A stretch of DNA of 64,000 nt from Liolophura sinensis (lineage: Eukaryota; Mollusca; Polyplacophora; Chitonida; Chitonidae), in contig NC_088301.1 in NCBI RefSeq assembly GCF_032854445.1, positions 27,700,402 through 27,764,401 of the forward strand, written 5' to 3'. The notes below the pieces were generated by a model, which was not told the origin of the DNA, searched no databases, and was given only the letters and a program-made list of their open reading frames with translations. The translations under genes were made by a program, and so were the position numbers. This document shows positions 1 through 64,000 of this stretch, piece after piece. The stretch's first letter is position 1, and each line of letters begins with the position of its first letter.

Positions 1-330
1 ACAAATAATGGGGCGATCAAACACTGCAGCGTCGTAATGACCAAATATCTTAGGGACAGGTTTTCTTTGGTCGCCAGAACAGGATCAAAGCATAATCATT
101 AAAAGATGGGTCAAAACGCCCAGAACCATTATGGTTACATTTTAATGGTCGCCAGAACAGGGTCAGAGTAACAATTACTTTTGGTAGAAGTCACCAAAAC
201 TAACATTTTGGTTATAAAAATAGGGTCATAACAAAAATTATAAACAAAATTGTATTGGTCGTTTAGAAAATCTGACTCTTAGATGTCTGGTCATTTCCAT
301 CCTTTAATGTTTGGTCGCCTCATTATTTGT
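1..330. mobile_element. Terminal-inverted-repeat (MITE-like) element at the window edge
   Basis: Bases 1-23 and 308-330 are inverted repeats differing at two positions (both ends read ACAAATAATG, then GCGA). Inside there are two direct copies of TGGTCGCCAGAACAGG (from about 80 and 148). The window starts at the element, so the target duplication cannot be seen and the terminal repeat could extend further left. Confidence 0.6.
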
Positions 331-356
331 AGGACGCGTTGTACCAAAAGGGTCTG

Positions 357-486
357 GTACGGTAAGGCAGGCAATCGGCCTCAGAGATGTACGGTAAGAC
401 AGGCAATCGACCTCAGAGAGGTACGATAAGGCGGACAATCGACCTTAGAGAGGTACAATGAGGCGGACAATCGTCCCCCAGAGAGT
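357..486. repeat. Minisatellite, about 32-bp unit x 4
   Basis: Four diverged copies of a unit of the form GTACGGTAAGGCAGGC + AATCGGCCTCAGAGA follow each other without gaps. Later copies have G-to-A changes and AGGCGGAC in place of AGGCAGGC. Confidence 0.8.
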
Positions 487-800
487 TACAATAAGAATGT
501 GCAAATTTCAAAATCCCAGCACAATTCTGTAAATTTCCAAATCAGAAGTCTAAAACTTTGTCGAATCACCCATAAAAGTTATATGGTCATAAAGAGATGG
601 TTGCTTAGTAATAACCCACCGAAAATGCACTCTCGATCAGAAATGTCATTTTTCCCCTTCAAATGAGGCATGGTGCCTTTAACTTACATTATGAAGATCA
701 ACGTTAACAAGAAAAACATCTATCTTTTATCTTTCATGTGTGTATTTCTACGTTCTGTCAAAGTTTCGTTTTGGTTAACGTTTGTCTTCATATGTAAAAA

Positions 801-1106
801 GAGCGGTAGATCCATGGTCAATCCTGGATCGAGTCACACCTAAGACCTTAAAAGAGGAAGTTGTAACTTCCTCGCTTGGCGTTCAGCATGAAGGGGATAG
901 TGCAACGACTGGTTGACCCGTATCAGCATAATGGCTGGGGCGGGACGGCTTACTTGCCTTCAGTAAGGCGTCTCAGTGAAACAGCACTAGACAAAAGAGG
1001 GTGGAAATCCGTCATGCAACGAGGAGGCACATTACATGCACTCTAGGGATTCCTTCGTCGTCATATGACTGAAAAATTGTTAAGTACGGCGTTAAACGCC
1101 GCAGGT
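801..1106 (+). mobile_element. SINE family B copy
   Basis: tRNA-related head with a B-box-like GGTCAATCC, body containing GAGGAAGTTGTAACTTCCTC, and the family's 3' end ACTGAAAAATTGTTAAGTACGGCGTTAAA. Matching copies lie at 1222, 31028, 35664 and 40150. Confidence 0.8.
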
Positions 1107-1221
1107 ATTCTTCATAGTACAGCGAACTAACGCAGTCACTGTTGAGAATAGCTAGCACCTTGAGGAAGAGTTCGAATCTTTTTGGTTATTTTTTTCTTTG
1201 GCAACATACTTCTTGAGTTAG

Positions 1222-1533
1222 TGAGTGAGTGCTTCGGGTTTAACGTCGTACTCAACAATTTTTCAGTCATATGACGAGGAAGGACTCCTTAGAGTGCATG
1301 TGATGTGCCTCCTTGTTGCAGGACCACCGCTCTTTTATCTAGTCCTGCTTCACTGAGACGACTTATCGAAGGCAAGTAAGCGTCTCACCCAAGCCATTAT
1401 ACTGATATCTGGTGAACCAGTCAATAACTATCCCCTTAATGCTGAACGCCAAGCGAGGAAGCTACAACTTCCTCTTTTAAGGTATATTAGGTGTTACCCG
1501 ACATAGGATTGACCCTGGATCTACCGTCCTCGA
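1222..1533 (-). mobile_element. SINE family B copy, inverted
   Basis: The reverse complement matches the copy at 801-1106. It begins with the TGAGTGAGTG tail and runs back to GGATTGACC and GGATCTACCG. The two copies are tail to tail, 115 bases apart. Confidence 0.8.
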
Positions 1534-2046
1534 CTGAAAAAAGAACTGGTCTTGTGCCAGCAACTGTCACTCACAGCTATAATATGTTTCGCTTCTTGAG
1601 GTGCATAGTTTCTTGCAACTCATATGCGGTCCTACGTTAGTAGCAAGTTGCCGTGCCTGACCGTCATGCCTGACTTGTTCCAGACTCTTGTATATTGTTT
1701 AAGTGCATGGCTATGTGTATTAATGCTCAGCGTTACGCCTGGTCACATTTACTTGTTACGTCACATTTCCTATACTCAAACACTCTTTAGCCCTACATAT
1801 ACATAGAAGTGTTACTGAGAGCTATACAGAATATAGAATATAGTTATATTTAGACGCTTCTTATATCTTAGCATATTGCTCAATGAAGCCTTCTTTAAAT
1901 TCTTCCATGAAAACATTCTTCTATTCCCAGACAATGCTGTAAATCACTCTGATTCACATGAATTTTAACCACAAGAAAATATGAACCCAAAAAAATATAC
2001 AAAACAAGCTATTTGCGTATTTTTTACGTAAACCCAATATAATGTA
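1534..2046. other. No gene seen
   Basis: AT-rich unique sequence between SINE copies. Short open frames have no coding character. Confidence 0.6.
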
Positions 2047-2320
2047 TTTGATTTATTTATTTGTTTATTTGATTGGTGTTTTACGCCGTACACAAAAATA
2101 TTTCACTTATACGACGGCAGCCAGCATTATGGTGGGAGGAATCCGGGCACAGCCCGGGGGAAACCCACGACCATCCGCACGTTGCTGTCAAACCTTGCCA
2201 CTTACGGCCGGAGAGGAAACCAGCATGAGCTGGACTTGAACTCACAGCGACCGCATTTGTGAGAGGCTTCTGGGTCATCACGCTGCGCTAGCGCGCTAAC
2301 CAGCTGAGCCACGGAGGCCC
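2047..2320 (-). mobile_element. SINE family A (MetaSINE-like), nearly full length
   Basis: The reverse complement gives a tRNA-like head GGCCTCCGTGGCTCAGCTGG, B box GTTCAAGTCC, a core with CCTCCCACCATAATGCTGGC, and the 3' end ACGGCGTAAAACACCAATCA followed by AAATAAA repeats. This is the most abundant repeat in the window. Confidence 0.85.
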
Positions 2321-5300
2321 TAATTTATTTGAAAAATTTATGTTAATGTATTTCCTTTAACCTTGAAGGTGATCATAAAGCCTTTTGAAAATGTTGTTCT
2401 ATTGACATACAGTGCTGTGGGCCTTACCAGTAATGTATGGTAAAACAGATTGATTCACATGAGTTTTAACCACAAGAAAAGATGAAAAGGATATACAGAA
2501 AAAATACTTGAATTTGGGTTATATTATGACCTTCTCGTTTACAATTCCACCAATCGCCGTGTTTTTAGTGAACCAGGTGAAACCTGATAGGTTGACGCAC
2601 GACCGGATCTCATTGGCTGATAAGGCGGGCATTGTTTGGGTCACGCATATTTGTACGAGGAAGCGGTGGTTACAGCGTCGTGTTTTTCTATCCTCGCCTG
2701 ACTTTAATTCTCAAGTGTATAAGCTCTTAGTAAACCTATGGCCATTCTGTGATGAATTATCAAGTAAACCAAGTCGACAAGTGGAGATAAAGCCCGGGGA
2801 GACGTTCGTTAAAGTGGGTTAAAAATGTAGAATCGTTAGAGCACATCGCTGAAACAGTCAACGTTTGAAAAATACAATTACAGAGACATTATTCTTTTCA
2901 GTTGCTCTCATTTCTTTGTACTTTTTTATTCAGGAGAAAAAAAAACAAACTCCTGTCCCAGCGAAAACTTGTCGAGCGTCATCATAACAAACCAAAAGAG
3001 ATAGACCCTTTCGAATTAAAGATGTATAAGAGTATAAAGGTCACGGCACAAGCGATTTACAACAATTGAGCTTAATTATACCTAGACGTATCACACCGTC
3101 AAGATACTATTACTTGCCTTCGTTTTTTGCTGATTTTGTCATTCATGAACGCTGACGTTGTCAATGTTAGATTAAACACCATATCCGTATGACACATTGT
3201 GTGATATATGTACACTGGCACAAAATGTTACGGCATGTTTGTTAGAAATTAATATAGTCTTCATTAAAGGAACTGCTCATTGAGAAATCATGCATGGACA
3301 GCAGTGTGTGTCCTTATTAGTATAATCGTGTCACCCTCGCAAATGTGTTCTAAATATGAATCAAAAATGTGCACGATTAGTCACGGGAAGGCCCAGCACG
3401 TGTCCAGTGATTGTATGACGTCACACGATAAATATTAATCGGGCCTAATCGTAACTCTATGGAGAGGAAATCGCTTATAGAGTCACAAAGCTATAGCAGT
3501 ACAGCTCATTAGACATGACAAACACACACATACATGGGCAATCAATCTTTTTCGCTTTTCAAGCCTTCTGTCAGGCTAACTTGACCTAGAGCCAGCCTTT
3601 TTTGTTGGGGGTGGGGGTGGGGTGGGGGGAAGCTATTTTCGGGAATTCTGAAGAGATCAGAGTCGAAATTAACGTGAATGTAAACCTGAATATCATTTCA
3701 TACCCGTAAATTATATCAGTATATTCCACAATTTTACTTTAACTGACACACTTAGTTTTCTTAATTCTAGGGGATTTCAAACAAAGAAAAATGAACATTA
3801 TAAAAGTAGGGGAAAGCAAACAAAAAAAGACAGCAGATGTGTTATTTTATTCTTTTGAGAGGAAACTTCATTTTTTATTCTGTTTTATTTTGTTGATAAT
3901 GGGAATTAAGTGAACTGTACATAAGTGTGGAGACTTCATGACAAGGCTTCGATCATGACATATCTGGTCAATGCCTGAAGACATTCTCATCAAGTCACGT
4001 TGGAAGAATACAAAGTATGGAAATATGTTCAGGCCACACATTTTCTACTTCAATTCTTGGTGGAGAATGTGGCGTACATAGTTCCATATTTGAAGGTTGC
4101 ACTGCATGTGATATTCTGGTGTAATTCTGCAAATAAACCATGTATATTTTGTAGTTTGTTGTAAACTGTTTTATTTGCTAAATTGAGAGAAAACATCGCG
4201 GCGTCTTGATACTGGATAGAACGTATGGCCGTGGTAAGACGGGGGTACCTATGTAGAAAGGCTATTGATACAAAATTCGAAATTTGATTCGCACAATGTC
4301 AATTTTATTTCTGGGTTCAGCAGTAATGACAGCATACCAAAGGAAATAAGGACGACAGTTTCTAACTTTGAATGCGGATTTCTGCAAGTCGCTGTTCAGT
4401 GCGCTAAAATAAAATTTTCGTGAATGAGTCGTCAGTGATGAGATAGAAATTCACCTGTGTGTAACTCCCTAAGTGTAAACAAACATGTAAGGAAAATTCA
4501 TATCTAGCCATGCAACGTGGTGTCACGTTTCTTGTGAAGGTTTCACGTCCAGACTGTTCACAGGAGATCATGAAACTAGGAGACTAAGACACTCGCCAAT
4601 CATGTAAACAGCTCCCCACTGAATTTAGAAGGAGCTTGTCTGAAAGCCTGCACTGTGAGGAGTATGGAATTAAACGTATACGTATGTACAGTCATGTGGT
4701 CATTCAGTGTGTGTGTAAATATTGTGTTTTCATGTGGCAAGGCGAGTCCATGCCACCAAAATGCTGCCGCTGCTGAAGTATCATGCCGAAGACACCAGAC
4801 ATGACACCCCACACAGTCACAATATACTGACAGCGTGTCAATCAGCCATATTCCGTTGTTCTAACCTCTCAGGGCTGAGCAACAAGTGAGGCAGCAGCAT
4901 GTACTATTTTTGATGTCTTTGGTATGACTGAGGATGCTACAACCATTAGGCCACGAAAGCTATCAGTGAGGAGCTAATGCCGAAAACTGGAGTTCAGGGA
5001 AAAAAGAAGAAAAAAAAATAATTACCCTTTTATCCGTATCATTAGGTTTGGTTTCAGGCACATTGGCCTAATTAACGCCTGCGTGTACCACTATGCGCGC
5101 AATGCACTTCGTACTTACATAGGTCAGAAGACATCTTCGAGGGATAATCTACACATATACTTAATATAAATGAACACTCATGCCACATCGACAATTTTTA
5201 GTTTTGCCACAACAGCAAAAGTACCAGTGTAACTCTCATGAATCGTTTTCGCTTCTTGCGATAGCAATTCAGCAACTAAATGTTAGAAATGAATTTCCAA

Positions 5301-6136
5301 CACTGATTTTGATTACACATTGATCCAACCTACTATGGAGTAATACAAACATTTGCCGATAGGCGGACGTAAAAAAGACGAAAAAATGACAAATTCTCAC
5401 TATTTATCCTCTCAAACAGATACGGAGACAATAACCACAATCCCCAAAAATTATAGTGTTTTTTTTTTTTGAAGAAATATGTTGCCATTTTTAGTTTAAA
5501 TGGTTTTCAACTTGTTTCCTTTTATCAGACAAAGGGCAAATCTTGTTCAGAAAGTTCGGCTCTGCTCCAACGGTTAGTTACAATATATATCTGAGTTAGA
5601 GTGAAGTAGATCACTGAGATATGAAGAAAGCTATTTACAATTTACTCAGTTATAAATTATCACAAGATTTTGTATCCACCTTGTTCTACACTCCTTTTGA
5701 AAACGTGACTAAGCAAAAGCATAAAAAAGCATGGTTGGTGTGCTTCCGTATGTCTGGCTGCCTAGAGGAAGAATATCAAATTAAAATGTGTCTTTTTTTA
5801 ACATATTAAGTAAGGAAGCATATCGTTATGAAAGGCAAACATTGTCAATGAGGAATACGTACAAAGTTATTACAAAGAAATAAACAGTATCATGTGATCA
5901 GGTATATTATGGATGTATTCAGAAAATATCACCTGCCAGTAAACAAAGGAAGACAATCTGCGTGGAGTGGCACATTACGTGCAAGCTATCATGTTTATCT
6001 GAATTATAATCACGAGAGGTTTTTAGTAGAAAAGCAACAGAATATATGCCAGAGACACGTTTGTGTGCATGAATAATAAGTGATTGCCGTGTATGATTGC
6101 ATGCATGGAGTGTTTTCTTTAAAGAGTTGGACGGAC
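2321..6136. other. No gene recognised
   Basis: The only notable frame is 2508-2822 (+, 104 codons), of ordinary composition, with no recognisable family, no strong Kozak context and no splice partner. A G-rich run lies at about 3604-3630. Otherwise unique non-coding sequence. Confidence 0.5.
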
Positions 6137-6350
6137 TGATTGATTAATTGATTTGTGTTTACAGCCGTGCTCTGCAACTTTTCATTTTTACCACGGCGGT
6201 CAGGTTTTAAGAGTGAAGGAAGCCGGATTGCTAAGAGGAAACCAGAGCGCCCGGATGGAACCGGAGAGTTCGGAGGAAACCAGGTTTTAAGAGTGAAGGA
6301 AACCGGATTGCTGAGAGGGAACCAGAGCACTCGGAGGAAATCGGAGTGCC
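6137..6350 (-). repeat. Decayed family A fragment with an 80-bp internal duplication
   Basis: Starts like a reversed family A 3' end (TTGATTTGTGTTTACAGCCG, then ACCACGGCGGTCAGG). It then holds two copies, 6201-6250 and 6281-6330, of a 50-bp block containing TTTTAAGAGTGAAGGAA. Confidence 0.5.
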
Positions 6351-6432
6351 CTTGGTTACATTAACAACTTTTGACAGGTATAATGAGTTGGAAAGAAAGA
6401 CCATGCATTCAGAATTGGATTCGGAAGATAAT

Positions 6433-6669
6433 GATTGATTGATTTATGTTTTACACCGTACTGAAGAATATTTCACTTATACCACGGCGGCCAGCAGTAT
6501 GGTGGATGGAAGCCGGGCAGAGCCCTAAGGAAACCTTCTGCTGTCAGACCTTCCCACGTACGGGCGGAGAGGAAGCCAGCATGAGCTGGACTTGAACTCA
6601 CAGCGCCCGCATTGGTGAGAGACTCCTGCGTCATTATGCTGTGCTAACCGACTGAGCCATGGAGGCCCC
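6433..6669 (-). mobile_element. SINE family A copy
   Basis: Reversed copy ending in CTGAGCCATGGAGGCCCC, with a deletion in the middle (no CCACGACCATCCG block). Confidence 0.8.
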
Positions 6670-7032
6670 CAGAACATAACGAAGACTGATGCAGGATTAT
6701 ATATGTGGTAGGGTAGCTTCACTGTTTGGGGTTAGACATGGTATAGCTATAATGCTGCCCATAGGGCGTCAGGCCATGCTCATTCTTCTGTGTTATAGGT
6801 GTAGCATACATAGGCTTTCATCAATGACTCCGCGGCCCGATGACTACATTATGAAGGAATGGTGTCTTTTGTATGTTAGAGTTAACTCCCCCTTTCGCTA
6901 TGACCACATCTTCAATCATGCATCAATGCATTGAAAATTAGTCTTCTGCCTACGGAATCGTAAAAGGGACATGGTTAGAAAACTGTAAACAGAAAAAATA
7001 ACTTTTTCTAAAAGATAGAATACTAACTATTA

Positions 7033-7086
7033 ACTTCGGTTTCGGTAAAGTTTCGGTTATGTTTCGGTTAAAGTTTCGGTTATGTT
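7033..7086. repeat. Short tandem repeat based on GTTTCGGTTA
   Basis: Five copies of a TTTCGGTTA-type core, separated by one to four bases. Confidence 0.6.
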
Positions 7087-7186
7087 TTTGTTTAATAAGT
7101 CGTTCACACGACTTAGTCAAAATCTCGTGCGCACAACCTAGGATAAAAATCCCCAAATAACTGACCAACAGAAATGCACAATTATG

Positions 7187-7240
7187 TCGTGTGCACGAGA
7201 TCTTTATTCAGTAGTGTGCACGAGATTTTTATTCAGTCGT
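7187..7240. repeat. Direct repeat of 24 bp
   Basis: GTGTGCACGAGATCTTTATT and GTGTGCACGAGATTTTTATT follow one another, each ending CAGT. TGACCAA and TTGGTCA on either side form a loose inverted pair (about 7163 and 7245). Confidence 0.5.
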
Positions 7241-7791
7241 CTATTGGTCAGTTATCTCGTGAACAATGTTGTGTGAGTGTGTGTGTGTGTTTTTTTTTCT
7301 ATTTAATTTTTTTCTGACCGTTCTGACCACTTTTACGGCTCGGTATCTGACATAAGTTTCATAATTGATTTTTCATGGGCACACAGACGTAAACCATTAT
7401 CTATACTTACTAAAAGTAGATCTAAACAAACAAAAATCTTTTTATGAAACCGCCACTTCTTCTTTTTATAACACTTTTCACTCCTGTTTTCCGTTATCCA
7501 GTTTATTTAACCTTGAAGTAAAACACATTCCAAATACATGAAAAATAATCTTCATCAGAAAAAGTCAATTTCATATCTCACAGTATTTAAGCCGAGTAAG
7601 CTCATGTTACAAACTGTACCCAACGCGACATTTTTCCGCTCCCATCGAACACATCCACGGTTTTCCAGGTTTTAAAATTCTTCAAATTTTTGAATAGATG
7701 TATAAGTTTTAAAATGTCAACAGCTTGAACATTTAGTTTGCATTTTAATACATTTCCTATAAGACTTTTGCGAGACGGTCCCAATTAACTT

Positions 7792-7874
7792 ATCTGATTG
7801 GTGTTTTGTGGCGTATTCAAGAATATTTCACTGATACGACGTAGGTCAGCTTTACAGTGTGAGGAAACCCGGCA
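7792..7874 (-). mobile_element. SINE family A 3' fragment, decayed
   Basis: Contains CTGATTGGTGTTTTGTGGCG and AAGAATATTTCACTGATACG, then diverges. Confidence 0.6.
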
Positions 7875-8510
7875 GTTCAAATTAACGTGGATGTATTTGA
7901 AGTGATACATCATGCTGATTTCATGTATAAAAAAAATGATGACAAAACTCACTCATGTACTAAATCTCCTTTATTTCCCACCACAATGAAAGCAACAAAA
8001 CGCATCCATCAATATGTTTTTCATGTATAATTTCATAGCGGTGTTTTTTCTAATCATCAAAATTTGCAGTCATAACTGAATATAAATTACACACAGGTTA
8101 CGAATCCACGCTTGGGCACTTGAAATAAAACAACTTTTCTTTCTATTCATCACCGTATATGCTAAATCCCCGGATGAATGTTTTGATCTATAATTTGGAC
8201 TGTATACATGCATTCTGTATGCACGCTTGTATATCCCCTGTGTATTATTAATATGGAAGCACGGGAGTGAAAAAAATTAGAATTTTGACGACTATACTTC
8301 CATTGCTGCAAGACGTTGTGAATAAAGCCCATACAGTCTGATACTAAAGCGTTTGATTGGAAGAAATTACACTCACACTGCCCGCCACATATACTATATA
8401 CTCGTGTTTCTCATCTCATTTCATACATCATATGCACCTCAAAAATGTGATGTCACAAACACACGATACTGTGACGTTTTATGCACGTGGTCGCGTGACG
8501 AATCTTTATT
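7875..8510. other. 3' flank of the minus-strand P4HA-like gene
   Basis: AT-rich; probably 3' untranslated or intergenic. No further coding match. Confidence 0.5.
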
Positions 8511-8593
8511 CTACAGCTCATACGTTGCATCATAGGTCAAGCCACATTTTGCATTGAACATGTTTCCATTTAACCGAATCCATTTGTTAGACA
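8511..8593 (-). CDS. P4HA-like (minus) last exon
   Basis: Begins VSNKWIRLNGNMFNAKCGL, matching the terminal V-S-N-K-W-I of the family. A short extra tail ends YEL, then TAG. It is 83 bp, the same as the last exon of the plus-strand gene. An AATAAA (reverse complement at 8505-8510) directly follows the stop, so cleavage may use it or a later signal. Confidence 0.9.
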
Positions 8594-11500
8594 CTGCAAT
8601 AAAGAAGAAAGTCAAAAGTTTAGCGAATAATTCCAGCTATTCAGCTATTCAGTGAATAAGTAATCTCTAAGGCAATTAACAAACGAATCATCCAGTTGGA
8701 AATTTAGTAACAATACAGTGAATGGAATTGTTCTAAGTATATTTCTGCTAACACATTAGTAAACATGCTGTATGTCAACTTTATATTTTAAACTAAAGAT
8801 TCTGGAACGTGTATAAAGGTCCAAAAGACAGGAAAAAGTAACAACTTGAAATTAGCTGAAAGATCTGAGGTTGTACATGAAACAGGAATTTACAGCGTGA
8901 ATGTGGCCCCAGTTAAATGGGGCTGTAACAACTTTTGCAAATATGCCAACACTCTAGAAAGTTACCAGTTCGGCGGTAAGCGTTGTCATCGGACGTCCTT
9001 GGTAGCTAACCATAACGGCGTTGTGGTAACTAAACATAAGCCATGTTAATTTGATGGATCTTACCCCATTTGGAGCCCAACAGCACAGGGCAGCCAGCGT
9101 GAAGAGTTCGGTTGTCTCCCCATGTATGGCGCCTTAAGTTATACCAGAATGCCGCGGCTCCCTGCAAAATATACGGGACATGGTTAGTCTGTTCCAAACC
9201 AACATTTGGTTTCATTTTCGAAACTCTCGCTGGCGGTTATCATTCAGTCTCATGCTAGCCGTAGTATAATCCTTTGACATATACATATATGAACGTTGTC
9301 TTTCATTCTGGAGGTGAAGGTAAAGTTTGGCGCCTAATGCGGAAGATTACCTTTTGCATTGCAGCAGTGAAGGTTTTATTTTCGCGTGTGATGGTGAAGG
9401 TTTGGTCTTCGCTTCGTATACGGACAAAGGCGCTTTTGCCCCCATTGCTGGGAACACTTTTTCGAGTCCGGTGCTGAAAGGTTTTGAACTCCTAGATTAC
9501 TGAAGATTACTTTTTCACAGACAGCCCTGAAGGTCTCGCAATGGTGATGAAGGTTTAATTTTATGGTGCTGAAGGTATAACTTTAGAGTCAAACGTTTCG
9601 CTTTGGTGCTGATCGATACTTCTTTTAAACACTAAAATCGTCGAAAATCTCACCAACGTGGCCATCAAAATAGAACAAGCATATAAATTTACAGCCCTAT
9701 TAGCACTTCTGCTGTGGTCATGTAATTCTGTGTATGTTTCGCTGCCAGCCTACAATGTTTGATGAACAGGTGCATGTTTGGAATAAAAATAATGGAAATT
9801 GTCCAAACTTTTATGAGTTATGTTATGAGTTTTAATGAACGTTTGACATTCGGGACGAGAGGACACGAGGAAACATGTGGTGAAGAGGCTACGAGTGACA
9901 TCCCCATGGCGTTGCTAAGCACCCCTCCCTTCGGTTGGTATAGAAAGGTCAAGATTTTGACGGTCAAGCTATGTCAAGATTTTTTGCTGCTTTCTCACAG
10001 TCTGGGCCAAATATGCATCAAAGCTTATTTGCCATAGAGTTTGGGACAGAGTTACACAGGCCATATGGCGCTAACTCGATCTGACACCGTATGCCTGGTG
10101 CTGTGCATGGTCAAATTACAGGCCTATAATACAAAGTCAGATGATGTCAATAGTCTTTTTTCCTTTTAACTTGTCGCCCATATTCAGCCTCTCTGTAAAA
10201 TCAAAATTGCCTTTTGTTGGGGACACGTAACATCACAAAATCTACACATTGTCATCTTGGACTTCCATATTAATGTAAAAAATACCCGTACTCATTACGA
10301 GTTTTAAAAAAGTGTTCTAACATGGACTTTCTTTACAATAATATGGACATCCAACATATCGATGTGTTGAGCGTGTGATGTTATTTGTCACTAGCGATTG
10401 GTAACATTGGTACGGCAGAGACTATGACAGATTGACTAATAAGTGAAAAGAAAAGGCCTATTGTCATAATCTTACTTTGTATTGTAAGCCTGTGAGTGGT
10501 ACCACGTTTTGATTAGAGTATGTTATGATTGTCGCCTGTTTAGCTAAAGCCAAATGTTCAATCGCAAATGTGCTGTCCTGGTAAAAGTTGCGTTAAGAGC
10601 CTAAAACTGTAAAATTTTATGTAGGTATAAAGAAAAGGAATTCTAAATTTTTGAGGTTAGAGAAGGGCCTTGGTGTTTTACAGTCACCTTATATGCTTAT
10701 AGTACCTTTTTCACAGGAACTCTCACACTGACTTCTGGGAAAACAGTGGCACCCCCTGCTTTTACGTCGTTCAGCTGAAATGATACCCACATGAATGTAA
10801 GCTTGTTTTACACACACAATCTCCAATCTCTGAAACCCAACTAATACCAGATGTCCACCACATTGTATCACGATATTCAATTAAAGTAGTCGGACTCAAT
10901 TTGACTGCGTACTTCATTTGATTGCTGTTTTGACGCCATATTGGCTGACAAACATTCCCACTTCTGACGTACAGATATACACACCGTCTTGGTGGAAGAC
11001 AAGTGGACTTCAACGAACATAAGACTGCCCAAACGCTAAGAGCATCCTCGACAGCTTATTGTTACCAACCCCACACAAACAGTGAGGGAACCTACAAAGT
11101 GTTTGTCCTAGGCCGGGTTTGAACCCACACCTCGTGTGACCCAGCGAATGAAATAAAAGCTTCTTGGATCGAAGCCGTGTACTGGATGTTCACTTTCAAA
11201 GCTTGTAGCTGTTTCAGTAAATGTTCATTCATTCCTTTTACAGGGTATAATATGTCAATATACTATTCAAAAAGTTATGGATATTCTGTATAAATTAGTC
11301 ACGGCTATTAAATTAAATATCAGTCTCTTTAATTAGATAAATATTTTGTTTATCAAAACACTGATAATTTCACGAGATAAGTGATACACGAACAAGTTTC
11401 AGTTTAAATTCATTACCTAGAAATATGGTAACCGATCGACAGGTTTGAATGCAAATTTCGAAATTTACACCAAGCTCATTCACGTGTACATCGAGCAAAA

Positions 11501-14500
11501 CGCCGGCACGCTATTGGTTAGTTTGGGGATTGTCATGACAATTCGCAAACAGTACAATTAGCTATGTTCCTTATTAGTTTACATTTATACAACAATATTT
11601 TCGAGACATATCAGAACAAACTGGAATACCCTCTACTGTTTTTGCATGGTAAAGTATTTATTATGAAGTGCGAAGAACGTCTGATAAAAAAAACTAAATA
11701 ATCCTGAGAATATAATTTAACTCACATAAAACAGAAATGTGGCCACTCGGTCACCAGAATGGTAAAGTTCCATGGATTCTCCATTCATTTTGGTGTTAGA
11801 ATTATTCTGAAATCAATAAAACGTCAGATGAAATCGGTAATTTTTTTTTTAAGTTTTTATACCAACCCTTATGGTTCATTTTAATTGTCGTTTCTCCTTT
11901 ACTTATTTATTTATTTGTTTGGTGTTTTACGCCGTACTCAAGAATATTTCACTTATACGACAGCGACCAGTATTATGGTGGGTGGAAAGCGGGCAAAGCC
12001 CGCGGGGAGAAACACGACCATCCGCAGGTTACTGGCAGACCTTCCCACATATGGCGTTTCTCCTTTATAACATGAAGTCCAGCATATTATAGATGGAGAA
12101 AACCTCTGTGCCGAGAGTAAATCACTGACCTTTGGCAAGTTAATTTCCGGTACTGAAGATAGTTTTTCCGTGCATGACGTATCATATTGGTAGGAGTCCG
12201 GCGCTCTTCAGCGAACTACATGTAAGACTACACGAAAGATCAATGTTAACCGCATATTGTCACCAAGATCCCTTAGAATAACCGTGCGTTTCATGATATG
12301 ATTCTATAAAAAGTTTTGGCATGATACACAGTAACTTGTCTACAGGATACATGTAGTTTGATGCACAGCAAATAACTTATATGCAATGTTTTGAAACGGC
12401 AAATTTAGCTTTTGTTATAGTGTTTCTGCGAGTGTTACATGCTAACCTAGCAACATGCCGTGATAAGCAATTCCGCGATGGCAATGATGCATAACAAGTA
12501 CTAGGTAAAAATACTCACAAAAAAGTCATAATGCGGCTCGTACATTCCCCCTATTCCATAATTCAGCACCTGGAAGTGAAAGCAGTCATCACATGTAGTT
12601 ATGTTGCTGAAAAGATTGGAGGTGTGATGAGGTGTGATTATATCATGACTTTCTTTCAGAGAAAAGTGAATAGCTACCAATTCTGAGCTACTTCATCATG
12701 TTACAACATTGTTGTCGCAACAACATCTAAACAACATATCCCTTGTGCTTTAAGGACAGGGACTGGTGGCTAAAATCAGGCTTACATTAAATCTAAGAAC
12801 TAGCATGGTTAATTCATTCGTGGCATAGAAAGATCTACATTTGTACAGTAAGATTTTATTTACTCTTTCTTCTTTACATCATCTCTAAGAATTCTGAATC
12901 AACTTAATTCGTCGAATGGAGAATCATGCAAGATCATTGGTACAATAAGATCTTTCTACCTGTTAATATTCTTCCTGTTACAATATATGACACAGTCATA
13001 ATTTAACCCGTTACCGTTTTCGTCGAATCCTATATAGAGCACGAATCATACGCCAAACAGCTATATTCGAGTTAAAACATCTTGTTACTATACTTTTACC
13101 TATTTAAGAAGAAACCATTTTTGCTGTCATTATTCTGGTCGAACATATTGCCGTCAGATCAGTTAAGCTACGTGTGTATAAAAAAAATCTGTGTTAAACC
13201 CATTAATTTTACATGGAAGGTCTTGTTGATCCCGCCATTTTTTTCTTTCCTGTTCAGGCTTAACCACCGGAATTTTACGACATACGTTCACACCCCTCAT
13301 AATGCAGGTTTCAACAACGTCGATTTTCAGACCCACTTTCATAATTTTACGTCTTATTCAGCGCTCTTCAGGCTATTTAGTATCCCTCACTGTCGTAATT
13401 AAGACTTACATTCCTTTCGTCTTACCTGTAGCTCTTCTGAATGGCTGGAGTATTTTTTCTCCTCCAGAGACATCCCTGTAATTAACTCCACTCTATGCGT
13501 GACCCTGCTTATGACCTCATCATTGTCCTTCAGCCAAGCACTGCAGGTACACAGAAGACGATAGGAAACCAATTTGATAATAATGAGGGAGGAAAGTATG
13601 ATAATAATGAGAGGGGAAAATATGATAATAATAAGGGGAAAAGTGTGATAATAATGAAAGAGGAAACAAGGGAAAATATGATAATAATGAGAGTGGGAAT
13701 ACTAAAGAAACGAGAACGAGAAGAAGAATTGGTTATCTCCAAGATGACGTTAATCCTATTTATGCTTCAATTATATCCTATAGTGATGAGAAAAGCCGAA
13801 TAATAATACGCATGAACTGGTTGGAATAACACTGGTAATAATAATTACATGTCTGAATTATAACAATGACTTGAAATTACATAACTGTGAAGATAACGGA
13901 CTTCACTAAGCTCAGATTACATTGAGAATCTGCGGAGTACTGGTCGATTTGGTTGAATAATTACAACACTAAATTTTGCTACACCAGACTGGAAATGGCA
14001 GGTGAACAACTGGGAATCTTTCCCTCTTATAGTAATTCGGCCTGAGCTGTATATTGCATTGTTCATTCCTGTTTTGTATTGATAATGTATTACAGACGTA
14101 TTGTAAGAGACTATTGGTAAATCACCTTTGACTAATAAGAAAAGGTAACTCCAGCTCAGGAGATAGGAGATCACTCCACTGGCTATTGCAGACGTGTACT
14201 AAATACATTTTGTTATTGCTGCTATATACCTGATTTACACGTGAAAATCGACGGTTAAAACTCTCGAATGTGTTAAACGATATATAATGCTGACGAATAA
14301 CACATATTATTTTCCAATAAGAAATGTACTATACGCAAAGACAACTGTTGTTTCTCCTACCTCTGACTTATGCGCATGTCCGACATGATCTCCTGCCCGA
14401 TGACTACTGACCGGCTCAGCTGTAACAAAAAACACAGGTACTGATGATCCTGCATCATCGTATACAAAACGTTTTTGAAAAAAACTGTTGTAAAATTTTA

Positions 14501-17500
14501 TGATTTCAGAAATGATCTTACCATCTTCAGTGCCAAATCCTTGATGTGCTGCATTTCGCTCTCGTATATGACGTCATAAAACATGCTTATTCTTGGATCC
14601 AGGGAGAGAATCTCTTCTTTCGAGACGTAAACTGGTATCTTCGTTTTCTTGTACTGACATATACCATTTTTCGGAGTTCCCTGTAGATTAATACATATAC
14701 AATCTTATAGAAAGGGATCGATTCACTGATGTATTGCTTGTTAACTTGATGATTGATTTGTATATGTTACGTATACGTTTTCAAATTGTCTGATGGTGTG
14801 AAATTCCCGCAATGGTTGCATGTGGTCTTCAATGTACTTTAGACTGCGCAAGCGGCCACACGAGCGCCGCCGATCGCTTATTGTCGCCAAGGCCTCCATT
14901 AAGAGTGACAGCAAGTGAATCTATAGAATCTATGTCCAAGGCGAGGATTGACCCAATACCTCTAATGACTGATGGGCAAGCATCTTAATCATTTGGCTTC
15001 AAGCTGCTTCTAACGGTTGAATGTAGATAAATTAACCGTTATTTCGTACTTAATTACTCCGTAGCACTTCCCGTACCTTTTTACCGCTGCAAAGAGCCTC
15101 GTACTTTTGGATCAGTTTGGAGTGTTTTTTTCGACGAATTGTATGTTTTCTCTTGCTTTTGGGAACTTTGTCTGCTCTTGTCTGGAAAAAGGCAATGTCC
15201 CTCTTCAGGGCTTTGTTGTCAGGCGCTGAAACAAACAGTTAATTTACGTCGGTAATTCAATTAGAGAAAAAAGCTCTAAATTAACAGGGGCCAGCTTTAA
15301 TGGCCTCTAACATATTAACTTTGCATGGTAATCTTCACCTTGTCGATACAGAACAAATGAACGTCATTGTCAGTGTGACTAGCTCGGTTAAATTTTCTGC
15401 ATTCGTCAGTTCTGCAACCGTTAACAAGAAATTGTGCTTAAAAAACAGCTAAAAACAAGATAGTAATCCTCAACAGCATACACCATAGTGAAGATCGATC
15501 ACGTCACATTGCGTGCATTAGAACGAATCAGGGCGTAATGCCTTCCCTGAAATGGTGACGTTTTCAGGAGCCTTACATTAACGTATACGGTAGTTCTGCG
15601 TGTACTTCCAATTGTCTTGTCGGATGGAATGTTGTAGATTCATTGGTTCGAATCTCCATAGAGCTACCAGCGGAGACATCGGCCTGGGATCGATTATTAT
15701 AAGTAAGTACATGTATTTACGCCTGCACGGCAACAGGAGTTTTTGCGTCCATACAAATTTCACACTTACCCAGTTTCAAGGCTTTCTTTGTCATTTCCAA
15801 GGCTTTCCATGACATTGATTCCTGGTTAAACAATCAACATATATAGCAGATAAAACGAATGATAAAGTGACGGAGTGAAAAATCGGCTCCGTCTGTTTTA
15901 TCTCGGTTCAAAATTGTCGTCTTTTTGGTGAACTTGACATTTTCCGTAGCTGCTGTATTCGCCTGTGATGCAAATCAGCAGTGTCAGAGCCCAGAGATTA
16001 ATGGGCATATCAGTAACCTTATGTTAAAGAAGGGTATATTGTTCAGCAAATAACAGCAAAACTCGACAAGCATAGTGACGCCACACCATTTTTTTTTTCT
16101 CATAATGAAATGTGTAATGACGTCAGAATAGCTAATTAATCAGTGAGTTCACACTGAAGCCTATTTAATTCATATATCATTGCTTAATTTCTATATGTTG
16201 ACCGTCGGATTAAGATGGAGGTAGGGCCTAACCACTGAGAACGTTCTCAAAGAGCTCTTTGCTCAATCACATGGATTTTCCGGTCGCTTATTTCATTTGC
16301 GTTCCTACTGATTTGGGACCCTTCGTGGCCGTCTGCTAGGCGAGGGGAAAGGGACTCGTCTGAACTTAACGCTGCTGGATACCCATGTAAGACCAATTAC
16401 CGTCATGCAGGAATTCGCCTTAAATTAAGAATGGCCTACAAGGCTACAATAAATACAATTGACACTATGGAAAGCCCATGTGTTTCTGAAGCAGCCATAT
16501 ACAGTAGGGATGTGATACTGTAACACCAAAAGGTTAAATTGACCGAGTCAGCAAAACTGAGGTCAAGGGAATAAAACTGAATGAACATTAGGGTTATTTC
16601 CACGGCTCTTGTGTTGTAACTATATACTAGTGGCATATATACAGCAACAGCTGGTTGGGATCTGACAGCAGACTCCGTCGAGACGAGGCAAAAGGTGTTA
16701 CCGCAACAGATTGCCAATCGGTGTCTCCATGACAACGATCAAGTACACTTAATCGTGTGACCCGTTAGCCATCAACCACTAATTTACTAATAGATATACT
16801 CCACGACATTTCTGTACAGATACACAATATTTCGTATTACAAGTAAGGTAAATAGAGTACTTTACGAAAAGTAACTGTTGTAAGTTTTCGGCATTGACAT
16901 ACTATCGAATTACGTGCGTCATTTGAAAAAGATCCCTTACATATATAACTACACCATGCAGTTCAGCGGCATACGCGCATTCATTACACTCAACGAAGCA
17001 CATTTACCCTAGACATTTCATCACCAGAGAATAGGTGAAATACAGTCGACGTAAGGCAATTAGGACATTCATTCTACTCACGAATATATCAATATACTTT
17101 GTGAGTGATAAAGCCACCAGTAGAACATAAATCAGATGTGAGGAGCAAGATTTTGTCAATATCAAACTCTCTTTGAAAGCAATACTGGGTAGTGTGAGGA
17201 TTTTATGCAATTAGAAGAATATAAGTGAGAAATACTAAGTAATTAATTACCCACACTCTTTGTGCTGGATATCAAATGATCTCTCACATTCAGTGTTTCT
17301 ATAGTGATAGTGTGCCGTTTCCTGATCTGTCTTGCTAAAAACTTCGAATTTTATAGTATAAGTTTTAAAACGTTTCAGATTACACATTTTTGAGCAAAAT
17401 GTATAGAAATATTCCAGAAATTGTTTTCTGTTGGAATTTATGTTGGGGTCCAGCTTATTACATTAAAAGTGAAGTAGAGTGTTAAGGATTTAGTTAGTTT

Positions 17501-20332
17501 CAAAATTCCAAGCCCAATGCCAATTCCAAGGCTGAATTGCGCTTACCCTGTGGTAAATACTGGCCATGTTCCGATAAAACTTTATTGCATCTTTCTTGTT
17601 AACTCCACTTATTGCTCTATACAAGCCTGCGTTCAGCCACTTGAGACATTCGTAATACATTCCTTTCTCATCTAAAGTCTTCACGATATGAAAGAGGTCG
17701 TCATCAGTGATTGGGTTTGTCTGACTGTCGTAGATTCGTCCCTCGAGGAGTTCCGTCAGGTTCAACGAGTACACGTTAGACAAACGGACCAGTGAGAGCG
17801 CTGTACCCTTGCTGTCATTGTCCAAGGGCCACTGTCCTTTCTTCTTTGCTCGCGTGTAAAGTTTTTTAACCCCTGAAACACATTACAATTAAAATGTGCA
17901 TGAGTTTTCTTACAACGATTAAAATAGATTACAAATGATCCATGTAAATTATGTTTTAGATTGGTTGTAAAATTTATATCTGATTCTATAAACTTGAAAA
18001 CATCGTTCAAAAAATAACAATTCACGTTGTGTTAATAGGACTTTAAATACATGTTCATTAACTGGTTGCTTTTAAACCTACACAGAAATATGCGAGTCAA
18101 GGAAAAAACATACAGAGAAAACTTTAGACCGAGGAGTGGACACCGTACGTTTTCATTATTTGACGTTGTTTAATGAAAGCATCATTTAATCAGTGAAACA
18201 TGATCATTCACTGAAGCATCACCATGAGCTGAGGCATAGCCAATCACCGACGCAACATCGATCACTGAAGAATCATCATCGCTAAAGTCACAACAGCGAA
18301 ACGACATCGATGCAGTAAAAACGCAATAAAGCAACCCCAATGCAAACAGCAGTATCAATGCAAACAGCAGTATCAATGCAAACAGCAGCATAAATGCAAC
18401 AGAACCCATGAAGAATTGCGTCGAAAAATCATCAATGAGGGTAGACTACGCATCAGTTGAACCAAGGTTGTTACTAAAGCCTCACTCACTCACCGACGGC
18501 ATTCACAGTCTGCCAGTCCTCGCACTCTTCACATATGATTGTAATCTATCAGATCCACCCAAGAAGACGTCATCCGCCTAGCCAGGTGGTAACTATTAAT
18601 GGGATTCTCTAAGAAATTAACTCTACTGACATCCTTGTCGTGAAAAGCCTTCAGTTCTTTATATACGCTGAAAACAAAAATGAATTCATTTATTGTATAT
18701 GCAATCTGCCAGTTAAAAATACATGAAGCGTTAAAAAATGTTAGTGCTACACTAAAAAAATTAATCTGTTAATTTTAACAGAAAGTCTTTCGTCTGAATG
18801 TAATGTACTTTTGCGGCAGATTGTTCTGTTAAATATAACACACCCATTCTATTAATTCAACATAAAGATTCTATTAGACTAAGATGATTATATTATGTTG
18901 AATATGACAGAATATTGCGTTATAATAACAGAATACATTCTAGCATCACTCAGACAACAGACTTTCTATTAAAATTAACAGATTAATTTTTTGAGTGTAT
19001 ATCAGTCTCTGGGGGAAATTGCACTGTCTTGTACTTGGAGATTATACTATACAATTTGGATGTCGAATATGGCTGATATATCCAGAACTATGACTGCCAT
19101 ATATAAAGTGAAAACTAGTAAAGCGCATAAACATGGCGATTTCGCCGTTACAAAATGTGACAAATATTAAAGAAAACATAAAAACCATGTCAAAAGCAGA
19201 TGAAAAAGGATGAAATCTTATTTGCAAATATGATGTTCAAAATTCTTTCTTTCGGCAAAAAACGGTATTTGAATATGTTTTGGTATGGTGAGCATTTGGG
19301 ACCAAGACTCGGTAGGCCTATATATCGTCTTTGTTTGGTAATGTTCTAAATAAGGATGTGACGCATGTCTAATAAATTTACTTGAATGTAAATTTGTCGT
19401 TTATATACAAACACTTGCCTTTAATCTGAATTATGCAAGCTAATATTTATGATTATTGAAACATATTTATCAAACATATGCTACATCCTTATTTGTAACA
19501 TTATTAAACAAAGACTATTTCCACCAAGAGGTGGTCCCCAATACCCACCATACAAAAATTATTCAAATGTCTTTTTCTCTTTACAGAAAAATCTAAAATA
19601 ATATTAAAGGCCGTATTTACAACTAACTTTTCGCACTCTTTCATCTGAAATTTATATAAGTTTTATGTTTTCTCCACTTTTAATATGATCGTTACGGACC
19701 ACAAACCCCAGAGATGATACCTGAGCCACGTACTATTAACATTTCCCATGAGGAACAAATAAACCGAATGTTAGTTCATTCAAATATTTGGACCAAATGC
19801 CATGAGTATTATCTTTAATACAGAATTCAGAAGAAACGTCTGCCTGTATGTCTGTATTTAAGCACGCATGCATGTCTGTCTGTCTGTCTGTCTGTCTGCA
19901 TGTCTCCTTTCTATTTCCTCAACCGGCGTATATTCGATCGACTTCACATTTGCTGGGTGTGTTGCTGAGGACATAAGAAAGTTTAGTGTTCCGCTATTCC
20001 AAAAGATGACTATTTCATATGCAAATTAGGCAATGATGACATCACAAATGGGTAGTGTATTAGTTGATTATAACAGAAGATTTATTCTTTACAATAAATA
20101 AATAAATAAATCGTAACACTTACTTTTCCCATTCAGGTTCCACATTTCTCTCAGCATTGGCCTGCACCTTAATATAAGTGTCCACAGCCTTGAGTAATTT
20201 CTCCTCGAGAACCAGCAACGCTCCCATTCTGTCCGTAGACGTAAAAATATCTCCGTGAACGACTACATTACCTAATAGAAAACCTAGCAGAAGATAGGAA
20301 ACTAGTCCCAACCTTGGGAAATTCATTTTCAT
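8511..20332 (-). CDS. Prolyl 4-hydroxylase subunit alpha-like gene (13 exons, catalytic residues intact)
   Basis: P4HA hydroxylates proline in collagen-type X-Pro-Gly sequences in the ER lumen, using Fe(II), 2-oxoglutarate, O2 and ascorbate, usually in a tetramer with PDI. Homology with the alpha-subunit family is clear over the whole length. Residues 1-27 form a signal peptide, followed by the N-terminal dimerisation region (about 28-125), the peptide-substrate-binding helical repeats (about 128-255) and the dioxygenase domain (about 330-537). HYD (about residues 427-429), the distal His in LHAGCPVL and the Lys in GSKW supply the iron and 2-oxoglutarate ligands. The predicted length of about 537 residues matches the usual 530-550. 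Exons (minus strand, 5' to 3'): 20332-20124, 18667-18494, 17873-17547, 15821-15770, 15225-15077, 14680-14522, 14419-14361, 13540-13426, 12569-12519, 12303-12232, 10774-10706, 9161-9065, 8593-8511. Exons 3 to 13 join in frame at GT-AG sites. Exon 2 has a one-base break, and its phase does not fit exon 3. No ER-retention tail is seen; the family normally relies on PDI for retention. Confidence 0.9.
9065..9161 (-). CDS. P4HA-like (minus) exon 12: distal His and 2-oxoglutarate Lys
   Basis: Reads GAAAFWYNLRRHTWGDNRT, then LHAGCPVLLGSKW. The His is the third iron ligand and the Lys of SKW binds the C5 carboxylate of 2-oxoglutarate. Acceptor TTTTGCAG, donor GTAAGA, phase 1. Confidence 0.95.
9310..9620. 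repeat. Diffuse tandem repeat around GGTGCTGAAGGTTT
   Basis: At least seven spaced, diverged copies of a GTGNTGAAGGT core occur over 300 bases, inside the intron between exons 11 and 12 of the minus-strand P4HA-like gene. Confidence 0.45.
10706..10774 (-). CDS. P4HA-like (minus) exon 11
   Basis: A 69-bp exon reading LNDVKAGGATVFPEV and VPVKK, a near-exact match to the P4HA S-D-V-x-A-G-G-A-T-V-F-P strand. Acceptor TTTCAG, donor GTACTA. Confidence 0.93.
11899..12053 (-). mobile_element. SINE family A, head missing
   Basis: Reversed 3' two-thirds of the element, ending at CTTCCCACATATGG. It is intronic to the minus-strand P4HA-like gene. Confidence 0.8.
12232..12303 (-). CDS. P4HA-like (minus) exon 10 (divergent)
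   Basis: A 72-bp, phase 0-0 exon ending LRDLGDNMRLTLIFR. It lies where the family has E-L-G-T-G-N-R-I-A-T-W-L-F-Y. Similarity is modest and the donor GTAGTC is weak. Length, position and phase all fit. Confidence 0.65.
12519..12569 (-). CDS. P4HA-like (minus) exon 9: HxD iron-binding motif
   Basis: A 51-bp exon reading VLNYGIGGMYEPHYDFF. It carries the HxD iron ligands as HYD and the tyrosine of the conserved N-Y-G-x-G-G-x-Y-x-x-H. Acceptor TTCCAG, donor GTGAGT, phase 0 at both ends. Confidence 0.93.
13426..13540 (-). CDS. P4HA-like (minus) exon 8
   Basis: Reads AWLKDNDEVISRVTHRVEL, then ITGM and SHSEELQ, matching the family's AWL ... V-x-x-I-x-x-R-I-x-x-x-T-G-L ... EELQ. Acceptor CCTGCAG, donor GTAAGA. 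Thirty-eight codons plus the completing base fit exactly. Confidence 0.9.
13573..13697. repeat. Purine-rich minisatellite (GATAATAATGAGAGGGGAAAA-type)
   Basis: Four to five copies of a 27-29 bp purine-rich unit starting GATAATAATGA. It lies in the intron just upstream of exon 8 of the minus-strand gene, 30 bases from its acceptor. Confidence 0.75.
14361..14419 (-). CDS. P4HA-like (minus) exon 7
   Basis: A 59-bp exon reading LSRSVVIGQEIMSDMRISQ, equivalent to the family segment L-A-R-A-T-V ... Y-R-V-S-K. Acceptor GTTACAG, donor GTAGGA, phase 2 out. Confidence 0.82.
14522..14680 (-). CDS. P4HA-like (minus) exon 6: start of dioxygenase domain
   Basis: Gives 53 codons including KIPVYVSKEEILSLDPRI and FYDVIYESEMQHIKDLA, which match the P4HA segment that runs from the basic strand into the E-I-x-x-I-K-x-L-A helix. 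Acceptor CTACAG, donor GTAAGA, phase 0 at both ends. Confidence 0.87.
15077..15225 (-). CDS. P4HA-like (minus) exon 5: inter-domain linker
   Basis: Begins APDNKALKRDIAFF, the classic P4HA junction after the repeat domain. A lysine- and arginine-rich linker follows, ending YEALCSGKK. Acceptor TTTCAG, donor GTACGG, phase 0 out. Confidence 0.87.
15770..15821 (-). CDS. P4HA-like (minus) exon 4
   Basis: A 52-bp exon giving ESMSWKALEMTKKALKL, the last helix of the repeat domain (family pattern KAL-x-x-TKK-x-L-x-L). The donor is GTAAGT, phase 1. The matching exon of the plus-strand gene (33465-33516) is also 52 bp. Confidence 0.85.
17547..17873 (-). CDS. P4HA-like (minus) exon 3: peptide-substrate-binding region
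   Basis: This exon has 109 open codons between TTTCAG and GTAAGC. It includes ALSLVRLSNVYSLNL and GMYYECLKWLNAG, which match the helical-repeat (TPR-like) substrate-binding domain of P4HA. Phase 0 at both ends. Confidence 0.85.
18330..18386. repeat. Tandem repeat, 20-bp unit x 3
   Basis: AATGCAAACAGCAGTATC is repeated twice, with a third copy changed at the end (AGCAGCATA). Confidence 0.75.
18494..18667 (-). CDS. P4HA-like (minus) exon 2, with one-base frame break
   Basis: After a TTTTCAG acceptor the frame gives NPINSYHLARRM, the conserved helix of the P4HA N-terminal domain, then WVDLI. It then meets TGA (plus-strand 18529-18531). Leaving out one base near 18546 restores ITIICEECEDWQTVNAV, which aligns with the other gene's VLCDDC segment. 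The donor is GTGAGT, phase 1 after correction, whereas exon 3 needs phase 0. A run of four G at the exon 3 start could hide a second indel. Confidence 0.7.
18750..18997. mobile_element. MITE with about 47-bp terminal inverted repeats and TA duplication
   Basis: The ends are CACTAAAAAAATTAATCTGT (left) and the reverse complement of CACTCAAAAAATTAATCTGT (right), with pairing continuing through TTAATTTTAA-AGAAAGTCT. TA flanks both sides (18748-18749, 18998-18999), as for Tc1/mariner-type elements. There is no coding frame. It sits in intron 1 of the minus-strand P4HA-like gene. Confidence 0.8.
20124..20332 (-). CDS. P4HA-like (minus) exon 1: signal peptide and start of N-terminal domain
   Basis: The start codon chosen is the ATG at 20332; a second in-frame ATG lies two codons later. 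A hydrophobic stretch with LLLGFLLGNVVV ends in HG and is followed by DIFTSTDRMGALL, which matches the mature N-terminus of P4HA proteins. The donor is GTAAGT, phase 2. An upstream in-frame extension to 20392 has no ATG. Confidence 0.85.
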
Positions 20333-22027
20333 GTTATTTGCGCCGACACCATTGGAAAAAAGTTTCTCTCCGCATCGTTTGAGGTACGTCACCCTAGAGA
20401 TAATGTACAGATATTCATTGACATGTATGCATGCATGGCCACATCATGCTGTCCCAGCTTGATGTCTTTCTCGGATATGAATGAGGTGCTCGACGTGGGG
20501 TTCAGCATTCCACTGGGCAAGCCAGGTGCTGTTGTCGTATTGCATACCATAGAATATCATTGGATATTACTTGGACGTTTACTCCCACACTGACAGACAT
20601 TTTCATTTGTAACTGAACTTATTTTTTTACTTTAAGTAACTTTTTATCATCTCTCGAGACGAAAGTTTTCATCTCAGGTAAGTCTCTAACTCCATTCCAG
20701 TCATAGCTTTACCTGTAGTTTGCGCGTGTTGGTGGAGGGTGTCAGGTTGGAGGGGTATGGGGTTTGGGTAGGCTCCTATACAGCCTCTCAATAAAGAATC
20801 GATCCCCGGGCAATATGTTACCAGTTGACAATAATAGATCTTCTGAACACATTCATAACGCCGATAATCCGGATGATTTTCACCAGCTATCAGACCGCCA
20901 GGCGTGCACGTGAGGCGATTCACGATCTGCGACTTTCATATGCGGGGGGAAGGGGGGGGGGGGGGTGGCAGGGAGCTCGAGGTGACATACGACTGTGTCA
21001 AAATGCCATCAATACATGTTCACAACTCACAACTTTACAAAAATTTATAACCCCACAAAGTTTCATTCGATAACATCAGTCACGCACGCGCATTACACTG
21101 TGCAGAAATTTCACCCGTACTTTAATGTTCTGTTTTGTACAAATTATTCCGAAATAAAATGACTTTTGAAATGAAAAACAATATTCGTTTTACATTTTGA
21201 CAATATATATTTTCACCTTTAAACAGTTTCTTCATTGATTGAATGGTGGATGCTTGTATCAAACGCCCGACAATCTTGTTTCTTCCATTACAGTCATTAT
21301 TGAGAGGGGCTACTAAGCGATCTGAGTTCGGCGAGACTGTGTCATATGCTATCTGTATACGATATATACCTGTTTGTCAAATGCAAAATATCTTCTGCTT
21401 ATTAACTCATGATGTGGTCCTTATTCATGGAAATAAATATATAATAATGGAAATAACATGGAAATCTTCAGTATACTAGGCCCAACTCCATAGATACGAC
21501 GGATTGACGAGCAAACGAAAGGAGTAAAACCAGAGTCTAAGAATTGAGTGCTTAAACGCAACTTTAAGCAGCGAGATTGGCAACCAATATAGGATAGTTG
21601 AGCATGGTAGATGAGCTTTAATGTATGATGACATTTGTACAGCCCTCTGGGTGAATAAGACAACACGGTGTACTATTTTTCATTGACCACTTGTCCTTAG
21701 CCCATCCGGTCAGTTTTTCGAATCTACCTCGCGCTGGTCATCTGCGTTGTACGTTATAATGTTTGTCCCTGAATAGATTTGCCTATTTTTGTGTATGTCC
21801 GTATATGGACAGAACATGGCTTATATTCTGTTATGATAGAAATCCAAATATGTTAAGTGACAGAAAGGCGATGTAGTCCGCACTATGCTTTAATGGAGCA
21901 TTTTTGTTATAAAACAAGCTACAAAATCCCAGACAAATGCTTACTTCAAACGATAAATGTCAACTAAACTGGAAGTATTGGGAAGCTATCTAAAGCAGCT
22001 TTAAGTTGGTTGTCGGTAATTAACCAT

Positions 22028-22285
22028 AGGCTCAATTGGTTAGCGCGCTAGCACAGCGTAATGACCCAGCAGTCTCTCACCAATGCGGTCGCTGTGAGTT
22101 CAAGTCCAGCTCATGCTGACTTCCTCTTCGGCAGTAAGTGGGAAGGTCTGACAGCAACCTGCGGTTGGTCGTTGGTTTTCCCCCGGGCTCTTCCCGGATT
22201 CCTCCCACCATAATGCTGGCCGCCATCGTATAAGTGAAATATTTTGGAGTACGGCGTAAAACAATCAAATAAATAAATAAATAAT
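22028..22285 (+). mobile_element. SINE family A copy
   Basis: Head from GGCTCAATTGGTTAGCGCGC, B box GTTCAAGTCC, tail CAATCAAATAAATAAATAAA. Confidence 0.85.
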
Positions 22286-22539
22286 TAACCATGCAACTCA
22301 TCAGTACTTTCTGAACATCAAATTGGTTGGATCACACACTTTAAACAAGAATCAAAGGACTAGAACCGTTGTGCCAAAGATTAAAAGTTTTGCCCCATTC
22401 GATTGGTTCAAACGATGTAAAAACAGCGTCTAGACACTTCTCTCATATACAGATAAATGATAAATTCTAAATGTAGGCGTTTGATTTTGTTCGGATCATA
22501 AGCATGTATTGACCAAGAAAACTTCACCCATCTTATATG

Positions 22540-22880
22540 ATTTATTTTTATTTATTTGATTGGTGTTTCACGCGGTACTCAAGAATATTTCACTTATACG
22601 ACGGCAGTCAGCATTATGGTGGAAGGAAAGCCGGGGGAAACCCACGACCATGGGTTGTTGGAAAACCTTCCCACGTACGACCCTAGAGGAAACCAGTATG
22701 AGCTGGACTTGAACTCACAGCGACAGCATTTGATTCATGTTTCATGCCGTACTCAAGAATATTTCACTTATACGACAGCGGCCAGCATTATGGTGGGTGG
22801 AATCCAGGAAGAGCCCCAGGGTGGGGTGGGGGGAACCCACGACCATCCGCAGGTTACGCCAGATTTTCCCACGTGCGGCC
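22540..22880 (-). mobile_element. Two family A copies in tandem (dimer-like), same orientation
   Basis: A first reversed copy (22540-22730) breaks off at GACAGCATTTGATTCATG. It passes directly into a second reversed 3' end at about 22735 (TTTCATGCCGTACTCAAGAA), which runs to CCCACGTGCGGCCC. Confidence 0.75.
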
Positions 22881-23876
22881 CATCATTTATGAATAAAATA
22901 TAAAAGGATTATGCAATAACTGTAGGATTGTGTACCATGGACGACGGCATTTTAAAGAAGTTGGCACCACATGGACAACAAATTACTCGGTACACTTATC
23001 TTTAAACGTTCTGCCCGAGACACAGTGAATTGATCCTTGGAAACAGTCTGTGCCAATAACTCAGTCTTCAGTCTTCAGTGGTGTAAAAGTAGCTTAGGCG
23101 TATGAGCTGTTTATAATATGAGTAACACAGTGTGCTGTTATTATTCCACAACTTTGCGCGTATGTAGAGATCAACAAGTCTACTAGAAAACACACGGAGT
23201 ACATCATATCCGGTGTAATCTGCATAAAGCTTACTACGATTTAGGAATATAACGTCAGTTTTCATAATGCCTTGTAATCCTTCGCCCTAACTATACAGGT
23301 GGGTATATATAGCTAAGTACATTTGACCAATAGGTATACAAATATGTGGACATGAGAACATATGACAGGTACACAATGGTCTGAATGGTTAGTGAACACG
23401 GCTGACCAGGCAGACGACAAACGTGGTCTTGGGAGGACAGTATACATACGAGGCAGCTGAACAAGCTTGAAGGAAAATGATCACTATTCATGATTGGTCA
23501 TACTGAAAACTGTTCTATATATTATTTCTGGTTGGAGAGGAAACGATCGCCAAAATTATTGCTAAGAACACATCATACCGAGAAGTGGTCATTCAACAAA
23601 GGTTAGTCATATTGAGAAGCGGTTGGCAAAAATCACCCTACACACGAAGTGGGTCCAGGAAGCGATATTCTTCAATTGATTACACAATGTTGAGAAGCGC
23701 CCCATTTCAAATGAACAAGCGATATCGTTAAGCAGATTCAACACTCTTTTGTCACATGTGATATTGTTATTCGTCCGTTGCATTTAAAGGCAAACAGAGC
23801 AGAAACAATCTTGCCTCCGACTGCGGACAAATAAATCGAAGTGAGGTGAGGCTAAAGTGGTTCAAAATATTCCAAA

Positions 23877-25835
23877 ATGGAGGACGGATTGAGCATCAAG
23901 ACTAAACTAAGTCTGATAAAAAACGAGCGCGAAGAGCGAGGTTTGAAGTCACGCGTGGAGAAGATCGAACTGGCGAAGTCTTTATGGGTGAGTAATTCTG
24001 ATCATAATCGGAATGTCTTTCTCCGTGATTACTCCCGCTTGATTTCGCGAGCTCAACTTCTATCCGGGGACTCCCGCATCGGCCGAACACAACACTGGAA
24101 CTCCGGTGTCGGTGGGTTGAAAGACGTCAAAAACAGACGTAGAATTAAACGCGACTTTCTCCCGCTATTGGCATACCAGGACAACTCTGAAAAATACCCG
24201 ACATCGGAAACGAAAGGCAGTGTTGAGAAACTGTGTGAAGAACCAGCGGAAACGCAAATCCAAGAAAGCAAGCGTGAAGAGGAGACATTGGAGACAGAGA
24301 ATGAATTGGCACGTGTCACTCCCCATACGCAATTGTTACTGGAAAATGGCGAAGAGGTTTCCGCAGTGGAGTCAAAAACCTGTCCTACTGTTGAGAAAGA
24401 TGGTTCTGAAAGTGAGTTGTTGCCTGGTAACCAAGGTTCAGAAATGGATCAGATCGGCACAATAAACTGCCACAGCGATAGTGATTCCACATTAGATGTC
24501 TGTTGTGACATCGATGGTGACACTATTGACAAAACGGAAAGTAAAGATGAAAGCAACGTAAGACACAAAGGTGACATCAACTTTGACAAATCTGCCCCAG
24601 ACGGCGGCATCGATGATGGCAACGACTGTGACAGAAATGATTCCGATGGTATCAAAGATGGCAAAGACTTTGATGAAACAGGTTCTCATGGGGGTGACAC
24701 CAAATATGAAACAGAGAATGACGAGAAAGAAGAGCACAATGCGTGTGACTTCAGTGTTGACGCCCAGAGCGATCAGATCATCGAGAATGTAAGAGAGAAC
24801 GAGTGTAGCATGGGCGGAGATGAGCGGAGCTTGCTCAGTGAAGGCAGGGAAAACAGTGGCGTTGACAGTGAGAAGAAGAGGGACAGCGAGGCCGACACTG
24901 ACGCCGAAAACGAGACGAGGAAAATGAGACGGTCGCCAAGTTTAGCCTTCATTACTGACCTTAAGCAGATCGAAGAGGAAGACGACGAGACCATGGCCTC
25001 AGAAAAGGAGGCCCCGATCAGCATTCCTCTAGCCATTCGCTCCGCCCAGACCCCTACCCGCCGTCGGGTTCAGTCCATACCATCTCTGTCCCCGATTAAA
25101 GATGAGGCAGAGGATCAGGAAGAAAAGAACAGCCAACCGGAAGTTGACGAGACAAAGCCCGTAGCAACAGAGGTGCCTATTCCTGAAACCGAACCGGAAG
25201 CAGAATTGAAAGAAATTGATCTGGAAGGCGAAGAGGATTCGGTGGATGAGTACATTGAACAGGTACGAATCTCGAACACATTACCGCCAAGCGAAAGAGC
25301 AGCAGAAAAGGTCGAACTCAGTCCGAAATCAGCATCACAATATCCACAAGGAGTAAAAGGCTGTAAACAAGTTACTCCAAGACTCACAAAGTCCTACACC
25401 TTCCAAAAGTCTACAAAAGACACACCAAGGAGGAATAGCTTGAGTGGTGGATTACTGATGGGAAGAAAGTCTGTGGGAAGTTTGGCTTACCTTGTATCTC
25501 GGCCCGCTGATGGTTCTGTGACAAGTAGATTTAAAGTGCAGCCTGTGTGTAAACGTTACGAACAAGCTGTAATTCCCACGGAGTTTAATCTCGATTTTAT
25601 CACCCGGATTCTTCGGAAGAAAGCCACCAAAAACAAAACAGACGAAGGTGACGACGAAGACGAAGAATATAACATCAGTGAGTTCACAACCGGAAAGAAA
25701 AAGAAAGTTAAACGACGAGTGGTCATCAGTCCCGCGAGACCTCGCGTGATTTGGACTCCGGCTAAGTGGTCCACCCTTCCGGAATGTAGATATCTGAGGC
25801 TCCCACCATTGGTGCAGATGGGGCATATGTTCTAG
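23877..25835 (+). CDS. Single-exon gene for a 652-residue acidic, low-complexity protein (family not recognised)
   Basis: This is the longest open frame in the window by far, opening at an ATG in good context (AAAATGG). Residues 1-110 are basic, with charged helical segments and an RRRIKRDFLP motif. Residues 110-480 are strongly acidic and rich in E, D, S, T and N, with an Asp/Gly/Asn-rich stretch around 235-275. Residues 500-560 are serine- and arginine-rich, with possible basophilic kinase sites (RRSPS, TPRRNSLSG). The last 80 residues go from an acidic patch through GKKKKVKRR to a conserved-looking tail, IWTPAKWSTLPECRYLRLPP. No signal peptide or membrane segment is seen, so a cytosolic or nuclear, largely disordered protein is likely. 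An AATAAA lies near 26319. The absence of introns is unusual among its neighbours and could reflect retroposition, or just one coding exon of a larger gene. Confidence 0.8.
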   Translation: MEDGLSIKTKLSLIKNEREERGLKSRVEKIELAKSLWVSNSDHNRNVFLRDYSRLISRAQLLSGDSRIGRTQHWNSGVGGLKDVKNRRRIKRDFLPLLAYQDNSEKYPTSETKGSVEKLCEEPAETQIQESKREEETLETENELARVTPHTQLLLENGEEVSAVESKTCPTVEKDGSESELLPGNQGSEMDQIGTINCHSDSDSTLDVCCDIDGDTIDKTESKDESNVRHKGDINFDKSAPDGGIDDGNDCDRNDSDGIKDGKDFDETGSHGGDTKYETENDEKEEHNACDFSVDAQSDQIIENVRENECSMGGDERSLLSEGRENSGVDSEKKRDSEADTDAENETRKMRRSPSLAFITDLKQIEEEDDETMASEKEAPISIPLAIRSAQTPTRRRVQSIPSLSPIKDEAEDQEEKNSQPEVDETKPVATEVPIPETEPEAELKEIDLEGEEDSVDEYIEQVRISNTLPPSERAAEKVELSPKSASQYPQGVKGCKQVTPRLTKSYTFQKSTKDTPRRNSLSGGLLMGRKSVGSLAYLVSRPADGSVTSRFKVQPVCKRYEQAVIPTEFNLDFITRILRKKATKNKTDEGDDEDEEYNISEFTTGKKKKVKRRVVISPARPRVIWTPAKWSTLPECRYLRLPPLVQMGHMF

Positions 25836-26318
25836 CGAACTCTTTGTTGCGATAAGTGAGATGGCCCTATAACTGTAAGAAGCACACTGACAACAACGAT
25901 GGTACCATTCGTATATAATACGACCCTTCAGACGTCAGAATGTCCTTTTGGGTATCCAACTCGAAGTTTCAGATTCATGTTTTCTCATATTCTATGATTA
26001 GGCTTTTGATTAAACCAGATAAAATGCTCGTTTGTAGAGTAATACAACTCTTCAAAGCAACTGGACTACTGTCAGACTAATACCGTTATTGGCATAATAA
26101 CTGTAAATCTATTCTGTCTTTTTAAAATCCCATTTCAAAATTAAGGCTTACATGTTATTTCTGCAAGATACACTTTTCGTGAGAAATAGATTTGATATTA
26201 AAAGAAAAAAGGAATAAGAAACAGTTTGCAATTGCATTGATACAAATAGACGAGTGCGCCTTCTTCCCATGCTTAGTGATTCTAATTTAAAAGCACATGT
26301 AGCCGTTTTCTTTAGGGA

Positions 26319-26324
26319 ATAAAA
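26319..26324 (+). promoter_or_regulatory. Possible polyadenylation signal of the 652-codon gene
   Basis: AATAAA about 480 bases after the stop codon, in an AT-rich 3' region. Confidence 0.4.
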
Positions 26325-26687
26325 CTGCATAACGAGAGGTGTATATATAACATAACTCATGAATTATCATGTTTACCAGTGACTGTGGTTCTCCAACAAC
26401 TTGATGTGAAATGATTGTGGATGTATATGTGTTATGTTTGTAATTAACTATACATAATGTTAACCTGTAATCCCGTTTCGAAAGCTGCGTGTTATATTAT
26501 TATTTACATGCAGTGCTGTAGACAGTTTTGTTACGTCTGTTCAAAAGAGGGTGTATACCAATTACCTTATCAGATATTGCTAATGCATCATTGTAATATG
26601 ACAAAAATTCATGTACAACCAAATCCAGCAGAGAAATGAGGCAATACTGAAACTCTCCCGCTAACGCCTGTTCAATAAACATGTTGC

Positions 26688-26689
<2 letters not shown>

Positions 26690-26734
<45 letters not shown>
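26690..26734. repeat. (TA)n microsatellite
   Basis: About 22 uninterrupted TA units, downstream of the 652-codon gene. Confidence 0.95.
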
Positions 26735-26738
<4 letters not shown>

Positions 26739-26907
26739 TGAGAAATACATTAATAAATGGTACTGTTGGATTGTATGGATTTTTAATAAGTTCTTGCATA
26801 TTCGATAATAAATGAAATAAGTTAGCATTTGTTTAATTATACTCTCAACACGAACACAATCTGTTTTATCGAAGAAGCGTGTGATGCCTTTGTACAGGTG
26901 CACAGAA

Positions 26908-27178
26908 GTATTTATTTATTTATTTATTTGATTGGTGTTTTACGCCTTACTCAAGAATATTTCACTTATACGACGGCGGCCAGCATTATGGTGGGTGGAA
27001 ACCTGGTACAGCCGGGGGAAACCCACGACCATCCGCAGGTTGCTGTCAGACATTCCCACGTACGCCGGAGAAGAAGCCAGCATGAGCTGGACTTGAACTC
27101 ACAGCGACCGCATTGGTTAGAGGCTCCTGGGTCATTACGCTGCGCTAGCGCGTTAACCGACTGAGCCACGGAGGCCCC
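26908..27178 (-). mobile_element. SINE family A copy, full length
   Basis: Reversed: TATTTATTTATTTGATTGGT at the 3' end to GACTGAGCCACGGAGGCCCC at the head. Confidence 0.85.
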
Positions 27179-27941
27179 TGCGCCGAAGTAAGATTATCTC
27201 CATTCTTTCATGTGGGCGTGGCTACCTAGCAAGGTTAATTCTAGAACGGTCGATTACTCTCTAAGCTGTAGTCTTTTGACATTTTGCTCACGCAATAGAA
27301 ATGAGTGGAACGCAGGCTAAATCTAATGCTGGGCTTATACTCTGATACACTTTTGAATACACGTGGAAGAGCTAAGTTTAATGCGTAGGATCGTCAAAGT
27401 CAAAAAAAAAGGTTCAATTCCGGGCTAGGACAAGGATTTTCTGGAATGCCCCGCCATTAATGAAGGCCACTTGTCTCTCACCAAATCTTTTTCTCATGCA
27501 GCATATAGAAAAACACATTATTTTTCTAGCACTTTATTTTTATTTATTTTATTGTTTCTGAAGGCTGTATGTAGGGAATGTTCACTTATACGGTAGTGGT
27601 CAATTTTACAGGTAGCGGAAACCAGGGTTTATTCGCTTCATTTATAACACAAGTTTCTATTTTCTTTTTTTTTTTGGACATAAACTGACTACATAAGGTA
27701 AAACGATCGTCATAACGATCAAGAGGACAGTATCGAAAACTGATAGGTTAGGTGCGCATGAGCGTGCATATGCGCATCAGCCACAACGCTGTCCTCCACG
27801 TCCTAGCATATCAGAAGCCACATGTTACGTATCGATAATTACCAACTGTCACCGCCGTAAATACCCTAAAGGTGGAGAACCAAGGGATTGAGGGCACACC
27901 TGTGGAAGCGAACACATTAGTGTTTCGTATAACTGTACAGG

Positions 27942-28050
27942 GGGCCGAAGTGGCGCAATGACCCAGGCGCCTTTCACCAACGCGGTCGCTGTGAGTTCAG
28001 CTCATGCTGGCCCACTCTTCACCGGTAGATGGAAAGATTTGACAACATCA
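27942..28050 (+). mobile_element. SINE family A 5' fragment
   Basis: GCGCAATGACCCAGGCGCC, then ACGCGGTCGCTGTGAGTTCA and CTCATGCTGG. The rest is missing. Confidence 0.6.
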
Positions 28051-28649
28051 TAAGTTTGTACATGCATTATGATCTTATTTACAAACTCTGTTTCAGTGAT
28101 GAAGAAGTGATGAAGAAAACCAGTGTGTTAGAGCGTGGCCTATACATGTAGTGTTTATTAGATCACAAAGTACAAGCTTTGTTCTCTGTATGCCTGTAGA
28201 TAAGACATAGTACACCACCCCTTCTTCATTCAGTGGCATATAGGTGATACATGTATACTATATATATCCCGTACTATGTTACATTAATTCCATTGTTAAC
28301 TTTTTAATGATTTTCATTTTTTTTTTTTTTGTAATTATCAGCTCACAAGGATTACTTGGTTTTAGTTGAACATTAGACAATATTATACACAGACACCTGC
28401 CAACCGCATTCTTTTTGTAATGATACAAGGGAGGTGGGGATTCCCCACTGAGACGGTATAGCGCGAGTCGCCGCGTGTCGCATAAAATTAGAGTATTTAC
28501 CCGATTGACAGCTAAAGAATTTACCACGTGTACGTGATCACACTGCATGTTGGCAATGTTGACGTTGCCAGTGCAGCTAATTTAGATATCACAAGATAAG
28601 CTCTTGTCCGTCATTACTACTATACACAAGGTTCACCTCATGATATACC

Positions 28650-28838
28650 ATGGTTCGAAAATCGCTTTTCTTCACCTGGATTTTTGCTATTTTGTCCCCC
28701 GTCCGATTACGCCAAATATTATCCCCGTGGAAAAGGTGCGAGAGATTGTTCAGTATGAAGAGAAATTAATATCTGCTTTAGGAAATTATATCCAAGAAGA
28801 GAATGAAAAGGAGCTGAAGTAGACGAAGCAATTCGAAG
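28650..28838 (+). CDS. P4HA-like (plus) exon 1, frame-broken
   Basis: The ATG at 28650 (context CCATGG) opens [17 protein letters not shown], a typical signal peptide. The homologous mature part, [19 protein letters not shown], is in another frame, so an indel lies near the C5 run at 28696-28700. A second break is needed before TAG 28820-28822 to reach EVDEAIR and the GTAAGT donor. An alternative in-frame ATG at 28640 gives a poor signal peptide. Confidence 0.6.
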
Positions 28839-31800
28839 GTAAGTAGTGAATATTTATACTGGAATATCAGGCTCCTAAATCTCAATGTACCTACTACCTT
28901 CACTAATAGGCATTTAGCGTGAATTTTTAAAATCGTTGTCCACTATTGTCCGCCAATTTTACTTCGTCACGGTAAATGTGAAAATTGTGTCAGGAGTTTC
29001 AACTGTTTCAGAACTTAATTAACAAATAACAATAATTAGGACAGGACTGTGTATCTGATTGTATAAGTTCACGTGTATAATTTATAAAACTGACGTTTCT
29101 GTGAACTGCGTGGTTAGATTTTTGAGCAAGGAATCAGTGTTAAAGTGAATTAATGAAATTGTAGGAATACAAATTAAAGTCAAAACGTAGATTATGAAAG
29201 ATTATTGAAACTGGTAAATTTAAATACGATAAAATAAAATTAAATGTAAAAAAAACAGGAGTTCATTACTTGAGAATGTTTTCACGCCAGTGTTGTTGTT
29301 GTTGTTGTTAATGTCAAATTGCCACAAATCGATAAAAGTATAACTTACTGACTTACACATTTTCCGTACGCGATATCTGTACATGGTGATAAGTTACACT
29401 TCAGTTAACACTGTTACTGCAATGATTTATTGCTGCAGTCTTCTGTTGCTTTGGTGGACTCCAGCTAGATCTAGGCGTCGGAACTGATAGAATGGACGGT
29501 TGGATTTATAGGCCCATTTAGCATGAAATGAGCAGAAATTTGCTTGAAGATAAAAAGACTTATTTTGATCGTGTTTCGAATGTAGGCTTATTCCTGTCTA
29601 GGTTTTGTAAATATATATCGGTGTAAATTTCAAATGGTGTTTAATTTCTTAATGAGAATCATGCACATGTATACTGTGGCTTTAAACAATTATGAAACGT
29701 AAGTCAAAGAATATTCTCTTAAAACTAAAAGTGTTTATTTGTGTTTTTAAGTGTTTGTCACTGTAAAGATCACGAGGAGTGACTGTAAGACTCACAGGGG
29801 GCCTCCGTGGGTCTGTGGTTAGCGCGCTAGCGCAGCGTAATGACCCAGGAACCTCTCACCCAATGCGGTCGCTGTGAGTCCAGCTCATGCTGGATTCCTC
29901 TCCGGCCGTACATGGGAAGGTCTGACAGCAACCTGCGGATGGTCGTTGGTCCCCCCACCCCCCGGGCTCTGCCCGGTTTCCTCCCACCATAATGCTGGCT
30001 GCCGTCGCATAAGTGAAATATTCTTGAGTACGGCGTAAAACAGCAATCAAATAAATAAATAAATAAGACTCACATGTGTCTGGCCAGTTTTATAAAGTGT
30101 TTTAACACTCATCAAAGGTGTTCCAGCTTCATAAAAAAGTGTTTTTACACTATGCTTCTAGTGTTGGTTTAAAATGTTGATCAACTGACTTTTAATGGAG
30201 TTTTAATGTGAACACTTTCGCGAGTGTTAAAGCATTAACACAATTTAAACGTACAGTCACTTCTCGTGATCCTAACAGTGTTAAAACTTTAGTTTTAAGT
30301 GAACAAACATGCATAGTTTATCAGTTAGTGATTAAAATCGTTGTTGTTGTTGTTGTTTACAGTTTCCACCTCACCGCTCAGGAAGAGAACCTGTCGTTCG
30401 AGCTGAATCCTGTGGACATCTTCCGCCTACATCGGCGAGTTGTGGACGACTGGGATCCAGTACTCGAGAAAGTCTTGTGTGACGACTGTGCGAAAAACAA
30501 CGGCACTGACGTAAGCACGGGTTATAAAACTGTTCCATGACATTCCAAGTGTTAGCATCCTTGTGAGATAGTCCTGACGTTCATTCAGTATAATTATCTA
30601 TAGCCCATAAGTAAATTAACTATCCCTCTTTCTCATTTCGTGGTAAAGGGTATACTGTCATACACAAAGTCAAACTTTCATAAATAATAATCTGTTTGAA
30701 AGTTGACCTGTATTAAAATACCTTTTGCGTTATCCATACCATTTTCGCAAGAATTTATTTTAGCAATAACAGCGATTCTTGCATATGGTCCTCTGTTTTG
30801 CAAATTGTAGGCTTCATGCATATCCCTTACAGCGCATGCACCGCTCCCTATGGTCGCTTTATATCTCTGCCACCACCAGTAAATCTTGCACAGAAATCTT
30901 GAACGACGCCGACATCATGGTGATGAGACAGCAAGTGATGTCAAAAAACACATAAGCCTTTGTTTGTAATAATACTTTAGTAATAAATCGTTTTGCACGA
31001 CATTTGTTAAACTTTACCAAACCACCGGCCCCCGATAGCATAGTTGGTAGAGTGTCCGCTTCGGAAGCAGTAGATCCATGATCAATCCTGGGTGGAGTCA
31101 CACCTAAGACCTTAAAAGAGGAAGTTGCAACTTCCTCGCTCGACGTTCAGCATGATGGCTCGGGTGGGGCTGATTACTTGCCTTCAGTAAGCCGTCTCCA
31201 GTGAAGCAGCACTAGATAAAAGAGCGGTGGAAATCCGTTCTACAAGAAGGAGGCACATTACATGCACTCTAAGGATTCCTTCGTCGTCATATGACTGAAA
31301 AATTGTTAATATATATATATATATATAATCGTCAAGTGAGACATTCATATACCATTCGTAGTCCGTTAAAAGGCGTTCCAAGTCGATAATCGCAAGATCC
31401 ATTTCCAAAACAACGTTTAACACTAACTCCCAAAGACAAAGGTGTGTAAGAAATTATACAAATAAGAAATAAAACCGGTAACACACAAAAGAGAAGTGGT
31501 CATCAGTTTTCAATGATGCCGGGCAGGCAATGAATATTCCAGGCATGAAATCCGGATCAAAGCTCAAATTCGTAGTCCGTACTTTTTTATGCACGACGTT
31601 ATACCCCAAGCATTCAATCACTCACTCACTTTACCAAGTTGAGGTAAACTTAAGGTAAAAGACTTATAAGTAAGATTGAACAACATTACAAGCACAAAAC
31701 TGGATTCAACCTGTTGCCAATATACAGAACATTGACCACAGATGGATCAAATTAGGTCTCAAATGACACTTCAGTGATAATATAAAATCTCCTTGCTCAA

Positions 31801-32762
31801 CATTTACAACAGTAGAAAAATATGTGCATGTACCGGGAAGCCCGGTGCAATGCCACTTTGAGTGAATTGTACTGACCTTGCCCTTGAAATCTTTGTTTGG
31901 ATTCAATATGCATTATGACATTGAAGTGCCATGAGCAGTTGGAGGTCAAACTGGTATTTTTCTATTAAACGTTTTTCTCTCTCTCAGCAAGAACATTTTG
32001 TAAAGGTTTTGCACGACATTTGTCCATCCAGAGATCCATGGAGAGATCGTGTGATGAGGTTTTTCAAAGGAGTTTCATCCACAAGTTCAAACGCCGTTTA
32101 ACCCCTGGTGATTCTTCGCTGACCTATACTTTCACGACTGCATGTGGGGCTGTATAGGCATGGAGCGACGTCAATCAGACAACTTCAGTGCGAAAATCAA
32201 TGTACGTGCACACACGTCTTCTCATCCCAGCACAAGTTAACAACCTAGAAATACGCCATTATCATCGCAAAAAAAGTGGTGACTGAATTTTCATAAATGT
32301 TATTCTCTGTGTACAGATGTTGAAAGAGCCCTGTACAGGTGTCAGCGTCGGACGATGTGGCCGCGTGAGAGTGACGTCTCAGATGCGGCTATGGCGCTTT
32401 GTCAGATTGTCACGTGTGTACAAGCTTGACACCGATGACGTCATCAGCGGACACCTGGCTGACACAACTACGGGCTCACTCACGTTAGATGACATCCTTA
32501 CATCGCAGACGTTGCAACTGACAACGGATTCCATTATGAAGCTGTACAGTGGCTCAAATCCGGAATAGCAAAGGCCAAAGAGTCCATGGCAGATGAGGCC
32601 ACAGTCATCAAATTGTACAGAGAACTGGCAGGTGCATATTACCAGGTATGATCAGTATTTCCACGTGCAAAAGAATTGTAAAATATATTGTTAACAAAAT
32701 ACTAAACTGCAAACACGTGTTACAATCAAAAACTATAAGACAAATGCTGTAAATTTACCATA

Positions 32763-32819
<57 letters not shown>

Positions 32820-35800
32820 ATATCCTGAAGTTTTAACAGTTTAAACTGTAACAAAGCACACGGTATGAAACATTTCACTATAAAGACTGTGCTGCAGCAG
32901 AAGATGTTAAAATGTAGAAATATACTCTTAGCTTAAACGATAAACTGTTAACATGAAAACTGTGGGGAATCGAAAAATGTGAACAATGTAATTACCAGAA
33001 TGAAATCAACACACTAAAAATAAACAGGAGTATCTCCTTTAGCAAACTTTGACAGACTGAAGTTAATTTTATATATGGTATACAAATAAATTGTTCGGAA
33101 ACCCTCAGAATTAAAATAAGTATCATTTACAAGAAATAACGGTGAGTCAGGAAGTGTGTCGACATACATGACAGTGTTATTACTATAAGACCCTGTTCTG
33201 CGCACCACACAGTAGATATCCTCTAAGTATTAATGTATTTCACGAAGCCTCATCATGTTGACAACATTATCATGTTGAATCCCTTCAACAACATCACTCA
33301 ACCATCAATGCAATGGGATTCTGTTGTATACGACTGTGATCTATGGTAATACAATTAAAATGTCATTATTTTTGGCTGAAGTGTCATCTTTCTTAAACCG
33401 TTCTTCATTCTTGAACCGTTCGCCATTCTTTATTTTGTTCTGTTTTTTTTTTTGTTTTTTTCAGGTCCAAATGCCATCCGAATCTGTGAAATTGCTTCAG
33501 GAATGCTCCGCTTTATGTAAGTACAATTGCTGTTGCTGTGCTCTAGGGCCGATTTAACACCAAAGTTTGGATCACTTGAGAATGTTATGCGGGGCCTCCG
33601 TGGCTCAGTTGGTTAGTGCGCTGAGGCAGCGTAATGACCCAGAAGTCTGCCACCAATGCGGTCGCTGTGAGCTCATGCTGGCTTCCTCTCCGGCCGTACG
33701 TGGGAAGGTCTTACAGCAACCTGCGGATGGTTGTGGGTTTTCCCCGGGCTGTGGCCGGTTTCCTCCCACCATAATGCTGGCGCCGACGTATAAGTGAAAT
33801 ATTCTTGAGTAAGGCGTAAAACACCAATCAGATAAATAAATAAATAAATAAATAAAATGTTATGCTAAGACAAATTTGAATTTCTTGGGAATTAGGCTGT
33901 GTTTGTGGAGTAGATTCCCGACGCCAAATGCACATTGCCATTTCTGATTTTTTTTAATGTTTTTCAATTTAAAACTCGCAAACACTGCCTATTTATTAAA
34001 ACGATTGTCTTAAGATTACATTGTTCAGGAGGTCAAAATATTTTTTCATAGGGTCCAAAAATAAGTTCTAATGAAGTATTTCAGTTTATGACAGAAGCCA
34101 AAAAATGGCTTCTTGGCATGAGACCCAGGTCCTGAAACTTTGTAAAGACTCACATTAGTGTGGGGTAGGGTATAAATTAATAGCGCTACGGTCCAACTGG
34201 CAGGCAGTATATATTTTGTGGTCTGTAAGTTTACGCTCTAAACATGGTCGCCCTATTCCCTGATAAATTTGATTTATTCATTTGAGATTGTCGATATTTA
34301 TGTACGCATGCTTTTAGAAGGCACGCATGCTCCATACTTTTCGGAAATAAAAAACAAAAATCATTTTTATGTATACCAATATAATTGACAGTAAAATGCT
34401 CACATGATGTTACCAAATGGCTATATTTATGTTTTGCACGTGATCACTAGATCCTGAAAGTAAGTCTGTGAAACGAGAACTTCAGTATTACAAAGAAAGA
34501 AAGGAAGATGCAACGAAGACGGGGGAGAACTCTAAGCTTGCACCTCGCGTTTTAGGGAAGGCTGTGACTGCTTGTGAACAGCTATGTCGAGGAGAAAGTC
34601 AGGTTGGTAGAAATAAAGGACTGCATGGTGTTTAAACTCAAGAAAATTACCGAGTTAGGTGCACGTGATAGAGGGGTGGGGTGCTAAGGTTCAAACAGCG
34701 TTGTGACGTATGGCCCCACACTACTTCACCTTCCTTATCGTAGCGAGTCAAGTATAGCATTATGCCTGGTCCAGGCTTTTTAATTAATAAAATGTATGCG
34801 GGAGATGGGGTGGATTCAATCAGTGGGAAGGGAACGGGTTATGACCGAGTGATTACCTTCCAGATCACCTATAGGTCACACCAGACAGGGGTTCAATGCC
34901 ATTCTCGCGCACGGATACCTACATGCTTCTTTTGGGAATTGATGGCAATTAGTGGTCAACGGTGATCTCGTGTGTGATCTTGCATGAAGCTTACCTCCGC
35001 TTGCCATCCACTGGTGCGACATAGCTCACACGTGAAAAAGTTTGTCAGTCTAACTTCCCTACGGTGGGTTTACTTCGGATCTCTGGTTTCTTCCACCAGC
35101 CAGGATTTCTGATTTCTTCAACCCATAATACACTGGTCGCGATCGAATAAGTAAAAACTTCTTGATTGAGGCACTGAATTCAAACAAATAAATATATTAG
35201 TCAAGGGGCATCTGATCTATTTATCTGATTGGTGTTTTACGCCGTACTCAAGAATATTTCACTTATACGACGGCGGCTAGCATTATGGTGGGTGGAAACC
35301 GGGCAGAGCCTGGAGGAAACGCACGACCATCCGCAGGCTGCTGGCAGACCTTCCCACGTGCGGCCAGAGAGGAAGCCAGCATGAGCTGGACTTGAACTCA
35401 CAGCGACCGCATTGGTGAGAGGCTCCTGGGTCATTGCGGCCGGAGAGGAGGGACATCTTCTGGTGAATCTTGCTAAACTCCCGCTTATATAGTGAGTGGT
35501 ATAATCAAGCAAGCCAAGTATGGAGATGAAGGTATAGACGGCCTTATTAGCGCAATGATGTTAAGCCGTTCACATAGTCCTGTGAAACCATTAACAGTAT
35601 GTCGTCATTCACAAAGAGCATACTAATGCTTCCATATACAACATGTATTTCCTATAAAACTACCGACACCGATAGCACAGTTGGTGAAGCGTTCGCTTCC
35701 GGAGACTGTAGATCCAAGATCAGTCCTGGATCACTCCTAAGAAGTTGTAACTTCCTGGCTTGGCGTTCAACATTAAGGGGATAATGCAACGACTGGTTGA

Positions 35801-36606
35801 CCCGTATCAATATAATGGTTCGGACAGAGCGGCTTACTTGCCTTCAGTAAGTCTTTTCAGTGAGGCAGCACTAGATAAAAGAGCGGTGGAAATCCGTCCT
35901 GCAACAAGGAGGCACATGAGATGCACTCTAAGGATTACTTCGTCGTCACATGACTGAAAAATTGTTAAGTATGACGTTAAACCACAAACACTCACTCACT
36001 CACTCCTATAAAACTATCTATATACACCGCATCTATGTACAGGACATCATATACAGCTTACCAAATAACTTTCAATATGGTCGTCCTGCTGCTCTTTAAA
36101 ACCTACTGTACCTCACTTTACAAACTTGCCCATCCACCAGCAGCATACAACTTTATGTAGAATATCCACCATGACGCTTACATCACACGATTCATTGTGG
36201 ATGTGAATAATTGCAATAATCATTTTTCATAAAAGATATAGACCTATCCATTTTAGACCGTGCAAGTGGCTAACCAATATGGACATGCGTTTTGGAGATC
36301 AGTTCTTTTTGGCTCGACATTCCGCTTGATGGGGATATAATAAATAAACATGCGTATATTGTTTAAGTGACTGGTATCATCTTGTGTTCTATGTTTTTTG
36401 TTGTCCTATACCCAGTCCCAGAGGACACGTCCCCTATTTTGTCGTCTAAGGGCCACTGACTCCCCTTTTACGGTGATTAAAGAAGAAATACTGAGCTGGA
36501 AGCCACGGATCGTCATGGTCCACGATGTGTTAAGCCCACAACAAACAGAATATTTTGGAAATATTTCCTCAGATACGGTAAGTCTTGAAGGCTTCCATAT
36601 ATTGTA

Positions 36607-36677
<71 letters not shown>

Positions 36678-36760
36678 AAGAAATAGAGAAAGATCCCCTG
36701 GTGGAGAATTTACATAGGAACAAAAATAATAAAACGCCCTTTTTTAAGAAGGCGTTTTAT

Positions 36761-36856
<96 letters not shown>

Positions 36857-39800
36857 GCGTGTGTATTCATATTGTATGTACTTTCATATTGTATTCATAT
36901 TGTATACACTTTCCAGTATAGTTCATCAAACAGTTCACAAGATTTAAATGAACGAAAGCATACATACCTGAATCAACGACATTCTTTTTAAGAATATTTA
37001 GTATTATTCTGCACTGAATTCATATTCAACTTTATCGTGGATTTTCCATTTTTGGCCTCTTTTTGTGCAACGAAGCCTGGATTTATTTGTAGGTCGAACG
37101 ATCTGGGAGACTGGCATGGGCAAAAGAAACTACCGTCTCCAAAACAAGGTATGTTTGGTTATTTAAATTATTGGTCAATGTGTTGATAAACGCATTAAAA
37201 GTTCCTTAAAATTTTTGGAGATATACAAGCAAATGAAGGTATAGCAGAACTCGGCGGGAAAGCCACAACCATCCGTAGGTTGCTACCAGACTTTCCCAGT
37301 ACGATCCGAGAGAAAGCCAGCATGAGCTGGACTTGAACTCAGAACTCATTGGTGAGAGGCTTCTGGGTCATTACGCCGTGCTGGTACGCTAACCACTCGG
37401 CCATTGATTTATTTATTTATTTGATTGGTGTTTTACGCCGTACTCAAGAATATTTCACTTATACGACGGCGGCCAGCATTATGGTGGGTGGAAACCAGGC
37501 ACAGCTCGGGGGAAACCCACGACCATCCGCAGGTTGCTGGCAGACCTTCCAACTTACGGCCGGAGAGGAAGCCAGCATGAGCTGGACTTGAACTCACAGC
37601 GACCGCATTGGTGAGAGGCTCCTGGGTCCTCGGCCAATGAGACCTCAGTTTTACTAGTGCGTTATACCCTTTCGTAGTAGGGTAGGGAACAGGTGGTGTG
37701 GACATCTATCTCTTGGCACCGACCTGAATAATTGCTGAAAGTGGATTGAGTAGAAAATATATTTGTTTATTTATTTGATTGGTGTTTTACGCCTTACTCA
37801 AGAATATTTCACTTTTACGACGGCGGCCAGCATTATGGTCGGAGAAAACCGGGCAGAGCCCGGGGGAAACCCACTAGCATCCGCAGGTTGCTGGAAGACC
37901 TTCCCATGTAGCCTACGGCCGGAGAGGAAGTCAGCATGAACTGGACTTGAACTCACAACGACCGCATTGGTGAGAGACTCCTGGGTCATTACGCTGTGCT
38001 GTCGAGCTAACCAACTGAGCCACGGAGGCCCCTGAGTAGGAAATATATGATCTGTTGTTGAATGATTCAGTAAATATATAATATACAGCAGAATAAGAGG
38101 GGTCAAAGTGAATTTCTGTGAGGCATGCCTTCGATTATACACATGCAGCAACGCTCCACTCATACAGACACTCTGGCACCATACACTAAGATAAAATCAT
38201 TTAAACGTAATGTTCATATTGGGGGATCACATGAAGCTGGAACTTCTGTTGTCCTTTATCTTAAGCTGAGATTCCATATACGCGGTATGCGGTTTGCGGT
38301 ATACGGCACGCGGTACTCGGATACAGCATGCGGTATGCGCTTTCTCTGATTCCATTTATGCGGTAACCTATGCGTTTTCTTTCATTCATGGTGCGTTTTT
38401 ATCAGAGCAAACATGTCGCATTCCTCCATTTCACGACGTGTGGCTTTAGAGCAAGATTCAGACCTTGCCATAATAGCAATGTCATATAAGTTGTTGCAAC
38501 TAAAGAAGCGTAAAAAGAGAAAACACCGATGGTGGGTCCACAGTATTTTGCGGCAAAGAGCTCAGCAGGGAGCTTTCCATAACTTGGTCTCGGAATTGCA
38601 GCTGGATGGAGAAAAATTCCAACAGTACTTTCGTCTAACCAGAGAACAATTTAAACAAGTTCCGACCGCGTGTCGGGGAAACACCCCACCAGTGACGTCA
38701 TTTCTTGGGATACCCTGTCCGATTTTGAAAACGCATACCGCACCGATCGCTACATGGTGCGATTGATTTTGCCGTATACGTTTCCGCATGAAAAAACGGA
38801 TCCGCGACCGTACCTATGGAATCATTGCAACTTATTTTAACTATTTCGATTTTTTGCCGCGTACCGTATACCGCTACCGCATGTAAGGAATCTCAGCTTT
38901 ATACCTATATCTTTACCTATATCTCCTTTATAGGTTTTAAATTCCACAATTGTATTACATGTTAAGCTCACGTACATAATTAACAGGCTCTGTACAAGTC
39001 AAACAGATACTCATCCACTATAGAATATACGGATTTAATTAAGTGTTTAGTTTTCTTTAGGTGTAAGTTTAAATAAGCTGTATTTCAGACTTTTTTTTAC
39101 ACAAAATTGTAATTTTTTGTTATTTATTTCAGAAAAAACAGGTACGAATTGGACGAAATAAGAACCAGCCTCGTAGACAAAATAATGAACGTGACTGCAC
39201 TGACCAGTAAACGTTATTTACAGGTAACCACATTATCGTGTGTTATTGTTCTCAGGGTCTCATTATTTTTGATATTTTGGGTGTGTTGTTTTCTGATTTG
39301 GTTTTATTTTACCGCCAGAAGCCAGAAACAGTTGTCTTACTCATATTGTTATGCCATCAAAATACACTGCCAGTCTTCAGCCTCCTGAGAAAATTACAGC
39401 AAGCAAACTTATTATTGCTTATATCAAATGGTACAACTTATTATTGCTTATAACAAATGGTACAACTTATTATGGCTAATAACAAATGGTACAACTTATT
39501 ATGGCTAATAACAAATGGTGCAACTTATTATGACTAATAACAAATGGTACAACTTATTATGGCTAATAACAAATGGTACAACTTATTATGGCTAATAACA
39601 AATGGTGCAACTTATTATGGCTAATAACAAATGGTGCAACTTATTATTGCTAATAACAAATTGTACAGTGGTATTTGGTAATAAATGGACCATATTGGAC
39701 CAGTCAAGATTGTATAGATGTGTGATACATTAGGCAGGTTAAAACCATATGTTCTTCTACATATAGCTCCCAGCTTTGCATTCACGTAATAAGGTAAACG

Positions 39801-41056
39801 TTATAGAGCTAGGGAGAAAATATATAGGCCTAGTATGTTGATAAGGTTCATTTTACAATCTTAAGGTGTAAAGCCCTGGTAGCGAAACTCAACAAGGATG
39901 ATGCAACGTATATTAGGAACATATTCCAATGTATGGAAAAAAATTTCTTGCCCAAAATAAAATGTTTATGTTTTTCTTTTCTTTGCTGACAGGCTGTCAA
40001 TTGGGGCCTCGGCGAAAACATGAAAGTGAAAAAACTTGTAAGTACTGTATCTACATATGTATATATACATGTAATGTCTTGTATACCAGACTGAAAAATT
40101 GTTGAGCACGACGTTAAACCCCAAACAATCACTCACTCACTCTCGCATACTGAAAGATGCGTGGTAGATCCACGGTCAATCCTGGGTCGGGGTCACACCC
40201 AAAACCTTAAAAAAAGAGGAAGTTGTAACGCTCTCGCTTGGCGTTCGCTTGAATAGTGCAACGACTGATTGACCCATATCAATATAATGACTCGGGCGGG
40301 GCGGCTTACATGCCTTCGGTAAAAGCACTCGATAAAAGAGCAGTGGAAATCCGTCCTGCAACAAGGAGGCACATCACATGCACTCTAAGGACTCCTTCGT
40401 CGTCATATGACTGAAAAACGACGTTAAACCCCAATCACTCACTCACTTTCTCACTCACTCATCTTCAGATCTTACAATATATCACGGCTTCGGGCGATGG
40501 TGTCATTATAATACATATACAAGAGCCTTATCCACAGTATCAACGGTCCTAATTTGGTGAGAATATACGTAAACTGTGATAATATATTTTGTGACACTTC
40601 TGAGGGGTCAAGTGATACATGATTTATAAGACAAGTAATAACACATCCTACAAGACTATATTTTCTTTTATTTATTTCCAACAGAGAAGCAATTTGGATA
40701 CCTACAACGAAATCGAATACGCTAAGAGATTTTATCAATTCCCAATTGCAAAATGGATGTATTTTGTGAGTATAGGCGTCTCCATATCCATTCATATTCA
40801 GAATTATTCAGAGTTTTGTAGTGTGCAGTGAACGTTCTAAATACAGCGTAGAACTGTAATCTTGTTTTGATGATTTCCATCAATGAGTAAAATGCATTCA
40901 TGCTTTACATGTGAATTTAAAAGAAAACTAGCTCTCACCACTTCAGGGGCTCATGTGGGCTTGCCATCGGCTGAAAACGTGGGAAGATAGACTCAAGTGT
41001 TGCTTTAAAATATTTAAGCAGTTTGCCAAGGATGTATTAAGACTCCAGTGCTCATT

Positions 41057-41090
<34 letters not shown>

Positions 41091-43484
41091 GATTGGTGTT
41101 TTACGCCGTACTCAAGAATATTTCACTTATACGACGGCGGCCAGCATTATGGTGGGTGGAAACCGGGCAGAGCCCGGGGGAAACCCACGACCATCCGCAG
41201 GTTGCTGGAAGACCTTCCCACGTACGGCCGGAGAGGAAGCCAGCATAAGCTGGTCTTGAACTCACAGCGACCGCATTGGTGAGAGGCTTCTGGGTCACTA
41301 CGCTGCGCTAGCGCGCTAACCGACTGAGCCACGGAGGCCCCTGCTCATTTTGAATAAATGTACATAATTTTTGTTATGTCTCGGTTCATATCTAAAGATT
41401 ATAAATTTTTGATTTGATTTATTTATCTGATTGGTGTTTTACGCCGTGCTCAAGAATATTTCACTTACACGACGGCAGCCGGAGGAAACCGGGCAGAACC
41501 CGGAGGGGGGGGGGGGGGAACCCACGACCATCCGCAGGTTGCTGTAAGACCCCCCCACTTACGGCCGGAGAAAGATTATACATGTGTGTGGCTTTAAGTG
41601 CGAATATGCATGTCTATATTGAGCATTAGAAAGTAGTCGTTCAAAACATGTTGTGTATGAATCAAATAATTTCTCTTTCAGCTCAGTGATATCACAGGTG
41701 GAGACATAGTGTTTCCAGATTTAAACCTGAAGGTTCCGTCCATAAAGGTACGAGTCTATAGGTGACAAAAACTTGAACCCAAGTAAAACACAAGGAGTTT
41801 ATATTGCATTATACTGTGTATAGTCAGGGTCATATCTAGATGAAATTGAAGGTCCAAATCCCAGACTGTAAAGGTAACATTCCTCTAACAGACCTCTAAA
41901 AATCGAAGCAGGTATCACTAAATAGACCACTTAAAACTATGCATAAACATAGTATCATTGATTTTTTTAGATTTTTGTGAAGAGTTAAAGCGCTCAAACA
42001 TTTGAATTCTAAGGTGGGCTTTATGTACCATACTATCAGAGGTTAGGAACTCTGACGTTTTTCAACTCTAACAACCAGACTGAATGTTAGAATAACTCTA
42101 CAAATGAGTGAAAGATTACTAAATAGTGTTCCCAGAAATTCCTTCATTCTTGTGAACATCAGGAAAAAAAGGTGATGTGACGAGATAACGTCAGTACGGC
42201 TCATAAAACCTACCATAGTTTTCAAATATTTGAATGCCTTTCAACACTTAAAAAATCTGAAAAAAAAAATAAATGAAAGTATTTTTACGCATAGTTTTCA
42301 GTTGTCTGTATGATGGACCTTACTTCATATTTTAGTTTTCTTTTACTTTCATCATCACCATGACTACCAGGAGTAATTATTTGTGTATAACAGCTTCTTA
42401 ATATATTAACTCGATGTTTCGATGCGGATGGTTGCTTAGTTATAAAGGGATCGCCGTAAGGTATCCATAAGTAACAGCTCTTTTCTTTTGCTTATCGCCT
42501 GGTCCGAATTCTAAAGGCCAATGTAAGCAGTCATTTCACCCGTTATGGTAAATGAGAGAAATTATACTTCCGTGAGAGGGCAGACGGGAAATTGTGATGT
42601 TGACTTCGAGGGGTTTTTTTTGTTTTTTTTTACACTTTGTATTTCTTGGTTCTTGTGTGTTCTCATCACCGTACGGCCGAAATACTGCGTTAAACCCAGT
42701 CATTTGTTCTTTCTTTCACATTTTATAGGGCAGTGCAGTTTATTGGTACAACTTGAAACCAAACGGAGACCCAGAAACCAGAACGAAGCACTGCATATGC
42801 CCAACTCTTCTCGGATCCCCCTGGGGTGAGTGTAGATGTATTTGAAAAGCATACCTGTTGAAACTACATGGGCCTCTGTTGAGCTTACCATTGATTTTAC
42901 CCCAGCATGTGCCAGTTACTTGGTCCATGACCCATGGTGGTTTAGCCAAGCTTGGCTATATACAGGTAGTTTGCAACTTTCACCATGCACCCATATCCCG
43001 TATATACAACAACTAACGAATACCAACAAGGCGAAAAAAGTTTCACTAAAAAATTAATATGAAAGTGCCAAAGTGATTTATACCCGATGTTTTCATTTAA
43101 AAGCGCACACTTTTGATTTATTAATTTATTTGATTGGTGTTTTACGCCGTGCTCAAGAATATTTCACTTATAAGACGGCGGCCAGCAAGATGTTCTTGAG
43201 AACCCAAGCCCACTATATTCTACCCTCGGCAAAGCTATATAACCATCTGTCAAGAAAATAAGACAATAATGTATGTACATATATAATAACGAAGAACTGG
43301 TGTTTAACTGGAAAGAAAAATTATATTTTATATTTCACTTAAATGAAGAAATTTTCATGACTTTCGTTTAAATCATAAATCCTTCGTTTTCTTTCTTGCA
43401 GTTTCGCCAATGAACCTGTTCGTTCCAAACAAGCTTGAAACAACATTTTGCGGACTCAACAGAAAATCAGCATATTCTTTATGA
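28650..43484 (+). CDS. P4HA-like paralogue, catalytic residues lost; 5' exons carry frame breaks (possible pseudogene)
   Basis: This is a second P4HA-family gene with the same 13-exon layout as the minus-strand copy. Exons: 28650-28838, 30363-30510, 32317-32645, 33465-33516, 34451-34602, 36416-36577, 37093-37148, 39133-39223, 39993-40037, 40685-40765, 41682-41747, 42729-42825, 43402-43484. Exons 4 to 13 are open and join in phase. The HYD motif is replaced by VKK, and the 2-oxoglutarate Lys (SKW) by Pro (SPW); the distal His (KHCICP) remains. It therefore cannot be a normal hydroxylase. Exons 1 to 3 need several one-base corrections: after the signal peptide, before the TAG at 28820, at the exon 2/3 junction, at 32398-32400 and at 32498-32499. 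Either the gene is decaying from its 5' end, or this stretch holds indel errors, mostly at homopolymers. An AATAAA lies at 43720. Confidence 0.8.
29797..30066 (+). mobile_element. SINE family A copy, full length
   Basis: GGGGGCCTCCGTGGGTCTGT head to CAATCAAATAAATAAATAAA tail. It lies in the intron between exons 1 and 2 of the plus-strand gene. Confidence 0.85.
30363..30510 (+). CDS. P4HA-like (plus) exon 2
   Basis: Acceptor TTTACAG. The frame gives [19 protein letters not shown], parallel to NPINSYHLARRM of the sister gene, then [13 protein letters not shown] and donor GTAAGC. The frame runs out in phase 0 while exon 3 requires phase 1. Confidence 0.75.
31028..31312 (+). mobile_element. SINE family B copy with tRNA-like head
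   Basis: The head reads CCCCCGATAGCATAGTTGGT, then AGAGTGTCCGCTTCGG and a B-box-like GATCAATCC. The body and 3' end follow the family and run into a short (TA)n. It lies in the intron between exons 2 and 3 of the plus-strand P4HA-like gene. Confidence 0.8.
31592..31632 (+). repeat. SINE family B tail fragment
   Basis: GCACGACGTTATACCCCAAG, then CACTCACTCACT, equals the terminal 40 bases of family B without head or body. Confidence 0.6.
32317..32645 (+). CDS. P4HA-like (plus) exon 3, two frame breaks
   Basis: This exon is 329 bp; the sister exon is 327. Its three segments lie in three frames: [31 protein letters not shown]; and [19 protein letters not shown] to AGAYYQ. Removing one T from 32398-32400 and adding one T at 32498-32499 joins them into one match to the sister exon. 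Donor GTATGA. Confidence 0.7.
32768..32816. repeat. (TA)n microsatellite
   Basis: About 24 TA units in the intron after exon 3 of the plus-strand gene. The flanks ACAATATATAT and ATACAATATAT are related. Confidence 0.95.
33465..33516 (+). CDS. P4HA-like (plus) exon 4
   Basis: A 52-bp exon, [17 protein letters not shown], after a long T-rich tract and TTTCAG. Donor GTAAGT. Size and phase equal the sister exon. Confidence 0.75.
33591..33856 (+). mobile_element. SINE family A copy, full length
   Basis: Head GGGGCCTCCGTGGCTCAGTT, tail AAACACCAATCAGATAAATA. It begins 75 bases after exon 4 of the plus-strand gene. Confidence 0.85.
34451..34602 (+). CDS. P4HA-like (plus) exon 5
   Basis: Reads [19 protein letters not shown], matching P-D-N-K-A-L-K-R of the family, and ends [11 protein letters not shown]. 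Acceptor CACTAG, donor GTTGGT, phase 0 out. Confidence 0.8.
34835..35196 (+). mobile_element. SINE family C (third, decayed family)
   Basis: tRNA-like head with GGTTATGACCGAGTG and B-box-like GGGTTCAATGCC. The body has CACACGTGAAAAAGTTTGTC and the tail has CTGGTCGCGATCGAATAAG, then ACAAATAAATA. Related pieces lie near 44790 and 58185. Confidence 0.6.
35215..35438 (-). mobile_element. SINE family A, head truncated
   Basis: Reversed copy from ATCTGATTGGTGTTTTACGC to GAGAGGCTCCTGGGTCATTG, where it stops before the A box. Confidence 0.8.
35664..35998 (+). mobile_element. SINE family B copy, full length
   Basis: The head reads ACCGATAGCACAGTTGGTGA. The body matches the other copies and the tail is GACGTTAAACCACAAACACT, then CACTCACTCACT. 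It is intronic. Confidence 0.8.
36416..36577 (+). CDS. P4HA-like (plus) exon 6
   Basis: Contains [19 protein letters not shown], parallel to KEEILSLDPRI in the sister gene. A second in-frame acceptor AG lies 6 bases into this exon, so the exact start is uncertain by two codons. Donor GTAAGT. A long (TA)n tract begins 30 bases downstream. Confidence 0.8.
36606..36850. repeat. Two (TA)n tracts flanking a 90-bp spacer with a perfect hairpin
   Basis: TA runs at 36606-36674 and about 36764-36850. The spacer contains 16-bp perfect inverted arms (36723-36738, 36751-36766; AAAATAATAAAACGCC and its complement) around a 12-base loop. It is intronic, 30 bases after exon 6. Confidence 0.85.
37093..37148 (+). 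CDS. P4HA-like (plus) exon 7
   Basis: Reads [18 protein letters not shown], equivalent to the sister's LSRSVVIGQEI segment but one residue shorter. Acceptor TTGTAG, donor GTATGT, phase 2. Confidence 0.65.
37250..37406 (-). mobile_element. SINE family A 5' portion
   Basis: Reversed central and head part, lacking the 3' end. The next family A copy starts immediately after it. Confidence 0.7.
37407..37630 (-). mobile_element. SINE family A, head truncated
   Basis: Reversed copy from GATTTATTTATTTATTTGAT to GAGAGGCTCCTGGGTCCT. Confidence 0.8.
37761..38032 (-). mobile_element. SINE family A copy, full length
   Basis: Reversed copy from TTGTTTATTTATTTGATTGG to CAACTGAGCCACGGAGGCCC. It is the third family A insertion within 800 bases. 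Confidence 0.85.
38264..38898 (+). mobile_element. Internally deleted PIF/Harbinger DNA transposon
   Basis: The 635-bp element begins AGCTGAGATTCC and ends GGAATCTCAGCT. Its subterminal regions are rich in GCGGTATACGG-like repeats. It is flanked on both sides by TTA (38261-38263 and 38899-38901), the 3-bp target duplication typical of PIF/Harbinger. It holds the start of a transposase frame. It lies in the intron between exons 7 and 8 of the plus-strand P4HA-like gene. Confidence 0.85.
38413..38766 (+). pseudogene. Truncated Harbinger (HARBI1-like) transposase fragment
   Basis: The 117-codon frame contains [20 protein letters not shown], then [23 protein letters not shown]. This is the recognisable N-terminal segment of HARBI1-type nucleases (W-V-H-x-I ... 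G-x-F-H-N-L-V-x-E-L ... Y-F-R-L-x-x-E-Q-F). The catalytic DDE domain is absent. After about residue 84 the frame runs into sequence belonging to the right terminal region, so the element has an internal deletion and cannot encode an active enzyme. Confidence 0.75.
39133..39223 (+). CDS. P4HA-like (plus) exon 8
   Basis: Reads [20 protein letters not shown], then [10 protein letters not shown], parallel to ISRVTHRVELITGM ... EELQ. Acceptor TTTCAG, donor GTAACC, phase 0 out. Confidence 0.7.
39409..39668. repeat. Minisatellite, 29-bp unit x about 9
   Basis: The unit has the form TTATTATGGCTAATAAC + AAATGGTACAAC, with few changes (GGTGCAAC, TGACTAAT). It lies in the intron between exons 8 and 9 of the plus-strand gene. 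Confidence 0.9.
39993..40037 (+). CDS. P4HA-like (plus) exon 9: HxD motif replaced
   Basis: A 45-bp exon reading [15 protein letters not shown]. It lines up with VLNYGIGGMYEPHYDFF, but the His and Asp iron ligands are gone and two residues are missing. Acceptor GACAG and donor GTAAGT are intact. Confidence 0.78.
40084..40462 (+). mobile_element. SINE family B: tail fragment followed by a nearly complete copy
   Basis: A tail piece (ATTGTTGAGCACGACGTTAA, then CCCCAAACAATCACTCACTC) at 40093-40142 precedes a copy from about 40150 that ends in a second tail at 40417-40462. It lies in the intron after exon 9 of the plus-strand gene. Confidence 0.75.
40685..40765 (+). CDS. P4HA-like (plus) exon 10
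   Basis: An 81-bp phase 0-0 exon ending FPIAKWMYF, corresponding to the family's N-R-I-A-T-W-L-F-Y. Acceptor CAACAG, donor GTGAGT. Confidence 0.75.
41067..41341 (-). mobile_element. SINE family A copy with homopolymer tail
   Basis: Full reversed copy. Its 3' end is followed by about 24 T (plus strand) instead of the usual AAATAAA repeats. Confidence 0.85.
41413..41573 (-). mobile_element. SINE family A, 5' truncated
   Basis: Reversed 3' part containing a run of 14 G at about 41505. It stops in the ACGGCCGGAG block. Confidence 0.75.
41682..41747 (+). CDS. P4HA-like (plus) exon 11
   Basis: Reads [20 protein letters not shown], parallel to LNDVKAGGATVFPEV. Acceptor TTTCAG, donor GTACGA. Confidence 0.85.
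41865..42310. mobile_element. Dispersed fold-back element, copy 1
   Basis: The two halves are diverged inverted repeats: AAAACTATGCATAAA near the start and TTTACGCATAGTTTT at the end, with further pairing inward (TCAAACATTTGAA / TTCAAATATTTGAA). A second copy, inverted, is at 55545-55985. No coding frame is seen. Confidence 0.65.
42729..42825 (+). CDS. P4HA-like (plus) exon 12: distal His kept, 2-oxoglutarate Lys lost
   Basis: Reads [19 protein letters not shown], then [13 protein letters not shown]. It is 97 bp, exactly like the sister exon. The distal His is kept but the Lys of SKW is Pro. Donor GTGAGT. Confidence 0.88.
43116..43193 (-). mobile_element. SINE family A 3' fragment
   Basis: Only the last 75 bases (GATTGGTGTTTTACGCCGTG, then ACGGCGGCCAGCA) remain. 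Confidence 0.75.
43402..43484 (+). CDS. P4HA-like (plus) last exon
   Basis: Begins [20 protein letters not shown] and ends AYSL, then TGA. It is 83 bp, as in the sister gene, and shares its Cys-Gly-Leu near the end. Acceptor TTGCAG. AATAAA lies about 235 bases after the stop. Confidence 0.82.
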
Positions 43485-43719
43485 ACTTCAACACGTCACA
43501 TGCGGCATACCCAAATGTATACATTTAACTCATGATATATCAGTCACGGTATACGCAGCAAAGCTGCAACCGGGCGGATGTATACTGTCATATTGCATTA
43601 GAATCATTTGTTGTTACGTTTAAGAGCATCAAAATGTCTCTTTCACAGAATTGTTAATTCTTAGATATTTCTTCTAGGTACGGTATATGTGTGAATTTGT
43701 GTAAATATAGACGTTCGAG

Positions 43720-43725
43720 AATAAA
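43720..43725 (+). promoter_or_regulatory. Polyadenylation signal of plus-strand P4HA-like gene
   Basis: AATAAA about 235 bases after the stop codon, the first such hexamer downstream. Confidence 0.55.
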
Positions 43726-44789
43726 ACTATATGTCCAAGGAAGTTGATCTGTTGACTCTTATGTTTTCAAAACTATATACTGTTTAAATGACGAGACAAC
43801 AAATGATAAAAACATATACATTATAGTTACCACGAATGAGGGTTAGAATTTCATGTGTATATGCTCATCATGTGGCTATAGAGGGTATGTGTCAGTGCGG
43901 TATCTCACTGCATAGTTGAAATGCAGAACTCAAAGTTTACACTATAAAATGCATCTCGGTGTCCATATCTAGGTCCTATGTATCTATGCACATACGTTTT
44001 GTCCTTAATAAGGCGTCGGAGTGGGGGGGGGGGCACTGCATGTCGGGGTTATTGTCTGGGGCGGGGTTATTGCCCGCGGGGTTTATCCACACCCGGCGCG
44101 GGGCTTAATATTAATTTGCACACTATTGTCTTTTTGAAAGGATATAGAATTGACGCTGATTGGTTGATAGTGGAGACAGGATTTCCTAGGTTAAATCTTG
44201 CACCATTAGTGACTCTTGTATTAATGTACCCTACGTAAAATTCATCTTTTAGGCAAGGTATAAACTGGTCTTGCCTATCTCTCACATGCACCAGCCAATC
44301 AGGATCGATTTTGTATCCTTTTAAGTATCGAAATGACGTGTGTATGAACTGATGGGTGTGAATTTAACCTAATTTGAGCGTTAATTTACTGTCCATGTAT
44401 TTTGGTGTAGGTTTGGCATATTCATTGAATAAATATGCACACAGGCGTTGAAAACACATATTACTAATATACATATATTATAGGAGTACATTAAAAAAAC
44501 ATTTCTCCTCTCTAGTGTTGTACAGAAATGCATTGTGTTATTGAATACCAGTATGCAGTTTGTTATTCTCTATAAGTAGTTTCAACATTAGGTAAACATC
44601 GTCTACATCAATCAACTTCGTATCCTTATATGTATGTTACACGAGACGTGAGTTCAATCCCCTTCTGGGACATAGAATTTTCAGAATTATGCTGCTTCCG
44701 TTATTCACATGGCCTTGGTTGCAGTCCACCTAGAAATCAAAAATGGAAAGTATATACTTACATTCCATCACTGTGACGTAATGGTAATC

Positions 44790-44925
44790 ACATGTGCGAG
44801 AGTTTGCCATTAATTCGCCAGAAGTCCGTGGTTTACTTTAGGCACCCCTGTTTTATCCATGCATACAACCATAATACTGGCCGCCATCATTTATATATGA
44901 GAAAGAATCGCGTTAAGCAGAAATC
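44790..44925 (+). mobile_element. SINE family C fragment, decayed
   Basis: GAGAGTTTGCCATTAATTCG ... CCATAATACTGGCCGCCATC ... CGCGTTAAGCAG resembles the 3' half of the copy at 34835. Confidence 0.4.
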
Positions 44926-45011
44926 ATGTAATTTAAACCAATGTAGATGTGATGGCGCCTCATGGCACAGTGGTTAAGATGTATTATCTTTCTATCTCAA
45001 CGACAAACGAG

Positions 45012-45172
45012 GTGGACCGCTTGAGTGGCCTAATGGTTAGAGTGTCCTTTAGGTCGGGAGACTCGCCCTGCCACAAGGCAGACACAGTATATGTACACCC
45101 AAATAATGACTTCTCGATATATGACTGAAAAATTGCTAACTACGATTTTAAAGCCCAAGCATACATACATAC
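45012..45172 (+). mobile_element. Short or decayed SINE with family B 3' end
   Basis: A tRNA-like head (TGAGTGGCCTAATGGTTAGA, then GTGTCC) is joined to a shortened body. The tail is ATGACTGAAAAATTGCTAAC, then TACGATTTTAAAGCCCAAGC. Confidence 0.5.
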
Positions 45173-46374
45173 GTACAGTACAAACGACCGAGGTGTTGGT
45201 TGAATCCCATGCGGCCTTCAGCCTCGGAAAACGATGTATCGATATACGCGTATTACCAGTTTGGTTGTACTTAAAGCTGTAGCTCGTTTGGCCGTATACG
45301 TGGTCTTACAAGAAGTTCATGGAGATCACTTGCCTTCGACCAGTATGAGATCCATCTGTACGCCACAACGACAGGACCAGTGGAAAAGATTGTCAGATGG
45401 TTACCAAAGGCCGATGCCTCTCTTCAGGAAGTCGGGGTTTTTTTTCAATCAAGCAAACATATAAAACAGATAAATTAAAGTCAAAATGTTAACAATTATC
45501 ATTTATGTTCAAGAATCAACTGTGTTTAAATACATTCGGTAAACTTCATTTGAAAACCTATTTTGGGTCTTCCACATGTTAAAGTCAACATAAAGTCAAC
45601 CACTAAACCTGAATTAATTAATAAAGTAATATTCCATAAATGTTGTAAAAATATTCAAAAAATTCTGCACCGCTTATCAACAAATAAATAGCAAACAATC
45701 GTCAGTACCTTGCCACTCACTTGGTGACGTCATTTTGCCATGTTATAATTATCTAGAATGACGTCACAAAACCTAGGGGCTCCGTACCATCGGTATTAAA
45801 CAATGTGACAATGAGAAAATACAAACTAAAACGCCTAATACCCAACCAAAGAGTATCAGTTCTGTTCCGTGTTCAAAGGGCGATGTTTCGTTTAGGTTTG
45901 GCGTTCGGTCAGGGCGATGTTTGTGGACACAAGCGTCGTGTTTTAGCCGCCCTCCTCGTTCTTGTCCTGCATGCGTGTAGACATTTGGCCTAGCTAACTG
46001 TACCGACTTCAGGGATTTAACGGAACATTGCAGGACCATCTGATTGATAACAGAATCTTTCATTAGGGAAGATTTTATTATAACAAATCTGATTTTGCTA
46101 AGGAAAAATAAGGCAAAGTCACAATAATTTTCTTCAAGCTATGACTCTCCCCAGGCGGTTTTCTTGCCAAGCTCACCCTGACAAGTTACTGCAGTTTAAT
46201 GGCCAAGATGTACGCATTGTGACACGGGCAGCCGTTCTCATTTCCCTTTTCATAAATATGTGGTTCAAATTAAATGCATCAGTTTAACACTTAAACTAAC
46301 AACCAAATCCAATTTATCGATCTCTTTTTATCCACTATAAGAAACCACATTGACAATCGAGTACTAACAGGTCT

Positions 46375-46445
46375 TTTGACGTGACAGCCAATCATCACGT
46401 GACGCTTTCAGTGCTAGTGATTGGCCAAGTTCATAAGGGCTTCTA
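46375..46445 (+). promoter_or_regulatory. Promoter-like cluster: CCAAT boxes around CACGTG
   Basis: GCCAATCATCACGTGACGC is followed 20 bases later by GATTGGCC, an inverted CCAAT. This spacing is common in animal promoters. An exon-like segment starts 390 bases downstream. Confidence 0.3.
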
Positions 46446-46636
46446 CAACATGGCTACTCAGAGTGAATTGTCAGTGCCATATCCCCAATGCTGAACGTCA
46501 TCTTCTCGGCTTTCAAAACTTTATAGCAATTTTTACACATTTTCCTGTGATAAGTGTGTCCTATATAATTTTTTCTATGAATGTATAGTGGCAGACTTTA
46601 TGTTCACTTTAAACTGACTTGCTGACTTGTACAGTC

Positions 46637-46638
<2 letters not shown>

Positions 46639-46719
<81 letters not shown>
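46639..46719. repeat. (TA)n microsatellite
   Basis: About 40 uninterrupted TA units. Confidence 0.95.
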
Positions 46720-46721
<2 letters not shown>

Positions 46722-46828
46722 TGTACAGGCCTATTTGTTGGGGGTGTTTGCAGAGTTAAAAGTCTTAGCACACTGCAAAGATTTTTTGTTTCTTTTTGTT
46801 TTGTTTTTTTTTTTTACCCACCCTGCAG

Positions 46829-47032
46829 ACAAATGCCCAGGGAGGCAATACAGTGGGCGTCACCATTTACAAAAGTTATCGCCCTTTGACCATACATTTA
46901 GCCAATAGCGAAATGGAAAAACAAGAACCATGTGCGCGCCTACAAACAAATGGCGGCTGTTTCACGTATGACATGGCGCAAAGGGCTGCTCCGAAAAACG
47001 AAAGTTTGATGCACAGATTGCACTTGAGAGAG
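46829..47032 (+). CDS. Candidate coding exon, gene unknown
   Basis: A 204-bp open segment (68 codons, phase 0-0) lies between a strong acceptor (long T run, CCCTGCAG) and a strong donor (GTAAGTTT). It reads TNAQGGNTVGVTIYKSYRP ... LHLRE, with ordinary protein composition. No family is recognised. An AAATGGCGGC motif inside resembles a YY1-type initiator, so part of it may instead be a 5' untranslated exon. Confidence 0.4.
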
Positions 47033-49764
47033 GTAAGTTTCACTGAATTATTTGACTGAAAGTGTTGACAGAAATGGTATACCAGGGTTTAGCTGGATTC
47101 TGTAAAATTTGGTGCATGGATGATCAGTTTATCGATGCGGGTTTGGCGAACGGGTCAAAACGCCCTTGTCTTGTTGAGCTGTCGAACCTAGCTTACGGTC
47201 AGTCACAACTCACATAGTGATCCTCTGTTGTGAAAGGCCTCTCTGCCTGAGAAAGAAAGCTCGCACGGCCTTGATCTATTTTCGATCGTGCTGGTTTTAT
47301 GCTTCACTCTTACTGTGTATTTGTGAAGGGAATACTGAAGTCAAATGACGATATACAGCATATACAACAACAACATTGGATGTTTACATTCCAACAAGCC
47401 CGGACAACAGGCACAGAAGGGAATTTGGGTGTTTGATTAGCTGATTTAGTGCAAGATATATCTGTCATGTGATAATTTACATTGACTGTAAAAGGAGAAA
47501 TCATAGAAAATGCTTGTTGAGTTTCATTAAACCGAAAAGATTAGTTTTCTAATACGTACGTTTTTTTTATCTATAGTTGTGCTTATTTTATCAGAATTTG
47601 TGTTAGTGGAAGGGGGCTGGGGGGCGGTAGTGCCCATGGTGGACATTCACATAAACTGGAGAAGAATTATTCCAGGAACACTGAATATTAGGTTGAGAAG
47701 TGCCGATGAAGCTCTCCAATACACCAATCAAATAAATAAATCTAGGTGGTCAAATGTGCGTTATAACACCTCCTCTTCCCATTTGTGCCCACCAATGTGT
47801 AACTGTGTAACCACAACTGAATGTTTTAGTTCATGCTTGATTTTCAGTTGCACTAGAAGATAACTTTACCCAAAGCAACTAAGAAAACCTTCGTTTATAT
47901 ATTTACTAAAAATTCACTTTATATAGTTTCAGAATTCTGATCTATTTGGTTTTCTACACATGCTTGATTCCGCCATTGAAAAGTTTGATGTGAATTCTGA
48001 GATTGGTTTACAGCATTGTAGTTTGCACAAAAATAGAGATTCTAATCATGTATGCCTAAAAACCAGAGAATCCATAACATTGTAAACTGATGACAGTTGC
48101 ACCTACTGTTTAATCGTTACATACATGTTTGAATGCAGAGTAGCAGGGGCTCATAGACATCTCCCTATCAGAAACCATGCATTTTTCTTTGATGTCTTTG
48201 ATTGGTTGGAATTTAACCTGTCCGCTAGTAAAACAGCTGTTATCCAATCAGATGTAGTTTGACTGGTAGAAATAAACGCTGACTGGGTTGCCCGTGGATG
48301 GTAAACACTTTGCCGGGCTGACTGGAATTGCATAAGAAAGTTTGGCAGGCCAGCTGAATTTTAACAGCAGGGAGGGAAAATGAGGCTTTAAACATACATA
48401 CAATCTCTGGTTCATTCATCTGAAGTTTGATCAATCTTGGGCATGCCAGTTAAAGTGAAAGAAAAGCACAACACATGCTGATTTCCAGAGAAAGTCGCTA
48501 TGATACATGCCATCACATTGGCTGTTTCTCTGATATTGACCAAAGGGTGAGCTTCTAACAAATTGTAAGAAGTTTCACCTGTGTTCAACAATGCAATGGC
48601 CGTTTGACAGCTACAGCAGTGTTATAGGTTCTGATCGGCTACAGAGGGCAACTCAAACAGAAACATATCCAAAACTAATGGGTAGATTGCAACATAGAGC
48701 TATGAAAAGGGTGTGTGTGTAGTCATTTTTGTAAAATGTTTTGGTAGCTATTACTATTTAATAAGCAGCGATGAAATATTGGAAGCAGCAGGAATCAGGA
48801 TGACTTTAAAGATAAGAGTTTGCTTGTAAATTTGATTATATCTGCACTGGAGTTTTGGGACTTTAGGGAAGATTTTATTGTGACGTGATACTACATGTAA
48901 TTTTAAACATCACAGCAATGTAGCAAATTCATTACAAATGCCAGCATCTTTATCAGCTACAGCTGACTTCAGTCTTCTGTACCTGAAAGCTTTGGTCTCA
49001 GGATGGCTTATATTTGACTCTGGTACTTTTAGATAGGGTCTGTGCGAGGATCATCAACCCCCCAAACATCTTACGCAATATTAAAGTTCACAGCTGATTT
49101 CCTGGCTACAAAAGTAGCTGAACTTCTTCATGACTTGTTTCATGTCATTAGTAACCAGTCACATGTACGTGTAATTCTCTGAAACAAGATAATAATACAC
49201 TGTATAGGGGGCTTATCAGAACAACCTACAATGTTAAGCCTTGGTCATGTGCTGCTTTTATTTCGAGGAAGGGCCTGTTGGTTTCCATGTCAACTGACCC
49301 TGCTGACCTCTTCATTTTCAGAGTCTGAGGCTACCCCAAGTTAAACTTTGGGTGTGGCGTACTAGATTAATTTTCTATGAATACTGTCACTGTTTCTATC
49401 ATTTAATTTTATATATACGTGTATCAGGCGCTCATATAAACATGTAAATATGTGAAAGGTGATTGGCTACATTTGGACGGGACAAAATATACGTAACCAA
49501 TGAAATGTCTTGTTTTATAATCCCAAATAAAAGCACATATCCATGGCACACGCATGGTATAAAGTGACCTTCACAAAAGCAGAAACCGTTCATAAAAACC
49601 CTTTGACAAATGACCATTGAATGATAAGTGGCGGTTATATAACTAAACTGCCATGCAAAATATGTGCGACGCATCTATCCGTCATGTACGGGCTGAAGCC
49701 GGTTGTCGAAATGTGAAGGGTGTTGCACTACTATTTATATGAGTGACATAATACGTAAACAAAG

Positions 49765-50165
49765 AATACAAAATCTAATTTAATGATTAATATTTTACTT
49801 AACACTATTTCCAAGTTAAAATCAATCAAACAGTATTATTAACAATACATATGTCAATTCTTTCTACAAATTTTTCCTTCAGATGGGATAAAACCTGATA
49901 CTTTTAAAAGAAAGAAAACATATAGCTTATAAAATGCTATTTCCAAATTAAAATCAATCAAACAGTATTATTAACAATACATGTCAGGTAACAATACAAA
50001 ATCTAATTTAATGATTAATATTTTACTTAACACTATTTCCAAGTTAAAATCAATCAAACAGTATTATTAACAATACATATGTCAATTCTTTCTACAAATT
50101 TTTCCTTCAAATGGGATAAAACCTGATACTTTTGAAAGAAAGAAAACATATAACTTGTAAAACAG
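49765..50165. repeat. Tandem duplication, 228-bp period
   Basis: AATACAAAATCTAATTTAAT begins at 49765 and again at 49993. Near-identity continues for about 170 bases. Inside the first copy a further partial repeat (AAATCAATCAAACAGTATTA) occurs near 49945. Confidence 0.9.
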
Positions 50166-50837
50166 TAGAGCCCAGTATCTGTACACAGATTGTGCACATA
50201 TGTAACAGAGAGTAAAATACATGGTAGTGTACTTCTCTGAAATTAGAAGGTGAAGGTAATCTATGGGTTTGGGGTTCGCATGCACCGTCCACCAGATCAT
50301 AGAGTAAGGAGAAAGCGGGCGCTGAATTGAGGTCGGCAGCAGAGATTATTGTGGGATCATTGTTGTAGTGTGGAAGTGTGATGTGAATATGTAGTCAAAA
50401 CAAATCTTTCACACAGAACTGATAAAGATGTCCCATATATTTCACAAGAAGTGTCTTTTTTCAGAATTGAGTTTTACTGGAATATAATCAGTTTTTCTCT
50501 AGCTTAAAGCATACTTTTGAGTTTTTTAAGCTTTGTATTCAGTATTTGAATCTCTTTACTGTTATTTAACGGTAGTTAAGGTTGACGTCTATGAACCCCT
50601 GAATATCTGAACGCCTCTCTGATCTTCAGAAATGAAAATGGCATCTGACGAAGAAAAAGGATAATTTGGATATAGTCAAAGTTGTTTTTACCTGAAAAGT
50701 AAAATTCTGTTAGTCTATCCATGATAATGGCTGCTGAATCTCTTGTCACGGACACTTCATTCACTGAAATGGCAAGGAGCATACTGCAGTTCAGTTAAGC
50801 AGATCAAATGCATGCTGCAACATCACCCTTTGCCATA

Positions 50838-51112
50838 CAGGGGCCTCCGTGGCTCAGTTGGTTAGTGCGCTAGCGCAGCGTAATGACCCAGGAGTCTCTC
50901 ACCATTGCGGTGGCTGTGAGTTCAAGTCCAGTTAATGCTGGCTTCCTCGCCGACCGTACGTTCGAAGGTCTTCCAGCAACCTGCGGATGATCATGGGTTT
51001 CCCCCGGGCTCTGCCCGGTTTCCTTCCACCATAATGCTGGCCGTCGTATAAGTGAAATATTCTTGAGTACGGCGTAAAAAACCAATGAAATAAATGAAAT
51101 GAAATGAAACTT
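50838..51112 (+). mobile_element. SINE family A copy, full length
   Basis: GGGGCCTCCGTGGCTCAGTT head. The tail is altered to AATGAAATAAATGAAATGAA. Confidence 0.85.
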
Positions 51113-51961
51113 TGCCATACACAATTTTGTAATGGTAATGGTAGTCCAATCTCGGGGGAAAATGCATCAAGGCTATAGTATACTGTCGTCACTGATTTCA
51201 AGACAGCTGCCATTTGCCTCATCGTTTAAAACTCCATAACTTGTGGTTGACTTTGTTACAGGTAGTGCCTAGCGATGTTACTAGTGTTGTTTTCTGCAGA
51301 GGTCTGCAAAAATTTCTCCACCCTTAAACTTGACTGTTGCCATAGTGATCATATAAATGGAACAGTCTTACAAATGGTGTGTGGTTTAAACCCCCCAAAG
51401 AAACAAATCATGGAAACATATTTGTCTTGATTTGGTTGTGGGCAGTTCCCTAAAATAAGTACTGGACATCAGAGAAGTCTGGTCAGAATCTTTCTTAGCC
51501 TTAGCCTTTCTTAGGCTTTTTTTGCCCCCAACCTTTTTTTTGTTTGAACCTGTAATGTGCCTATGTCACTTTGGAGACAAAAGTCATATGCATCACTCAA
51601 TGCACATTGCCATGCTCTGTTTGGTTGTGGTGATGTCCAGTGTAAAAGACTAAATTGATAGTTTTGACTATTGATAACAATCCTGCGGTTTGGAGAACAT
51701 TTGAACTTTTTCTGACAGTTTACCAACAAGTGAAAGATGCTTTTTCATATTTGAAAGAAAAGACAACACCTGACCATTTGTATATATTATAGAAGATATA
51801 CAATGAGCGACCCATTATATTGAATTTATTAAATGAGTGGTGTGATTTGGGTTTGAGGCAAGGAACAAATGAAAATTACATCGCAAGTTTAATAAATTTG
51901 ATACAATGGGTCACAAATTGCATATCCTGTTTATCCCGTAATTTATTTGGAATTGATTTAG

Positions 51962-52171
51962 GAAGTTGATAGAGAGACATCATCTGTCTGTTTTAACAAG
52001 TATGTAAACGAGATGCATACTGATATCGATATATGTGAAACGATTGGAACCAAACCACACATTTCACTGAATATAGTTCCAGACAACATTGAGGAAACCT
52101 GTGATTTCTGTGAACAGAAAACACAACACAGTCCATCTGTCTGTGATAAGACAAGCTTTAATTTTTTTTGA
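51962..52171 (+). CDS. Candidate 3'-terminal exon, gene unknown
   Basis: Sixty-nine open codons start exactly after GATTTAG and end at TGA 52169-52171: EVDRETSSVCFNKYVNEM ... EETCDFCEQ. Composition is coding-like with a CxxC. Phase 0 at the start fits the donor at 47032. No family is recognised. Confidence 0.3.
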   Translation, partial: EVDRETSSVCFNKYVNEMHTDIDICETIGTKPHISLNIVPDNIEETCDFCEQKTQHSPSVCDKTSFNFF

Positions 52172-53774
52172 AAATATCATATTTATATAATACCATTCAT
52201 AAAATAATATTCATAACTTCTCATTTATCGAAAGATTTGGTTCTGAAATTGTAACTTAAATCTAGATCATCTCTGTATGACAACTAACGTCACATGGTGA
52301 CCTGCAGGGTGCAAGGAGCAGTGATTTTGAATATCATACTAAACGAAATATTCAACTTCAGGCTTTTAACGCCAGCAATTCACCTCAAAACTTATTTACT
52401 GGTTTTACTAATCTTAATGGAACTTGGAGAATGCAACGAAATAGTGTCTGCCTTGTTTCAAAGGGCTTGATTTTGGTTCTGTTATGAACTTAGGCGTGAT
52501 GTTGAATGAAATGGTCACAATGGGAGAAAATTACAGTGTTCAATGTGGCAAATAGAATGGACAGTATCTAAGAATAATATTGAGGTACATCAGTTGCAGA
52601 CCAGTTCATACACTGTTTGGGGCTCTGCAAAGTATTAAGTTTAGTTTGTAGGTGTTAAATTTTTTTTTGAAAATCTGATACTGAGGCATGTTGCTGTCGT
52701 GGACGGTTGAACTTAGGTTTGTGAGGACAATACTTTATTTTAGGCGTACAGCCTCAAGCCCTTCATTTCCTTTCACCACCTTTGCTATTTTTCACATATC
52801 ATAAAGATAATTAGTATGCCTATCCAGTGGCCAAAAAACTTGGTTACCAAGAAACTTCTGTCACAGTGTAGTAAGTGATGGCTAGCCTGTACTTTTTTCC
52901 CCCCCACTGCAACAGACAATAGAAGTAGTCCAGTATACATCTATAAAGTATCCCACATGAATTTTAAAAAAAAATAACTGTCTACCTTTATGATGTTCTA
53001 TAACCAACATATCGCAGTCCAAATTAAGCAAAATCGGACACATTGAGGAAATCAAAAGAGACACCCTGTTTCTGCGGCACAAGTTAACTCCACAACCAAA
53101 GAACGCAGCTGTTCCTGCTTGTCTCACCCAAACTCTTGTTTGCCTTTTAATTCATATGTACTTGGGGTACAACTAACCCCACATTGTGTTAACGGTCTTT
53201 AATATCGTGCTCACTATGGCCCCATAATGAGTTCCAGATTTAATTTATTGCGTTACAAAGGACATGAGATGAAAAGATTGTTGTTTAAGTCTGTTGCCTC
53301 TCCTCTTTCTGAATAACTAAAGTTAGAGTATTTGTTGTTGCTTCTTTCAAGTATATTCACACTCATTCACACACAAAAGCTTGTGACCAAAAAAAAAAAC
53401 CAGATGGAGAAAAATTTAGAAGCATTTAAACAAAGGACTCTTTTGACTGTAAAACCCAGAGCTATGACCTACAGTTCCTTCACAGATGAAGCACATCATT
53501 CCAGTTATATGTAAATTTTCTTTAAAAAAAAAACATATATGGAATGATTTGTGAGGTATTGAGATTTGAAAACTTACATATTATTCCAATGCATAGGTTG
53601 TAATGTTTGACGTCATCCGTGTGTTTTTTGGTCATTAAACAGTGCAAATGGTTTGCCATGGGCAATAGTACGGAGATGAAGTGTACCGTGTGCACAAGTT
53701 TGAATTGCAGGCTAATATCTAGGTGCCAAATTACAACCAGAATTTCTTGGAAGGTTGTGAGACTATTCATGTTC

Positions 53775-54526
53775 ACACACTAAAAGACATTGTTGAGTAC
53801 GACGTAAAACCTCAAGCACTTACTCACTCACTCACTCACACACTAAAAGACATTGTTGAGTACGACTTAAAACCCCAAGCACTTACTCACTCACTCACTC
53901 ACACACTAAAAGACATTGTTGAGTACGACGTAAAACCCCAAGCACTTACTCACTCACTCACACACTAAAAGACATTGTTGAGTACGACGTAAAACCCCAA
54001 GCACTTACTCACTCACTCACTCACACACTAAAAGACATTGTTGAGTACGACGTAAAACCCCAAGCACTTACTCACTCACTCACACACTAAAAGACATTGT
54101 TGAGTACGACGTAAAACCCCAAGCACTTACTCACTCACTCACACACTAAAAGACATTGTTGAGTACGACGTAAAACCCCAAGCACTTACTCACTCACTCA
54201 CTCACACACTAAAAGACATTGTTGAGTACGACGTAAAACCCCAAGCACTTACTCACTCACTCACTCACACACTAAAAGACATTGTTGAGTACGACGTAAA
54301 ACCCAAGCACTTACTCACTCACTCACACACTAAAAGACATTGTTGAGTACGACGTAAAACCCCAAGCACTTACTCACTCACTCACACACTAAAAGACATT
54401 GTTGAGTACGACGTAAAACCCCAAGCACTTACTCACTCACTCACACACTAAAAGACATTGTTGAGTACGACGTAAAACCCCAAGCACTTACTCACTCACT
54501 CACTCACACACTAAAAGACAAAGCAC
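53775..54526. repeat. Satellite array of 12 full copies, about 58-62 bp, derived from SINE family B tail
   Basis: Each unit reads ACACTAAAAGACATTGTTGA, then GTACGACGTAAAACCCCAAG and CACTTACTCACTCACTCA. The units are nearly identical; length varies with the number of CACT steps. The middle matches the family B 3' end (TTGTTGAGCACGACGTTAAA, then CCCCAAAC ... CACTCACT). A thirteenth copy is cut at ACTAAAAGACA. Open frames across it are by-products. Confidence 0.95.
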
Positions 54527-55544
54527 AAAGACAACTTCACACCAGGTCATACCTGCTTGTGCCAAGTTGAGATACTTTCAGTTACTTAACACTGAATATG
54601 GACTGTGTTACTTTGTGGCTAAAACTGGATGAACATATTAAATTAAATAACCGAACATGGAGATTATAATCATAAAAGGAGAAGATCAAAAGGTGAAAAA
54701 AAAAGTTTTTGAAGACATTATTAAATACTACATTTTCTAATTGTTATTGTGCACCACACCCTTGGCCTGTTGACCTTTTTTCAACCTCAGGTTAGATTCA
54801 GTTTGCAAAGGATCTCGTTACTCTCTGCATGTTATGATATAAATGATAACATTGCGGTATTTCCTGTTACCTTAACAAAATGTACTCAACTAAATCTATA
54901 TTTCCTCGGTAGAACTTGATCACTAAAAATGATATCCTAGTGTATCAGTTACAAATCTGTTGATTTGTCAAAGTTTTGACCTGCAAATAAATGTATGTGT
55001 CCCTGAAATCAGCATGCATGTTTACTGTTTTATACAAGTCAGTTTGTTGAATGTGCTGCCTGGATTACGCCTGTTCTGAGAGAATCTAAACTGAATTCAG
55101 GAAGTTGTATGAAAAATTCTTTACAGGTCACAGCTACCCCAGGCCTGGCTTGTAAGCAGCTATGAGGTATAAATCCATTTTACTGCAAGAAGGTATCCAA
55201 GAAAAAAGAACAAGTTGTGTAGATTCTATATAATTTACCCGCAGCTTCTGTGATGTGACAATAGGTAGCATTGAATGATGTAGTCATGAGGTCAAGTGGA
55301 AAATTGTACTGGAATGACATCAAAAACAGTATAGGAGAGCACCATTTGTAGCTCTTTGTGGAAGGGCTGCAGTTGGTGTTAAGATGGTGTTAAGTTGGTG
55401 TTCTTGCTTCAAGTAACATCAGATAGAAGTGGAAATGATTGGTTATGATTGTAGGAGAGTTTTCACATTATCTCAGCCTTTATCATTAAACATTCCTTTA
55501 GTATAAAAGAAAGCTAAAATATGAAGTAAGGTTCATATAGACAA

Positions 55545-55985
55545 CTGAAAACTGGGGAAAAAGTCTTTTTTTTTATTTTTCCAGATTTTTTAAAGATTGT
55601 TTTAAGGCATTCAAATGTCTGAATACTGTTGACGGTATCTAGGAACTCTTACATCATGTCACCTTTTTTTTCCTGATGCTCACCAGATGGAAGCAGTTTT
55701 TGGGAGCAGTATTTCAGTAATCCTTTACTCATAGGTAAAAAGACTTATTCCAACATTCAGTGTCAGGAAAAACTTTCTGTGACGTCAGAGTTCCTAACCT
55801 CTGATAGTATGGTCCATAAAGCCCACCTTAGAAGTCAAATCTTTGAGCGCCTTTAACTCTCTTTACAAAAGTCTAATAAAGCAAATAAAAGTATATTTAG
55901 GCATAGTTTTAAGTGGCATATTTAGAGACGCCTACTTTGATTTTTAGAGATCTTTACCTTTAAAACTCCTTTAGGGTGCAGAACA
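55545..55985. mobile_element. Dispersed fold-back element, copy 2 (inverted relative to copy 1)
   Basis: It shares long blocks with the reverse complement of 41865-42310, for example CCTAACCTCTGATAGTATGG and AAAGCCCACCTTAGAA. Confidence 0.65.
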
Positions 55986-57433
55986 TTCATTAACACCTTT
56001 GTGTTGGTGTTTGTTGTGTAAAACAATATTTGAGGAGATAGGAAACAAGACAGTTTGGATTACACAACAAACACCACTACAGTGGTGTGAAAACATTAAA
56101 CTATACTATTGTTCATCAGGTGTTTAAAAAATGATGATCGTCCTGTAATGACTTGTGTTGAAAGTTTTTCCCACATTTGGCAGAGAATACTAAAAAGTAG
56201 GCAGAAGTACATGTTGTAGTTAGAAATACCTATAATTCTATGGAGTTTTTTGTAGGAGAATTTGATACATAACCATGTATCTGAGGTACATGTAACTGGT
56301 TTCAGAAAAGTAAGTCCTGCAGTGTTCTTGAAATTTAGCGGCAGAAGATTGATTGATTGGTGGGGAGAATTTTTCGCTTACATGATCGTGGTCAGAAGTA
56401 TCCATTGAGGAAGACTTTGTTTTCTCGAGTAAACCACAGGAGGTCTGGAAGCCAAGCAGACGTGGTGGCATTTCTGAGGTGGTGAAAATTGTCACTGATT
56501 TACCGAAGTAATTTCACTTTTAGAATATACCGCCGTGGTGTTGTAGTGTCTCCGTAAGGTTTTCTTCTATTTGGGTATGTAAACTCAACTGGCGCATTGT
56601 TATTGTGAAGCGTAATACTTAGTTAATAAAATACTAGTCAAATTATGTTTGTCAGTAAAAAGTTAGTGTTGTCTGTTCGCACTCTTTAACTGCATGATTC
56701 AAAATGCAGTCACATTTGCAGTCAGTTGGCCAGGCCATGATTTAAAAAAAAAAAGGTTTGTTTTGAGTAGAAAAGCTGCCAGACTGTTACCTCCCTTTGT
56801 AAATGATTAGCGAAGTGCGGCGAACTTCAAATGTCAAACACGGTATTGTGCACTGTTGTAATTATGTAGCCTACCATACACTGCCATACACATCGTTGCG
56901 AATTACAAATTGTTTATAATGCATTGTTCTTAGAAAGGAAGATTGTATTTGGTTTAGTAAGACTTATAATTCACTTTGAAATGTTATATTGTTTATATGT
57001 GGGATCCACAAGCGAACGTTGCATTGTTGGGCGGACAGTTTAGACCAGTGACACGTTTCCCATTCTAATTCGTTGAGAAGGAAATTGAGATTTTCACTAA
57101 AATACAGACTAAAATACAGGTGTTTAGTTACGAGTCATATGCAAATCACTTTTGTATTTAGCTGCAGGAACAAAAATTCTGAATTTCTTTTGGCAATAAG
57201 TCCCTTAGTTATTAGCAGGAATATTTGTTTGTGTTATTGTTACTATTTATACGTCAAAAGTCCTTTCAGTAAGATTTTGTTTTCACTGTTGTGTTATATC
57301 AATTTTATATCAGTGGTCTTTATTATTGAGTAAATATTTCCAGATCTAAAGAACGTGAATAAAGACAATTAGGATGGCATTAGGCATTAGTGCGGTCATG
57401 ACAATAACTGGGCATGATGCCATTATCACATGG

Positions 57434-57841
57434 GGATCAATGTACCCAATACACAGTAAACACAGTGTGCGTGTATGTTCACACGTACCTTACAGCTGAG
57501 CCATTACGCAATTAACTGCCATCCTCCTGCAGTAATGAAAATGGGTAGCTGGTTGCCGCATGGTTAAGATGTAGACTGTAGACCTTTATATAATTCTAAT
57601 ATGATTTCTCGGGTCTAATTATCTGTAACATGCAAATGTGTTTGTTTTCTAGGATTTTATAGCTTGTTATAAAATCTAATGTGTAGAACAATCATGCATT
57701 TATGTTTATCTTTAGGAAGGAGAGTGATTGTACACAGATGGCGATCAATATACACAATACACAGGAAACACTGTTCATGTAAATTCACATATACCTTACA
57801 GCTGAGCCATTACACAATTAACTGCCATCCTCCTGAGGTAG
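57434..57841. repeat. Direct repeat of about 100 bp, two copies
   Basis: 57434-57534 and 57743-57841 share ACCTTACAGCTGAGCCATTA and CAATTAACTGCCATCCTCCT with moderate divergence between. Confidence 0.75.
57573..57732. repeat. 160-bp dispersed duplication, copy 1
   Basis: About 92-95% like 59252-59411, including GATTTCTCGGGTCTAATTAT and ATTTATGTTTATCTTTAGGA. Confidence 0.8.
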
Positions 57842-58184
57842 TTATTCAGATGCTTGCGTTTCAGTTGCTGTGTCCGCCAAAATGCCAGTTCAATCCCCTT
57901 CTCCAACAAGGAATTTTCAACATTGTTCTGCTTATAATAGTGGCAAGAGGTTGAAGACAACGTTCTTGGTGATTTACTGTATTTTAGTTAGAATTTGGAG
58001 CGTGACTAAGTTACACATTTTATCTATCTCTGGGAGCTCTGTTGATGTTAGAAAGGTATTTTGAGGTTTGTTTGGAAGGTAGGATGATAATGTAGTGGAA
58101 ATGAACTTGCAAAAAAAAGATTTTTTTCGGCCTCGAAAAATGCACATTTTTGTTAAACTTTTAGATTATGTATAGTATGTCACA

Positions 58185-58290
58185 CGTGGAAATGTTTGTC
58201 AGTAACTTGCTAAAAGTCGGTTTTCTCTGAACATTCTGGCTTCCTTCACGCATAAAACTGGCCACCAACAAGCACTATTCAATAGCGAAA
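58185..58290 (+). mobile_element. SINE family C body fragment
   Basis: ACACGTGGAAATGTTTGTCA, then GTAACTTGCTAAAAGTCGG and AACTGGCCACCAAC. It shares its order of motifs with 35025-35150. Confidence 0.5.
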
Positions 58291-58849
58291 AACCTCGGCA
58301 GAGTGCACTGCCATTCTCAAAGAGCTTAATAGCCTATCACAGGTGGCTTAAAACATTTGAATACATTTAGAAATAGCTCAAGATTATGACTTGACACAAC
58401 AGTCGAGTTGAGTTTACTTGAGTCTTAGTCACATGGGTGAAAATGTTTGATATTTCAAGCTCTTTGGAGTGATAGCGCGGACACTTCCAGTATGATTTGA
58501 TGGTGTAAAATGTATTGGATTCCATCTAACCAACATAGAAATGTAAGTGAGTCGGTGAGTGGATGTGTGAAGGAGATGGCCTCAAGGAAGATCAGCTGCT
58601 TGTTGACAATCTGTAAAGAAGTGGTTGAAGTACAACAAATGATCATTTATGTGTCTTAAATTGTGAATATTTGCAGTATTCAAAGTCATCTTAGTTATAA
58701 TGTGGCCTGAATTTGTATTTTGACCCTTGTCTTGACTGTTTTGGGTACTTGGTCTTTCACATATGCATACTGTTACCTATAGTATTGGTTATTCAGTGAA
58801 CTGCACAATAAAGCTGTTGTCACTCATGCCCACTTGAAGCCCTTGTGAT

Positions 58850-59107
58850 TGATTTATTTATTTATTTGATTGGTGTGTTATGCCGTACTCAAGAATATTT
58901 CACTTATACGACGGTGGCCAATATTATGGTGGGAGGAAACCGGGCACAGCCCGGAGGAAACCCACCGCCATCCGCAGGTTGCTGTCAAACCTTCCCGGAG
59001 AGGAAGCCAGCATGAGCTGGACTTGAACTCACAGCGGCCGCATTGGTGAGAGGCTTCTGGGTCATTATGCAGCGCTAGCGCGCTGACCAACTGAGCCACG
59101 GAGGCCT
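58850..59107 (-). mobile_element. SINE family A copy
   Basis: Reversed copy from TTTATTTATTTATTTGATTG to CCAACTGAGCCACGGAGGCC, with a short deletion in CTTCCCGGAG. Confidence 0.85.
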
Positions 59108-59251
59108 CCCCTTGTGATTGAGGCTTGGCATCAAGCTAATGTATGTAAATGTAGGACTGTATTCAGTTTATGGTAGGGAATTCTGTGTTATGGTCATTGA
59201 AATTAACTGGTTGTGAAACAGCAAACATTAGAAGTATGTGGACAAGTATTG

Positions 59252-59411
59252 CAGACTGTAGACCCTTATATAATTCTCATATGATTTCTCGGGTCTAATT
59301 ATCTGTAATATGCAAACGTGTTTGTTTTCTAGGAGTTTATTGCTTGTTATAAAATGTAATATGTAGAACAATCAAGCATTTATGTTTATCTTTAGGAAGG
59401 GGAGCGATTGT
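59252..59411. repeat. 160-bp dispersed duplication, copy 2
   Basis: Matches 57573-57732. Both copies carry two pyrimidine-AG steps (TTTTCTAG, TATCTTTAG) that look like 3' splice sites. Confidence 0.8.
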
Positions 59412-59787
59412 ATGCACCAATCTTCTGTTGTCCATGAAGAAGACATACTTTTGACAAGGTTCCATTGAGAGAGGAAGTAAATGTATACAAGGACATGCGT
59501 CTATGAATTAAACCATTCTTCAAGGAACCTAGTAACAGACTTTATCGGATCAAATTGTAGTCAGTTGGCTGGGAGTACATTTCCAAGTTAATTGCAGCAT
59601 TTTGTCTCATTAGTCACCTTTCCCTATCCATTTCTCTCCAACTGATAGCCGGGCGATTTGGTAATGTCCTTCAATTTTCTCAGTGAGCAGTGTGTATTAT
59701 GGCTACATGTATTATGTACGCTTCGTCCAACGTGATTACCCAGTCAGCGACTATGGTCTTTAGGGCTGTTGAATAAGAGACCTCTAG

Positions 59788-59807
59788 GTGTGTGTGTGTG
59801 TGTGTGC
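59788..59807. repeat. (GT)n microsatellite
   Basis: Nine GT units. Confidence 0.85.
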
Positions 59808-61365
59808 ATGGTAACACTGTCATTAACAGACACATGTTCCTGTATCATAGGAGAACCATCACAGCTGTGACAATGTGATTAGCACTTATTTATTTGTGTG
59901 CTCGCTGTCCTCAGTATAATGACTGCAACCAGCTGGAATCTTCCAGGCAGTAGTTCTGAACATATTTACTCCTCAGCCTGTTTGTATTGAAATTGAAATG
60001 GTAGGAAACGTAGTATTGAGGATATTGTAAAGATTCATTCAAATACATGTAGCCTGAAAATGATTCGAGTGAAAGGTGAAAGATGACCCATGAGAAATCA
60101 AGCTGCTGGCTACACTCAGATAAATGCTGACGATGTTTGAACGTCACTGTGCAGTGTGCTAGGCATTACGTGTGTATAAGCTGTTTTGTCTGAATAAAAG
60201 AAAATAAGATATGATGTTTTTAAAAATTTCTTGCTTAAGGGAATATAGGCAATCAACATTCATTTCAGTAGACCAGTAACTGATCTGAGGGATTTCTTTT
60301 CTCTAATAATAGGAATATGTGCAGAGATGTTTTTTGTGTTTTGCAATATATATATAATAACCTGGTGAGTGAGGGTATGTATATATATATATATAATACT
60401 ACAGAATATCAGCCTTGGCTGATCTGTAATTATGTGTTCAGTGACTTTGTACCTTCACTCACCAGGTTTTATTTTAAGCAAGAACATGCATGTATAATAT
60501 GTATAGACATGCTTGAACCGTAGTCCCACCCATTCAGACATCATGATGGGATTACATTTTTCCTAACACTGATTAGCATGTCGGGATGTGCTCTCGACTA
60601 ACTTGCCATGTACAGCCCGTCTCGTGGTCAAATCTCACCTGGGTGTAAAATTTCACAAACGTTTATTCTCGAGTCCATGCCAATGTTTGGTATACACTGA
60701 TTCTGTTAAAAGACGCCAAAAATATGCACCAGTAAAACCCTTTTTTGAATGATAATCCAGTTGATAAGAAGTTTTGAATTGAGAAGTGCAACTGTTGTCG
60801 GCCATGTTTCATGCTCGAACCCCGTGGAAGGTATGTACTGGCTCCTTGAATGATAAACTGTTGACAACAAAATCCAGTGACTAGAGTTTCCTTATACTTG
60901 AAAGCCTCCCCAAAAAAAAATTCCCAAGGAAAAATATCGTTTGAAGAAACTTGAACTCAAAGCATGGCAGATGTGGGTTTGACGTTTGGGAAGTCTAAAC
61001 GGCTGGATTACTGTTCAAACATAGTTTAGCGACGCTGGCTTTGACAGGTATATTTGGATGACTTCGGAAATCGGTGTATACCAAATGTAAGGACAGGCCA
61101 AGCAATAAAAACTAGGTAAATGTATTGTATGTTTCGGGATTAACAAGCCATTTTTAACACGGGCAGTAGTCTTACTTTCAATGACCCCTCTTGATGGTTG
61201 CATATTAGGCAGGGCAAGGTTGCAGGAGATCATTTATTCATTGAACTGTCCTGAGGACGTGGAAACCTCTAAGAATGCATACATTTTTGAGTGAGTTTTG
61301 TTTCCAGTCATTATGGTACGTGTGCATGAAGAGGAAATTGTATATAGCATATATTGTATATAGGT

Positions 61366-61426
<61 letters not shown>
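61366..61426. repeat. (TA)n microsatellite, interrupted
   Basis: Two TA tracts separated by one TATTATA step. Confidence 0.95.
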
Positions 61427-61428
<2 letters not shown>

Positions 61429-62428
61429 AAGTCCTGTCATAGAAAGAAAATATATATTGGGCTGAGACATTACCCCTTCCCCACTTAACATTTAAATCAC
61501 TTTTATTATGGTGCTATAGCAATGTAATGTGAAAATATTATTGTCTTAATAGGATCTAGATGCGCAGTATAATTGCCATAGTTTGTTTTATTTGTAGGTC
61601 AGTGAAATGAAAATTTCCCTGGGCTAGATGTGTGTAAGCTACACACATGTAGCTGACCAACATGCAAAGCTACTCACAAATACAAATACATCTAGATGTA
61701 TATACCCTAATACTTGTAAAATTTAGGACAGATATTTGTAGTATTGAAAGTAGAATATTACATTTCTTTATCAGTCTTTTGGAAAAGTCAAGATATGATT
61801 ATGTTGTTTATAAGATAGTCTAACCATGTGAGATGAGCAGACCTGGTGTCCCAAATTTGAGAAGAAATAGGGTATGTAGGCCTACATGAACATTTTTGTT
61901 GCATATAAAGGATTGGAGAGACGAGATGTGAAACAGTTGTTTGAATACAACTGGCCTGCCTACCAGAATCCTGTTTATTCTCTCTTGGGAGCCCACTGTG
62001 TGAGACAAACTTCCTGTATGACATGTGGCCCTGGGATGTTTAGCTGATGTCAGCTGGATGAAGGGTCACAGACATGAGCATGTATTTACTGTACACTGTG
62101 TTTAGGAACAGGAGTAGCAATATTCGGGCTAGAAATTCTTCATGTTTTTCATACATCAGTTTTAAATACATACTGCAGGTAATTTCATTGCATGCATCCT
62201 AATTATTAGGTTGAATTTGGTTATAAAAATACATTAGGTTGTCAGCCTTCAAGAAACATAATAATTATAGGTATGGATTGTTAATTAACACAGACTAATT
62301 CTCTATGTCTTATTATGCCCCGCATATGAATTATATGACCAGTACCTAAAAAAAAGTATAACAGTTAATTATTTTGTTTGTTTGTGTGTATTTGTACATA
62401 TGTGAACACCGTTTGTTATTAAACAGTA

Positions 62429-62705
62429 GGGGCCTCCGTGGCTTAGTTTGTTAGCATGCTAGCGCAGGATGGTGACCCAGGAGCCTCTCACCAATGCAGT
62501 TGCTATGAGTTCAAGTCCAGCTCATGCTGGCTTCCTCTCTGGCCGTAAGTGGGAAGGTCTGACAGCAGCCTGCGGATGGTCATGGGCTTCCTCTGAGCTC
62601 TGCCTGGTTTCCTCCCACCATAATGCTGGCCGCAGTCGCATAAGTGAAATATTCTTGAGTACGGTGTAAAACATCAATCAAATAAATAAGTACATAAATA
62701 AATAA
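62429..62705 (+). mobile_element. SINE family A copy, full length
   Basis: GGGGCCTCCGTGGCTTAGTT head, tail ATCAATCAAATAAATAAGTA. Somewhat diverged. Confidence 0.85.
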
Positions 62706-63601
62706 GGTAGGTTTATCCCTAGAGAAAACCTGGTTAGGAATTTTGAAATCCGGACTAAGCCATGGGGATAATTTGTTTGTGCCTAAGAACTCTATACACG
62801 TACATGTAATTGTACATAGCAGAGCTTAACATAGCTTTTTAAGAGTGGGTATGACATGGCGGTGGTACGTATAGCAAAAACAGTAAGTCAGCTGATGTCA
62901 ACACAACAGACTTGCACCAGAACATGCCTGGGAATATATGTTAGGTGATTATGTTACTGTCGCATGTTCTTGTCACTCCTGGCAGAGGTATTTTAAATGT
63001 CACAAAAACAAAGCCATGTGGTTGTTTGGGTACATGCTTGTATCCATGTCATCATATCCAGGTACAACATGTACACTGTGCAGGCATGAGTTTGGTCTCG
63101 TGTCACACAGCTGACATAACAGACATACCTTATTTCTTAAGTCTTTTTGCATGTTCATTTAATGTAGTTTTTAAGTATATTTTTAAGGGCATTTTTCTGC
63201 CTCGATGGAAAAATTCAATTTCTGTGAAGCCTCGATGTTGGCAATCCACCAAAAACGTAAACTCTCAACAAAGAAATTTAGGTGGATACATCATGTGCTA
63301 AAACTGCCCTTCAACATGCAAAAAGGTTGAAGAAATACATGTGTGATTTGGTTTGAATCTGGTCCTAGGGTTATGAGTGATCTAACTAGACCAGTATAGC
63401 TTTTGACCTCCACTAGCTTACAGGATCAGGTACAGATCTCAGTATGTTTTGTATTTACATGTGTATTTAAGTATGAATACAATTACATGTATGTCAGGAA
63501 TTTTGTTAAGAAAATCCAAACTCCTTAAGCAGATAACAGCAGTCTGACTACATTACATATACATTTATGCTCAAGTGTTAAAAGTCTACTTGGTTTTTCA
63601 G

Positions 63602-63731
63602 CTTTTGCAATGAAGTTCAAGCTCTGCAAGGGGAAGTCACAGAAGAAATAAAAGCTGCCAGTACCTCAAGAAATATTTTTCTACCAAATTCAATTGATAT
63701 ACAGTCAGGACAGTATTCATTTATGGCATGA
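63602..63731 (+). CDS. Candidate 3'-terminal exon, gene unknown
   Basis: After GGTTTTTCAG a frame reads FCNEVQALQGEVTEEIKAAS, then RNIFLPNSIDIQSGQYSFMA and TGA. The segment looks like protein sequence and has a good acceptor, but it is short and no family is recognised. Its phase (one base to complete a codon) does not follow directly from 47032. Confidence 0.35.
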
Positions 63732-64000
63732 ATGATAACCTAATTTACTTGCTTAAGTTTAGCGATGCCCTGATAATGTGTGAGCTTGCCTCAGCGCAAA
63801 TGCGAGAGACCATTGAAGATCACAGATCTGAGCAGTGTGACTCTTCAATTACTTATGAACGTGCTCCTGTAATTTGTGTCCAGATAGTATGATATGTGGT
63901 GGCTTGTTGAAGATCAGTGTTGTACAGTGATGCTTGATGCCCGGGGTTAGCTGCTGTGTTCACACTTTTACTAGCCATCCTGCCATAAAACATAGGATTT

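Follow-up and report, generated by a model that had tools for sequence, protein, structure and literature searches.

On balance, the right-hand of two collagen prolyl 4-hydroxylase alpha (P4HA)-like genes in the 64,000-nt stretch of DNA analyzed here (the window) is probably an old P4HA-like paralogue that turned into a pseudoenzyme and whose 5′ half was broken later. Pseudoenzymes are a known kind of protein, and the right copy has what marks one, a homologous fold (predicted by homology only) from which catalytic residues have been lost; the gene looks like a once-useful non-enzyme and may be dying.

Two Divergent P4HA-Like Genes

The window is eukaryotic DNA in which introns are large and repeats are interspersed; to judge by its repeats it looks like that of a marine invertebrate, possibly a mollusc. 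Its two P4HA-like genes are divergently oriented, the left copy at 20332–8511 (−) and the right copy at 28650–43484 (+). Both have 13 exons, and all 24 introns are bounded by GT-AG (the left exon 5 donor was shifted by 8 bases so that the phases fit). For the right copy this agrees with the intact splice sites reported in the initial annotation (12 of 12 introns) and rules out a processed pseudogene. Exons 4–13 of the right copy align with the left copy at E=5e-36 and with human P4HA2 (7zsc) at E=1.9e-21, so its similarity to P4HA is not a matter of chance, and by sequence homology the right gene is a P4HA-like paralogue of the left gene. The two differ in that the left protein matches the Pfam family 2OG-FeII_Oxy_3 (2.7e-14), whereas for the spliced right protein Pfam gives no match at a threshold as loose as E≤1. 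Six motif scans of the window for further P4HA copies, with the best 12 matches taken from each, gave clear matches to the left and right copies only. Left exon 2 (18667–18494, −) contains one frame change, so that in the assembly even the catalytically complete left gene is disrupted.

Relatives of the right copy were sought in viral contigs (3 pattern matches) and prokaryote contigs (42 pattern matches), both outside the kingdom to which an animal gene belongs, and none of these matches was confirmed by tblastn. The window also contains an unbroken, acidic open reading frame (ORF) of 659 residues (23856–25835, +), for which Pfam gives no family at E≤1.

Loss of the Active Site in the Right Copy

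Active-site residues were identified by aligning both copies with human P4HA2, whose numbering is used here; the roles of these residues and of the cysteines discussed below follow PMC9676403. All seven are kept in the left copy, whereas the right copy keeps one, the distal His501. Left exon 9 (12569–12519, −) reads VLNYGIGGMYEPHYDFF, and right exon 9 (39993–40037, +), which is two codons shorter, has MKVKKL aligned there, in place of the HxD region; left exon 12 reads ...RTLHAGCPVLLGSKW, and right exon 12 (42729–42825, +) has GSPW where the left copy has GSKW. The replacements are Y421 to W, Y427 to M, H430 to K, T467 to I and K511 to P, with D432 lost. The Fe(II) ligand set His-X-Asp...His is reduced to His501, and the 2-oxoglutarate residues Tyr421, Thr467 and Lys511 are replaced by Trp, Ile and Pro. 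Loss of the HxD ligands and of the 2-oxoglutarate Lys had been read from the DNA in the initial annotation, together with retention of the distal His and of the WYNL and GGD-VFP motifs, and the exon translations bear out both statements; the losses at Tyr421, Tyr427 and Thr467 come in addition. At the Ile324 contact position, the right copy has Phe and the left copy Val in the alignment. According to PMC2767507, any alteration of the 2-His-1-Asp set is not tolerated by P4H, so hydroxylation by the right copy is not expected.

One way around this loss, already raised in the initial annotation, would be an unseen exon supplying HxD to the right copy. This was ruled out for the window by a six-frame BLOSUM scan, in which the best 12 matches included only left exon 9 (score 93.5) as an HxD exon; the next best match scored 29.5 and is without HxD.

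The remainder of the right catalytic half (all on the + strand) can be followed exon by exon. Exon 4 (33465–33516) encodes the last TPR helix, exon 5 (34451–34602) a linker with the Cys294 equivalent in LCRGE, and exon 6 (36416–36577) the N extension of the catalytic domain, with the Cys311 equivalent in LFCR; exons 7 (37093–37148), 8 (39133–39223) and 10 (40685–40765) flank the altered exon 9. Exon 11 (41682–41747) carries GGD-VFP and the Ile at the Thr467 equivalent, exon 12 carries WYNL, the His501 and Cys504 equivalents and the Pro at the Lys511 equivalent, and exon 13 (43402–43484) ends the frame with a stop codon and keeps the Cys529 equivalent; the next AATAAA on the 3′ side lies at 43720.

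All four cysteines (294, 311, 504 and 529) are therefore present in the right copy. According to PMC9676403, Cys294 and Cys504 form an internal bridge, and Cys311 and Cys529 form bridges to protein disulfide isomerase (PDI). Among the other columns common to the left copy and P4HA2, the right copy keeps 44/97 (49/108 when all common columns are counted). Active-site loss differs from cysteine retention at P=0.015 (Fisher) and from retention at all other shared columns at P=0.09, and the cysteines differ from the other columns at P=0.048; the contrast between loss at the active site and retention elsewhere is suggestive at the sequence level, not strong, and weak against the other shared columns.

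Past Selection on Exons 4–13

Right exons 4–13 form 294 open codons with no stop and no frame change, and they match the left copy at 82/272 residues (30% identity). Identity between the copies is 47%, 57% and 29% at codon positions 1, 2 and 3, respectively, indicating that third positions are saturated and that first and second positions were held; between the copies, synonymous change has reached saturation. In neutral simulations started from the left sequence (300 runs), divergence to the same identity produced 11.4 stops on average and never fewer than 4, and at half the divergence the mean was still 7.8, with 0 of 300 runs free of stops. The reading frame of right exons 4–13 was under long-term selection in the past. 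Relative to the left copy, the lengths of exons 4–13 differ by 0, 3, 3, −3, −24, −6, 0, −3, 0 and 0 bases; 4 of the 10 are equal and 6 differ, always by a multiple of three, a likeness between the copies that counts for less because the right splice sites were picked partly by phase, which biases it upward.

These data bear on whether the right copy is simply a dead pseudogene, its active site lost by relaxed or neutral change with nothing ever gained. The frame changes of right exons 1 and 3, the lack of a Pfam match and the retention of only 49 of the 108 columns common to P4HA2 and the left copy speak for this reading; yet 294 codons at 30% identity without a stop or frame change argue against it, as does the state of the active site, and we regard this reading as unlikely. 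The absence of any lesion from exons 4–13 limits unconstrained divergence there to about 1.6–2.7% (95%, depending on the assumed indel ratio), at which only 0.28–0.45 of the seven active-site codons would be expected to have changed, as against the six that are gone; the probability of at least six of seven changing at that divergence is at most 4e-7 (exact sum), which implies that the catalytic residues went before any release, while the frame was still held. The history of the right copy is most likely that of a pseudoenzyme, to judge from these sequence comparisons, with the active site lost under continuing selection on the frame. Counting against this preferred history are the low retention at the other shared columns, below one half, and the want of a Pfam family for the spliced protein.

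A 5′ Half Broken as Assembled

Right exons 1–3 present a different picture. Exon 1 (28650–28838, +) contains a signal-peptide-like start and the start of P4Ha_N but is divided by two frame changes into three frames, comprising a signal-like peptide, a P4Ha_N-like helix and the terminal part leading into exon 2. Exon 2 (30363–30510, +) is open and P4Ha_N-like, and its end phase misfits exon 3. Exon 3 (32317–32645, +) covers the end of P4Ha_N and most of the peptide-binding TPR domain; it has in-frame stops and two frame changes, and its three pieces (frames 2, 0 and 2) are collinear with left exon 3. The P4Ha_N scores of the pieces from exons 1, 2 and 3 (E=0.013, 0.0028 and 0.094, respectively) are weak and all below the Pfam cut-off. 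Given the frame changes and the phase mismatch between exons 2 and 3, no full-length right subunit can be made as assembled, and no signal peptide is followed by N-terminal and peptide-binding domains in an open frame. In the spliced message, the longest frame reaching exon 4 opens within exon 3, where its first Met lies at 32586, and no signal peptide was seen in it by eye.

The initial annotation had missed these breaks. Its proposal of a pseudoenzyme in place of simple decay stands as far as the catalytic domain is concerned, which was kept as a reading frame although dead by sequence (open where neutral runs gave at least 4 stops, with every bridge cysteine retained). Its suggestion of a partner or peptide-binding subunit is not supported for a full-length protein working at present, as the frames of exons 1–3, which would encode the signal peptide, the dimerization domain and most of the peptide-binding domain, are broken in the assembly.

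Disabling changes are present in exons 1 and 3 and absent from exons 4–13, and assembly error is a possible source of them. A living full-length pseudoenzyme, its exon 1 and exon 3 frame changes being assembly errors, would fit with the single frame change in the left copy, whose active site is complete and which allows for such error, and with the right-hand pieces aligning in order to the left copy, as they would after indel errors. The errors would need to cluster, however: four frame changes in 666 bases are improbable at the rate found elsewhere in the window (P=5e-5, with a background of ~1 per 3.5 kb taken from the left gene and the 659-residue ORF), which argues against scattered assembly error, though not against a local bad patch, and the 659-residue ORF runs unbroken over about 1980 bases. 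We consider a living full-length protein rather unlikely, and favor a pseudoenzyme whose 5′ half was broken after its active site was lost.

A Candidate Start in Intron 3

The position of the lesions raises a further reading, in which the 3′ half alone is alive and a new start allows exons 4–13 to be expressed as a PDI-docking protein made up of the catalytic domain only. All four right-copy frame changes fall inside exons 1–3 (P=0.034; P=0.015 for all five of both copies), and the 95% lower bound on neutral divergence in exons 1–3 (1.7–5.1%, depending on the indel ratio) exceeds the upper bound for exons 4–13 at every indel ratio tried; these bounds are barely apart and depend on the assumed ratios, however, and the single frame change of the left copy likewise lies in exons 1–3. 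A speculative alternative start is the ATG at 33360 in intron 3, from which a hydrophobic extension of 35 residues (33360–33464, +; mean hydropathy 1.99) runs in frame into exon 4. Met extensions upstream of the exon occur at 5 of the 24 acceptors of both genes, and this one is the longest; against that, it merely ranks first of 24, consists largely of polypyrimidine tract and holds an 18-base tandem repeat of the intron (33390–33430), and it may be a chance product. The human CAT domain without its N and PSB domains forms a stable, soluble heterodimer with PDI that has low activity, according to PMC9676403, so that a fragment encoded by right exons 4–13 could in principle dock PDI. Taken together, survival of the 3′ half alone seems very improbable, and it is equally doubtful that a putative dead CAT pseudo-subunit, led by an ER signal-like start in intron 3, occupies PDI and competes with active P4HA.

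Proposed History and Relation to Known P4HA Proteins

We hypothesize that the right copy began as an old P4HA-like paralogue and became a pseudoenzyme while its reading frame was still selected. The Fe(II) ligands His430 and Asp432 and the 2-oxoglutarate and substrate residues would have been lost with the then-selected frame kept; the double-stranded beta-helix (DSBH) core and the four cysteines that would brace the catalytic domain and dock it to PDI by disulfides were retained. From this pattern we infer that the former product was likely an alpha-like subunit of the ER that bound PDI without hydroxylating, and which may have modulated active alpha subunits or procollagen binding. The 5′ half would have broken in a later step, after which the right copy either died recently or lives on as its 3′ half alone.

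Human P4HA2 resembles the right copy in its CAT domain, in the N extension specific to P4HA, which contains LCRGE and LFCR, and in its four bridge cysteines, and differs from it in its active site (six of seven residues replaced in the right copy) and in the frame-broken exons 1–3. A second point of comparison is Drosophila CG34041, a P4HA-related gene without a catalytic domain according to PMC12340787, which counts 26 P4HA-related genes in the fly; CG34041 is, like the right copy, a non-enzymatic member of a P4HA-related family, but it has no CAT domain and keeps its N domains, whereas the right copy keeps a dead CAT domain behind a broken N half. In the accessible text of the open-access literature searched, we found no example of a P4HA pseudoenzyme whose CAT domain is dead, an absence of limited reach.

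Should relatives keep the right copy, a dead, PDI-docking alpha-like subunit would offer a non-catalytic means of tuning collagen hydroxylation; if it is merely a dying gene, it is ordinary. Dead members of P4HA-like families may escape domain-level annotation, as the blank Pfam result for the right copy illustrates.

Repeats and Other Features of the Window

Several introns of the right gene contain repetitive sequence. A stretch of intron 7 (38264–38900, +) is bounded by short inverted sequences (GCTGAGATTCC / GGAATCTCAGC) and includes an ORF of 138 residues that is reminiscent of a PIF/Harbinger transposon but has no Pfam match. Intron 8 contains a 29-base tandem repeat (39406–39667; 9 copies, 95% matches). 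Beyond the gene, a 59-base tandem array of about 12 copies lies at 53773–54520, with a unit similar to the tail of a repeat that is dispersed elsewhere in the window. A tRNA-like dispersed element (GGCCTCCGTGGCTCAG...), probably a SINE family, was seen by eye in many copies on both strands (such as 41090–41340, 26920–27180 and 37420–37620).
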